Assembly: GCA_016748015.1 (NCBI GenBank)
Contig: JAAOMT010000400.1
Span: 1 to 64,000 of the forward strand
Direction: 5' to 3'
DNA length: 64,000 nucleotides
DNA from: Geosiphon pyriformis
Taxonomy: Eukaryota > Glomeromycota > Glomeromycetes > Archaeosporales > Geosiphonaceae
Shown here: positions 1 to 64,000 of the stretch, piece after piece
How positions within the stretch are numbered: the stretch's first letter is position 1
Layout of the letters: the number at the start of each line of letters is the position of its first letter
Notes under the pieces: generated by a model
What the model was told of the DNA's origin: nothing
Databases searched by the model: none
What the model saw: the letters and a program-made list of their open reading frames with translations, nothing else
Program-made: the position numbers and the translations under genes

Positions 1-420
1 TTTACCAAACAAGTTGTTAAATATAAAAATAAGTAATAAAATATCATATTGTTAAAGAGTGATTTTAACAATAAAAAGTCTTATCAAAATTTATTTTAGT
101 TATGTTTTATTTTTACAATTCCTTGATAAATTTTTATAATTTTACTTTCAAAACTGGGCATTTGAATACTACACTCTTTTAATAACTAATTGAAAAAATT
201 CTGGTTATATATTTATTAGAGTAGTTTGGTTTCATTCTCATTATTGGTTGTACTTTTAATATATATAAAGAAATGTGACTTCTTTTTTTCCTTTAAAATA
301 TCTAAGACTGATTTTTGCCCAAAAACAAATAATAATAACAATACTTTCTTTTGCTTTTAATAACTTTATCACATACTTTTTTTTGCTTTTCTACTTACTA
401 AAATAGTCTATACATTCATA
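1..420. other. AT-rich stretch, unassigned
   Basis: No open frame or recognisable protein similarity is visible. The LINE homology of the neighbouring minus-strand element fades out near position 420, in the part of ORF2 after the RT catalytic core, so this stretch may be a very degraded continuation of that element or an unrelated flank. Confidence 0.4.
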
Positions 421-3069
421 ATATATTATAATTAATAGCATAATTATAGTAATAAGTGTTCTAGGTAAAAACTATTGTTGTTGTTAAGAAGTTATATAAT
501 CTATAGCTTTTATTTAATAATACTGCTTATCAAAAATAATTTTTTTTAAAACCATATTAGTAAAGAACTTAACATCTAAATGAGTTTTAATTAAACTAGG
601 CTTAAACAAACTTTTAGAAAACAAAAAGATACCAAGATATCTATGAGACTTGTCTTTTTGTACAATTAAGATTGGTTAATCACTAATTAACAATAAAATA
701 TTTTTGACCTTTTGGTTAATAGAAATGACTATTGTCTTTTTATTATTAATTGAAATATCATTAATACTAAAGAATTTATTTACAATGTCCAGTATATATT
801 AAGTTGCAGCCTGACTATTTTCCATTCAAATTGTGTTATCAACAAATACACCAGCAGCCAAAAATGAGGTCAATCTATTTTGGGCCTCTATTCTGTCTGT
901 TTTGGCAACAAACTTAGTGTCAATGTGATAACCACACAAGTCTTTATGTTTTTTAACCTCATATAACAAAAAATCATAAAAGATCTTCCAGAGCAAAGAA
1001 AAAAAAATCTTATCCTAATCTAAACTATCATAAACACAATAATTATTAGTAAGCCCAAAGTCTATTATAATCTAGTTTACTCTATTATTGTAAATACTTC
1101 CAAAAAATTTAATGAAATGCTTGCACATTTTAATTTAATTCAAACTGTTCCTCAAGTAGTGCCAGTTTACAAAATTATAGGCTTTTTTCATATCTTACAA
1201 AACCAGCCAAAGTTCACAACTTTTTTTCAAAACATTTTCAATTACTAAGTCTACCACAAAAATAGAAGACTAAGTAAAAGTACTCTTCAATACAAAAAAA
1301 TTTTCTGAACAGTCTCAATCAAAGCAATTGGTCTGGTATTAATTAAAACTTGCTCCCATTTATAAGACTTAGAAATTATTAATACCTAAGCTTTTTTCCA
1401 AGGACAAAGTACTGATTTACACACTAAACATAAATTTAAAAGATCCAAGAACATCATAAGAACAGAATTATTACATTATTTTTGGAGTTTATTGACAATA
1501 CCAAACAAATTAGCAGTTTTATCATCAAGTAATTCCTTGATTACTTATAGCAATTCATCAAAAATAGTGTTTATAACATTAAAGAAAGCAGTATTATTAA
1601 CATAAGACAGTAGCAAATACTAACTACTCTATTAATCAGAAATTCTATTCATAACTAGTTATTTTCTTGTCCAATTCTTTATTATTGTATTAATCTTAAT
1701 TTTAACTTTATTAGAATTCAGAACCAGTTCATTATTTATCACCAAATAATCCAAGACCATTTTTCAAAAAGGGCATTCTAATACATTTCTGATTGTGTAA
1801 CTTTTATTAATAGTGAAACTTTTTATATGCTTGTTAATAGCCAATCTGATTTTTGATTCTTTAGCTTTCAGAAATTTAACAAGTTTAGAGACTCAGTATA
1901 ATTTTCTTGCACCAGAAAGAGCAGACTTAATACAATTAAAGTTAGTATCAAAATTCAGCAAAACTCCAATTTTGGAGGTTTTTTCACCATCCATAGATGT
2001 CCAACAGCACATTAATGATGCAAACTCAATATTGAGCTCCATATAAAAAAACTTGAGAATCTTAGTAACCAAAACTTCCAGTTTGTAATATTTTAATAAT
2101 TTCTTAGTAAAAACATTATTAAAGTTTTTGAATCACTTTTTTTTAAACACTCCATTAGCTGACAGACACATAACTTTGCAAACAACATCCCACATAGCAT
2201 CCAGATTCAAGAATCTCTTATGTGTAACAAATGCATCTGAAACTATAGCTATATTGGTCATCATAGCTTTCTCGAATTTGGTCTATTTGGCATTATTAGT
2301 ATTTTTAAAATCAAACTTCTAATGGTCTCTATTTGCTTGTTTATAAAGGAAATTTAAATATACATTTAAAAGTTCACAAACTTACTAATATGAACACTAC
2401 TTGGTAATTGGTATTAAAATAGTCACTAATATTCAGAATATTACAACTTATCACAGAATTAATTAGATTTGAAGAAACAAATATGTAATCAATTGTTTTT
2501 TTAATGATTCTTGAATTTTTTCAAGTTGGATTGCTTGTAATCAAACTTCTTAACAGAGAATTAATCAGCCCCAAATCAAGATACTTTTTAACACATTTAT
2601 AAGAACTATTCTTATTGAAGTTACCACTCATAATCACAAAAAAAGATTTGTTTACAGTCTTTATAATCATTAAATTTATCTAATTGGGTTAAGCAAAGTA
2701 TGTTGTTAGAACAGTACCAACATACAATTCTAAGATTGAAACAGAAAACTTATTTTTGAAGAGAAGCTTAATAGACAACAGCTGACCAGCAATCTCAGAA
2801 ATTTTGTATACATGTTATGTCAATACAATATTCATTACAATAGTAATACCAAAATCTAAGTAACAAGAATCCAAACCAGAGATAAATACATGAACTTCAT
2901 CAAATTTTTTAATGATCCACAAACAAACTTTTTTTTTTAGCTTCATTTTAGTAACAATAAAAACCAAATTGTTTATTTCTTTATGCCAATAAATAATATC
3001 TTCTTGCTTAGCAGAATTGTTCATGCCTTTAATATTACATGTGACAATTTTTCAAATCAAAATAGTCAT
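420..3069 (-). pseudogene. LINE L1 ORF2 remnant (endonuclease-RT)
   Basis: ORF2 begins at the ATG inside ATGA (3069 downward) and encodes an exonuclease-endonuclease-phosphatase (EEP) start (KIVTCNIKGMNNSAKQED, about 3040-2990), followed by the rest of the EEP (to about 2450), a linker and RT (about 2000-480). The RT palm reads FVDN instead of FVDD (about 850), so the second catalytic Asp is Asn. Stops are frequent, and several fall on positions that are Trp or Gln in sister copies. This is a non-functional relic. Confidence 0.7.
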
Positions 3070-4893
3070 TAATAAGAAAAGGCATTAGGTTTTAATTCAA
3101 ATTTGTCTATTTTGGTCATTAAGTCATTTATCAAATCAGACAGATTTTTCAAAGTCACTTCTAACTTAACAATATTTGAAAAAGGTGGAGAAATTTTACA
3201 AGTTGTAGTCTTTCTATTAACAATTACACCTGAACTTTTACTCATTGCTATATCTGCTCCTTAATTTTGTAATAAAAAGGTTACTAATGACTAATATTCA
3301 AGACAAGACTGGAGAACTATCAGCCCAAATATGTCCAATCTCTTTGCCAACTTGTTAATTTGTTCTATAAGACTGTCAAGATTATGTTTCAGAACAGCAA
3401 ACTTTTCATTAATGTCTAACATAACCAGCAGAAATGGCTTTATTTCCAAAGAGGAGCCAAAATTTATTGAATTATTTTACACTGAAAAAAGGAAAGAAAA
3501 AGACTTACTAACAATTTTTGTCCAAGAAACACCACCAAAAAAACAAGATAAGCTATAAAAGCTGATTTTTTAACATAAATAACAGCCAGTCTGCATTTAT
3601 CAGTCTCTGAAAAAATTTTACATAACAAGTTACCAGAAAAAACTTTCCCACCAATGACACATTCTAATAATATATGACCAAATTTCTCATACTTGATATA
3701 CTTGGCAGAAACAAGGCACAATTAATGCAAATTAGTGTTTTTTAAAACTGGTGTGATTCTTATAATAATATTTAGTAACTTAGCAAAATCAAAACAGACA
3801 ACTGCACATTTAACTCTTGTATATATAACTAGATGACAATCAATGACACATGTTTTTCTACTAACTAAATCAATAAAACTTTAAATATTATGAGTATTTG
3901 TTTCCACAAACAACATGTAGAGCAACACCTTATAATTGTTTTTAGTATTCCAAAATTTTTTGTTTTTATCAGTTCTTGTAACATACACAGTATCTTTTCC
4001 AATTAGAATAGACCACTTAGCTGTAACCAAATCAGTGTGATCCAAATGCTTAAATTCAATCACAGTCTTTTGTCATAGTCCCACCAACTGCATATTGATT
4101 GACTTAATTTGTCCAAACTTGGATAGTACAACATATACTGTCTTAGTTGACATCTCAATTGGAATTTTTTTTATTATCACAATCAATACTTAGCAGATTT
4201 TTTAAGATTGGTATTTACAGAGATATTTCTGGCCTTTGCCAAATTAGTTGCTTGCACCAAACTGGATTTGGAAGTAAACATTGCTCTAATAATTCTAGCA
4301 AATTTTGAGAGAGTAGAGGCTTCTCTAAAACCATTAACTTTTGAAAATAATTTTCTGACCACTACCAGCTTTTCTTGAAAAGACTTTTCAATTACTTTAT
4401 TCAAACCAATATTCAGAGCAAATAACTTTCTAATAAGAATATTGACTAAATTCCTTAAAGGAGGGGGAAGATTTAGTGGAGCATTTAAAAAGATATTATC
4501 ATTATTATTACTATTACTCAAAAAGTTGATTTTTTTCAAAGACTTCTCCAGAGCTTTTTTGGTCTTAACATGTGAACTTTTAGATGTCTGATTAGTATCT
4601 CTACTATTTAAAAAGGCTTTATTACTATAGTTAAAGCTTGTTTTCTTAATTAAACACTTTTTTTTTATGTTAATACTATCTGATTCAATAGTGTTACCAG
4701 TTTTTAATCTCCAAGAGTGATCACTAAAACTCTTAACAAAAACTCTTTTGGCTTCAATATTGTCTTTTAAGACACCACTTTTTTTCTTTTTTCTTAATAA
4801 TACAGGCTTGACAATCTTAACATAACTAGCTTTCATAATAAATTTTTTCAAAACAGCAATATTAGAGCCAACAGTGGCCTTGTAATCAAGCAA
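3067..4893 (-). pseudogene. LINE L1 ORF1 remnant (RNA-binding Gag-like protein)
   Basis: An uninterrupted 236-residue piece covers 4893-4183: a Lys/Ser-rich N-terminus, then a segment aligning with the LINE L2 ORF1 (FALNIGLNKVIEKSF..., KLFSKVNGF, MFTSKSSLVQATNLAKA). Further fragments continue at about 4063-3881 (AKWSILIGKDTVYV, the inter-RRM stretch) and 3721-3464. The zinc-knuckle region is eroded: a cysteine of the CCHC motif appears to be Tyr. The reading frame ends at an ATGA that overlaps the ORF2 start (3066-3069). The Trp in AKWSILIGKD is useful because the same position is a TAG stop in copy L2. It is probably a nucleic-acid-binding ORF1p; no function is retained. Confidence 0.75.
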
Positions 4894-5004
4894 AAATGGT
4901 TTGAATTTATTATACTAAATAGTAAAATACTTCTTTCCAAAAAACTTTTTAAAAAACTTTATTAGGCTCTTTTTTAGGAATTTAAGATAAAAAAAAGAAA
5001 AAAG

Positions 5005-5147
5005 TTTTTTTTTTTTTTTATTTTATTACGTTTTATGAGTGAGGTCCAAACACTACCTAGAGCTATACATCAAAGAAATGACATAAACTAAGTGTGAATC
5101 ATGCTCTTTCTACACGTGACCAGCCACTCAGGCCGATCAGGACAATA
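5005..5147 (-). other. LINE L2 3' UTR and poly-A tail
   Basis: After the ORF2 stop come about 125 bases and then an A tail (plus-strand T run 5005-5019). The UTR contains a block beginning TGATCGGCCTGAGTGGCTGG that is recognisable, with transitions, in LINE copies C, D and E just before their own tails. It is a candidate recognition site for the element's own reverse transcriptase. Confidence 0.7.
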
Positions 5148-8100
5148 CTATGCAGCTATATGTACCAAAACAGAATTATCAACACCAGAAAAGAAAAAAC
5201 ATTGTTTATGAAAGCCAAAACAAACGCCAAGAGCTTCAGCCATACCAAGTAGCCTAACAATGCCAGCCGAGAACCTAGAAGCCGAGCCAAAAACCAAGAC
5301 AGGAACTGAACCATCAAGTGGGATAAGATAATTTTTTTCCATGAATGCACGATGCTTAACCCGAACCAACCAAATATCATTTCTAAAAGCAAAACTAAGA
5401 AAATACACAAACTCAACAATATTCGAACTAGCAATCTTGTGAGATTTGAAAACAGAGACAGCTTCATGAAGCCACTCACTAAAAACAAACCCTTTAAAGA
5501 AAGCTGTAAATACAGAGACATCAGAGGCACAAGAAGACAACAGTTGCAGCATGCAGGAAAAAAAGAGAGACAGGCCAGAAAGCACCCTCCAAGATTTTGA
5601 ACATGTATTCAGTATCTGAAGACATGCAGAGTCATCAACCTTGCAAGAGAAAGCATGATCTGATGTCTCTACCTCACCACAATATAAGCATAATACGCTG
5701 GGGTATCTTCTGTTATATAGGCATTTACGAACAGCAACAGGCAGCCAGTGGTGCAATGCCTTCATGAAAAAACTGCATGCATCTGCTGTGGGCTTGCTAG
5801 TGTGACCAGCAGCCATGTGTGAATCAGGATGCCATACCAGTAAGAAGCAGAACCAATCAATGTCCGTGAACAAACTGGCAAGCAGAAATTTAAAACCAGA
5901 ACTAACCTCCCAATGCGCATAACTGACAGAACAAAAAATATCGTGAACAAAATGCCTAGAATTGCCAAAAACAGCCCCACCGTCTGCCAACAAGAAGTGC
6001 GCATGCAATTGAGAAGGAAGGAACCAGCCCAAGTGAGAAGAAGCCCCAACTATAGCATCAGCATGTTCATTTCCAATCACACCAGAGTGACCTTTTACTT
6101 TGTGCCATTCAACCATCAAATTTTTGCCATGAATAATGTTTACAATATGCTGGCATTTGACCCAACAACAATTGCAAAAATCCAGACGCACTAGACCCAA
6201 TTCCGACTTACAGGCATCTAAAGCAGCTTGACTATCAGAGAACAGATGAACAAAACTAGAACAGAGGACACACTCCAGTGCCAGTGCAATAGCTTGCATT
6301 TCCGTCAAAGTAGAAGACAACAGACCTGAAACTCTAACACCCAAACCCAGATCAATGTCACTGAAAAAAACTCCAGCCCCAGCCGTGCAATTCTCGGTAC
6401 CAAGATTTGTTAGAGACCCATCCATATAAACAGAAATACTACTAGAAAGAACTTGGGAAAGCTGATCACGAACCAACACAAAGCCAGGAGAGGCGAGAAT
6501 ACTCTGAAGACTTACATTAACCAAAGCAGGAGAAGGGGCACAAGGAGAAAACGTACCAGACAAGAACTCGACAGAAAGCATAAACCATTCAGGAGTTGGG
6601 CCACAGAGATCCAACCTCTTTCATTGCTTGAATTTGTACCAGTTAAACACGGCACCATGATGATCATGGAGTTGGTCAACAAAGGCAATATCATATTGCT
6701 GGAGTAAAGGAAGGAACCTGACAAATCTAGACTCACCAAGAACAGTAGACATGGGTATCCCACCACAAAGCTGAAATGGACTATCAAAAAAACCACTCAA
6801 AGATAAATTGCAATCAAAGAGAACACAAACAACTCCCACTAAGAAGTTATTCAAAGAGCTGACTTGAACATGAACAGGAACACTCAAAGAATAAACAGAG
6901 CACTAGCACGAAACTTGTAAGTCATAAGACCTGTAGGAGAAAAGGTGACCCAGGATTCCCACTGAGTTTGTAAAACAAATAAGGGAAGTGACTTTACTCT
7001 CCAATTGAATCTGGACAAAAGATTTCAACCCATAGAATGAAAGGTGATGAATCGTGTCACTAGGAAAATCAAGAGGTAATTCAGACTTGGATTTCAAGCC
7101 TCTATGAATCAAAACATTCCACTTATTACACACACTGACAGGAACAAAACTAAACTGAGTTCTATAACCAATGATGGGGTGGAGGACAGCTGACATTAAA
7201 TATAGAAATTGTTTGTCCAATACGGTCTTTTTTAAAACCAAGTTGATAAAAAAACAAACATCTGAATGTGCCTTTGCCAAGCTGGGCTTTGACAGACCCT
7301 CAGATGACACAAAGATACCCAGATAATAATGTGATTCACCTGATTTAGCTATTGAAATAGGAGACCCACTAATGAAAAGAGAAGGTGCACTGGCATGGCT
7401 ATTAATTGAAATGGCCACTGTCTTATCATTATTAATAGAAATATCATTAATGTGGAAAAATTCACTAGCCACATCAAGAATGTGTTAAGTAGCAGTCTGA
7501 CTGCTACCCACCCAGATCATATCATCCACAAAAGTGCCAGCAGTGAAGAAAGACAACAAACCAGTCTGAGACTCCACACGGCTTGTCTTGGCAACAAAAT
7601 GAGAGTTTAACCTGTAACCACACACACTTTACTGTCTCTTAACTTCGCACAAGAGAGGATCATAAAATATACGCCAAAGAAGAGATGAAAACACCTTCCT
7701 TTGGTCCAAGCCATTGTGTACATGATAACCATCCATCAACCCAAAATTAGTTATAACCTGAATGGTGTAACCACCATGAATATTCCCAAAAAACCTAATA
7801 AACCTGCAGCACATTTTTATTTTAACCAAACTTTTCTTAAGATGATCCCAACCAACTGAGTCATATGCTTTTCGCATGTCTTGTAGAACCAGCCAGAGCT
7901 CCCAGTTTTTTTCAAGAGCATTCTCGATCACTGAACCAATCACAAAAATGAGAGACTGAGTTGTAGTGCCTTTGAGAACTGAAAAATTGTCCCCATAAAG
8001 AATGTCAAACTTGCTACATGCCAAAGAAATCTTATCAGAGAAAATCTTGAAAAGAATTTTTCGAGCCGTCTCAATCAAAGCAATAGGATGAGTGTTTGTG

Positions 8101-9825
8101 AGCATGTCCTCCCATTCATAAGGTTTGGGAATCATTGACACCCAGGCTTCTTTCCAAGCACTGGGCACAGACTCACCACAAAGACAAGAATTAATGAGCA
8201 CCAAGAGCATATCAAGAACAGATTTGTCACAGTGCTTCCAAAGTTCATTGAAAATGCCTGAGAGACCAGCAGCCTTCCCGTCAGGTAGGTCAGAGACCAT
8301 GCCAAACATCTCATCAAAACTAACACAGCTCATCACATCTGAAAAAGCACCATCAAACACGTAATCCAAAGGCCGATATTGGCAAGACCAATTTCCCGGA
8401 ATGTTAAAAACCACTCCATGTTTACGAGTCCACCCCTCCATAATCTTATTCACTTTTTTTTTAACAGGATCAGGTTCCAAATACAGCTCATCACCAATGA
8501 CCAAATGATCCAAAACCATCTTGTAGAAAGGCCTCTCCAAGACACTTCTAATAGTATGACCCTTGTTAGATTCAAAGCTCTCCATCCTCTTATCAATAGC
8601 AGATCTGATTTGTGAATCTTTAGCACGTTTTGATTCTGACAACTTTGAGGCATGATAAGACTTCCTGGCTTTGGACAGAGCTGAACGAATGTCATCAAAA
8701 GGAGACCTAGAGAGAAAAAGAGATCTCACTACAGCAGCACCAGCAGAATCAAGTGATTCCCAAGTATTAAGCAGCGATACGAACACCTCACAATCAGTAG
8801 AATAGGAAGCCTTGACCAACTTGGACACCAAAAGTTCTAACTTATGAAACTTGGATGAATGCTTAGTGAAAACGCCATCATAACTTTTAAACCATTTTTT
8901 CCTGAAAACTTCACTCACCAAAAAGCTCATTGTTTTCTGAATAGCATTCCACATCACATTCAAATCTGACAGTTCCTTGGTGGCCAAAAAATCATCAAAG
9001 AACATGGCAGCATTCACTGCTGTGGCCTCCCTGAATCTCAATCACAAGGCAACACCAGCATCCTTAAAATTGTACTTCCAACAATCTCTATTGGCCTGCT
9101 TGTGAACAGAACACAAATGTGTATCCAAGAGACCACCTAAACCAATCAATGCAGAAATGGCATGATAGTCAGTATCAAAGAAATCAGACACATCCAGAAC
9201 ACCACAATCCACAATAGCATTGACCAAATTGGGAGACACAAAAAGATAATCAATTGTTTTCATCACATCCTGGGAATTACTTCATGTTGGAACTTTCACA
9301 AACAGACTACTGACAAAAGAGTTGACCAGATCCAAGCTACCACACTTTCTGAAACTGGTGCTTCTACACAAACCATCTTCATTGAAATTACCACCTAAGA
9401 CCACAAAAAATAATTCATTCACAGCACTAGCAATCAAAACATTCATGTCATCGGCCTGAGAAGAGCGCACCGAAGCCGATGCGCCAGCATACAGACCCAA
9501 AATAGAAACTGAGAGTTTATTCCTAAAAAGCAACTTGACAGAAATAAGATGACTAGGGACCTCAGAAACTTTGCACACGTGCTTGGCCAGAGAATTGTTT
9601 ATAACAATCGCCACCTCAGAACCAAGATGACCAGAATTCAAACCAGAAATAAAAACTGAATTTGCTAGCAATCCAAGGCTGAACCTTATCTTTTAACTTT
9701 GTCTCAGTAACAATTAAAACTAAATTGTTTTTATCTCTGTGCCAACGTATAATGTCCTCTTGCTTTGCTGAATTGTTTATTCCCTTGACATTACATGTGG
9801 CTATTTTCCATACTAAATCATTCAT
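5148..9825 (-). pseudogene. LINE L2 ORF2 (EEP endonuclease, reverse transcriptase, RNase H)
   Basis: It starts MNDLVWKIATCNVKG at 9825. EEP motifs include TETKLK, VSPNL and a DTDYHA near its C-terminal end, but the catalytic GDFN block reads GGNFN, so an Asp is lost. RT follows (9039-6906): LPDGKAAGLSGIFNELWKH, HPIALIETARKILFKI, LQDMRKAYDSVGWDHL (catalytic Asp), GLDQRKVFSSLLWRIFYDPL and the intact palm FVDD near 7530. RNase H lies in 6614-5148: YMDGSL, TEMQAIALALE, FSDSQAALDA and VKGHSGVIGNEHADA carry the D-E-D-H-D residues. A knuckle CLYCGEVETSDHAFSC follows. Defects are a frameshift between 9671 and 9616 and stops at 9282 TGA, 9042 TGA, 7629 TAA, 7485 TAA, 6903 TAG and 6621 TGA. All are explainable as Trp or Gln codons changed by single transitions. 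Confidence 0.9.
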
Positions 9826-11696
9826 TGAGGTATAAAAGAGACTGCAGAACCCGAGCCAGCACACATCTGATCTAATTTCTCCAATACTGAACAAACTAAA
9901 GCTTTGAGAGCCACCAACTTTGACTCCAAGCAGCCCACTTTTGAAGTCAGAATTTTTGAACTACTCGAACTCAAACTTGAGGCACCAGAAGAAACTGAAG
10001 AAGGAGGAATAACCACAGAATCAGGTTCATCTAAAACCATATCCAAACCAAATTTTATATCAACTGAACCAGGGGCAACCAAGAGCTGAGAAGAGAAGGT
10101 GAGAGCCAAGGGCACCAGGCTTAAATTGTCAAGTTTGTCAATAATACTGGACATCTTATCCATGAGAAGTTCCAAAGAGTGCTCCAAAGAAGCAAGACGA
10201 GTTTCCAAAATCAAACTAACAGGACCCACAAGAAATGAGTGACCAACCAAACCTGAGGCGCCAGGAGAAGAGCCAAAACCAGAACCAGAACCAAAGTGAA
10301 AACCATTAGACAAAGATGCTAAAAAGACAACCTGGGCCCATGACTTGCCGCTAAACGCAGCCAGTCTGGAAATAGGCACACTCTTTTTCGCATATAGCTT
10401 GGCCAACTGGAGGCAGTTCTCATTAGAGACAATCTTTTTAAATGACTTGAAAAGTTTAGAAGAATGTGAGATCTCAGCATCACACTCCAGAACAGAATGA
10501 ACAAGTTTCCCACACTGTTCACACTGAACCAGGTCCAATCTAGCCCAAGAAAGTTTCACCCCACCAAAAACAGGCTCCGTACAAAACGCAGACTCCAAAT
10601 CCTTGTCATTTTTAAAACTAACCACAGCACAATGAACCCTATTACCAGTGTCTAAGGATCAATTTATGACACAAGTTTTCCCACCAGCCCCTGCCAAAAG
10701 ATCACCAAGATCATGAGCCATTGTTTCTACCAGCAAAGTAAACAAAAGCACCTTATACCGATCTCTAAATGCCCACGTCTCACAATCCTTTACAGCTTTG
10801 GCCATGCACACAGAATCTTTCCCAATTAAGAATGACTACTTAGCTGCCAACTGATCTGCCTGACTTGATTTGGCAAACTCCACCACAGCCTTCTGTCACA
10901 GCCCAATAAGTTGCAATTGAATTGACACCACTTGACCAAATTTGGATACTGCGGCGATGATCATTTCTTTTGGCGTATCCATGGGAATTTCCTTGATGAC
11001 TATGGCCCGATCTGAACGAACTCCTTGTTTTTTGAGATTGCTGTTTACGATGATCCCTTCTTTTTTGGCCAATGACACAGCTTTCCTTATGCTCTCCTCA
11101 GATGTAAATATCAATCAGATGATCCCTTCAAATTTTGAGGAGGTAGTGGCCCCCCCAAAACCATTGATCTTTGAAAAAATCTTCCTGATTAATTGAGTTT
11201 TCACCATCGCCAATTTGTCTTCAACAGCTGAAAAATTGATATCCAAGGCAAAAAATTTTTTAACTGCCACCTCTACAGGAGTTTTGACGATTTTGGGATC
11301 AATCCAGATCTTATCCAAAGGCATCTTTTTCATAAGGGGGGGCAGAAGGGGCTTCATTTCTTCATCCATCTCAAAGTCAGGAGAACCAATAGGAGAACCA
11401 AAATTCACACCAGTATTTACATGTTTAGCCTTAGAAGTGTTAACGGCTGAATTCAAGAGAGAACCATCAAAACCACCAGACATACTGTCATCACCAGAAA
11501 GACTTTCTACATCAGAGTATACACTAGCACTAGAACCAAACTTCAAAGAAATATCTTTTTCATCACCAGAGTGTTTAATATTACTAAGAGAAGCCTTCTT
11601 TTTTTGTGAAAAAGAACCACTGGCAGGACCATGAAACACACTCTTAGAAGCCTTTTTACTAGACATGCTGCCACTAGAAGCAGCCTTTGAATCCAT
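9822..11696 (-). pseudogene. LINE L2 ORF1 (two RRM-like domains, CCHC knuckle, coiled coils)
   Basis: From ATG at 11696: a Ser/Lys-rich N-terminus of about 120 residues; a conserved block (VEVAVKKFFALDINFSAVED, KIFSKINGF); a first RRM-like fold (RNP2-like AIVIKEIP, RNP1-like QKAVVEF); a second RRM-like fold (KVLLFTLLVE, then CAVVSF); a CCHC zinc knuckle CEQCGKLVHSVLEC (C-x2-C-x4-H-x4-C, about 10525-10480); a Gly/Ser linker; and two Leu-heptad stretches likely to be coiled coils. Four in-frame stops interrupt it: TGA at 11115, 10896 and 10659, and TAG at 10836. At least two align with Trp in sister copies. The likely role is an RNA-binding chaperone that forms the LINE ribonucleoprotein. The terminal TGA overlaps the ORF2 ATG. 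Confidence 0.85.
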
Positions 11697-11811
11697 GACA
11701 AAAGGGTTATTAGTTAAAAAAATATTGATATAATACTAATAAGAGAAAAATAAAAACTTCTTCTTTAGAAAATAACTCGTTGGGGTTTTCTAGGAGTAAG
11801 AGAGAAAGAAG

Positions 11812-12241
11812 TTTTTTTATATAGTTTTTATTGTTATGGTTTTTTTTATATTATTTGGTTTTAAATATTAAAAAAAAATTTATTAAAATAAATAATTTTA
11901 AAATATTTAATAATATTTATAATTTTATAAAATTTTATATAAAATTATTAAATATTTTTAATAAAAACTTTAAATAATCTTAAATATATAAATATAAATC
12001 TGGCTTAAAATATAAGCTAATTTAAATTTACAATTATATGATATTTAAATAAAAGCATTAAATCTAATTTTATTAATAAAAAAATAATTGGTTTATATAT
12101 ATATTTAATAAAAATTTTATACAAAAAACTGTATTAATTATATTAAGTATATAAAAAATTTTAATTATGTGTTTTTATGTAAATTTAATTGAATAATAAA
12201 TTATTATTATTATTATTATTATTAAAAATTTTAAAAAAAAA
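11812..12241. other. AT-rich spacer with (ATT)n
   Basis: Very AT-rich spacer between divergently oriented LINE copies L2 and C. It contains a short ATT microsatellite (about 12201-12223) and no coding potential. Confidence 0.6.
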
Positions 12242-12382
12242 TTTTTTTTTCTCTTGTCAATCTTCTGACCATAATGAGAGTGAAATATATACCAAAATTA
12301 TAGTTTTTTTTTCTTTTTTTCTGTTTTTTCTTTAGTTATTTTTTCAAATACACCTTTATTTATTACAATAAAACCAGTAAGC

Positions 12383-14257
12383 TTGTCTGTTAATGGCTCT
12401 AGCTCTGGCTTGACTGGTTTAGAGACCCACTTTAACACTAAAAAGAAGTATATAGAGAGTGTTTACTTTCACAGTACATTATTTAAAAAGCCAAAAAAGC
12501 CTGAAACTGGTGGTGTTGTGGTCGACTTGTTTACTAGCTTTATTAGTTTAGAGGATATTGTGGGCTCTGATATTAAATCTATAGTGTCTTAGAAAAATAA
12601 CATTGATAGCATTATAAGTAGTATTAATAGTCTTTTGGATATTGAAAATATGAAAAACACAGTTATGAAAGAGACCAGTTATGTTAATTTGGATACTTTA
12701 GTGAATGACAAGATAATAGATAACACTATATTAAGAAAAATCTACATTTGCACATATGTATTGGGTTACTTACCAGAAGTGCTGAAATTTGATGTAATAA
12801 ATAATAATAACAACATATTGAATCTTTTATCTCTTAGATTTGCTGGCTTTAAGCAATTGCTAATTGATAAGTTACAAATTCTGGAAAAACATAATTTTTG
12901 TGCTGGTTAAGTCTTTTGCATTAAATATTAAATTATCAGCTGTACTTGACAAAACCAATAGAGATAAATTGTTTTCTATTAAAAAAATTTTTTATTATAT
13001 TAATGGTTTGGAAAAGCTTTAACTCCCTTAAAATTGTCTGGTATTATAAGATCTACTTTTATTTCTGAATTGAGTTTAGACAAAGCTAAAAATCTAGCTA
13101 TTAGTGAAAAAATTTTGGTCAATAATAATATTAAAAAAGTAACAATTATTTAGATCAAGAAATAATTGTTAAGGAAATTCCAGTCGATTTTTTAAAGTTG
13201 GCTGTAAAGTCAGTCTTTTTTAAATTTAATAAAATTGTATTAATCAAGATACAACTGATTGGTTTTTGGCAAAAGATCCTAGTAGAGTATAAATTATCTA
13301 AAATAGCTAATTTGGTTGCAGTTAGATAATTTGTGCTTATGGAAAAAGACTCTGTTCATATAGTAAAAACAATTGGTGATAAACAAATATGAGTATTCAG
13401 AAATCAGTATTAAGCTTTGTTGTATACTTTGCCTGTTAGGACTACTGCTTATGATCTCTTTGATTTGTTGGATTCTTATGATAGGAAAACCTGTTTTATT
13501 GGTTATAATCCAAATTTATATGTGTGTAATAGATATGTAATAGTTTGTTTTTTTGATAAAACATCTAAGTTGGCTGCTATTGATTCTGTTTTAGTTTTTA
13601 AGAGTGTGAATTTGCATTGGACTGGTCTGTTTTTGGCTTATTATGCACAATGTAAACAATTTAGTCATGTTTTTAGTATATATTCTGTAGATAAAAATTC
13701 TGTTGTTTGTAGTAAATGTGTGGTGACTTTTCAGGATCAAACATATTTAGCCAACATATATAAGAAAAAACAAGTGCCAATTGTCTGTTCAGTGTCTTTT
13801 GGTGGTAAAACATGGGCCTAAGTTGTTCTATTTCTCATATGGTGCTTTTGGTTTCTCCTAATATTGGTTTGTTTTTAAATAATAAATCTCTTTTGCTGGT
13901 TTCTTTGGAAATAAATAATAGGTTTGTTACTCTTAAGTGCAGTCTTGCCAGTTTTATGAAGAAAGTATACAAGCTGGCTAAGAAATTAGATACACTTATG
14001 TTAATAGTTTCCCAGCCTAGTCCTGGATGTCAGCTATTAGTGATCTTTTCATTACAAAATTAAGGGGTAGATACAGTAATAAGTAAGAGTTCAGATGTAG
14101 CCACTAGTAGTAAAACTATTGTAGAAGCAGTAAATATTAATACTTTGGTTGTTTCGAGACTAGAAGAGACTTTGAACAGCTTATTAAATACAATTATGGG
14201 CCTGATAACCAAAATAGACAATACTGGCTTGAGTATAAAAGATCTCTTTTCTCAATA
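12383..14257 (+). pseudogene. LINE C ORF1 remnant
   Basis: Open pieces at 12383-12592 and 12635-12910 hold an N-terminal region unlike L2 except for general Ser/Lys richness. Downstream pieces align clearly: around 13250 LIGFWQKILVEY matches the first RRM of L2 and shows the Trp that is a TGA stop there, and 13417-13821 covers the second RRM-like fold (LYTLPVRTTAYDLFDLLDSY). In the knuckle region the sequence reads YAQCKQFSHVFS, so the first Cys is lost. The end (about 14255) keeps the ORF1/ORF2 overlap position but reads ATAA instead of ATGA. Confidence 0.7.
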
Positions 14258-17200
14258 ACAGATCTAGTTTGGGAATTTGCTATGTGCAATGTCCAAAGCA
14301 TTAATGTTTTTGCAAAGCAGGAAGACATTATTTGTTGGCATAAAAAATCAGGTAATTTGGTTTTTATTATTACTGAAATAAAGTTAAAGTCTAGTATTAG
14401 ACCATAAATTATGGATAAGTTTGATGAGATAAGGGTCTTTTTATCTGGTTTGAACAAAGAGTTTCTTGGTGCTGGAATGGCAATTATTATGAACAATTTT
14501 CTGGCTTATCATGTATCTAAAATTAAAAAAGTTTCTGGTCATTTTATTTCAGTTTGGTTTCTCTTTAAAGACAAGCTCTCAATTAGAATTTTGGATTTGT
14601 ATATTAAAGCCAGATTTGATCAGACTGCAGGAATCAACTTTTTTATTGCTAAGGCTATTAACTCCAGCACTTTTATGGTTCTGAGTGAGAATTTCAATAA
14701 AAATGGGTCTAAAAAGAATACAAGTTTCAAATTCTACTTGAATCTGAATTTAATCAATTTTTTTGGTAAATATCTGCTGGTCAAAGTTTTTACTTAGAGC
14801 AATTCAAAGGGTGCTAAAAAAGTCATTGATTATATTTTTGTAAATAAGAGTCTGTTATCTGTGATGGCCAATCATATAATCAATCTCATTTCAGAGTTTT
14901 TTGATACAAATTACAAGACTGTTTTGGTTTTAATTAGTTTGGGTGGTCTCTTAAATGTTTGGTTGAATAGTTTATACAAACAGACTAACAAAGATTATTG
15001 GAAGTTCAAAATTAAGAATGTAAACAATACCAAATAGGCAAGATTTAAAGATTGTGCTTTAATCAGACTTTTAATAATAGAGACTGGGTTTTTTGTGGCT
15101 AGTGTTTGTAGTAATTTGAATACTATATGGGAGTTGTTGGAGAAGATAATAGTGGAATCAGCTAATGAAACATTTTTTAGATATTGGTTCAGTAAATTTG
15201 AATATTCTAGAAACAAACACTCTTCAAAATTTTTTGGGTTGGAATTGTTAATTGCCAAAATTGTTAAGAAGTTAAGCTCAGATAACATGCTTGAAATTAA
15301 TTATCTTGCTAAAAAATGGGCAACTTTGGATGGTAATAAGGCTTTTAAGATTATGAACATAATTCAGAATAGTAAAAGTTCAATAGTTGTTCTTAAACAT
15401 TTGTTAATAGTTTGTAAAAAATACAGAAAGTTCAAGCTTTATAAGTCAAAATTAATTAAGAAAGTGTTTATTAGAAAAAAAATTTAAAAGCACATAGAAA
15501 GTTTTTGTTCTAATAAAAAGGGCATAATCAAAAATATTTTGGACTGGTTCTTTTACAAGATGGTTTTGGATCACTTAGTAATAGAAAATGAGTTGGTGGT
15601 TGAGCCTAATAAAGTAAAACTTAAGGTGGATAAAATTATGGAAGAGTAGATAAAGAAATAGTCAGTGCTCCCAAAGATGTCTGATCTTTAGACTTGTCAA
15701 TATATGTCTTTGAACTATGTTAATGATGGTACTTTTTCTGGTGTAATAAAAGAGATTGATATAAAAAAGCTGTCTTTATTTGTTAATAATTTGCTGAATA
15801 ATAAGGCTGCCAGGTTATTAAAAATATCTAATAAACTTTGGAAAAATTATAGTATAGAGGTGTTGGTTTGTCTTTTAAGGCTATTGAATTTGTGTTTGAC
15901 TTTGAGTGTAATTTTAATTCCTCAAAAAAAAGTGTGGGTTTTGATAATCCCAAAATTTTATAAATAGAATAACATTTTGATAAATACTAAGCCTATTGCA
16001 CTAATTAAGACTGTTCAGAAGATATTATTTAAGATCTTTTCTAATAAAATCTTTTTGGCATACAGCAAATTTGATGTTTTTTGTAGTGATAATTTTTTGG
16101 TGTTAAAAGATACTTCAACTCAATCTCTTATTTTTGTTATTGGGTCAGTTGTTGAGAATGGTCTGGAGAAAAACAAAGAGCTTTAATTGGTGTTGTAAGA
16201 CATATGTAAAGCTTATAATTTAGTGGACTGGCAACATTTAAAGACTAGTTTGCACTGCATTAAAATGTGCAATCAGTTTATCAGGTTTTTTGGCAGTATT
16301 CATAAAGATTGTATTAATAGAGTAATGATAAATTTTGGACTCTCAAGTAGTTATAAGATATATGATGGCTTGAATTAGGATGAAATTTTTTCTTTATTTC
16401 TTTGAAAAATTTTCTATGACCCACTTTTATGTAAGATGAAAAGGCATAAGCACTTATGTAAATACTATATTGATAATAAATTTGTGGCAAAAACTGGTAA
16501 GGTTGAGACTGTTAAAGAAAAAGCTTTTTTTTTAGCAATTGGTGCTTTTGTCAATAACACAATTTGGGTTGGAAATTTTCAAGCTTCTACATAATATATT
16601 TTAAATATTGTCAGTAAGTTTTTTGTTGTTAATAACATTTTAATTAATAATGATAAGACAGTGGCTATTCTCATTAATTAAGATATTAAGTTTGCATCAT
16701 TGTTAATTAATAATTTATCTATCTCAATTGCCAAAAAAGATAAGTTACACAGGTACTTGGGCATTTTTTTATCCACTAAGAGTCTCTTTAAACTTAATTT
16801 GGCTCAGATTTATGTAAATGTTCAGTTTTTCTTAAATGTGATATTAAGGAAGACCATTACAGATAAACAATTTTCTTACTTGGTTTCAGCTGTTTTGTAG
16901 TCTATAGTTAGCTATTAAATGCAATTTAGTTTTGTTTTAATGAGTGTGTGTCACAAGTAAGATATGATAGTTAGAAAATGTCTTAAGGCCAAGGCCAGTT
17001 TGCTCTGTAACTTTCCCAATGAAGTTTTATATTATTTAATTCTGTATGGTTTGAAATCTTTTGAGCAAATGTAATCTAAAGGGAAGTTGGCTTTATTGGT
17101 TTCTTTTTCCAATGTTCATGGTATTTTTGGATGTCTTTTTAAGCATAAATTTTTGGATTTACAGGTTTTAAGATAGTATTCTTTGAATTCTTTACAGTTT

Positions 17201-17315
17201 TCTGTCAAGTTACATGTTAGTTCAGTAAATAATTTTTTGGCTGGCATGGTAAAAATTTTTTTGGAAAATGAGTTGTTTTTAATAAACAACTTGTCTATTG
17301 CTTTTTGCAAACCAA
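14255..17315 (+). pseudogene. LINE C ORF2, EEP and RT part
   Basis: The start codon position is ATA instead of ATG, followed by TDLVWEFAMCNVQ, the EEP N-terminus. EEP continues to about 15040 (14411-14797 is open for 128 residues: FLSGLNKEFLGAGMAIIMNN, and SENFNKNG at the catalytic GDFN block). RT spans about 15560-16900: NNKAARLLKISNKLWKNYS, KPIALIKTVQKILFKIFSNK, and a palm reading FVNN in place of FVDD (about 16545), with both catalytic Asp turned to Asn. Many TAG/TAA/TGA stops occur. Dead copy. Confidence 0.8.
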
Positions 17316-18037
17316 TGTTATTTATAGAATATAGGAAGTATATTAGCATATAAATTAGCCAATCAGAAGTAGTCATAGTAAATGTGGAATTCCAGAATTT
17401 CTCTTAAAGGAATTGCAAGATTCCAAGAATCTCAGAATTCTTAATATAAAGAATTGAAGAATCTCAATTATGTATATATATCAGTAGTATTAGAAGTAGA
17501 AAAAACAGACCTCTCAGTTTAGATTTAATCTAAGTGATCTTTCAACTCACAAATATTAATAAAATAATTATTATCTATTTCAAATTTACTCTCCACTATC
17601 AACACTTCATATTGATAGTAATTGATACTTAACCACACTAAAACAATAGCTCTTAATCATGGCTATTGACAGAATACTAATCATTATTTGCCTTGGCTTA
17701 TTTCTTATTTTTTTTCCTTGTTGTTATTTATTAATTGATTAAAAGATTAAGTACTGAAATACAAACATCATAAAGACTGGTAAGAAATCTGTGAAACAAA
17801 GATAGAACACTCATAGATTTAAGGATAGCTTACCAAGAGAATTACTGACCACTATGTTGAAAAAAAAATTTGACAGAATTGTGATTCTGGAAGGCTACTG
17901 AAACAACAATTAAATCTCTGTTCATTATACAAAGATTTCCACAACAAAATCTTCAGATACCAACACCAAAATATCAATCAAGCACCAAGTTACAGGTTTG
18001 TTATTTGATTTGAGACCCCAAATAATTACTTGTAGCA
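17316..18037 (+). repeat. LTR1 (5' LTR)
   Basis: 722 bp from TGTTATTTATAG to TTACTTGTAGCA. It is preceded by CCAA, which is also found after LTR3. It contains an upstream block rich in GAATTC-like imperfect palindromes, then two hairpins: ACTATCAA (17595-17602) pairing with TTGATAGT (17612-17619), and a CAATAGC/GCTATTG pair near 17643-17667. Confidence 0.9.
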
Positions 18038-18039
18038 TT

Positions 18040-18053
18040 TGGTGCTCCCTATA
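18040..18053 (+). promoter_or_regulatory. Primer-binding-site-like sequence after LTR1
   Basis: TGGTGCTCCCTATA starts two bases after the LTR end. The TGG start fits pairing with a tRNA 3' CCA. I cannot name the tRNA without a tRNA set from this genome. Confidence 0.5.
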
Positions 18054-18099
18054 AGATATAATCCTACAAAAAACTGGTGCCAACAACAATCATTCAAAA

Positions 18100-21000
18100 G
18101 TGGCAGAATCAAAAATCATAGGAGCAAACCATTTAGAATTCGCCAAATCCTTGTTTCAACAGTACAGCCAACAATTAAGATTGAACAATAACTATTTCCC
18201 AGCAGAATCAGCCTTTAACTTCTACATCAATGATAAAATTACAGACTGTTTAAGAGGAACAGTTAACATTGAATCCATAAGAGAAAATTTCTATACAGAA
18301 TTGTTTCAACATACTAGCTTACCAAAAAACTACAGTTTTGCACCAATCATCAGGGAAATCAATCAAACTATTGAAAGGTACACCCAACAACAATTCTTCA
18401 TTACTTATACAGACAAAGACAAAGAAAGATTGCAAACACCAGTGGTAATACCAAAACAGATACAACTACCTACTTGAAAGAAAACCAGAGTTAAATCACC
18501 AACCAATCCATCATACCATTATATACCAGAAAGTGCCATCAATATCTCTTCAACAGATGTGTTCACATCAAACATAATATCAACATTTGGATGACTCTCA
18601 TTTCAAAGTAAACAAAAAAAAGCAGAATTACTAAGAACCTATAGTGATTACTTTAAAAGATTTAAATCGCAATTACCAATGCCATCAGAATTCCGATCAC
18701 TATCATCTCAACCAGATTTTAGAAACACAAGTCCTTGGGAGATAATGGCATTAGAAGAAGAGAAAGAAGAGATTCAAAAATTTAATTATTAAAATCTGAT
18801 TGCAGATTTCCAACTTCGAATTATCAATCAAACCCAGAACTATATCAACCAAATTACCTACTTATAACACAACAGCCAATCTATCAACCACCAGTTTATT
18901 AACCAACAATACCAGTAGTTTATTAACCACAGTTTCAATCTATCTATTGGCCATAGCCTTAAGTAATATATCAACTCCAACCAATTTCAACACTACCAGC
19001 TCAGATGACATTAGGAAATTCCAGATCGAGAATTACCCAAAACTGGCAATTAGTAATGATTGTCTACTAACTGATTCTCAGCTCTTTAAACCAGCCATTA
19101 AAATCACACCAACAGAGTTCAGGAACTGGGTACACCCAAAATCCAAGTTTCTAGAACTATTTAAGTCTCCTGATAACTCCAGAAAACACCATATTTCACA
19201 ACTTGGAAACCAAACAAAAACAGCCACTTACCAACAATATTCTGCCAGCAACCATTACTGAGGACAAATTACTTACCACTATCTTCTCTTTTGAACTCGA
19301 AGAACCAGTTGAAATATTACTATTTAGTGGAGCTGCTCTCGAAAAAAACCCATCACTGCAATGTACACTGATGTCAAAGTTAATAGCCACTCCATCAAAC
19401 TGATTTTAGACAGTGGATCAATTGGCAGCATTATTATGAGACAACTTATGGACCAATTAAGTCACCAAGTTGATTAAGCTGCTAGTGCACAAATTATCAC
19501 TGCTAATGAAATGACCAAAACTCTGATCAGCAAAATTGATGACTTTCCTATAGAAGTCAACAGCATTATCATGCCAATTAAGATATTAGTTATGGAAGCC
19601 ACTCAATATCAAGCACTTATTAATAATAATTGGCTGTCCAAAACCAATGTAATACTTGATTGAAACACGCAGGAACTTCAACTTAACCAGAACAGTTGAC
19701 ACATATGTGTACCAGTTATGTGTGACTATTTCAAGACTATTAACACACCAGCACCTCTTATCAAATTTGAAGAAGAAGAGAAAAAACTGACCTGGAAAAC
19801 CTATCAAGTATTATGGACTGAAGGCGACCACAACAAGTTACTGCCAATACCCTTCTGAAATGACAACAGAAAAAAAAAACAAAAAAATGAACTTACTTGG
19901 AATGCTGACCAAGCCTGGAGAACTGACAATGACCTGAACAAATTATCAACTTGGGAGTGGGAAGAAAATACCAAAGAAAAAGAAAAAGAGTCAGCACCAA
20001 CTACTATTACCATTTATATTCCTTACACTTATACCATACCACCACCATCTAACTATCACTGACCAAAACTAGTATGCATTGACTGTGGCAAAAAGTTGTC
20101 CACAATGGACACATGCTGTGATAATGATAAAAAATGGCAGATGGCAACTAAATTTTATTGCCGTTTATATAATATTGAATGGTTTGGATGACCAAAAAGA
20201 CAAAGAAATGTGGAATGACATTCCTGGGAGAAAAGGAACATGTAACAAATCATGTCAGTACATGATTTTAATAAGTAACTGGATAAAAAAAAGAACATCA
20301 ATAGAAGCTGTCTGAAGAAGAGCAGTAAAACATCTGGACAATTGTCCATACAATGAGATATGATGAATAGCACTTGCCAAAATCAAAGATGTGTCATTAG
20401 AGGAAATCAGAATAGTGAAAAACAATTCTCCAAAACTCATAGAACTCAACTGGAACCCAGAACCAGTCATAAATCTTCTGAATCCAGAGCAATTCCATGA
20501 ACACTACCAAGAATTAGCACCCACTCAAGAAGAACAAAAACAATGCCTAGAAGAAATCAACATTTGACTATGTAACTACTGTTTAATTCCATATAACTTT
20601 CAATATTGTAATAAGTGTGACCTTATTTACAATCCACCACCATGTATAATCTACACAATTCCAGAAGAAGACAAACCAATCAGCAGCTGCGTATTGGAAT
20701 CAGAATCAACTTTCAATCCTGATTTAAACTCTGACAATGATGATGATAAAAACAATGGTTCCAGCTTCACTCAAAATAGCAACAAAAAATACAATGATTG
20801 AAACTCAGATTCAAACTCTAAACAATACATTGCACTTCTTGATCTCTCCAAGAAGCAAGAACTAAAATGGTTTAGTAATAATAACAAAAGTATTATACCA
20901 AAATGCATACATAATACCGATGTAGGATTTAATCTGAAATATCCAGGACAATATGCCATCAAATTGGAACCATATTCATACACTTGCATCAATCTGAAAA

Positions 21001-21103
21001 TAGCACTGGAAATTTCAGCAACAACAATGGTTCAATTAACATCTAGGAGCAGTTTAGCAAAAAAGAGAATCAACATCAGAAAAAGAATAATTGATGCAGA
21101 ATA
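18100..21103 (+). pseudogene. Left internal region: truncated gag, protease, Cys-rich, dUTPase
   Basis: 18100-18477 is the gag N-terminus (125 residues, no ATG visible; it begins at a GTG), ended by a TGA where the right-hand copy has Trp (STWKK). Around 18790 the sequence jumps to what corresponds to about 23690 of the right-hand copy, so the capsid core and CCHC knuckle are deleted. Protease follows (about 19370-19850) with the active-site-like LDSGSIGSI. A Cys-rich part (about 20060-20620) starts CIDCGKKL. A dUTPase start follows (HNTDVGFNLKYPG near 20910, then SRSSLAKKRI). LTR2 cuts the frame within dUTPase motif 3 at 21103. Confidence 0.8.
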
Positions 21104-21884
21104 TGTAATATTACACATAGAATATAGGAAGTATATTAGCATATAAATTAGCCAATCAGAAGTAACCATAGTAAAATATGGAATTCCAGAATTTCTCTCA
21201 GAGGAATTGCAGGATTCCAGAAATTTCAGGATTCTTGTACAAAGAATCACAGAATTCCTGGTGTGAAGAATTGAAGAATTGAGAAATCTCAATTATGTAT
21301 ATATAGTGATAGCATTAGAAGTAAAAAAGACAGACTTTTCTGTTTAGATTTGATCTAAGCAATCTTTCCATTTACAAATATCAATAAACAATTATTCACT
21401 ATCTCCACTATTAATACTTTATGTTGATAATAATTAATACTTAACCACACTGGAACAATAGCTCTTGATCATGGCTATTGACAGGATACTAATCTGCAAC
21501 TACTTTGGTTCATTTTTCTTATTTTTTTTTATTTTTTTTTTATTTTTTTTGTTATTCTTTTGTTTTACTAATTGATTGAAGATTAAATGCTAAAGTTACT
21601 GACATCACAGATAGCCTGATAAAAAACCCAGAAATAAGAGTAAAATTATATATTAATGGATAACTTATCAAAAGGACACAACTGTCAGAATAAATCTGGC
21701 CACCAAGCTGAAAAAGAAATTGGGAAAGCAACTTAATAACAACAGCAATATCATCATTAAATCTCTGTCTATTATACAAAGAACTCCACAACAAAACCTT
21801 CAGAAACCAACATAATTACATTAATTAAATACCAAGTTATGGGTTTGTTATTTGCTTGGAGATCCCAAATAATTGCTTGTAACA
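21104..21884 (+). repeat. LTR2 (internal LTR)
   Basis: 781 bp, ending in TTGCTTGTAACA, followed by a primer-binding-like site and a full internal region, so it acts as the 5' LTR of the right-hand element. Its left side has no purine tract; it abuts the coding sequence IIDAEYV of a dUTPase. The CAATAGC/GCTATTG hairpin is at 21456-21480. Confidence 0.88.
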
Positions 21885-21886
21885 TT

Positions 21887-21904
21887 TGGTGCTCCCTGTG
21901 AGAT
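21887..21904 (+). promoter_or_regulatory. Primer-binding-site-like sequence after LTR2
   Basis: TGGTGCTCCCTGTGAGAT, two bases after the LTR. The first 11 bases are identical to the site after LTR1, supporting a conserved primer site. The matching tRNA is not identified. Confidence 0.55.
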
Positions 21905-21949
21905 ATAATTCTATAGAGAACCAGCACCAACAACCTCATTTAAACAGTA

Positions 21950-24002
21950 GCAGAATCCAAAAAAATAAGAACAAACCATTTGGGATTTGCAAAATCCTTA
22001 TTCCAACATTATCACATCTATCTCGGATTAACAAATAATAGTTGGTCAACAAAATTAGCTTTCAATTGCTATGTTAATAAGAAAATTGTATACCATTTAG
22101 AAGGCCAAAAAGATCCAGAATTCACCTTCAACAATTTTTTCAGTGAACTACTCTAAAGCACTATCCTTCCACAAAACTATTTATTTACACCACTAATCAC
22201 AGAAATAAACAGAAAAATTGAAAAATACACCAAATAAAGATTTTTCTATTATATTTGCTGACAAAAGAAAAGGAAGACTACAAATACCAGTAGGAACCCC
22301 AAAGCAAATCCAACTATCTACTTGGAAGAAACAAAGATTTGATTTATCTGCCAATCCATCTTATTATTACACATCTCAAAGCACTATTAATATAACATTA
22401 ACAGGCATGTCCACCATAAACATAACAACACTATTAAACAAAATTCTATTCCAAAATAAACAAAAGAAAACAGAGTTACTAGGAACATATAGTGATTACT
22501 TTGAGGGATTTAAATCATGATCTCTAATGCCATCAGAAATTTGATTACCACCACCACAACCAAATTTTGGAGCCATTAGTTCTTGGGAAATAACTGACTC
22601 TAAGGAAAAGAAAGGTAGCAATCAGGAAAATAGTAAACAGAACCTGATCTTAGAAAATCCAGAAATTGGGACTCTGGTTAATCAAAACCCAAAAAATCAG
22701 AATGATCGAAACCCCAACATTAATAATCAACAACACTTACCTCTGGTAATCATGATCAATTCACCACTAGCTCTACCAATCAACAATTAGCAACAGCAAC
22801 AGCCACAACCACCACCCCAGCAGCAACTACAACAACAACTTTACCCACCATTAGTTCAACAACAACAACTGATTATGCAAATGGCATATGTACCAATTGC
22901 CAAACTCAAAAAATTTATTGGCAAAGAAGATAATGCTCAGATTTGGCTTAATAATATCACCAAAGCAATCACTGCTAACAATTGGAATGACACCAGAGTC
23001 CTACAGGCCATTTCATATTTTTTGCAAGATACTGCTGATTCTTAGTATCAAAGCTTGATCAACAAACCTGTCACTTTCGACACATTTAAAACAGAGTTTT
23101 TGAGATATTTCAGCAACAATAATAGTATTAATTGCTTAGCTAACACTTTCACTACCATCTAACAAGGAAAAAATGAAGCAGTTACCACTTACTTGGGATG
23201 CTTCCACAGAAATTTGCATCAGATTCAGGCCATACAGACTGATTATTTCACAGTACCACAAATTTTAAATCAATTTATTAGAGGCCTGCACAGTAGCATC
23301 CTTCAACACATACATCCATTGTATTCAGCAGACCTTCAAGCCACCATTATAAATGCCAGAGATTTTAAAGCTGCTGAATTAAAAGCCAATCATGCCCAAG
23401 CTGTAAATCTAGTAATAAATGGATCATCTGACTTGAATTCTAAGTTGAAGCAGTTCAGTGATTCCATCAATCAGAAATTGAAAAGATACTTAGCTAATAT
23501 CAATCAAGCAATTTATCAACCACCACAACAATGCAGCAATCAAAAAAACTCCAATTGTTTCCAAAATCTACTATGTTTGACATTATCAACCAATTAACAG
23601 TGACAACAGAAAACATGCACTTGTTACTATTGTGGTAGACAAAGACACTTGCAAATTGACTGTTACCAATGTTTAAATAACCAATAATTGGGAAATTAAT
23701 ATTGAAACTCCAATTGCCAGTTTCAAATCCTGAGTTATCAATTAAACTTAGCTCCATATCAAACAACTTATATGCCACTGACACAGCAGTCAATGTATCA
23801 ATCACTTATATATCAAGCTTCAATTTATTAGTTAACAACACCTGTCATGTATTAACTGCAGTTTTAGCCTATCTATCAGCCACAGTCTCAAGTAATCTAT
23901 CAACCCCAACAAATTCAAACACTACCACAAAACTTACCTCAAAATGGAATCCAAAGACCAAGACTGACACAACAAAACTGGAAATTATCAATAGTAGTCC
24001 AT
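21950..24002 (+). pseudogene. Right internal region: gag, first part
   Basis: The gag N-terminus (about 21950-22620) matches the left copy (STWKKQRFDLSANPS; LLGTYSDYFEGFKS). A Gln-rich linker follows (22780-22880). The Ty3-type gag capsid core begins near 22890 (IAKLKKFIGKEDNAQIWLNN) and runs to 23597 (ILNQFIRGLHSSI). A zinc knuckle CYYCGRQRHLQIDC (C-x2-C-x4-H-x4-C) lies about 23616-23660. Stops occur at former Gln, Trp and Arg codons (for example TAA before QGKNEAV and TGA after GFKS). The frame is interrupted at 24002 by an antisense solo LTR. Confidence 0.82.
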
Positions 24003-24883
24003 TGTTACAGATAATTATTTGGGGTCTCAAGTCAAATAACAAATCCGTAACTTGGTATTGAATTGGTATTCTGGTGTCAATATCTGAAGGTTTTGTTGTG
24101 GAGTCTTTTGTATAATAGACAGAGATTCAAGTGTTGTCTTTCCCATAGCCTTCCGGAATTACAATTCTGTCAAATTTTTTTTTCAGCATGGTGGCCAGTA
24201 ATCTTGGCAGAGATGCTCTTCTGATAAGCTATCCTTAAATTCTCAATTCCTATACCCTTCTTTTGGGGTCTTTTATCAGGCTATCTTTGACGTCAATAAC
24301 TCAGCACTTAATCTTTAATCAGTTTAGTAAAACCAATGAAATGACAAAACAAAAGAAATAAAAGAAAAAATAAAGAAATAAACAAAAGCAATTGCAAATT
24401 AGTATCCCATCAATAGCCATGATCAAGAGCTATTGTTTTTGTGTGGTTAAGTATCACTTACTATTAACATAAAGTGTTGATAGTGGAGAGTGAATTGAGA
24501 TAGTAAATAATTATTTATTGATATTTGTGAATGAAAGGTTGCTTAGATCAAATCTAAATTGAGAGGTCTGTCTTTTTTACTTCTAATGCTACCACTATAT
24601 ATACATAATTTGAGTTCTATGAAATTGCTCACATTCCCAAGCAATGTCCTATAATTTCTCAAGCAATGCTCACATTACTGAGCAATATGCCATATTTTTT
24701 TAACATCACTCCACATTGCTGAGTGATGTGCTGTGATTTCTGATATTGCTCCACATTGCTGAGCAATGTGCCATACTTTTTGACATTGCTCCACATTGCT
24801 AAGCAATGTGCTTATGTGCTAACTACTACTCTCCTATTGGTCTACTATTTTCCTATATCTGTTTTCCTTTTCTATAAGTAACA
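24003..24883 (-). repeat. Antisense solo LTR inside gag
   Basis: 881 bp. Read on the minus strand it runs from TGTTACTTATAG to TATCTGTAACA. It is flanked by the 4-bp duplication CCAT (23999-24002 and 24884-24887). Internal sequence (hairpin blocks at 24410-24470, AAATAATTATCTGTAACA end) shows it belongs to the same LTR family as LTR1-3, with a longer U3-like part. That part holds five tandem 40-41-bp units (24630-24810), each centred on a palindrome such as CACATTGCTGAGCAATGTG (24752-24770). Confidence 0.9.
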
Positions 24884-25679
24884 CCATCAACTGATCCCCA
24901 GTTTCTCAATTCAGCCATCAGAATCTTGACAACAGAATTCGAACACTGAATACACCCAAAACCTAAATGTCTAACAGTACTTAAGCCTTCTGGTTACCCC
25001 AGAAAACATCTTTCTTAACAACTGGGAACTCAACCAAAACAAATCACCCACTAACAATATACTTCTAATTACTATAACCAATGATGAATCACTAGCAGCA
25101 ATTTTTCTATTTGAATTTGAGGAACTATCACAAATACCATTGTTCAGTAGAGCTACACTCAAGGAGAAACCTATTACTGCCATGTACACTAATGCTAAAG
25201 TTGATGGTCAGGCCATAAAACTGATTCTAGATAGTGGTTCAGTAGGCAGCATCATTATCAGACAACTCATAAATCAATTAAGTTGTCAAGTTAACTATGT
25301 TGCCAGTGCAAAAATTATTACTGCTAATGGAACCACAAAAATGCTTATTGGAGAGATTAATGAGTTTTTATTCAAAATCAATGGTCTCATTATGTCCATT
25401 AAAGTTTTGGTAATGGAAGTTATTCAATACCAAGCTTTAGTTGATAACAACTGGCTGTTTAAGACCAATACCATACTTGACTGGACCACACAGGAACTAC
25501 AATTCAGCCAAAATAGTCAACACATGCAGGTTCCAGTCATGTGTGAACACTTTAAAGTTTTTTCAAGAAACCAACTATTGATCGAGCTGAAGGAAGTAAA
25601 GGAGAAACCTATCTGGAAAGTGTACCAAGTCTTTTGGACCAATGAAAATCACAACAAATTACCACCAATACTCTTGTAG
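24884..25679 (+). pseudogene. Right internal region: gag end and aspartic protease
   Basis: Sequence resumes after the solo LTR in register with the left copy. The open part 25140-25679 (179 residues) contains LILDSGSVGSIIIRQL, a retropepsin-like D-S/T-G active site (about 25225-25255), and the downstream MEVIQYQALVDNNWL, also found in the left copy. The frame ends in TAG at 25677. The role is maturation of Gag-Pol in the original element; here it is cut off from gag and RT. Confidence 0.8.
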
Positions 25680-25879
25680 AACAACAATGGGAAAGAAAAA
25701 AAAAAAGAAAAATCTACCTGGAATTCTAACCAAGCCTGGAGAACCAACAACAACCAGAAAGAACTAATAAATTAGGAGTGGAAAGAAAATACAAAAGAAA
25801 AAAAAAAGGAAGGAAGAAGAACCAATATCAACCACCACTACTATTTATACCTCATATACATATACTCTACCACAACAAT

Positions 25880-26560
25880 CTAACTATCACTGCCCAAAAC
25901 TGGTATGCATCAATTGCGACAAAAAATTGTTATCAATGGGCACATGCTATGGCAATAATAAGGAATACCAGACAGCAACTAAGTTTTATTGCCACTCATG
26001 CCTCATTGAATGCTTTAGAAGACCAAAATGAGTTGAAAAATGGGATAATGAACTATGCTTGGCTTGTAAAGAAACTTTCCTTAATAAAGGAATATGGAAC
26101 AACATTTCTGGGAAAAGAGGAACATGTGATGAATCATGTTAGTACATGATTCTTTTAAGTGACTGGATAAGAAAAAGAATGTCCATAGATGCTGCCTAGA
26201 GACAAGCAGCCAAATGCTTAGATGGATGTCCACACAATGATGACAAAATTTGGCAAATGGCTCTTACCAAAATTGAAGAAGCATCATCAGAAGAAATAAG
26301 AATAATAAAAAACAACTCACCAGAACCTATAGAACTTGACTGAGACCCAGAACCAGTCATAAATCTACTGAATTCAGAACAATTTCATGAACACTACCAG
26401 GAATTAGCACTCACTAGAAAGGAACAAGAGCAATAGTTAAAAGAAATAAACACAAAACTATGTGACTATTGTTTGATCCCATGTGACTTCCAATATTGTA
26501 ATAAGTGTGACTTTATTTACAATTTACCATTACACATAATCTACACAATCTTAGAAGAGG
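25880..26560 (+). pseudogene. Cys-rich cassette between protease and dUTPase
   Basis: In the frame matching the left copy one reads CINCDKKL, YCHSCLIEC, CLACKET, CDESC and, after an acidic/Glu-rich stretch, CDYCLIPCDFQYCNKCDF, i.e. several CxxC-type pairs that could bind zinc. The same series is present in degraded form in the left copy (20060-20640) and in the Ty3 relic near 52200-52680. It is followed by an Asp/Asn/Ser-rich linker (26600-26700). Stops at about 26030, 26155 and 26342 break it. I do not recognise this as a standard retrotransposon domain, and its function is unknown. Confidence 0.6.
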
Positions 26561-26789
26561 AAAAACCAATCAGCAGCTGCACATCAGAATTGGAATCAAT
26601 TTTCAATCTTGATTCAAACTCTGATAATGATGATAACAAGAATAACAGTTCCAGCTCCATTCCAAATGACCATAAAAATTACAATGATTCAAACTTCAAT
26701 TCAAACTCCAAAACATATATTGCACTCCCTAATCTCATCAAGAAACAGGAACTTAAATGGTTTAGTGATAATAATGAAGGTATTATGCC

Positions 26790-27249
26790 AGAATGTGCAC
26801 ATAATACTAATGCAGAGTTTGATCTGAGATATTTGGGAAAAGATTCTATCAAATTAGAACTCCATTCATGCACCTGCATTAATCTCAAAATAACACTGGA
26901 AATTTTAACAACAACAATGATTTAATTAGCATCTAAGAGTAGCTTAGCCAAAAAGGGAATTAAGATTAAGGGAGGAATAATTGACACAGAATATGTAGGA
27001 AATATTATTGCTATGTTACAAAATGACTCAGAAAAGGCATATCTTATAGATCCAAACAAAAAGATAGCACAGGCAATATTCCTACCTCTGGTGAAAATAG
27101 CTCAGTTAATGTTAATGGGAAACAGAGAAAAATTAAAAATTACCACTAGAGGGATACAGAGTTTCAGATCTATAGGTAGAATAGATATACCAGTTAATAT
27201 GGCAGAGGAAGAAATTATTGACAAGGAAGAAATTATCTCCACCCATTAA
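26790..27249 (+). pseudogene. dUTPase-like domain in the Ty3/gypsy polyprotein
   Basis: Five blocks in the order and spacing of trimeric dUTPases are visible: motif 1 HNTNAEFDLRY (about 26797); motif 2 SKSSLAKKGI (about 26934); motif 3 GIIDTEYVGNIIAMLQN (about 26974); motif 4 KIAQAIFLPL (about 27061); and a motif 5 remnant RGIQSFRSIGR (about 27149, family consensus RGxxGFGSTG). Known trimeric dUTPases hydrolyse dUTP to dUMP and so limit uracil in cDNA. Motif 1 has lost the DAG Asp (NAE), motif 5 has lost its glycines, and a TAA lies between motifs 1 and 2, so this copy is not functional. The domain sits between the Cys-rich cassette and RT. Confidence 0.8.
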
Positions 27250-28566
27250 CCAATTTCTATCCCACCATATGACTAGTACATAGTAACCATAGAGAGAAAA
27301 GTAAAGGATCAGATTCAGATTTTCGAGACAAAAGCAACATTTTGTGAATTAGGAGAGATTGGATTAGTCAATTTACACATACCAGTCAAGAACCACAGTC
27401 ACATCAAAATTTTCATTTACAACAATACAGAAAACATCATTAAGATACCAGAAGGAATTACCATTGGATACTTAACTACTAAAATTGAAAACCAACTGCC
27501 AAATACTATTTCAGACTTTCCACAACTGTGTGGATATGTAGACATCACATCTCACTCCATATACAGATGAGAAGAATGTTATTTGCTCCAATCAAAACAA
27601 TTGGAACAAATGAACTTGGGAAATCTAGACCCACTACAATATATGCAACTCAAGATGCTACTCAACAATTTTAATAACATTTTTGCCAGTGAAAATGAAT
27701 TTGGCAGAATTGACATCATCCAACATCAAATCAAGACTGAAGATATAATGCTAATTAAACAGAGAGCATACAGAGTACCACCAGCTAATTATAAGATCAT
27801 TTGTCAAGAAATTAACCGAATGCTTGACAATGGGCTAATTCAGTTATTAATGAGCCCATGGTCGTCATCAGTGGTATTAGTTCATAAGAAAAATGGAAAA
27901 ATCCACTTTTGTGTAAATTACCAAAAATTAAATGGAGTAACAAAAGGAGATAACTACTCAACTCTAAAGATTCAAGAACTTTTTAATGCTTTTGGAGAAA
28001 AGAAATGATTTTTAATTTTAGACTTAGACAGTGGTTATTGACAAGTAGCCATAAAACCAAAAGACAAAGAGAAAATGACTTTCACAACTTAGAAAGAAAA
28101 TTTTGAATTTAAAGTAATGTTATTTGGCTTGATGAATGCTTTTGCCACATTTCAATGGCTAATGGAAATTGTCTATACTATACTACTATAGAAATCAGTA
28201 GTTATATACTTAGATAACACCAATGTGTTCTCAAAAACATTTGATGATTATTTGCATCATCTCCAACAAGTATTTGAAAGACTCAGATAAGCAGAATTGA
28301 AATTAAATGCAAACAAATGCTTCTTTGGCAAAACTGAACTCAAGTTCTTAGGACATATTGTAAGCAAAAATAGTATTAAAACAGATTCAAATAAAATTGA
28401 GATCATCAAAAACTTTTTAATACCAAATAATCTCACAGAATTAAGAGTATTCTTGGGATTTGCTGGATACTACTGCTGTTTTATCAAAGACTTTTTCAAA
28501 ATAGCTCAACCACTACACCAGCTTCAAACAAAGAACACCAAATATAAATGGACAGAAACTCAGTAA
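27250..28566 (+). pseudogene. Ty3 reverse transcriptase
   Basis: A pre-RT linker (27250-27650) leads to RT: INRMLDNGLIQLLMSPWSSSVVLV, NGKIHFCVNYQKLN, LDLDSGYWQVAIKPKDKEKM (with a TGA at the W position), LFGLMNAFATFQ, then the palm YLDN (about 28209-28220) where YLDD is expected, and LGHIVSKN with the LRVFLGFAGYYCCFIKDF connection. Stops at 28006, 28090, 28189 and 28288 separate the blocks. The Asp-to-Asn change in the palm removes a metal ligand, so this RT is dead. Confidence 0.88.
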
Positions 28567-29010
28567 GAAGCTTTTAATACATTAAAAAGAAAGCTTATTC
28601 AAGCTTCAGTACTAATCTATTTAGATCATAGCAAGCCATTTGTAATCACAACTGATGCATCTGATCAAACATTAGAAACAGTACTATTACAGAAAAAACC
28701 AAATGGAAGAAAACATCCAGTAGCTTATGCTAGTAGAAACTTAAGTCCAGCTGAAAAGAACTACAGAACTCCAATGCTAAAACACTTAGCTATTTATTGG
28801 GCTGTCATCAAATAGAAAGAATACTTGAGTCAAAAGTTTGATGTATACACTAATCACAAAGAATTGACTTTAATTCAGAAGCAAAAATTTGGAAATGATT
28901 ACCATGCCAGATGGAAGATAGAACTTTTACCATTTAATTATACAGTACATTACAAAAAAGGAAAAAAAAACAGAAATGCTAACAGATTGTCACAAATAAG
29001 ACAAATCTAA
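28567..29010 (+). pseudogene. Ty3 RNase H
   Basis: ITTDASDQTLETVLLQ carries the first catalytic Asp. The Glu-bearing helix reads NYRTPMLKHLAIYWAV without the usual Glu. The third site reads VYTNHKELTLI where TDH is usual (Asp to Asn). The ending, NRNANRLSQ, corresponds to the ADxLSR tail of the family. Together these make it a non-functional RNase H joined to RT, as expected for Ty3/gypsy. Confidence 0.85.
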
Positions 29011-29229
29011 AAACATTCCAACCCAAAAATATAACAAAAAAATGAATATACAAAAATATTAACAACTCCAACATTATATCAATACCAAATTGTTCAAAGA
29101 AAAATTATCTCAAAAAGAACACAGGAACATAAAACAACAATCAAAATATTTTATTAACCATCAAAATATATTTTACCAAAAGAACAAAAGAAATTCAGAT
29201 TAACTAACCAAAGTAATTACAAAACCAGA

Positions 29230-30100
29230 GAAAGAAACAATATTATTTAACATACACTCAGATTTAACAGCAGAATATTTTCATAAAGAAGCAATCATAA
29301 AAAAAAACAGAAAAAGATACTATTGGCCATCAATGTATCTGGACATTATTCAATACATTCAAAGTTGTGATGCTTGTTAAAGAAGAGATGAAACAAAACT
29401 CAGTGAACTATTAAGACCAATCAAAGTGGAACAACCATTTGGTTGTATTGGAATTGACTTAGTCAGACCATTAACAATAACCAGCAGAAACAACAGATAT
29501 ATTACAGTAGTCATGAATTATCTCACAAAATGGCCAGAAGCAAAAGCCATTCAAAGAACAAATGCAGAATCTATTGCCGAATTTATTAATCAAGATTTGA
29601 TCTGTCAATATAGATGTTCAAAAGAACTACTATCAAATCAAGGAACTCACTTTGTAAATAGAACATTGGCAGAATTAAGTCAAAGATTTGGGATAAAAAG
29701 ACCATTATCATCACCATACTATTCACAAACAAATGAGTTAGTTAAAAGGTTTAACAGAACATTATGTAAAGCCATTGTCAAAATCAGCCAAAAAAACCAG
29801 AATAAATGGAATTTGATCATACCATTGGTATTATTAGCTTATTGGACAATGAAATAAGACACTATACAAGCAATATCATTTGAATTAGTATACGGTAGAA
29901 CAACAACATTACTAGTTAAGATAAAAGTCAAAACATATTCAACAGAACCAATAACAGAAGAAAATTTTCAAAGAACATTGTTAAAAAGAACATATGACTT
30001 AATGGAAACACTAGAAAATACATGGTGAAAAGCAGCTAATAACATCCAAAGATCACAAAAAAAACAAAAAAAAAGACACGATAACCAACTACCAGAGAAA
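29230..30100 (+). pseudogene. Ty3 integrase
   Basis: An N-terminal zinc-binding part (HSDLTAEYFHKEA ... YIQSCDAC, about 29248-29380) has Tyr where the second His of HHCC is expected. The catalytic core (29426-29857 open) shows GIDLVRPLT (first Asp kept), LSNQGTHFVN (Asp to Asn) and SQTNELVKRFNRTL (Glu to Lys), so two of the three DDE residues are lost. The C-terminal part continues to about 30280 (EFKIGNKILLYHIKAE, PFHIEEILGNRAYKLRL), resembling the GPY/F-type end of Ty3 integrases. No chromodomain is evident. Confidence 0.85.
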
Positions 30101-30289
30101 CCAGTTGAATTCAAAATTGGAAACAAAATACTTCTATATCATATTAAAGCAGAAAAACAATAGAGTGGAAAATTTGACTCCAAATAGGACAGACCATTTC
30201 ACATAGAAGAAATTCTTGGAAATAGAGCTTATAAATTAAGGTTGAACAACAAAATCTTAACCAAAGCAGCACATGATAATCAACTAAAA

Positions 30290-31104
30290 CAATATCATCA
30301 TATAGTATTATCATCTACTTGTAATATTCCACAATTAAGAGTACAGAGAATACTAGTTAAACCAGATGAGATTTTATGAGATCTAGAACCAATTATAATT
30401 ATTGAACCAAACACATAAAATTGAACAACCAAGGAGTATATAAAGACACAGTATATGTGACAAAAGACAGCAGAAAAATAGAAATTACTAACAGTATTCA
30501 CTCATTAACACAACAACTTTTTCAACTAATCCAACAACAAGAAATGGAAATTACAATCAATTAACAAACTATTAGATACACAAACACCAGAAAAAGACTA
30601 TGAGATAAAATACGGAAAAAAACAGAAAACATGGTGAACAAAATAATCACAAAAGTGAAATTGGCAATAGAAACACAACCAAAAGTCACCCAATATTAAG
30701 AGTTAACTATAGAAACTTAAAATTGGTAGATACAACAATTTCCAAAAAACTTTTATTACTTTTATTTGGGACAACACTTGAACATTCAGAGCTTGTATAC
30801 AGATAAAACAAAATAATTATTTGATACAACAATACTGCAACAACTGGAACAATTTGTGGAGAAAAACAATTTGACCATACAAGCAAGAGCCATTTATTGG
30901 CTACACACCAAATTTCAAGATTGACCAGAAATTTTACTCAATCCAGAAATGAATTTTATTACTATTAACCAAATGGAAAAAATAACAAATGCTCAATTTG
31001 AAGAATTACAAAACAAAATAGCACAAGTAATTCTTGAAAAAAAAGTTTAAAAAATACTCAAAAGTGAAGAATTAGAATTAGGAGATCTTAATAGAGCTCA
31101 ATAT
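30290..31104 (+). pseudogene. Post-integrase coding remnant, unknown
   Basis: After the integrase, phrases such as YVTKDSRKIEITNSIHSLTQQLFQLI (read in pieces), LEQFVEKNNLTIQARAIYWLHTKFQD and TNAQFEELQNKIAQVILEKK remain translatable between stops up to LTR3. No signal peptide, furin-like site or membrane anchor is visible, so nothing points to env. It could be an extra ORF or a long integrase C-terminal extension. The role is unknown. Confidence 0.45.
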
Positions 31105-31121
31105 TAAAGAAAAAGAAATAA
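31105..31121 (+). promoter_or_regulatory. Polypurine tract before LTR3
   Basis: AAAGAAAAAGAAATAA directly upstream of the LTR3 start (31122), in the position of a plus-strand primer. The equivalent is absent before LTR2. Confidence 0.6.
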
Positions 31122-31805
31122 TGTTATTCATAGAATATAGAAAGTATATTAGTATATAAATTAGCCAATCAGAAGTAGCTATAGTAAATGTAAAATTCCA
31201 GAATTCTTCTTAGAGAAATTGCAAGATTCCAAGAATCTCAGGATTCCTAATGTGAAGAATTGAAAAATTGAGGAATTTCAATTATGTATATATATCAGTA
31301 GCATTAGAAGTAGAAAAGACAGACCTCTTAGTTTAGATTTAATCTAAGTGACCTTTCAACTCACAAATATCAATAAAATAATTATTTTCTATCTCAAATT
31401 CACTCTCTACTATCAACACTTTATGTTGATAATAATTGATACTTAACTATACTGAAACAATAGTTCTTGATTATGGCTATTGATAAAATACTAACCATTA
31501 TTTGCCTTGGCTTATTTCTTATTTCTTATTTTTTTTATTTTTATTTCTTTTTCTTGTTGTTATTTACTAATTAATTAAAGGATTAAGCACTGGAATACAG
31601 ATGTCATAAGAACTGGTAAAAAACCCATAAAACAAGAGTAAAACACTCATAGATTTGAGGATAGTTTACCAGAAGAATTACCGGCCACTATGCTGAGAAA
31701 AAATTTCCACAACAAAATCTTCAGATACTAATGCCAAAATATCAATTAAGCACCAAATTACAGGTTTGTTATTTGATTTGAGACTCTAAATAATTACCTG
31801 TAATA
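31122..31805 (+). repeat. LTR3 (3' LTR)
   Basis: 684 bp from TGTTATTCATAG to TTACCTGTAATA, with the terminal CA changed to TA. It is followed by CCAA (31806-31809), the match to the bases before LTR1. Hairpin blocks near 31405-31480 are conserved with transitions. Confidence 0.9.
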
Positions 31806-33552
31806 CCAAATAAGTTTCTAATATTTAGTATTTTAGAGCAATTCTTGTATTATAACTCTGTTTTTTTTTGAAGCAGTTGGTGTTGTGTTTGGTAACAGAC
31901 TTCTGGACAAAAAAGAAAATGTAATGAACTGGAAAACTTTTTGGCAGTAAAAAAAGTTGAATCTAAGAGGCTCTGTGCCTTACTGGTTTAGGCTGGTATC
32001 TGAATTTATAAGAGAAAATGGTTTTTGGAGGTTGAATTTGCTGTTGTTTCTGAATTGTCTGTGCTAAATGTCTTAAAATCCAAAAAGTTCTGTGATGTTT
32101 ATAATTGTTTACTAAAGATTTGGTCTGATTGTATTAAAGTCTATACAGATAAGTCCTTGAAGAGTGCTGGTTTTGCTAAGATAGCAAGTAAAGTGACTGC
32201 TTATTTTTTGGCTGCTAATGTAAGTGTTGGAATTAGAGTGTATAGGCTGTTGTCTTTTATTTTGGCTGAATTACAGGCTGTTGTTTTGGCTCTAGAGTGT
32301 GTTCTGTCTTTATGTGCTGTAGTTCTGTATTTAGACAGCCAATTTGCAATTAATGCTTGTGTGTCTGAGACTTCTTTTGCAGTGTCTGATTTTCACAATT
32401 AATTTTGGATGAAAAAATTACATATAGTCAATTTTATTAAGGATAAAAACATTTTAGTTAAATGAGTAAAAGTTAAAAAACATTTAGAGATTTCAGACAA
32501 TATTAAAGCTAATGAACTGGCTGACAAAACCATTTTTTCTTTTTTTTCTTTACATGTAAGGATTTAAAAACAGTTTTTGGTTGCTAAAAATGTCTGGTAA
32601 TACTCATTATTTTGTTTATGATTTGTACTGATCAATTTGCTGTGCTTATTGAGAAGCTGGTCTTGGTTTTAATATTGTTTTAAGTATTATAATTAAAAAA
32701 ATAGATTGGACTACTATTGCAATAAGTTGGCATCTTGACTTACACATGCTTTCTGGATTTACTAATAGAAAATCGGCTAATCTGTACACATACATAATAA
32801 AAGTAGTACACAGATGTCTGCTAGTGGTAATTAGGAAGAGGTTATATAACAGAAATTATTTTGAAGTATTATGCTTACTGTATGATAAAGTGGAGTTGTT
32901 AAATCATGTTTTTACTTGTTTTAATAATATTAGTCTCTGTAAAAACATTTTGGCTAAGATTACTAAGAGATGAATATCATTAACAGATTCTTTTTGCTTG
33001 TTTAATTTTGCTATTTTGCACTTGCTTTTAATGTATGTTTTAAATATGATTCTGTATACTATAATTTACAAGGGTTTTGTATTAAGGAATTAGTATGCTG
33101 AAACTGTTTTAATCTTTAAAGAGAAGAAAAAAACTGCTCTGGTTTTGATTAAATATGTTTAATTTATGATAGAATTGTATTGCACTAAAGTATGATTGAT
33201 TAAATTCAAACATAAAGTAGATATGGAAAAGATTAATTTGGTCAAGGATAATAGTTTGATTGTGAGCTTGTTTCATTGTGTGATATTTATGTTGTTAGAT
33301 AGAATAGTTTGTATGCTTAGTATTATAGAATTCTTTGCTATTAATTTTAGTAGACACAAAATATGTCATTTTTTCTTTGGTTTAAGTGATAATGTTTTTA
33401 TTAATATAGACATATAATATTCTCTTAACTGGTTTAAGTGGTTAGTTATATATAGTAAATATATAAGCTGTATTTAGTTTAAACTATTTAGTTTGGTTTT
33501 ATGTACTAGATAGCAGTTGGACTTTATTTATAAAATCTTGTAATAAAAAAAA
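31806..33552 (+). mobile_element. LINE copy C, 3' part
   Basis: This continues the LINE sequence broken at 17315. The junction region AAATAAGTTTCTAATATT matches the corresponding place in LINE copy D (about 55615). It ends with the conserved LINE 3' UTR block (about 33425-33535) and a short A tail (33543-33552). Confidence 0.88.
31815..33418 (+). pseudogene. LINE C ORF2, RNase H and zinc-knuckle part
   Basis: RNase H motifs: VYTDKSLK (about 32139), LAELQAVVLALE, YLDSQFAINA and, after a stop, SDNIKANELADK. A downstream knuckle CLLYDKVELLNHVFTC (about 32874) keeps one Cys, the His and the last Cys of the L2 pattern. 33196-33417 matches the C-terminal segment of ORF2 ending at the LINE stop. 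Several TAA/TAG/TGA stops make it non-functional. Confidence 0.8.
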
Positions 33553-34986
33553 ATTTTAAAAATTTTAGTTATTTTTATTTTTTATTATTAATATTAAATT
33601 GTTATTAAATTTGTTATTAATAAATTTTTAATTTTTAAAATATTTTTCTATAGTTTTTTACAAAATTTTTTAATTGTAAACTTTTTAATAATATGTAGTT
33701 ACTTTGCTATAAAAGTTAATTTTTTTACAAAAAATCTCAATTGTAAATTATCTAATAATATAAAAAAAATTTTCTATTTAAAATTAAAATTTATTAAGTA
33801 ATTACTTATTTAATTTTAAAATATTAATTAAAATTTAAAAACAATAATAATTATAAAAAAAGTTTGATTTATTTAATTAATTTATAATAATTAATTAATT
33901 TAAGTTAAAATATTTTTTTAAAAAGAAAATTTTTTCTTTTATATAATCTATTATAATATTATTTTATAATTTAGCACTTATTTTTTCTAATATTTTAATA
34001 AATTAAAAATTTATTTTGATAAATTACAAGTTATTTTAGCAAATTTTGGTAAATTATTAAATATTTTATATTTTAACAAATTTTTTAATATTTACAAAAA
34101 TAGTTTTATTAAAAATTTATTGATTTATTTTGGTATAAATATTGTTAATTATATAATTTTTGGTGTTTTATATTATAATTATAATTTATTTAATAATATA
34201 AGTTTTTTAAATTCAATTTTAAAAATATAATATAATTTTAATTAAATAATTAATTAATTAATTAATTAATTATATATAATAAAAACATAATTATATTTAT
34301 TAAAATATAAAATATAAAAATAATTATATTAAATAATATAATCAAATAATATTATTTTAAAAAATTTTTTTTATTATTATTTTTTATTTTGGTGATAATT
34401 ATAAAAATTTAAAAAAAAGTATTTATACTATATATATATAATAATTACATAAATAAATTTATTTTTGTGTTTTTTTAACATTAATATATTTATTTAAAAA
34501 TCACATTAAATAATTTAAATTAATTTATAATATTTTAACCCTTTAAAAATGTGTTTTTGTATTATGAATTATTGCACATATTTTTAATCATAAAATATTT
34601 TAAATAAAACCCAAATTTGAATCCTGAATGACTTTCTAAAACAAATCCAAAAATTCCCGTTAGCATTTTAAACTTTATTTTGCGTCATTGTTTAACGCAA
34701 ATTACAATTATTTACAAAATTTACAAATTTAATTAGTTAACTTGAACCATTCGATCAAAATGATTCAAAAATTAGTTTTCATTGTTTAGAGATTTCCTCC
34801 ATTATAAAAAATGTCTGTTAAAGAAATGTTCATATAATTTTGACAGTGAAGCGTAAGAAAGTTCTCGCGAATATTTAAAAGATCTTAGAAGAATGGTTTT
34901 AGGTCTAAAATCTAGGAGCAATGCTAATGATTAAAAATTAAACCCATATGAAATTGTCCTACAATTGAGTTGTAGATTGTCCAATT
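33553..34986. other. AT-rich intergenic DNA
   Basis: No coding signal. It contains a copy of a dispersed AT-rich repeat (33650-34345), a short (TTAA)n run near 34240-34270, and from about 34520 less biased DNA that forms the 3' flank of the RING gene. Confidence 0.6.
33650..34345 (+). repeat. Dispersed non-coding repeat, copy 1
   Basis: It shares with 41025-41745 (same strand) and 56646-57610 (opposite strand) an ordered set of blocks: a twice-repeated TAGTTACTTTGCTATAAAAG-like unit with a following TTTTTTACA, a TTTATATAA-type block and an ATTATAAAAATAA...TTATGTTAATT-like end. No ORF. Boundaries are approximate. Confidence 0.5.
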
Positions 34987-35199
34987 GAATTGTGAATTGT
35001 TTTTGCAAAAATAAATTCTTAATTAAACTCCACATCATCAATTTGGTACCTGCCCCTCCCCATACGTCAATTGTTCACTTTCGAATTGTAAATTGTTCTT
35101 TCAAAAATAAATTCTTAATCCAACTCCATATCATTATTTGGTAACCGCACTGATAAGGGAATTCTTACCCTCTCTCCACCCATCAATTGCTCACTTTCT
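34987..35199. repeat. Tandem duplication over the RING gene stop codon
   Basis: Two direct units, 34987-35082 and 35083-35199. Both start GAATTGTRAATTGTT and contain AAAAATAAATTCTTAAT, and both end near CAATTG(T/C)TCACTTTC. Unit 2 includes the last ~28 codons and stop of the RING gene. Unit 1 is a downstream copy lacking about 20 bases and no longer coding. Confidence 0.8.
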
Positions 35200-36443
35200 G
35201 TTGGGGTTGAAATTCCTTCACCGTGACTACTTGATGGTGTGGATTGAATCGAAATTGCTGTTGGTCTACTTTTTAAAACGTCACCTTGTAGGTTAGCCGG
35301 AGCACGGCATGTTGGACAACGAAATGACAAGGGTGAAATTGTTTCCACTGTATAACCTTCGACCAACAACGACGTTCGGAGACAAGAAGTATGGAAACGG
35401 TGATGACATTGAGGTAAGGTGATTATTGTGGTATGTTGTTCATTAGCGTTATGAACTTCACCACAACAACCAACACGTTCCAAAGCACAACTTGTCTGGT
35501 AATTTGAAGAAGAGTGTCGATTAGGAGGTGAATGATAGGGATGTGAATGTTGACCATATCTTGTTCGAGATTGCGAGGAACGATTATTCGAAGAATTGAT
35601 AGCATTAGAAGTAGGAGCTATTCGAACTGTACTTTGAGAAACATTCTCAACTGTTGCTTCATTTATCGGATTATCATGATGATTAATGTCTATGTTATTG
35701 TTTTGTGATGGTTCTTGTTCTTGCCCCTCGACTTCTGCTTCAATTTGGTCTCGACATAGTGGACAGGTATTGTTCTGCCGTAACCATTCAAACAAACATG
35801 GTTCACAAAATAAATGCTTGCAAGGCATTTCACGGATAACAGATGAACATGACTTTTCATTATTCTCTTCTCGATTTTGACTTTCTTTCTTTATATCAAT
35901 CTTTTGATTTTCCTGATCGACACTGTTTAAATCCTTTTTTATAATAAAAAGTTCCAAACAAATTGGGCAACTTGCTTGCTCGTCAATATTTTCTTGAGTA
36001 ATTTCAACTATGGGCAACTCTTTCATTGCATTTTCAGAAGCTCGAGGTTTTTGCGTTTGTTGTGTTGGCCCCATGAAGAAAGGTGTGAAGAAGAATCTGT
36101 TTGGTTCACCATTTTCTCCGGTTGTAGCGTGGACAAAGAAGTGAATTCCGTATGTTTGTAAATTAGGAAAATCATTTCCTTCTTGTTGTTGATGTGTTTG
36201 TTGTGTAGATGTATCATTGTTGTTAATATTGTTTTGGTTGTTAATGGGCAGCTCAAAATTCAAATTGATATTCGGTTGTTGCCCGTTGGGCATGTTGGCT
36301 TCTGTTGCATTTGTGGTAGGCGGGTTATTGGTGTCAGTATTGTTGTTAGGACCAAATATAAAACTGAACGGAAAGAATAAGGAAAAACCACTAGGTTGAT
36401 GTGTGTTTTGGTTGCTAGAAGAATTTGGGTTTGAACCTGACAT
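35115..36443 (-). CDS. Two-RING finger protein, probable E3 ubiquitin ligase
   Basis: An uninterrupted 442-codon frame, no intron needed. The N-terminus is Asn/Thr/Gln-rich (1-100) with a phenylalanine-rich stretch (FFFTPFFMGP, 117-126). RING 1 uses C159, C162, C208, H210, C213, C216, C227 and C230 (C3HC4), with an unusually long 45-residue charged loop between the first and second pairs. A polar linker (235-318) leads to a second RING-like set: C319, C326/C327, C346, H348, H351, C354, C376 and C379 (CHHRFHTSC, CPTC), closer to RING-H2. RING domains recruit E2 enzymes, so E3 ligase activity is a fair inference; the substrate is unknown. The ATG has A at -3. Composition is far less AT-biased than the flanks, and the frame is intact, which suggests a live host gene. 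Confidence 0.88.
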   Translation of the reverse strand: MSGSNPNSSSNQNTHQPSGFSLFFPFSFIFGPNNNTDTNNPPTTNATEANMPNGQQPNINLNFELPINNQNNINNNDTSTQQTHQQQEGNDFPNLQTYGIHFFVHATTGENGEPNRFFFTPFFMGPTQQTQKPRASENAMKELPIVEITQENIDEQASCPICLELFIIKKDLNSVDQENQKIDIKKESQNREENNEKSCSSVIREMPCKHLFCEPCLFEWLRQNNTCPLCRDQIEAEVEGQEQEPSQNNNIDINHHDNPINEATVENVSQSTVRIAPTSNAINSSNNRSSQSRTRYGQHSHPYHSPPNRHSSSNYQTSCALERVGCCGEVHNANEQHTTIITLPQCHHRFHTSCLRTSLLVEGYTVETISPLSFRCPTCRAPANLQGDVLKSRPTAISIQSTPSSSHGEGISTPTESEQLMGGERVRIPLSVRLPNNDMELD

Positions 36444-36960
36444 TTTTTTAAATTTTCAGTCAAGGGGTTTTAAAAGGCTTTATAGGAGAAGGGGTTATAA
36501 AGTTAATTAAAAAAAAAAGTGTAAACAGTGTTTCAACAAAAACTCCTTTTCCTAAGGATATATATCGCTTGGGTGGACTATATATAGCCCGATTAAGTGA
36601 TTTCTTCAGTGATCGCTTACCAATAATCGATAGTTCTAGAAAGTAGCCGAATACCCTGGAATTAGAGTGATAACGCCAAATTCTTTTACTGGGTCTTTTA
36701 AACTGGTGATCGATTAATGGTGCCATTTGATATGCACCTAATACTAATCTAAATTGCGTCATATTCGTTGTTTAGAAATCATCGATTCAAAATATTTCCC
36801 GATATGTGATTCTGATTGTGTGATGATGATGATACAAAATTTTCCTTTGCCAGTGAGCATGAGAAAATAAACACTCAGCCTAATTACCCGTGCTCCTAAA
36901 AAATGTGATTTGTTATTTTCTGTTGAATAACATTAACTCATATCAAAAAATTTTAATAAT
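36444..36960. other. RING gene upstream region
   Basis: A moderately GC-containing stretch ending near 36910, probably the 5' UTR and promoter. A 100-codon minus-strand frame (36762-36460) with a basic composition lies in it. It has no recognisable similarity, overlaps the TATA-like element and ends 16 bases before the RING ATG, so I do not call it a gene. Confidence 0.45.
36578..36587 (-). promoter_or_regulatory. TATA-like element upstream of the RING gene
   Basis: The palindromic CTATATATAG lies about 135 bases before the ATG, inside a less AT-rich upstream stretch (36540-36900). The position fits a core promoter, but it is a composition-prone motif in this genome. Confidence 0.4.
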
Positions 36961-37278
36961 CAGAACTGCTAAAAGTTTTTTAATAAACAATATTTAATAA
37001 TTTACAAAAATAATATTACAAATATGACAAATAAATATTATGAAAATTTATTTAAATGATTTAAAATTACAAATAAATATTAGATTATTAAAATTATTTT
37101 TGAATCAAATTATTTAATAATATATATATATATAACAATAATTAAAAATATATAAATTAAATACATATTATAATTGTTATATTACATTATTAAATTAAAT
37201 CAAATCTAAAATATATTTTAAAAATACATTTTTTGCAATTTTATTTTCGTTTGTATTATTATATAAATCTTTAATTTC

Positions 37279-37365
<87 letters not shown>

Positions 37366-37619
37366 AATTATTTTTAAAAATATTTTAAAAACATTATATT
37401 TTACAAATTAAAACTTAAAAATTTAATTATTGTTAAAAATTAATTATTGATAACATATAACTAATTGCTTAATAATGTTGCTAAAAAAATTTATTGATAT
37501 AAAAAGCTAAAATTTTAACCATTTAATAAAAATAATAATACTAATAATAAATTTAGTTTTAATATTTAAAAATAAAAATAATGTAAAAAATAAATTGTTT
37601 TTTATTATCCAATAATATT
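36961..37619. other. AT-rich DNA with long (ATT)n
   Basis: Non-coding; dominated by a perfect trinucleotide run at 37283-37363 and AT-rich sequence on both sides. Confidence 0.7.
37283..37363. repeat. (ATT)27 microsatellite
   Basis: Uninterrupted TTA/ATT trinucleotide run of about 81 bases. Confidence 0.95.
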
Positions 37620-38040
37620 TGCGTTCAAAAAAATGGGTGGCCAAACGTATTGGATCATGCTGTTTTTCATAAAAGTCAACTCAAAGAGACTAAGAATCAT
37701 ATTTCCCGACCAATTGTTAAATAAAAAGGGGTAATCATAAAATGGGCTAAACCCAAAAAATGGAAGAGGCTGAGTCCGAGGGGAATGGTCCAAGATCTCC
37801 AGAGCCCGCACAATTTTTAGAGAAAATAAGTGTTTACACAGACGGATTGGTTAAAAATCTCGGATTGCGGCCTATTTTTGATGGTGACATGGACGACGCT
37901 ACTAATGAGCCTGGCTGCTTAAATGGGATTCCCATGTAACGTCCAATGTAGTCTGGGTGGCTTTGCTTTCGGTTCTATTTTTGGCTGATCAACACATAAT
38001 ATGTAATATTCTCTGTTACATACTATTTGGCTGTAGTTAA
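37620..38040. other. Compositionally distinct island, function unknown
   Basis: About 420 bases with many G and C and several CG dinucleotides (for example GGACGACGC near 37890), in sharp contrast to both sides. A 68-codon minus-strand frame (37811-37605) exists but is not recognisable. It could be an exon fragment, a non-coding RNA gene or a recent insertion. Confidence 0.4.
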
Positions 38041-41024
38041 TAAACGCATTGAAATAATATTTTAATAAATTATAATATATATAAACATAATTGATTTTAT
38101 TTACTTGTTTAAATGCTTAAATAGTATAATTTATTAATATAATACATATATATACCGTTACTTAATAGAAATTAAACAATTAATTTTATAAATTAACTTA
38201 CTAATTAAAGTGAAAAATATTATTAATTTACAAAGTAATAATTATGTGATAATACAATTAACAATACATAAATATACAAAATTCTAATTTAAAAAATTTT
38301 AAAAACCTGGATTTTATTGTTTAAAAAGCAAATAATTTTATTAAATATATTTTAAAAAAAAACTTTTTTGTATAATACAAAATATGTATATATACAATAA
38401 TTTTTATATTTTATATTTTATATTTTATTATAAAATAAATTTTTTTTTGCATAAAATTAAAATTATTTATAAAAACATTAAACAAAAGTATAAAAAAAAA
38501 CCTTTTTTTTATTTATTTTCAATTTTTTTAAAAAAAATTAAATTTTGTAAAAAAGTTTTTGTTTTATTCTGTTTTTATTTTTTACAAAAATTTATTAATA
38601 ATAGTTAATAATACTTGGTATTTGATTTTTTTAATACAATAACTAGTTTATTTTAGTGTTTTTTACTTTTTTAATAAACAATATTATAAATTAATTATAT
38701 TCTTATTTTTGAGTTTTTATTAGATAATTTTTGATCTTATAATTTCATCATTTTTTTTTAATTAATTAGTAAACAGTAAAATAAAACAAACAGAGAAAAA
38801 AATAAAAAAATTATTATTTTAATATTGTTAATTTCTGTGAATTAATATTATTAATATTAATTAATAATAAATAATTTCAAATAAAATAAATAACAATTCA
38901 TGTATTTAATAATAAATAATTATAAATAATTTTATTTAAAAAAAATTTACTTTAAGTACTAAATTCCAAACTGTTAAAATTATTTAGTAAGATTTAATAA
39001 TAAAATTGTTATTTTTCTGTTTTTAATAATAATATTATATATATATAAATTTTTATAATATAAAATTTTTAAAATTTTAATGATTTTTACATTTTTATTA
39101 TATTATTGTTAAAATTTTTAGCATTCTTAAAATCTTTAAAATTTTAATATTATATTAATAATTTTTAATATGTAATTGATTAATTATACTATATTTAACT
39201 ACTAATTATTATTATTTTATTATTTTATAAATAATAATATATATATTTTTTTAATATTAAGTTTTAGTAAAATCCATTAAATTTTTTTATTATAATATTA
39301 AAAACTTTTTTTTTTAGTTTTTCAAATTATATGTTAATTATTTTTTTAATTAGTTTATTGTTAATAATTTTATAATAATATTTTATAATACTTTTAAAAT
39401 ATAAAATATAATTAATATATAATTTTTAAGTAAATTATTAAATTGTTTTTTTTAATAAAATATTTTGTTATATTATTACTTTATTAATATATAATATTTA
39501 AATATTTAACTATTGTTCTAAGTAATAATAATAGTATATTATTGAAAATTGCTTTTTTTAAATTTTTAATTGTTTTTATTAATTTATAAATTAAATTATT
39601 ATTAAAAGTTTTTTTACTTTTTTAATAATTTTTTTATATAATTGTCTAGTTATATTATATTTAACTATATAAAATTAATTTGGTTTTTTTTAAATGTTTT
39701 TATAATAAATTTTTTGGTTGTTAATTATTATTTTTATGTTTAATTTCTTATATTTTAATAATTAAAACAATTATTAAGTAAGTAAATAAATATTATTTGT
39801 AGTTTTTATTTTGTTAATTTTTTATTATATGTTAATAATATTTATATACTCTTTTTTGTTTTTGTAATATGTTGGCTTTAATAATAATAATTAATTTTAA
39901 ATTTTATAAAATCTTATTTAGTTTAATTAATATTCTTTGTACTTTTTAATTATTATATATTAAATAATAATAATAAACAAGTATAATATAGTTTTAATTA
40001 ATTATTATATATAGTTTTAATTAAAACTTTAATTATAATTTATATGTTTTATTTTTAAGTATTTTTTTAATATAAAATAAAGTATTATATTCTAAATTAA
40101 AATTAGAATTTTTATTTTATTTTAATATAATATAATAATATTTTTTTCAATTTTAAAATTAACTAATTTGTTTAGTAATTAATTATTATGTTTTTTTTTG
40201 TTTTTTTACAAAGCTTTAATATTGTTAATTGCTTTTTTTCTTTTGTTTTTTAATATTTTTATTAAGTTATATGTTTATTTTAATAATATAATCTTTATTA
40301 TTGATTTTATTAGATATATTTTATAATTTTTATCTTAATTAATAATATTATTATTTTAATATATACTAATTCAAATAATATTATTTAAATTATATTTTGC
40401 TTTATTTTTTAATAAGCAAATAATACTAATAATATAAACAAGTTTTATTTTTTTTATTTTTTTGGCTAATTTTAATCTAATATTTTATTATATTTTTTAA
40501 CTAAGTTATTGTTTATAGATAATATAATAATAATAATAATAGTCTTTTTATTTCAAATTTTTAACATATTTAATTAATATTTATTTACAAAGTAAGTTTT
40601 TGGTTTAATAACAGTTTTTTTAAATATTTATATTAACATATTAAGTTTTAATAAACAAATTTAACTATTAATTTGGTATTAATTTTTTTATTTGTTTTAA
40701 TTTTAAATTATTTAATAAGTAATTAATAACATTAATTATTTAATTTTAATTGGTTTTAATGATTTAATTTAGTTTTTTTTAATAAATATTACAATTTTGT
40801 ATATATTAAAAAAATATTTTGTTATTAAATTTAAATATTTTATTATTAATTTTAAATATATTGTTATTAAAGATTTTTTTTACTCTTTTTTTAATATTGT
40901 TAATACTGTTTTGTTGATAATTTTGCTATTGTTAAAAGTTAATAAATCTTTAATAAGCTAATTTTCTTTCTAAAATATTTCTTTATATTTTAAATTATGT
41001 ATATTATTAAATTTATAATAAAAT
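38041..41024. other. Extremely AT-rich stretch
   Basis: Almost only A and T, with short open frames of Lys/Phe/Tyr/Asn composition that look accidental. Probably ancient transposon debris eroded past recognition; no feature can be supported. Confidence 0.5.
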
Positions 41025-41745
41025 GACCAATTCTGTACTAATTACTTGTATAATTATTTTGTTGTAAAAATTAACTTTTTTACAAAAAAATTTTTTTTGT
41101 AAGCTTTTCAAGATATCTATAGTTATTTTGCTGTAAAAATCAACTTTTTTACAGAAAATTTCGATTGTAGACTACTCAATAATATAAAAAAAATAAAAAA
41201 AATAAAAATAGATAAATTAAAGAAAAAAAATAAAAAATTGTATTAAAAAAGTTATTTTAAATCCAAATTTGAAAGTTACTAATAATTATTGAAATTAATA
41301 GCTAATCAATTTCAAAATATTAGTATAAAATAGTTAATTTTGAAGTAATAATAAATAAAAAAATTTTATGTTTTTTAAGTAAATTTTATTAAAATCAATT
41401 TGTAAAGCAAATATTTAATAGAAGATTAATTTCAATTCAAATACATTTTTTTAAAGAGAAAAATTTTTCTTTTATACAACTTGTTATAGTACTATTTTAT
41501 AATTTATTACTTTTTTTTTCCTAATTTTTTAGTGAATTATTAAATATTTTGGCAAATTCTAAATATTATATAGTTTGGTATAGTATATGATTTAATTATT
41601 ACAATTTAATTATATTTATGCTCTATATAAATTAGATTATTAATTAAATAATAATTTAAAGTTAATAAATAATAAATTAAAATAATAATATATATTAGTT
41701 AATAATAGAAATTATAAAAATAATTTTATGTTAATTAATATTTCA
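41025..41745 (+). repeat. Dispersed non-coding repeat, copy 2
   Basis: Starts near ATGACCAATTCTGTACTAAT, contains two TAGTTATTTTGCTGTAAAAA-like units (about 41050 and 41119) and ends near AATTTTATGTTAATTAATA. It matches the reverse complement of 56646-57610 block by block. No coding capacity. Confidence 0.6.
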
Positions 41746-42149
41746 TATTTTAACTGATAATATAATTTTTTTTTTAAGACTAAGCTTTATTAAAGTCCAA
41801 ATATTGTCTGTAATTTCTAAATAGTAATCTAATATTATTGAAAAAATTTGGTTTAGAAATTGTTAAAATTTTAGTTTTGTAAGCTTTTTATTAAATTAAA
41901 TCTTTAAAAATTGTAAAATTGGGTTTTATAAGACGTTTTTATAAGTATAAAATAGGTTATAAATTTTAAAAACTGTTTTAAGTTTGTAATAAGTATTTAT
42001 TAATTTGACTGTTATCTTAAATTTGTTGTAAAGTTGTTTGTAAATAGTTTTGGTTGTAAAATTTGCTGTTTTTAGCTTTAGTTTTCTTTTATAAAATAGT
42101 TTTTAATATAAAAATATATATATATTAAAAAGTATTTATTATTTTGTTT
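41746..42149. other. AT-rich spacer
   Basis: No supported feature; separates the dispersed repeat from the minus-strand Ty3 relic. Confidence 0.4.
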
Positions 42150-45100
42150 ATTGAGATATTGTTAAAGTTTTTGTTAAATTATGATATTGGGTAAAATATT
42201 AATAAATATAAATATTAAATTTTTTCTTAAAGCTTGCTTTAAGAGTTCTAATAAGTAAAATCCAGAATAATTTCTTGTGTTTTTTCTATAAGAATAATAA
42301 TTTTATGTATTTGTTTTTAAAGTTGTAACAGATTTTGTTTAGATATAATTAATATGTTTTTTAACAATAGTTATAAATAATTTAGATGGTGTTTTTAAGG
42401 CTAATGTTAATTTTTGGAATAATTGTTAAATGTTTTAGAAAATAGTTATAATAATTAATAAAAATATGAATAATAAAAATATTTTTTTGTATATGGAGTT
42501 TTTATATTATTTTTGTTTTGTTTTTCTGTGCAGTTTTGTTTTTTTTTTGTAAAATTGTTTTTAAATATAAAAAATAATTATAAAAACAATTTAAATTTAA
42601 ATGTTTAAATTTGAAAGTTGTTTAATACCAATTATTGATTCTAAATTTCAGAAAATATTTTTAAAATTAATTAAAAGAAATTGTATATTAATTTGTAAAA
42701 TAAAGAATTTAAGATTAATTCTAAAATAATAATATTTAAACTTATTATTATGTGCAACTTTTTTTAAAATTTTATTATTGAATTTTAACTTCTATAATTT
42801 ATTTCTTAAAATTTTGTATATAAAAAATAGTTTGTCTTATTTATGATTAAATTTTCTACTTTATTGTTTTTTAGTTTTAGTTTTAATTTTATGTTAAAAA
42901 ACTTTATTTTCAACTTTAAATTTGTTAATAATTAATAATAATTTATTGTCATGCCATTTTTTTTGTTAAGCTTAGAAGTATTTTATATAAGTAACTGTAA
43001 TTTATTATTATTATTTTAATATACTAAAAAATATATAAACTCTTTTTATAGTGTTTCTTAAAAATTGTTCTTTATAATTAATTAAGTTAAATAAAATTTA
43101 TAATAAAATTAATTGGCAAATTGCTGTTCTTTTATAAGTTAAATTAAATAGTATATGTTTTATTGTATTTTATTTTAGTGTTTTATATGCTAGTAATACT
43201 AATAGAATAAAAATATTTTATTTTTGTTCAAAATCTATTAAAATTTTAATTAATAATTTATAAAATGTTCAATTAAAATATTCTATAAGTCTATGAATAA
43301 TAAAATAAAAATAGTTTTTTTTTAATATTGAATTATTTATAAATTTCTTGTATTAAGTTGTTTATAAAATATGTTTTTTGATTAAATAAAAGTTTAATTG
43401 GTATTTATGTCTACAAATAATGTCTTTATAGATAAAATTTGCAATTAATTTTGTATCTGTTTATTGAATTGCTTTTGTTTTTGGTTATTTTGTTGGATAA
43501 TCTACTATAATTACAATATATTGGTTTTTTAAATTGTAATAAATAGTAATCTAATTAAATTAATACCAATTTAATTAAAAAATTGTCTAAATTTAATTAG
43601 ATTTAGGAATTTTATAAGACATGTTTCTTTTTTTTATTAATAATTATTACAGAATTTAACATATTAGTAAATATTTTATTTTATTTGTAACCAAAAATAA
43701 TGTTTTAATGTTCTTTAGATTGTACTATTTTTTTTGAAGTATGCTAATAAAAAATTTAAATATATATTATATAAATTTGTTTTTTTTCATGTTTCTAAAT
43801 TATTTTAAATAAATTGTTTAAGTTTTTTGTAACTTTAATAATAAATAAAGTTGTGTAAAAAATATTGTTTTATTTAATATTATAATTAATATTTTTTATT
43901 TAAAAACCAAGTTTCTGGTATAATAAGTATTTCTAAGTATTATTTAAGATTGTTGTAATTTTTAATATTTATTGTTTGTTATTATTAATTAAGTTAAATA
44001 ATAGTTATAGTTTCTAATTTTGTTTTATTCTGAAAAACCAATTAACATTTGTGTAAAACTTTTCTGATTTGTAATATATAATATATTGATAATTTGTAAA
44101 AAATTCTGTTTATTAGATTTGTTTTGTATTTAATTTGAAATTTTTGTTTTATAGTTATTTAAGTTTAATATTATTAATAATAATATTGAATTTTTTGAGT
44201 TTAAAATACAGATCAAAATAATAAAAAGTTCAAATTACTATTGCTATTTCTAATTTAGTAATAAAATAGTTTTTTTTTGTTAATTTTAATGTTTTGCTAA
44301 CATAAACAATTACTTGTTTATTGTTATTATTATTTAATTAAGATAAAATAGCACTAAAAACAATATAAAAAGCATTTATAACTAGTTAAAATTTTTTGTT
44401 AAAGTCTAAATATATAAGAATTAAAGCTGTTATAAGCTTTTTTTTGAGAGTTTTAAAAATTTTTTGTTGTTTTTTTGTTTATTTGTATTTAATATTTTTG
44501 TTGATTAAATAATTGAGTGGTTTTATAATTTTTGAAAATTTTTTAATGAATTTTTAATAATATAATGCTAATTTAGTAATTTTTTTAGTTTGATAGTACT
44601 TTAAAAAATTTTGAAATTTTTAACAACATTAATTTTTTTTGGATTAAATTTAACTTTTTTTTGCTAACAATATAACCAAAAAAACCAAGTTTGTTTTTTC
44701 AAAGTGATATTTTTTTATAATTATTGAAAAAATTTTTGCAAATAAATTAAATAAACTTTAAATAATAGTAAATAAAAATTAATATTATTAAAATAAACAA
44801 CTATTAACTTTCAAAAAAGTTTAATATAAACAATATTTATAAGTTTTTAAAATATTGCTAGTATATTATATAATTTAAAAGATATTATGTTAAACTTTTA
44901 ATTTTTTTTGAGTGGTAAAAGCTGTTTTGGAACAATTTTTAAAATCTATTACAACTTATTAGTATCTACTTTTTAGATTTAATGTTAAGAAGTATTTTAA
45001 TTTGCCAAGAGCATTTAGCATATTATTAATTTAGAATAAAAGGTAAGTATTTTTAATTATAACACTATTTAGTTAACAATAATTAACACAAAAGTGAATT

Positions 45101-46600
45101 TTTTATTTTTTTTTAATATAAACTTATTAATAATTAGATAAATCTATTGTTAAATATTATTATATTTTTTTTTAAATAAATTAATAACTTATTAAAGCAA
45201 CTTAATAGGCTTGTTGTTATTTGAATTTTATATCTTTAGTATAAATTTAATGTTAAACTAGATTAGTTCTTCTTAAATTGTTGTTATTTTTAACAAATAT
45301 GTTTACATGTTTTATAATTAATTTTTTAAGTTTTTTTTTGTTTTTGTGGCTCTAATTGTTTCATATTAATATGAAATAATTTTTTAATAATAATATAATA
45401 ATTTTTGGTAATAAGTTTGACTTAAATTTTGGAAGAGAATATCTAATTATTTTTGTAAAATTTATAATTATTTATAATAATTCTTGTTAAAAAATATTAC
45501 TGTAAATAATTTTAATTTTTAAATGATTATCTAATATAATAATATAGTTATTAAGATTATAAAATATAATATTAAATTTTTTGACTTCTTTTGGCAAATA
45601 AATATTTGAAATAAAAATTTCATATTTTTTGCAAATTTATTTATTTGATTTGAAGATTTGTTAAATAATAATAAATATTGGGCAGATATATATTTTACAA
45701 ACTTTTCCAAAAGATAAAATGGTAATTATTTTTGGTAATCTAAAAATCTAGTAAGATTTATTTTGTATATTAAAAGCTATATTTACTAAAATTATAAATT
45801 GTTTAATTAATCTAAAGTTTTAAATTTAAAATATTAATTAAAAATAAATAGATAACTTGAACAATTTTTTTAGCATGTTTAATTTTAAATAGCTTTTTGG
45901 TTTTATTTTGAAGTATTATTATAATGTTTTCAATATATTTTGTATCAATGATTTTTTCTTTAATGTTGATTTTTTTGCTTATTAATAATAAACAAGAAGC
46001 AATTTATACTATTGCTTTTAGTAGAATTTTAATAGCAATTTTGAGATTGATTTTTATTAAAAATTTTGGTTGTAACATTAAAATATTTTTTTTAAAGTAT
46101 TAAAAATCATATTTAGTATTGATTTTATGAGCTTTTTCTGGTTTAATTTTTTGTTTATTGTTGTTAAAATATTTGAATAGTGAAGCAGATTGGTTTTTAA
46201 TAAGATAAATTAGAATTATTAAAATTTTAGACTGTACTTCTTGTTTTCCAAATTTAATTTTCTCTTAATTATTTTTAGTAAATAATAATATACTAAAAGC
46301 ATAGTATTTAGAACACTATATATTATTACAGAACATAATATATTTTTCATATAATTAAATGTTTATTTGTTTTAATTATTAAATTTGAGCTTTTTTGAAA
46401 AAATAGGCATAACTAAAAATTAAGTAATAAAGTTTTACTTTATTTTTATAGTCAAATTTAGCTAGTTCTATTGTATATTTAATATATTTAACGTTTTTTT
46501 ATTTAATAAACATTTTTTTAGGATTTTTTATTAATTAAAATTATTGCAAATTTATAAATTATTTTAATATTATATAAATAATAATACAGTTTGTTAAGAG
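42150..46600 (-). mobile_element. Ty3/gypsy relic, minus strand, with dUTPase remnant
   Basis: Reading on the minus strand from right to left: a dUTPase remnant (46060-45850, translating LLLISKKINIKEKIIDTKYIENIIIILQN, matching motifs 2-3 of the better copy), pre-RT and RT (about 45700-44300; LGFFGYIVSKKKLNLIQ at about 44700 corresponds to the RT phrase LGHIVSKN), RNase H (about 44250-43750) and integrase (about 43620-43430, with the IGINLIRLL and VDYPTK blocks in register with the better copy). Nearly every former G/C-rich codon is eroded. LTRs are not delimited. The copy shows that the dUTPase-RT order is a family trait. Confidence 0.75.
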
Positions 46601-46679
46601 CACTATTGTAGACTGTTATAAAAATGTATTATGTTATTCGAGTAGAAAAACCAATCCAAAACTATTAAAAAACGTAATT

Positions 46680-46860
46680 AATATGTAATAACATAAAAAA
46701 ATATAAAATATAAAATAATATAAAATAATATAAAATAATTCAAAATAATACAAAATAATATATAATAATATAAAATAGTACAGAATAATTAGTTATAATA
46801 TAAAATAACTAATTATATATAAATAAATAAAGTAATAATAAAAATAGTAATAACTAATAA
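46680..46860. repeat. ATAAAATAAT-type minisatellite
   Basis: Repeated ATAAAATAAT/ACAAAATAAT units, imperfect, between two oppositely oriented Ty3 relics. Confidence 0.7.
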
Positions 46861-46989
46861 TAACAAGTGATTAAAAGTAATCTTATAGAATTAAAAAATA
46901 TGTATAAAAATAAGTAGTTTTAGCAAATAAAAAAAGACAAACAAAAAACAAAAATTATTTTTTTCTTAAATATCTTAATTTTAATCAAA

Positions 46990-47642
46990 AAAATCAACTT
47001 TATTATATATATATATATACTTTGAACCAATTTAATAAAATTTTTTCAATTCAAATTACTAATTTATAATTTCAATATTCTAATTGTTAAAATTGAATTA
47101 ATTGTTTTTGTTACTTTTATTCTAAGCCAGATGCTATTAATATAAAACAGTCTTGAAATTTTAATAACTTGAACTAATTATTCTTAATTATAATAATTAA
47201 TAATATTAATTTTTTTTCTTTTATTCTTTTTATTTTTTTTATTTCTTGATTTTTTTTTATTTTTTATAAAATAACAACATTAAAAATCAACTGTCTAGAA
47301 ATAAAACTTTGTAATAATCTGGTAAAAAAAAAGCTTTTCTTAAGTATAAATATTAATTTTATCTTGTTAACTTATTAAAAAAACAAAAAGACAATATTAA
47401 ATTTTAGTAATTGTGTTTACTAACTTAAAAAAAAATACAATAAAAACAGTATAATTAAAAAATCAGAATTTTGTGCTTTATAACAAAAAAACTCAACAGA
47501 TATAACTTCAAACAAAAAAATCTTTAGAAATTAATAATTAACTTAACCAAAAAATTATTATATTAATAATTAAATAGTTTTTATCATTAAATTACAAGCA
47601 CTAAAAAATTACAATTCTATTCTATTAAGTTTACCTTTAATA
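46990..47642 (+). repeat. Probable degraded 5' LTR of the next Ty3 relic
   Basis: Its right end matches the LTR-to-PBS junction of the better elements: TTTAATA followed by TTTGGTACTTTCTATAA, compared with TAACA plus TTTGGTGCTCCCTATAA. The left boundary is uncertain. Confidence 0.45.
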
Positions 47643-48627
47643 TTTGGTACTTTCTATAAAGTTATAAAATTAACAGAAATAAAACATTCAGAAAACTTAC
47701 AAAGTAGTAATTATTAAAATGGTTAAAAAAAATTGCTTATTTTTTAGAAAAGTACAATATCAATACTTTTAAAAAAACTTAAAAAACTTAAAAAGAATAA
47801 TTGCAGTTAAAAATAACTTTTTTTACTATATATATACTAAAGTGAAATATTATTTAAGTAGAACAGCAAATACTAAAAAACTCAAAAAACAGATTTATTA
47901 ATACTTGTTATTATACTTAACTTTAATTACTAAAAGAGCAATCATAAAAACTTTTCTTCTTATTGACAAAGAAATTAAAAAATATATACAAAATTGTTAT
48001 TTACAACTTAAAAAAAATCATAGCACAAAAGTTTTTTTCTAAAGAATTTAAGTTGAATACAAAAAACAATATTAATAGCTATTTATACAAAAAAAACCTT
48101 AACTTAAAACAAGCAAAAAATTAAAATTCTTTTTATTAACAATATTATTTTATTATTAGACTTTAAAAGCAAAATTTTATTAAATTAATTAAACAGCTTA
48201 CAGCCAAAAACTTCAGATTTTTAGAAATTTTTATTCTTAAGACTTTAATAGAAATTTCTCGACTAAGTTATTGAGAAAATATGAAACACTATTTGAAAAT
48301 CTTACTTTTACAATAAATATTCCTTTCTAAAATAATTTTTTTTAGAAACAACAAACATTAAAACTACTAGTCAAATCAATAATTATTTTTTAAAAGAAAC
48401 ATTTTTATTTCAATTTATTATAGTAATTAACAAAAAAAACAACTAGTCTTAAGTTTAACAAAACAAATAAATATATTTCTTTTAATATCTTCTTTGTTAA
48501 TAAATAAACAACTTTCTATTACTCCAGTTATGGCTTACAAAAACATTATTAGAGTGAAAAAATTCTTTAATAAAGAAAAAAATACATATATATAGATTGC
48601 AAAAACTAAAAAAGCAATTATAGTCAA

Positions 48628-49446
48628 TATTACAGGTAATTATTTAGGGTGTTAGAACAAATAACAACATAACTTGATATTTAATAGTTGTTAATAATAG
48701 TGATTTCTAAAAGTTTTGTAATCTGAAGATTTTGATTAAGTTTTTTGTATAATAGATAGAAATTTAATTGATAATTTCTTTTGTGAATTTTTTTTAGCAT
48801 GATAATTAGTTTAATTTAACAAATGTGTTTTTCTGATAAGCTATTTTTAAGTTTTTTATTCTTGTTTCATAGATCTTTTACTAGACTATTCTTGACATTA
48901 ATTATTTAGTACTTAATCTCTTAATCAATTAGTAAACAACAAAGAAAACAAAATAAAAAAATAAAAAAAGAAATAAAAAATTAGTATCCTGTTAATAATT
49001 ATGTTCAAGAGCTATTGTTTTAATGTAATTAAGTATTGAATTCTATTAACATGAGTTATTAATAGTACAAAAGTGATTAAGATTTTTTAATTAAGCAATA
49101 ACAACATAAATTGAATAGTAATAAATAATTTTATTAATATAAATATAATTCTATTTCAAGTTATAGAAAACTATTTTTTAAAAAGAAAGATATTTAATAA
49201 TTACTTTTCTAGCTTTTGTTTTTTTTTGCTTCTAATACTCTTACTATAAATTTATAATTTGTGTTATATAAGATTTTATATATTTTTATTTTTTTTCTAT
49301 ATTACTTTCTGAAACTGTGTTTATTTCTGGAAATATGTCATAATTTCTTAAAAATATGTTTATTTGCTAAGTATTATTCTCCTATTGGTCTATTTTATAA
49401 TTTGTTTTTTCTTATCTTTTTTTTTTACTCTTTTCTATAAGTAATA
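48628..49446 (-). repeat. Antisense solo LTR in relic D gag
   Basis: 819 bp, flanked by TCAA on both sides (48624-48627, 49447-49450). Its CTCCTATTGGTCTA block near 49380 matches the antisense solo LTR at 24003-24883, so the two are the same subfamily. The gag reading resumes directly after it (NKTRIIQVLFFF, compared with NDTRVLQAISYF in the better copy). Confidence 0.85.
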
Positions 49447-49556
49447 TCAACAACTAAAATAAGACCAGAATAATTCAAGTCTTATTTTTTTTTGACTAAA
49501 ATAACAGATTCATAGTATTAAAGTTTCAATAAAAAGCTAACTAATGTTGTTACTAT

Positions 49557-50335
49557 TATTTATAAAAATAAGAATTATAATAATTAAAAAATAACCAATA
49601 AGAAAAAAGCATAGTAAAGAGAAAAATTCTAAAATTTCTTTTAAAAAAATTAAAAAATTTTAAAAAATTTTATATAACACAAATTATGTATATATAGTAA
49701 GAATATTAGAAGTAAAAAAAAAGCAAAACAGTAGATAATAATAAGTAATTATTAAATACCTCTTCTTTCAAAAAATAGTTTTTTATAATTTAAAATAGAA
49801 TTATATACATATTAATAAAAATATTTATTATTATCCAAATTCATATTATCATTGCTTAATTAAAGAAATATTAATTACTTTCACATTATTAATAATTCAT
49901 GTTAATAAAATCCAATATTTAATCATACTAAACCAATAACTCTTGATTATAGCTATTAACAAAATATTAATTTTTTAATTTTTTTTTAATTTTTTTAATT
50001 TTTTTTTGTTTTTATTGTTGTTTAATAATTAATTAAGAAATTAAATACTAACTAATTAACATTAAGAATAGTTTGATAAAAAACCTGTAAAACAAGGGTA
50101 AAAAAAACTTAAAAATAATTTACCAAAAAGACATAACTGTTAGAATTAACTGATCACTATACTAAAAACAGAAATTAAGAAAAACCATCAATTGAATCTC
50201 TATATATTATACAAAAGATTTAATTAAAATCTTCAAGCTATAAAGATCTTTAGAAATTACTATTATCAACAGTTATTAAGTACCAAGTTATGAGTTTATT
50301 ATTTGTTCCAACACCCTAAATAATCACTTATAATA
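49557..50335 (+). repeat. Solo LTR in relic D gag
   Basis: About 779 bp, flanked by CTAT (49553-49556, 50336-50339). Gag homology runs up to it and resumes after it. With the antisense LTR 107 bases upstream it forms a large inverted pair. The left end is inferred from the duplication and could be off by a few bases. Confidence 0.75.
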
Positions 50336-52834
50336 CTATTTTCAAACCTGTTTTTTTACAGTATTTTTGCAACTCCAATACTCTAATTTGACTACAGAAT
50401 TAATTTAATATTATAAAACAAAAAAACCATAAAGCAGTTATTATTTATTTTGGCCAATTCAATCAAATTTTTTGTCAACAGAATTATTATACTCTTGGCC
50501 AAATTTTAAATCAGTTTATTAAAGGATTAAGAAACAGTATTTTTTAATCTAATAGATTCTAACATCTTAATAATTTACAAAAAACAATAATACTTACTTG
50601 TAATTTTGAATTAACAAAACAAGAAGCCAATTACATTCAAGCAATTAATTTGGCCATAAATAAAACCTTTAATATTAATACAAAGCTTATTTAATTAAGT
50701 GAAAAATTAACTCAGAAAATCAAAAAATTCTTTACCAAAAATTTAAGAGCATACCAGTTCTTATAATATTGAAAAAATAACAATACTACAAAATATTAAT
50801 TATAGCAATAATATCAACAACAACAACAATTTTAAAGACAAGATTTATGTAATTATTACTATTGTCAAAAACTTGGTCATATTACAAAAAATTATTACAA
50901 AAAACTATTAAACCAAAATTGTGAAAATTAATATTAGCAATAATTTAGATAATTACAACTTATAAGATTCTAATATTCTTTATTTTAATATTAACAATTA
51001 CAATATTTACTCTAACTATTTCAAAATTATTATCAATATTTACAAGCAATGTTACAAACATTATTTTAATATTAAGTTCTATAATATAGCAATTCAAAAC
51101 TCCAAGTCATTAACTATAATTAAAAATAGCAAAACAATAATAGAAATTAAATTCAACTTATTATAATGCTATTTTAAATTATAAATTGTACTAATTTACT
51201 ATTTTAAGCACTATTAGCAAGATATTTTAACCAAATTTTATATCTTAGTTTTACTAAAACTTAGAATCTTGGTAATATTGTATCTTTAAAAAAAAACTGC
51301 AGTTAAAACCACCAATTTTTTTTTAACAATAATTAAGTCATTTTTAATATAATTCTTTTAGCTGTAATTACTGAAAATAAAATACTTGCAGCCATATTTT
51401 TATTTAATATTAACAGTCTAAATATTTTTAATCTTTTTAGTAAAACTGCTTTTAATTAAACAAACTAATTATAGCAATATATACTAATCTTAAAATAGAA
51501 CAAATAAATATTAAATTAATACTTAATAATAAATTAGTAAGCAGCATAATTACAAAACAACTTATAAATTAATTAAATTACTAAATTGATTATTTTCCTA
51601 TTATAATTAATAAAAATATTAAAACACTAATTAAAAAAATTAATAACTTTTTTTTAACATTAATAAAATTATAATTTTTACTAAAATTTTGATAATAAAA
51701 GCAACTCAATATTAAGCTCTAGTTGATAAAAACTGGCTAATTAAAACTTGTGTTATTCTTGACTAAAATACATAAAAACTTCAGATTTTATTTAATAATT
51801 AACATATTTAAGTTCTTGTTATCTGTAAAATACTTTAAAACAGTTATTATTAAATAGTCATTCATCAAATTTGAAAAATCTGTAACTTAACCAATCTTAA
51901 AAACATACCAAATTTTTTAAATTGATAACTTTAGCACAAAATTATTATTACCATCTTCTTAGAAAAAAAAGACAAAAGAAAAGCAAAAGCCATAAATATT
52001 AACTTTTGTTTATGTATTCTTAAATTAAAGAAATCAGTTTTATTATTTTCCAAAATTGGTTTATGTAAATTACAAAAAATAATCTTTAATAAATATATGT
52101 ATAAAAAATGATGAAGTATAATTAACTGCCACCAAATATTATTATTATTTTTATATACTAAAACAATTTAAGCAATTTAAATAACAAAACAAGTAAAATT
52201 TTACATTATGCTTTGCCTATAGCAAAATCTTACTTGATAAAAAATTATGGAATGATGTTTTTAGCAAAAAAAAACATGTGACAAATTTTGTTTGTATATT
52301 ATTCTAATTAATAACTGGATTCAAAAAAAGACTCTATTTACTGTTGTTTATAATTAAGCAATAAACCAACTAGATTTATATTTTCACAATAAAGAAAAAA
52401 TTTAGAAAATAGCCATTATAAAATAGAAAAATACTATGATTAAAAAAGTATACACCATAAAAAATATTTTAGTAATTATAAAAAAAATAGATAATTTGTT
52501 TACTGATAACTTTGAAACATTCTAAAACCAATATCAAAAATTTTTCTCTATTTAAAAAAAACAAAAACAAAAACTGGCTGATTTTAATACAAGACTGTAC
52601 AATTATTATTTAATCTTTTATTATTTTCAATATTACAATAAGTGTAATTTCCTATTTAATCAATTTTTACAAATATTCTATCCTATTTTTAAACTCAAAA
52701 AACCTGAAAAAAAGTATGTATTAATAACAAAAAACATAATATTTTAAGAGTTAAATATGACTACTAAAATAAAACAATATCTTATCTATTTTAATACTAC
52801 TTTTTAATATTTAATAAATATTATATATAAAAGA

Positions 52835-54040
52835 CTTCTATAAAAATCTGTTGTTGTTTATTTAGATGATATCAATGTATTTTCAGAAACATTTAATAAT
52901 TATTTACTTTACTTCTAACAAGTTTTTGATCATCTTTAAAACACAGAATTAAAACTTAATCTTAATAAATGCTTTTTTGAAAAAACCAAGTTCAAATTTC
53001 TAGAACATATTTTTACTTATAGAAATTAAGAATTATAATAATAAGTAAAATAGCCAATCAAAAATAGGCATAGTAAAAAGAAAAATTTCAGGATTCTTCT
53101 TAGAGAATTGCAGAATTCTAAAATTCTAAAATTTTTTTCAAAAAATTGCAAAATTCTAAGAGATCTCATATAACATGAATTATATATATATAGTAAAAGT
53201 ATTAAAAGCAGAAAAAATATTTAACTCAGATAGAATAGTAATTAATAATAACTACTTATTTCTTATCTTTCTTTTAAAAGATAGTTTTCTATAACTTGAA
53301 ATAAAAATTTATCAATATCAATAAAAATATCTAATTATCATTCAATTTATGTTATTATTATTTAATTAAGAATATTAATTACTTTTCTACTATCAATATT
53401 CTATGTTAATAGAATCTAATACTTAATCATACTAAATCAATAATTCTTGATTATAACTATTAATAAGATGCTAATTTCTTATTTTTTATTTATTTATTTA
53501 TTTTTTATTTTGTTTCTTTGTTGTTTATTAATTGATTAAAAAATTAAGTGCTAAATATTTAATGTTAAGAATATCCTAATAAAAAACTTAAAAACAAGAG
53601 TAAAAATTTAAGAATAGCTTATTAAAAGAGCATAATTGTTAAAATAAGCTGGCCATTATGCTAAAAAAAAAATTCATGAAAAAAATCATCAATAAAATCT
53701 CTATTTATTATATAAAAAACTTTAACCAAAACTTTCAAATTCCAAAATCTTCAGAAATTACAACATTACTAGCTATTAAGTATCAAGTTACAGATTTATT
53801 ATTTGTTTCAACACTCCAAATAATTACTTGTAACAATATTATCAGAAAAAATAAAATAAAATCAGATTTAAACAAAGTTTAAAAAGTCAAAAATTTTTCT
53901 GTTTTAATCAATTTTTATAAACTATAAGAATTATTAAAACTCACCAAATATTACTGTCATTTTATTAAAAAGTTTTTTAATATTGCCAAACTTTTCTATT
54001 ATTTGCTTTCAAAATATATGCTATATATATATATATATTA
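52835..54040 (+). pseudogene. Ty3 relic D reverse transcriptase remnant
   Basis: The palm reads VVYLDDINVFSETF (about 52855), so here the YLDD motif is intact although most of RT is missing upstream. KLNLNKCFFEKTKFKFLEHIF follows to 53010, then a solo LTR, then KYYCHFIKKFFNIAKLF (about 53945), matching the GYYCCFIKDFFKIAQPL connection of the better copy. Non-functional. Confidence 0.75.
53011..53835 (+). repeat. Solo LTR splitting relic D RT
   Basis: 825 bp ending TTACTTGTAACA, flanked by ATAT (53007-53010, 53836-53839). The RT phrase GHIVS of the better copy is split at this point. It carries the degraded CAATAATTC...ACTATT hairpin near 53440. Confidence 0.85.
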
Positions 54041-55859
54041 AACAGCAAAAAACTATTAATTATTTTAAGTATTAACTTATTAAAATCTTCATCTTAATAT
54101 ATTCAAATTTTAACAAACAATTTATAGTAGCCATTAATGTATTAAATGCTTTTAAAACAGTTTATCCTAAATTAAATCAGATAATAAAAAATATTCAGTT
54201 GTTTATATCAGTAAAAGCATTAATATAACCAAAAAAATATATAGTAATACAAATTTAAAATGCTTTATTATTTATTAAACTGTACAAAACTGGAAATATT
54301 ATTTTTGCCAACTATTTAATATATATACTAATCACAAAAAACCTATTTAGTTATTTAATAAATTACAATTCAAAGAAAAATATACAAAATAGAATATTTA
54401 TTTACAGCAATTTCTATACAAAATACATTATAAAAATAAAGCTAAAAATACCAATGCCAATAGCTTATTAAAAATAACTTAAATGTAATTTTATGTTAAT
54501 AGAAACAACTATTTATTAATAATAATATCAATATTTGTCAATACTTTAGTTTAAAAAAAAACTATTTTAACAGAAACAAAATACTATATAAAAACAAACT
54601 TGAAACTATCTTATTTCCAATAACTAATTATATTGTTAAGAATTTTAAAACCATATTACATTATAATAAGTTATAAAAAATAATAATAAAAAAATTGTCT
54701 TGTTCAATATACACTTTAATTCAACAGCAGAACATTTTAACAAAGATATTACTTTAGAAAAACAATTAATTTATATTATTGATTAACAATATATAAACAT
54801 ATTTTTGAATATATTCTTAATTATAACTTTTGTCAAAAAAAAAAGCCAAAATAACAGAACTACTTCAATTTATTCTAATTAAAGCTTTTATACAATATAT
54901 TTTAAATATTGTTAATGAGTTTTTTGATATTAATAATATTTTAATTAATAATAAAAAGATGATGGCTATTTTTATCAATCAAAATATTAAGATTGTTTTG
55001 TTAATAATTAGTGGTTTGCCAATTTTAATTGCTAAAAAAGATAAATTACACAAGTATTTTGAAATTTTTTTGTTAATTAAGAGTTTTTTTAAGTCTAGTA
55101 TGGCTTAAGCACATACAAATATCAGGTTTTTTCTAATGTAATATTGAAAAAAACAATTATAAATAAACAGTTTTCTTATTTAGTATTAATTATTTTATAG
55201 TTTATAGTTAGGTATTAATTATGATTTAGTTTTGTTTTATTAAATATGTGTTGTAAATAGGATGTAATAATCAGAAAAAATCTTAAAGCCAAGACTAGTT
55301 TGTTATAAAACTTTCTTAGTAAGACTTTGTATCATTTATTTTTGTATAGTCTAAAGTCTTTTAAGCAAGTACAGTCTAAAAAAAAATAGCTTTATTAATT
55401 GTTTTTTCTAATATATTGGGTATTCTTGAACATTTGTTTGAACATAAATTCTTGGATTTACAGGTTCTAAGATGGTTTTTTTTAAATTTTTTGCAGTTTT
55501 CTGTCAAGTTGCATATTAGTTCAGTAAACAATTTTTTGGCTGAGATAATAAAAATTTTTTTGGACAATAATTTATTTTTGGTAAACAATTTGTCTAGTAT
55601 ATTTTGTGGTCTTGGTAAGTTCTTAATATTAGATATTTTAAGAAAATTCTTGTATTATAACTCTGTTTTTTCTTTAAAGCAATTTAAAGTTGTATTTAAT
55701 AACAGATTTCTAAACAAAAAAAAGAATGTGATAAACTAGAAAATGATTTATTGATAAAAAAAATTGGATCTAAGAGGCTTTGTGTTTTATTAGTTTAAGC
55801 TAATATCTGAATTTTTGAGTATTAAGGATTTTTTGGTGGTTAATTCTGCAAATGTCAAT

Positions 55860-58170
55860 AGATTACTTAGATTAAATGTTTTAAAATCTAGAAAGTTTTT
55901 TAATGTATAAGAAGACTTGTTTAAAATTTGATTTGGTTCTATTGAAATTTACACAAATGGTTTTTTAAAATATGCTCATTCTATTAAGATTATTAGTAAG
56001 ACAGCTGCTTATTTTTTGGCTGTAGATATGGATATTAGTATTAGAATATATGAGTTTTTGTCTTCTATAATAGCTAAACTACAGACTATTGTTTTTTTTT
56101 TGGAATGTATTCTATTTTTTTGTGCAGTAATTTTGCACTTGGACAATCAAGCTGCTATTGATATATATGTATTTAAAATTTTGTTTACTATACCAAATTT
56201 TCATAATTAGTATTAAATAAAAAGAAAACATATTGCTAATCTAATTAAATATAAAAATTTTTCTGTTAAATAGGTAAAAATTAAAAGTTATTTAAATATT
56301 TCAAACAATATTAAAACTAATGTGATAGTAAGTAAGACTATTTATTCTTCTTTTTTTTTGCCAATTGGAGTTTGAAAATAGTTCATAATGGCTGAGAAAA
56401 CAACTGTATTTGATAATATTTATTATTTTGTTTGTGATTTGTACAAGTTTATTTGTTATGTTCAATAGAAAACCAGTCTTGATTATAACATAATTTCGAA
56501 TATGCTAATTAGAAAAGTGGATTGGCTGGCTATTATAAAAGTTTGTTATTTTGATTTATATATGCTTTCTGAATTTATTAGTAAAAAATCTGTCAATTAG
56601 CACATGTATTTGATAAAGACTGTGCATAAATAGTGTTATTAATAAAATTTTAGCCCTTAAATTAGCATAAAATTACTTTTATAATTCTTATTATTAATTA
56701 ACATATATAAATATTGTTTCAATTATTACTTATTATTTAATCAAATTATTGAATATTACTAGTTAAATTAATAATCCAATTTGTATAATAAAAAATATGA
56801 TGATTAGATTACACAATATTTCGAATTATGTAATATTTAAAAATTTGCTGAAATTTGTAAAAATTTGCAAAATATCTTAATAATTTACTAAAATTATTTA
56901 TAGTTTGTAAAAAAAATTTATAGTTTATTAAAATATATTTTTAATTTGCCAAAATTATAACAAAAAGAAAAAGTTTAAGTTCATAGACTAGTATTATAAC
57001 AAGTTATATAAAAGAAGAGCTTTTTTTTTTCAAAAAAATATATCTTAATTAGAATTAATTATCTTATATACATCTTTACAAGAAAACAAATAAAAATTAA
57101 ATACTTTAAAAATCCAACTTTTTTAAATAATTATACTTGATATTTTCTGAAACCCAATTAACATTTTTGAAATTAATTAGCTACCAATTTCAGTAAATCT
57201 ATTAGTGATTTTAGACTTAAACAAAAAACGATTCTCTTAACAAAATTCTGTTTTTTTTATATTTTTTATATTTTTTTATATTTTTTTTATTATAATTAAT
57301 AAAGTAGTTTACAAACAAGATTTCTGTAAAAGAGTTAACTTTCACAGCAAAATAACTACACATTTTTAATAAGCTTCCAGATAAGCAATTCTTGAAAAAA
57401 AGTTGATATTTACTACAATATAACTATATAAAACAACTGATACAGAATTGGTTATTTTACTTATAGACCCAGCAGTTCAAATTATAAGAGATAATTTGAA
57501 AATAAATTCAGTTATTAGAGATTTAACTGCTTTTAAAAAACATGAATTTACAACAAACAGACATTAACAATATTTAAAAAAAGAAACCAAAAATTTTTCG
57601 TAACAATAACTATTAATAATAGTTAGAAAAAGATTATATAACAAAATATATCTTAATGTATTATGTTTATTATATAATAAAATAAAGTTGTCTGACTATG
57701 TTTTTACTTATATTAGAGATGATAATATTCAGAAAAAAATTTTGGCAAAAGTTTTTAAAAAAGGGGTGTTATTAATAAATATTTATTGTCTGTTTTTCTC
57801 TGTTGTTTTACAAACATTTTTTTAGTGTTTTTTAAATATGAATTTATATATAGTAATTTGTAAGAAATTTGTGTTAAAAAACTAGTATGCTAAGGTTGTT
57901 ATAGTTTTTAATAGGAAGATAAAAGCTGTTTCTACTTTTGTTGAATATGTAAAACATCTAATAAAATTGTATTGTACTAGAATATAATTTATAAGATCTA
58001 TATATAAAATAAATATAAAGAAAGCTAAATTGATCAAAAATAGTAATTTGGTTTTAAGTTTATCTTATAATATGATATTTATGTTATTAAATAGAATGGT
58101 TTAATTGCTTAGTAAAATAGAATCTTTTGTGATTAATTTTAGTAAATACAAACTGTGCTCTTTTTTTTTA
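55860..58170 (+). pseudogene. LINE D ORF2, RNase H and C-terminus
   Basis: RNase H pieces: AKLQTIVFFLECIL (about 56070, Glu region changed to Lys) and HLDNQAAIDIYV (about 56140, LDSQ changed to LDNQ). After the inserted repeat, RKRLYNKIYLNVLCLLYNKIKLSDYVFTY (57625-57710) matches the zinc-knuckle region of L2 with its first and last Cys pairs eroded. The C-terminal phrase NMIFMLLNRMV lies near 58070. Many stops. Dead copy. Confidence 0.75.
56646..57610 (-). repeat. Dispersed non-coding repeat, copy 3, inserted in LINE D
   Basis: 965 bp without coding capacity, reverse complement of the type at 41025-41745. It is flanked by TATTAATAA (56637-56645 and 57611-57619), and LINE homology resumes immediately after. 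A 9-bp duplication would fit a DNA transposon such as a MULE-type non-autonomous element, but no terminal inverted repeat is evident. Confidence 0.65.
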
Positions 58171-58333
58171 GTTTAGGTAGAGATACATATATTAGTATAG
58201 ATGTTTAGTATTGCTTTATCTGATCTAAATGGCTAGTCATATATATTAAAAACATGAACTGTATTTAGTTTAAGCCACTTAGTTTGGTTTAATATACTAG
58301 ATAACAGTTAAATTTTATTTGTTAAATATTAAT

Positions 58334-58930
58334 AAAAAAATATATTTAATAAATTATTAGATATATTTATTAAAAACAATATGATTGTTTAGTTTTTGTA
58401 TAAGATTAAAGTGTCTGCTAATTTGTATATATTACTGATTAAAGACTTTATATTAAAAAGTTGAATGATTAATATAGTAAACTGTTTAAGTACTGGATTT
58501 AATAGTAGTGTATTGGTTATTAAACTAGTCTGTAGTTTTGCTGAAGGTTACAGGTTTGCCATTTGGCTACTAATTATTAGGTTAAGATCTTATTATAACA
58601 AGCATAATCTTTTGTCATATAATAAATCTAATGTTTTTTTGGTTTCTGGTTTGTTATTCTTGTGGTTTCCTAAATTAATTTGCAGTTTTAGTATTAGATT
58701 AGGTATTTATGTTTATTATGATTACACTTTTATATATTTAGGTTGAGTTTTGGTTTTTTGAAAAATGTTTCTTTGATGAATAATTTTGGTATATAGTACT
58801 GTTTTAATTGGTCTGAATAGTTGGTCATGTATAGAAAAAGCATAAGTTATGCTTAATTTAGAATCTTGTTTAATTTTACATTTTTAAATAATAATTGGGC
58901 TGTACTTATAAAACAATAAAAAAAAATGTA
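58334..58930 (+). mobile_element. LINE copy E, short 5'-truncated 3' end
   Basis: Encodes only the last part of ORF2 (58465-58746, 93 residues: STGFNSSVLVIKLVC..., aligning with the C-terminal VYFLSFAFRNDIWLVRVKH region of L2), then the conserved 3' UTR block (GTCTGAATAGTTGGTCATG near 58813) and an A tail (58916-58926). It lies directly behind the tail of copy D. Confidence 0.8.
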
Positions 58931-59460
58931 TTTTTATTTACAAAAAAAAATATCTATTTTATTATTTAATATTTTTATTTATTAAAAATTATTATTATTT
59001 TTTTTTTGTAATAATAATATGGTCATTGTTTTTTTTTGATTCGTAAACCATTTTTTAAGAATAAAAATTCTCAAAATTTTTTTAGGATTTCAAGTTTATA
59101 TGCATCATCAAATCATAACATTTAGTGATAATAATAATAATAATAATAATAATAATATCAAATGTTTTTTAGGATAAAAAAAAAACTTTATAAAAAAAAA
59201 AAAAATAGTTTCATTATGTAAAAATTTGAAAAAGGGTTCTTTTTTATGATAAAAAATCCGGATAAACTGACATTTTATCATTATACTTGATATATATAAA
59301 TATAAAAATTTGTATATATATATAAACTTGTATAAATAAATTTGTATGTATAAGATTTTTGTATGTATAAAATTTGTATAAAGTATTTATTTATTTGGTT
59401 ATTTATCTATTTATGGATATATTTATTTATGTATAAATTGGGTTTTCATTTTATTCGTAA
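58931..59460. other. AT-rich DNA with microsatellites
   Basis: (ATA)n near 59130-59157 and several (TA)n runs near 59290-59330 and 59468-59482. No gene seen. Confidence 0.6.
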
Positions 59461-59756
59461 AACAAAAAATATATATATATATAAAAAACCAAAAAAAAAA
59501 ACCGGCAGGATTCGTTTAATTCGGCTTTTTATGAGTTAAAAATCCGGGACCATTCGTAATCAAAAATTTTCTTGGCGATATGGATTTTTCGATCGAATAT
59601 AGCTGGTACTACGATAGGGTAACCCAGTCAACAAAGGAAAAAGCAAGCAGGTATTTTTTTTCACCCGATCAAAAAAGTCTTGGCAAAAATTATATGTAGA
59701 GTACATGTAGGAATGGTCGTATTATTATTAAAATTAAAATTAAACTCATATCAAAA

Positions 59757-59757
<1 letters not shown>
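59461..59757. other. Non-repetitive, less AT-rich stretch
   Basis: Contains CG dinucleotides and no long frame (for example CGATCGAATATAGCTGG near 59590). The composition resembles gene flanks rather than transposon relics. Possible regulatory or decayed gene sequence; nothing specific recognised. Confidence 0.4.

Positions 59758-59831
<74 letters not shown>
59758..59831. repeat. (ATT)n microsatellite
   Basis: About 74 bases of uninterrupted TTA/ATT units. Confidence 0.95.
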
Positions 59832-59835
<4 letters not shown>

Positions 59836-59967
59836 GTGGAAATCTGATATTATATTGAAAAATGAATAGAAAATGAGTGATTTGGGATTTTCTAAAGAAA
59901 ATTCTTTTCGAACGAAAGAGTCCAAAGATGAATTGATGAAAGAAACAATGAAAAAACCAAAAACCAG

Positions 59968-59998
59968 AAAAAAAAAAANNNNNNNNNNNNNNNNNNNN

Positions 59999-60027
<29 letters not shown>
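59968..60027. other. Poly-A tract containing a 20-base assembly gap
   Basis: An A run (59968-59978), exactly 20 N (59979-59998), and another A run (59999-60027). It most likely marks a homopolymer that could not be resolved; its true length is unknown. The short lysine-rich frame entering it (from 59873) is therefore not annotated. Confidence 0.9.
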
Positions 60028-60030
<3 letters not shown>

Positions 60031-60461
60031 CTTGGCACTTTTGAAAGTTCCACGAACTGATTTAATTTGATCGTCGCTTAGTAAAATATTTAGAGTAACC
60101 AAAAGAATACGCAATGGGTTTTTTTATATATTGGATTAATATATGTTCATTTCTATTTCTCCTGCATAGACTCTAATATTTAGAAAAATATACTGTGAAA
60201 TTCTTGGCATTTCCTTTTTCTTATTCCCCAATCCAAGTTTCGAAATCAAGAATCAGATTCAGAATTAGATTCATCAAATATATTTAGAATTATGAACCGG
60301 ATTTATTTTATCTAAATAAAAAATATGTATAAGAGGAAAATATTTACTCAATTTCAAATTAAAATTAATTTTGAAAATAGAAATAATTTTTGGTTTTTTA
60401 ATTTACAGATTTTTCAACACAAAAATTCTAATTCAAATTTTGTAAATATTCACCTAAATTT
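60028..60461. other. 3' flank of the seven-TM gene
   Basis: Non-coding sequence of mixed composition with no recognised element beyond AT-rich stretches near 60330-60440. Confidence 0.4.
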
Positions 60462-60495
60462 CTAAATTACATTTCCGTTTATTTTCAGATCAATC

Positions 60496-60544
<49 letters not shown>

Positions 60545-61511
60545 TAATATTAATACTATTATTATTATTTTCAAGAGTAACTGGTTCAACAACTGAATGT
60601 CCACTCCAATCGCGAATATTTGTAAAGCCCAAAATTATCAAAAAAATCAATTCAGGTATAGCTTCGAATACGTAAAAGATCCATTTCTCATGATTAACAC
60701 GATCAGTAATTGAGGAAAACGCTGAAATAACTTTATAAACCATTTCCAATAAGAGTAAAGAAGCGCTAATATATAAAACGGCGATGGTAAATGGTTTTCC
60801 ATTGGTGGTAATTTTTTGACGATATTTGATGGCATAATATGTTATCATGAATAAAAGGATTGCTATTATTGTGGTGAAAAGTAAATTTGATAATCTTCGT
60901 AATATGATTCCAACATGAAAAGCTTGAGATTTTGGATCGAATTTGAATTCGTTCACTGAACCAACTATTCCGATAATTGAAGCGAGCATTAGGACCATAA
61001 TTCTTGTGATGGTCATTTTGAATTGAGTAGAGTTGAAAAATAGTTGATGGTGAATAGTATTCACGTTGATAATTTTATGATTTTTGATCAAATTTGATAT
61101 ACTAGTCACCGTATTATTGGTTGTCATTGTTGTAATCAAGGGATTAATCGAATTCGAGAGTAAAAGATAAAGCGCTTCACAAGCAAGAAAAAAAGTAGCA
61201 GCGAACAAAGCACTACTTGAAATTGCCAAATTTTCAGAGTTTGGTTTCCGAGACCAAGCGAGCCTTAATGTAAATGCTAATGTTCGAAAAAATGCGAATA
61301 AGGTCAAATAAAGACATGGTAATCGTTTCGATTTTAGAAATCGATAAAAATGTAATAAAATTAAAAGTGTGAAAAGTATGGTAAATGTTGTTGTAACTTC
61401 AAAGGTTGGCGATTTTAAGGCAAGGTAAGCTTCCCTTGATATCGATTTTGGGGTGTTGTTGGTAGTATATGTTGAAAATTGTGGTAATAATAATGTTGAT
61501 GTTGATAATGG

Positions 61512-61542
<31 letters not shown>

Positions 61543-61622
61543 AATGTTGATGATGATGACGATGTCGTTGTTGCTGTGATTATTGTGTTTGATATATCAC
61601 TCATTTTTCGTAATTGATTCAT
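60462..61622 (-). CDS. Seven-transmembrane membrane protein, RTA1-like topology
   Basis: An uninterrupted 386-codon frame. The N-terminus is Ser/Thr-rich (about 1-60). Seven hydrophobic segments lie at about 74-95, 101-121, 132-155, 203-224, 240-265, 276-300 and 311-335. The conserved-looking block KSKRLPCLYLTLFAFFRTLAFTLRLAW is in the first loop/second helix, and a helix containing FEAIPELIFLIILGF is the last. The C-terminal tail has a run of 14 Asn encoded by an ATT/AAT microsatellite (60498-60541). Topology and size fit fungal RTA1-like or related 7TM membrane families; the exact family and function are not established here. Two start codons are possible: 61622 and an in-frame ATG at 61604 that has the better A at -3. 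No paralogue or partner gene is nearby. Confidence 0.8.
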
Positions 61623-61895
61623 TGGGTTTGTTGTTTGTTTTTTTGTCGTTTGGAGTGTGTTTTTGACCCAGTTCTCTGAGAACGTTATGAACTTTTTTCG
61701 CTTAACAGACCAAAAGGCAAGAATGTGGGAAGATAAAAAGAAGGAAAAAAAAGGGGGAAGAAAAAATTACAAGTTTAAATAGTGTTTAAAATAAGAAATG
61801 GCTAAAATTTCCACCTTTAAGTCGTCGTCTTCCTCGTCGTAATATAAAAATGTAAAAATTGTTTTAGTAAATATTGGTAGAGAAAGGTTTTTAAA

Positions 61896-61929
<34 letters not shown>

Positions 61930-62619
61930 AAAAGAAATTGGTTGTTTTGCTAAAGAAAGCCCTTTTTGTTTTGAGAAAGAAAAAAGAATTGTAAAACTGT
62001 TAATACCATTCAATTTATACTAGACTCTGAATCTAACTTTAATAGACCTTTGCCAATGTTAAAATTTAGTGATGCCATTTGCTGCACACATACTGTTAAC
62101 AACAAACACAGGCTATCAAATAATTGCTAAAAATTGAACCAAGCTTCTTCCTTTTCCGGTGTAGATAAATAAATCTTTTTCACTTGGCACATTTGGTGTT
62201 ACCCATCCTGAAACTATTTCAAACCAGATTTTGATGAGGATCGAATAAATTGAATGATTGATTGAATGATTGATTGATGGGATTAATTAATTGGATGGGG
62301 ATTAAACAGAATTGGATCGATTGAAATTATAAATGAAATTAATTATTAATTTATTAAAATAAATAAATAAATAAGAATAAGAATTTTTAACGAAAAAAAG
62401 CCAAGATAAAAAAATATTCTTTTTTGGTTTGGTTATCCAGGTTCACTTTTTACGATTATAAAAATTTCTAGATTTTTTTTATTTTTATTTTTATTTTTAT
62501 TGATCGAATCAAAATTTTTTGCGATACCACATGCATTTCTTTAATTTTTCCACCATTGATCGCTTAGTTTGCCAAGAAATAACAATTTTTTTTAACAATG
62601 CGGTCAGTGACGTAAGTTT
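61623..62619. other. Upstream region of the seven-TM gene
   Basis: Contains a purine-rich stretch (about 61730-61770), a (TG)n run and GATTGATTGAATGATTG-type repeats near 62250-62280. It probably includes the promoter, but no TATA-like element stands out. Confidence 0.45.
61895..61926. repeat. (TG)n microsatellite
   Basis: Alternating TG with a single TA interruption near the end. Confidence 0.95.
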
Positions 62620-62622
62620 GCA

Positions 62623-62716
62623 CGAAGAGGAGGAGGAGAAGGGGGAGAAGAAGGAGGAGAAGGGGGAGGAGGAGGAGGAGGAGGAGGAGAAAGAGGAGGA
62701 TGATGATGATGATGGG
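62623..62716 (+). repeat. GGA/GAA polypurine tract followed by (GAT)n
   Basis: About 75 bases of almost pure purine, with several GGGG/GGAGG runs, then GATGATGATGATG. The strand asymmetry is striking in an AT-rich region. Confidence 0.9.
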
Positions 62717-62787
62717 TAGGTTGTGAAGTTATAGATAAAGTATATTTTATTAGTGAAACTTTTTGATTTTAAATCGAATAGCGATTT

Positions 62788-63092
62788 TGATAGATATAGA
62801 CATATATACATAGATATATAGATATATAGATAGATATAGATAGATATAGATATAGATATAGATATAGATACAGATATAGATATAGATATAGATATAGATA
62901 TAGATATAGATATAGATATAGATACAGATACAGATACAGATACAGATACAGATACAGATACAGATACAGATACAGATACAGATACAGATACAGATACAGA
63001 TACAGATACAGATACAGATACAGATACAGATACAGATACAGATACAGATACAGATACAGATATAGATACAGATACAGATACAGATACAGATA
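62788..63092 (+). repeat. Hexanucleotide array (GATATA)n then (GATACA)n
   Basis: About 300 bases of a 6-bp repeat with an ordered change of variant: GATATA units on the left, GATACA on the right, and a single GATATA back-substitution near 63060. Confidence 0.95.
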
Positions 63093-64000
63093 GAAAAAAT
63101 GGAAAATTGATCGTCCTAGCAGAATACCATAATACATTTCGATGAAAGAATTTCTGTATTTTAAGACAATCTGTATCACAATCAATCTATGTATATTCGC
63201 ATATATTAAATATTGAAATTGGGAAATTTTTTTTTTGTTTCCCAGTTATTTCAAAGTTAAATTGAAAAAGGGAATTAAAGGATTAAAAAAGGTTCAATTA
63301 TAATAAAATGATTTCTATTTTAAATCAAATGAAAATGATGATTTCATCGAGGTTTAACCTCCCCTAATCAAAATTTTTAAAATAATAATCAGCAATAAGA
63401 TAAAATAAAATGAAAATAAAATGAAATGAATGAATGAAATTAACTATTTTATGTTGTTTAAATTAAATAAATAAAAGACAAATAATAAAAATTAAAATTA
63501 AAAAAAAGTTTGTAAAATATTATCAGGCTTAATTATTCAGTGTTTTTGTGCTTTACAGCCTTTAGATAATCTTTTAACAAACTGGATAAATGAAATTTAT
63601 ACTAAAAAACGTTTTTAAAATTTTAAAAAGTTGTATTTTAAATCGGTTTTTAAAAATCTGTTGAAAAGATCTAATGACTTCAAAGATTAGGTTTTATAAG
63701 AATAACTTTTATTTTCTGTTAAATCATGACAACGGATCAATTTGAGCAATTTCAAATCTTCATCTTTCGTCTGTTTCCAAAGTTAAAATACCGTTACTGT
63801 TAACATATATATATATATATATATTTTTAATTCTTGATATTAAATTTGATCAAAATTCAAGGCTTCGGGGAAACATCAGAATTATAAGGCAAGTCCCATT
63901 TAAGGATTAAAAAAATCTTTATTATTAATATATTATTATTCTAAGTATTACCAACAATAAAATTAGATGAGAAACTCGATTCTTTCTAAAAACATCGTTC
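63093..64000. other. AT-rich terminal region, no gene assigned
   Basis: Contains a (TA)n run at 63804-63823. A 25-codon frame MTTDQFEQFQIFIFRLFPK (63727-63804) has a codon make-up unlike the AT-rich noise and might be the first exon of a gene continuing past the window, but nothing else supports that. Confidence 0.35.

What the first reader, a model, noticed from the sequence alone, without database searches (positions are those of the whole stretch)
26790..27249. A dUTPase-like domain encoded inside a Ty3/gypsy retrotransposon
Seen: five blocks in the right order (HNTNAEFDLRY, SKSSLAKKGI, GIIDTEYVGNIIAMLQN, KIAQAIFLPL, RGIQSFRSIGR) between protease/Cys-rich sequence and RT. The first motifs recur in the left-hand copy (20900-21103, with better motif 1 residues, NTDVGFNL) and motifs 2-3 in an independent minus-strand relic (45850-46060). 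Known: trimeric dUTPases remove dUTP, and some retroviruses carry one. Inference: the intact ancestor encoded a dUTPase to keep uracil out of its cDNA, which would matter in an AT-rich host.
Basis: partly seen in the sequence, partly recalled or inferred. Interest (0 to 1): 0.88.

Follow-up and report, generated by a model that had tools for sequence, protein, structure and literature searches.

The report
dUTPase inside fungal gypsy retrotransposons
The window holds decayed copies of a jumping gene of the fungus Geosiphon pyriformis that carries its own uracil-excluding enzyme (dUTPase); the enzyme is real and abundant in this genome, but the same arrangement has already been reported in other fungi and in rotifers.

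Summary
Observation and main interpretation hold up. The window is from Geosiphon pyriformis (Glomeromycotina). The domain at 26785-27177 is a trimeric-type dUTPase: Pfam PF00692 E = 1.3e-11 for the piece after an in-frame stop at 26923-26925, 2.1e-5 for the left copy; the minus-strand relic is one too. Less degraded relatives exist: 150 of 150 scored genomic matches exceed Pfam's cut-off, and one uninterrupted ORF reads protease - Cys-rich region - dUTPase - RT - RNase H. A window-family relative's model matches dUTPases in 50 of 50 listed PDB hits. Between families median dN/dS is 0.15-0.28: the domain was kept by selection. It is not a recent copy of the host gene, which exists separately; joining the two is rejected (AU p about 1e-12). 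A gypsy lineage of the same genome has no dUTPase (15 of 30 RT-picked loci), so it is not generally required here. Excluding uracil from cDNA remains inference. Gypsy elements with dUTPase between protease and RT are published (fungi, rotifers): a new member of a known kind. Less expected: a shared Cys-rich module before it, and decay dominated by C-to-T/G-to-A changes.

The parts
21106..22011 (+). LTR b, shared border of the left and right copies
   Evidence: blastn within the window: 72.5% to LTR a, 74.8-77.2% to LTR c
24975..25679 (+). retropepsin-type protease ORF of the right copy
   Evidence: PF13650 E=1.2e-5, PF12384 Ty3 peptidase 2.3e-5, both over their cut-offs
25885..26511 (+). Cys-rich module between protease and dUTPase, right copy, stops read as X
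   Evidence: profile of the module from one A, one B and two C sequences: 251 bits, positions 2-207; no significant Pfam match
26785..27177 (+). dUTPase domain, right copy, five motif regions; interrupted by an in-frame TAA at 26923-26925
   Evidence: PF00692 E=1.3e-11 for the part after the stop; 159 bits to the copy-derived profile
27880..28359 (+). reverse transcriptase core, right copy
   Evidence: profile of gypsy RTs of this genome, 206 bits; 27571-28008 matches 150 of 150 scored genomic places, the 149 others at 74-83%; that ORF piece alone has no RT match in Pfam
29381..29857 (+). integrase core piece, right copy
   Evidence: PF00665 rve E=6.4e-6, 26.8 bits, below its curated cut-off of 32.6
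31119..31803 (+). LTR c, 3' end of the right copy
   Evidence: 83-91% to LTR a, 75-77% to LTR b
17314..18164 (+). LTR a, 5' end of the left copy
20054..20621 (+). Cys-rich module, left copy (two frames)
   Evidence: 44.7 and 146 bits
20895..21107 (+). dUTPase domain, left copy, cut off in motif 3 by the start of LTR b
   Evidence: PF00692 E=2.1e-5; profile 1-71; match to the right copy ends at 21107
45782..46144 (-). dUTPase relic of family B
   Evidence: 107 bits, profile 2-110; 66% to P0030
46301..46525 (-). end of the Cys-rich module upstream of the minus-strand dUTPase relic
   Evidence: 22 bits, profile 142-206

Best explanation
The domain is a homotrimer-type dUTPase built into the Pol polyprotein of a Ty3/gypsy LTR-retrotransposon lineage with at least three families (A, B, C) in the Geosiphon pyriformis genome. 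The order is protease - Cys-rich module - dUTPase - RT - RNase H (- integrase). The window's main copies are family C, the minus-strand relic family B. Shown: identity of the domain, its place, its maintenance by selection, its separateness from the host's dUTPase gene. Inferred: after cleavage of Pol, or as part of a fusion, it hydrolyses dUTP inside the virus-like particle, so that less uracil enters the cDNA when host dUTPase is low (for example in non-dividing hyphal nuclei or spores). The window copies themselves are decayed relics.
For: PF00692 in the window and in 150 of 150 scored genomic places, best E 7.6e-26. An uninterrupted 1307-aa ORF with PR, dUTPase (E 1.3e-24), RT and RNase H in that order. 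Fifteen of 30 loci picked by RT score alone carry the domain, 14 of them starting at position 403-423 of the locus and one, incomplete, at 562. Median dN/dS within families 0.58 (A) and 0.47 (B), one C pair 0.30; between families 0.28 (A-B), 0.21 (A-C), 0.15 (B-C, 13 of 16 pairs saturated), dS about 1.5 or more. Motif-3 Asp 14/15, Tyr 15/15; motif-4 Gln 15/15; motif-5 Phe 15/15. The AF2 model of window-family relative P0087 matches dUTPases in 50 of 50 listed PDB hits. Elements A+B+C group together in dUTPase and RT trees (94/95; 85/96; neither starred). The host gene is an ordinary eukaryotic dUTPase, E 2e-55. Retroviral precedent for function: passages of PMC4531489.
Against: No activity, trimer or particle data. 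Fifteen of 30 RT-picked loci belong to a gypsy lineage without a dUTPase match, in the same genome. Some motif residues are poorly kept: motif-2 Arg 6 of 15, motif-1 Gly 9 of 15, last Gly of motif 5 10 of 15, and the window copies have changed motif residues; I read this as post-insertion decay. The G>A to C>T ratio does not separate families with and without the enzyme (A 0.97, B 1.28, none 1.24).
Confidence: 0.85

Rival explanations
1. The dUTPase fold is kept for a non-catalytic role (dUTP or nucleic-acid binding, particle assembly, or signalling), with the Cys-rich module as nucleic-acid-binding partner; catalysis is secondary.
For: A Cys-rich module precedes the domain in the one A, one B and two C sequences compared and in 13 of 15 RT-picked loci by profile (the two misses, L082 and L083, were cut too close to show it). 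Staphylococcal phage dUTPases with regulatory roles are among the fold matches (titles); the review says that in some retroviruses the nucleocapsid protein is part of the dUTPase (passage).
Against: The motif-3 Asp and the FGST part of motif 5, which serve hydrolysis, are conserved in 14-15 of 15 RT-picked copies.
Confidence: 0.12
2. The domain is a recent passenger captured from the host's own dUTPase gene.
For: The host has such a gene, and authors of an earlier survey think that gypsy elements of other fungi gained dUTPase independently from different sources (PMC2864245, passage).
Against: AU test rejects elements + host (p 9.9e-13) and elements + five eukaryotic cellular enzymes (p 0.0068). 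None of the 150 places scored with a eukaryotic cellular query exceeded 42% identity (that search missed the host gene itself). Three families share the domain.
Confidence: 0.02
3. The resemblance is to dCTP deaminase, a fold relative, rather than to dUTPase.
For: PF22769 (DCD) also matches, E 8.5e-4 in the window piece and 6.7e-9 in family B.
Against: dUTPase scores far better on the same pieces (1.3e-11 and 7.1e-24), and the GFGSTG tail of motif 5, typical of dUTPase (recalled), is present.
Confidence: 0.01

Closest known systems
PosPlaTy3-5 and other dUTPase-bearing fungal gypsy elements (Postia placenta; Phanerochaete and Tuber cited there), PMC2864245 (passages)
   Same: Ty3/gypsy element with dUTPase between protease and RT (PosPlaTy3-5).
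   Different: Other hosts (basidiomycetes, an ascomycete); no Cys-rich module mentioned in the passages seen. Not compared by sequence here.
Juno, Vesta and TelKA elements of bdelloid rotifers, PMC5408684 (passages)
   Same: dUTPase between PR and RT in retrovirus-like LTR elements; Juno also has an extra Zn knuckle, there after the dUTPase.
   Different: Rotifer elements; here the Cys-rich part precedes the dUTPase. Not compared by sequence here.
Metagenome gypsy Pol P0143 (JGI, 882 aa)
   Same: PR - linker - dUTPase - RT - RNase H; 48% identical in the dUTPase, 53.7% to family A in RT/RNase H; in the same dUTPase-tree group as A, B, C, together with one long-branched phage row (95/91).
   Different: No significant match to the Cys-rich profile (E 0.051).
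Lentiviral dUTPases with solved structure (1duc, 1dut, 1f7d)
   Same: Same fold, GYxG-type motif 3 (alignments); ranks 2-4 among PDB sequences for family B but 14-16 for family A.
   Different: The review says retroviral dUTPase genes lie at two different places (passage); by recall, between RNase H and integrase in lentiviruses. No phylogeny with them was made.

Membership tests
homotrimer-type dUTPase (PF00692) | profile match above the curated cut-off | tested here: met
   44.8 and 24.7 bits against 22 in the window; 150 of 150 scored genomic places
homotrimer-type dUTPase (PF00692) | five motifs in order with Asp and Tyr in motif 3 and GFGSTG tail (motif definitions recalled) | tested here: met
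   met in RT-picked relatives, single residues eroded in some copies; partly eroded in the window copies
homotrimer-type dUTPase (PF00692) | beta-rich dUTPase fold | tested here: met
   AF2 block pLDDT 73-98 in residues 11-100, residues 116-153 under 50; Foldseek 50 of 50 listed hits dUTPase, TM by target up to 0.76
homotrimer-type dUTPase (PF00692) | trimer and dUTP hydrolysis | not testable with these tools
   needs protein
Ty3/gypsy (Metaviridae) LTR retrotransposon | PR, RT, RNase H, IN in this order in Pol | tested here: met
   PR, RT, then IN (IN under its cut-off) in the window; PR, RT, RNase H in one ORF; no single copy was shown to have all four
Ty3/gypsy (Metaviridae) LTR retrotransposon | long terminal repeats | tested here: met
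   LTRs a, b, c and an inverted LTR
Ty3/gypsy (Metaviridae) LTR retrotransposon | primer binding site, polypurine tract, target-site duplication | not tested
   not looked for
PR-dUTPase-RT gypsy elements as in PosPlaTy3-5 and Juno/Vesta/TelKA | dUTPase between PR and RT | tested here: met
   window order
endogenous retrovirus | env gene | not tested
   not looked for; an extra ORF downstream of RNase H in family A (L033:326-1078) has no Pfam match

The most novel reading that the evidence does not exclude
The Cys-rich module and the dUTPase form one functional unit, a nucleic-acid-tethered dUTPase acquired once from a bacterial or phage-like source by a gypsy lineage that then became one of the most abundant components of a glomeromycete genome, while a lineage without it solves or ignores the uracil problem otherwise.
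Probability: 0.2. Interest if true: 0.55.

Novelty: new member of a known kind. Interest (0 to 1): 0.38.

Why it matters
One genome holds large gypsy lineages with and without a dUTPase, plus an ordinary host dUTPase, so the long-assumed reason for retroelement dUTPases (replication where host dUTPase is low) can be compared within one host. The kind of element is known, so the step forward is modest.

Tried and rejected
Chance resemblance: rejected by Pfam, copy-derived profile and the reversed control. Host-gene origin: rejected by AU tests. Loss of host dUTPase: rejected; a Chlorella query gave 150 scored places at up to 42% identity and did not show the host gene, but a motif pattern gave two matches, one an intron-split host gene, the other an element copy. 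Loss of uracil-DNA glycosylase as cause of the C>T excess: not shown; one weak fragment just over the cut-off exists (25.2 bits), not followed up. RT-stage G>A signature as a test of the uracil idea: not discriminating. Fold of the Cys-rich module: AF2 unreliable, pLDDT 45; best Pfam match in that part zf-Vps39_C at E 0.19, best PDB sequence match E 0.41. Phylogeny against retroviral dUTPases was not made: I chose not to type animal-virus letters into scripts. An earlier count said 16 of 30 RT-picked loci carry a dUTPase; the listing has 15 with and 15 without.

Biases to know. Loci are ranked by dUTPase score, so I used RT-picked loci for the selection test: 13 of the 15 RT-picked dUTPase loci (L054 and L063 dropped as frame-broken or partial) plus 2 family-C loci. 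The two C loci were picked among RT matches without stops, so they are biased to a good RT. In the dUTPase tree the nine rows labelled 'bac' are 9 of the 10 non-Geosiphon rows listed (P0117 dropped as near-identical to P0112); only P0105 carries a bacterial name, the rest are unnamed. The phage rows are 6 of 15 listed hits of 895 records. Both sets were taken as closest hits, so 'bacterial or phage-like' is only a direction. RT rows L035, L040, L047, L048 were left out of the RT tree to keep group B small.

Full report
What the window is. Of 120 listed homologues (345 in all) of a family-B dUTPase, 110 are Geosiphon pyriformis gene models (G9A89 tags), with contig lengths equal to those of the genome searched, such as 2,339,621 and 2,733,912. 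Geosiphon is a glomeromycete; a published table gives 129 Mb in 795 scaffolds, 64% repeats and a largest scaffold of 2733.91 kb (PMC9453076, passages); G000 has 124.7 Mb in 406 contigs.

The observation. Pfam independently calls PF00692 at E = 1.3e-11 in 26926-27246 and 2.1e-5 in 20868-21140. The right copy is interrupted by a TAA at 26923-26925; the 5' piece alone has no Pfam match but matches the profile (2.7e-14). The reversed frames give nothing.

The element. In the right copy, protease (24975-25679), Cys-rich module (25885-26511), dUTPase, RT (27880-28359) and an integrase piece (29381-29857, under its curated cut-off) lie in this order between LTRs at 21106-22011 and 31119-31803. The left copy runs from the LTR at 17314-18164 and stops inside dUTPase motif 3 where the shared LTR begins. 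LTRs a and c resemble each other (83-91%) more than either resembles b (72-77%), so left and right are probably a recombined composite (inference).

Less degraded copies. PF00692 is over its cut-off in 150 of 150 scored places out of 3181 first-look candidates; the count is a lower bound. One ORF of 1307 aa, unchanged from the genome, has protease at about 122-226, dUTPase 566-697 (E 1.3e-24), RT 931-1090 and RNase H 1179-1283; it holds no integrase match. For the window's own family (C), annotated gene models such as P0128 and P0129 span the domain, and RT-picked L082 has it in one frame without a stop. The window's RT piece matches 150 of 150 scored places, the 149 others at 74-83% identity, out of 5087 first-look candidates, so family C is abundant.

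Fold. AlphaFold2 of P0087, a window-family relative with 74% identity to the window piece, has mean pLDDT 71.6 and pTM 0.59, good in residues 11-100 and poor after 115. All 50 listed PDB matches are dUTPases, best E 1.4e-5, probability 1.00; 152 matches reach E 0.001 and the rest were not listed. This agrees with PDB sequence matches of families A and B, best E 4.1e-18 and 2.7e-14.

Selection. Among 15 copies picked without regard to the dUTPase, median dN/dS is 0.58 (A), 0.47 (B) and 0.30 (one C pair) within families and 0.28, 0.21 and 0.15 between A-B, A-C and B-C (13 of 16 B-C pairs saturated). The motif columns are better kept than the rest (0.83 against 0.71). Not every motif residue holds: the motif-2 Arg is kept in 6 of 15. 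The RT of the same copies, which was picked for its score, is lower (0.25, 0.13 within A, B). An earlier run on 13 loci gave 0.48 within and 0.27 between.

Origin. In a tree of 32 rows the element dUTPases A, B and C form a group (94/95), with a metagenome gypsy Pol (P0143) and one very long-branched phage row beside it (95/91). Eukaryotic cellular enzymes with the host gene form another (99/96). Joining elements with the host gene is rejected (p 9.9e-13), as is joining them with all five cellular rows (p 0.0068). All elements including P0152 as one clade is not rejected (p 0.08), though the free tree puts P0152 elsewhere, near the cellular rows. The host gene (L065, near G000:C262:402677) is intron-split with motif 3 GVIDADYRG and matches 4oop at 2e-55 (that 4oop is Arabidopsis is recalled). 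The 10 non-Geosiphon single-domain homologues among the 120 listed are metagenomic or bacterial, up to 47% identity, one named (Eubacteriales MAG), and 895 phage records match, each under 60%. A bacterial or phage-like source is thus suggested, not shown.

With and without. Of 30 loci picked by RT score, 15 carry the dUTPase and 15 show no match within the 1.5 kb before RT. The 15 without are a separate RT clade (100/100), and the families with dUTPase group together (85/96, not starred). Two loci of the lineage without it were read upstream of RT: one frame, with a few stops, runs from protease through an acidic linker into RT. So the enzyme is dispensable for gypsy success in this host. Whether the lineage without it lost the domain or never had it is open: P0143, which has it, branches outside both in the RT tree with weak support (80/60), yet its RT/RNase H is closer to family A (53.7%) than to the dUTPase-less family (45-51%).

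Cys-rich module. One A, one B and two C sequences share a Cys-rich region of about 150-206 aa just before the dUTPase, with several conserved CxxC pairs; its profile also matches 13 of 15 RT-picked loci. It has no significant Pfam or PDB match, no match in the 15 dUTPase-less loci and none of significance in P0143 (E 0.051) or P0152. All 120 listed homologues of 313 are Geosiphon. AF2 gave no usable model. Zinc binding is inference.

Function. Retroviral dUTPases matter mainly in non-dividing cells with little host dUTPase, and dUTPase-defective lentiviruses gain G to A changes (PMC4531489, passages). I looked for such a strand-biased signature: G>A per G over C>T per C is 0.97 (95% 0.82-1.13) in A and 1.28 (1.08-1.51) in B, both with dUTPase, and 1.24 (1.10-1.46) without. 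This neither supports nor refutes the role, since post-insertion decay probably dominates.

Novelty. dUTPase between PR and RT in gypsy elements is published for Postia (with dUTPase-bearing Phanerochaete and Tuber elements cited) and for bdelloid rotifers (passages). PF00692 is also noted among transposon-derived proteins of Glomeromycotina (PMC11878562, passage) and as enriched in Entomophthora muscae (PMC10515909, passage). No paper in the held library has both 'Geosiphon' and 'dUTPase'; the Geosiphon genome paper itself was seen only as a reference entry. So this is a new member of a known kind, with the Cys-rich module as its distinctive part.

Noticed in passing
element copies L001-L064: Polarised differences between gypsy copies are dominated by C>T and G>A: 563 of 621 (family A, 20 copies), 736 of 1074 (B, 20 copies), 1542 of 2058 (dUTPase-less, 15 loci). 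They are not confined to CpG (contexts counted for A and B only) and fall on both strands (G>A to C>T rate ratio 0.97-1.28). This looks RIP-like or like deamination of methylated DNA; a paper says RIP signatures were not detected in Gigaspora margarita or Mucoromycotina (PMC8647823, passage). Cytosine methyltransferase pieces are present (10 matches). Repeat specificity was not tested.
   Followed up: partly
52041-52648 (+): A fourth relic of the same element kind: Cys-rich module in two frames, with no dUTPase match near it.
   Followed up: no
24003-24610 (-): An inverted LTR of the same family lies inside the right copy upstream of the protease, probably a nested solo LTR.
   Followed up: no
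L033:326-1078 (-) and L031:5794-6156 (+): Family A has an extra ORF downstream of RNase H without Pfam match; by eye, L031 seems to lack most of the integrase region after its RNase H.
   Followed up: no
4183-11735 (-), also 13414-15487 and 32004-32402 (+): ORFs that read like non-LTR (LINE-type) retrotransposon proteins with RT and RNase H; judged by eye, no family search done.
   Followed up: no
35115-36455 (-): 446-aa ORF with a RING-like Cys/His pattern, probably a host gene; judged by eye.
   Followed up: no
38001-60000: Very AT-rich stretch, 9-20% G+C per 2 kb, against 28-35% in the gypsy copies at 16001-32000.
   Followed up: no
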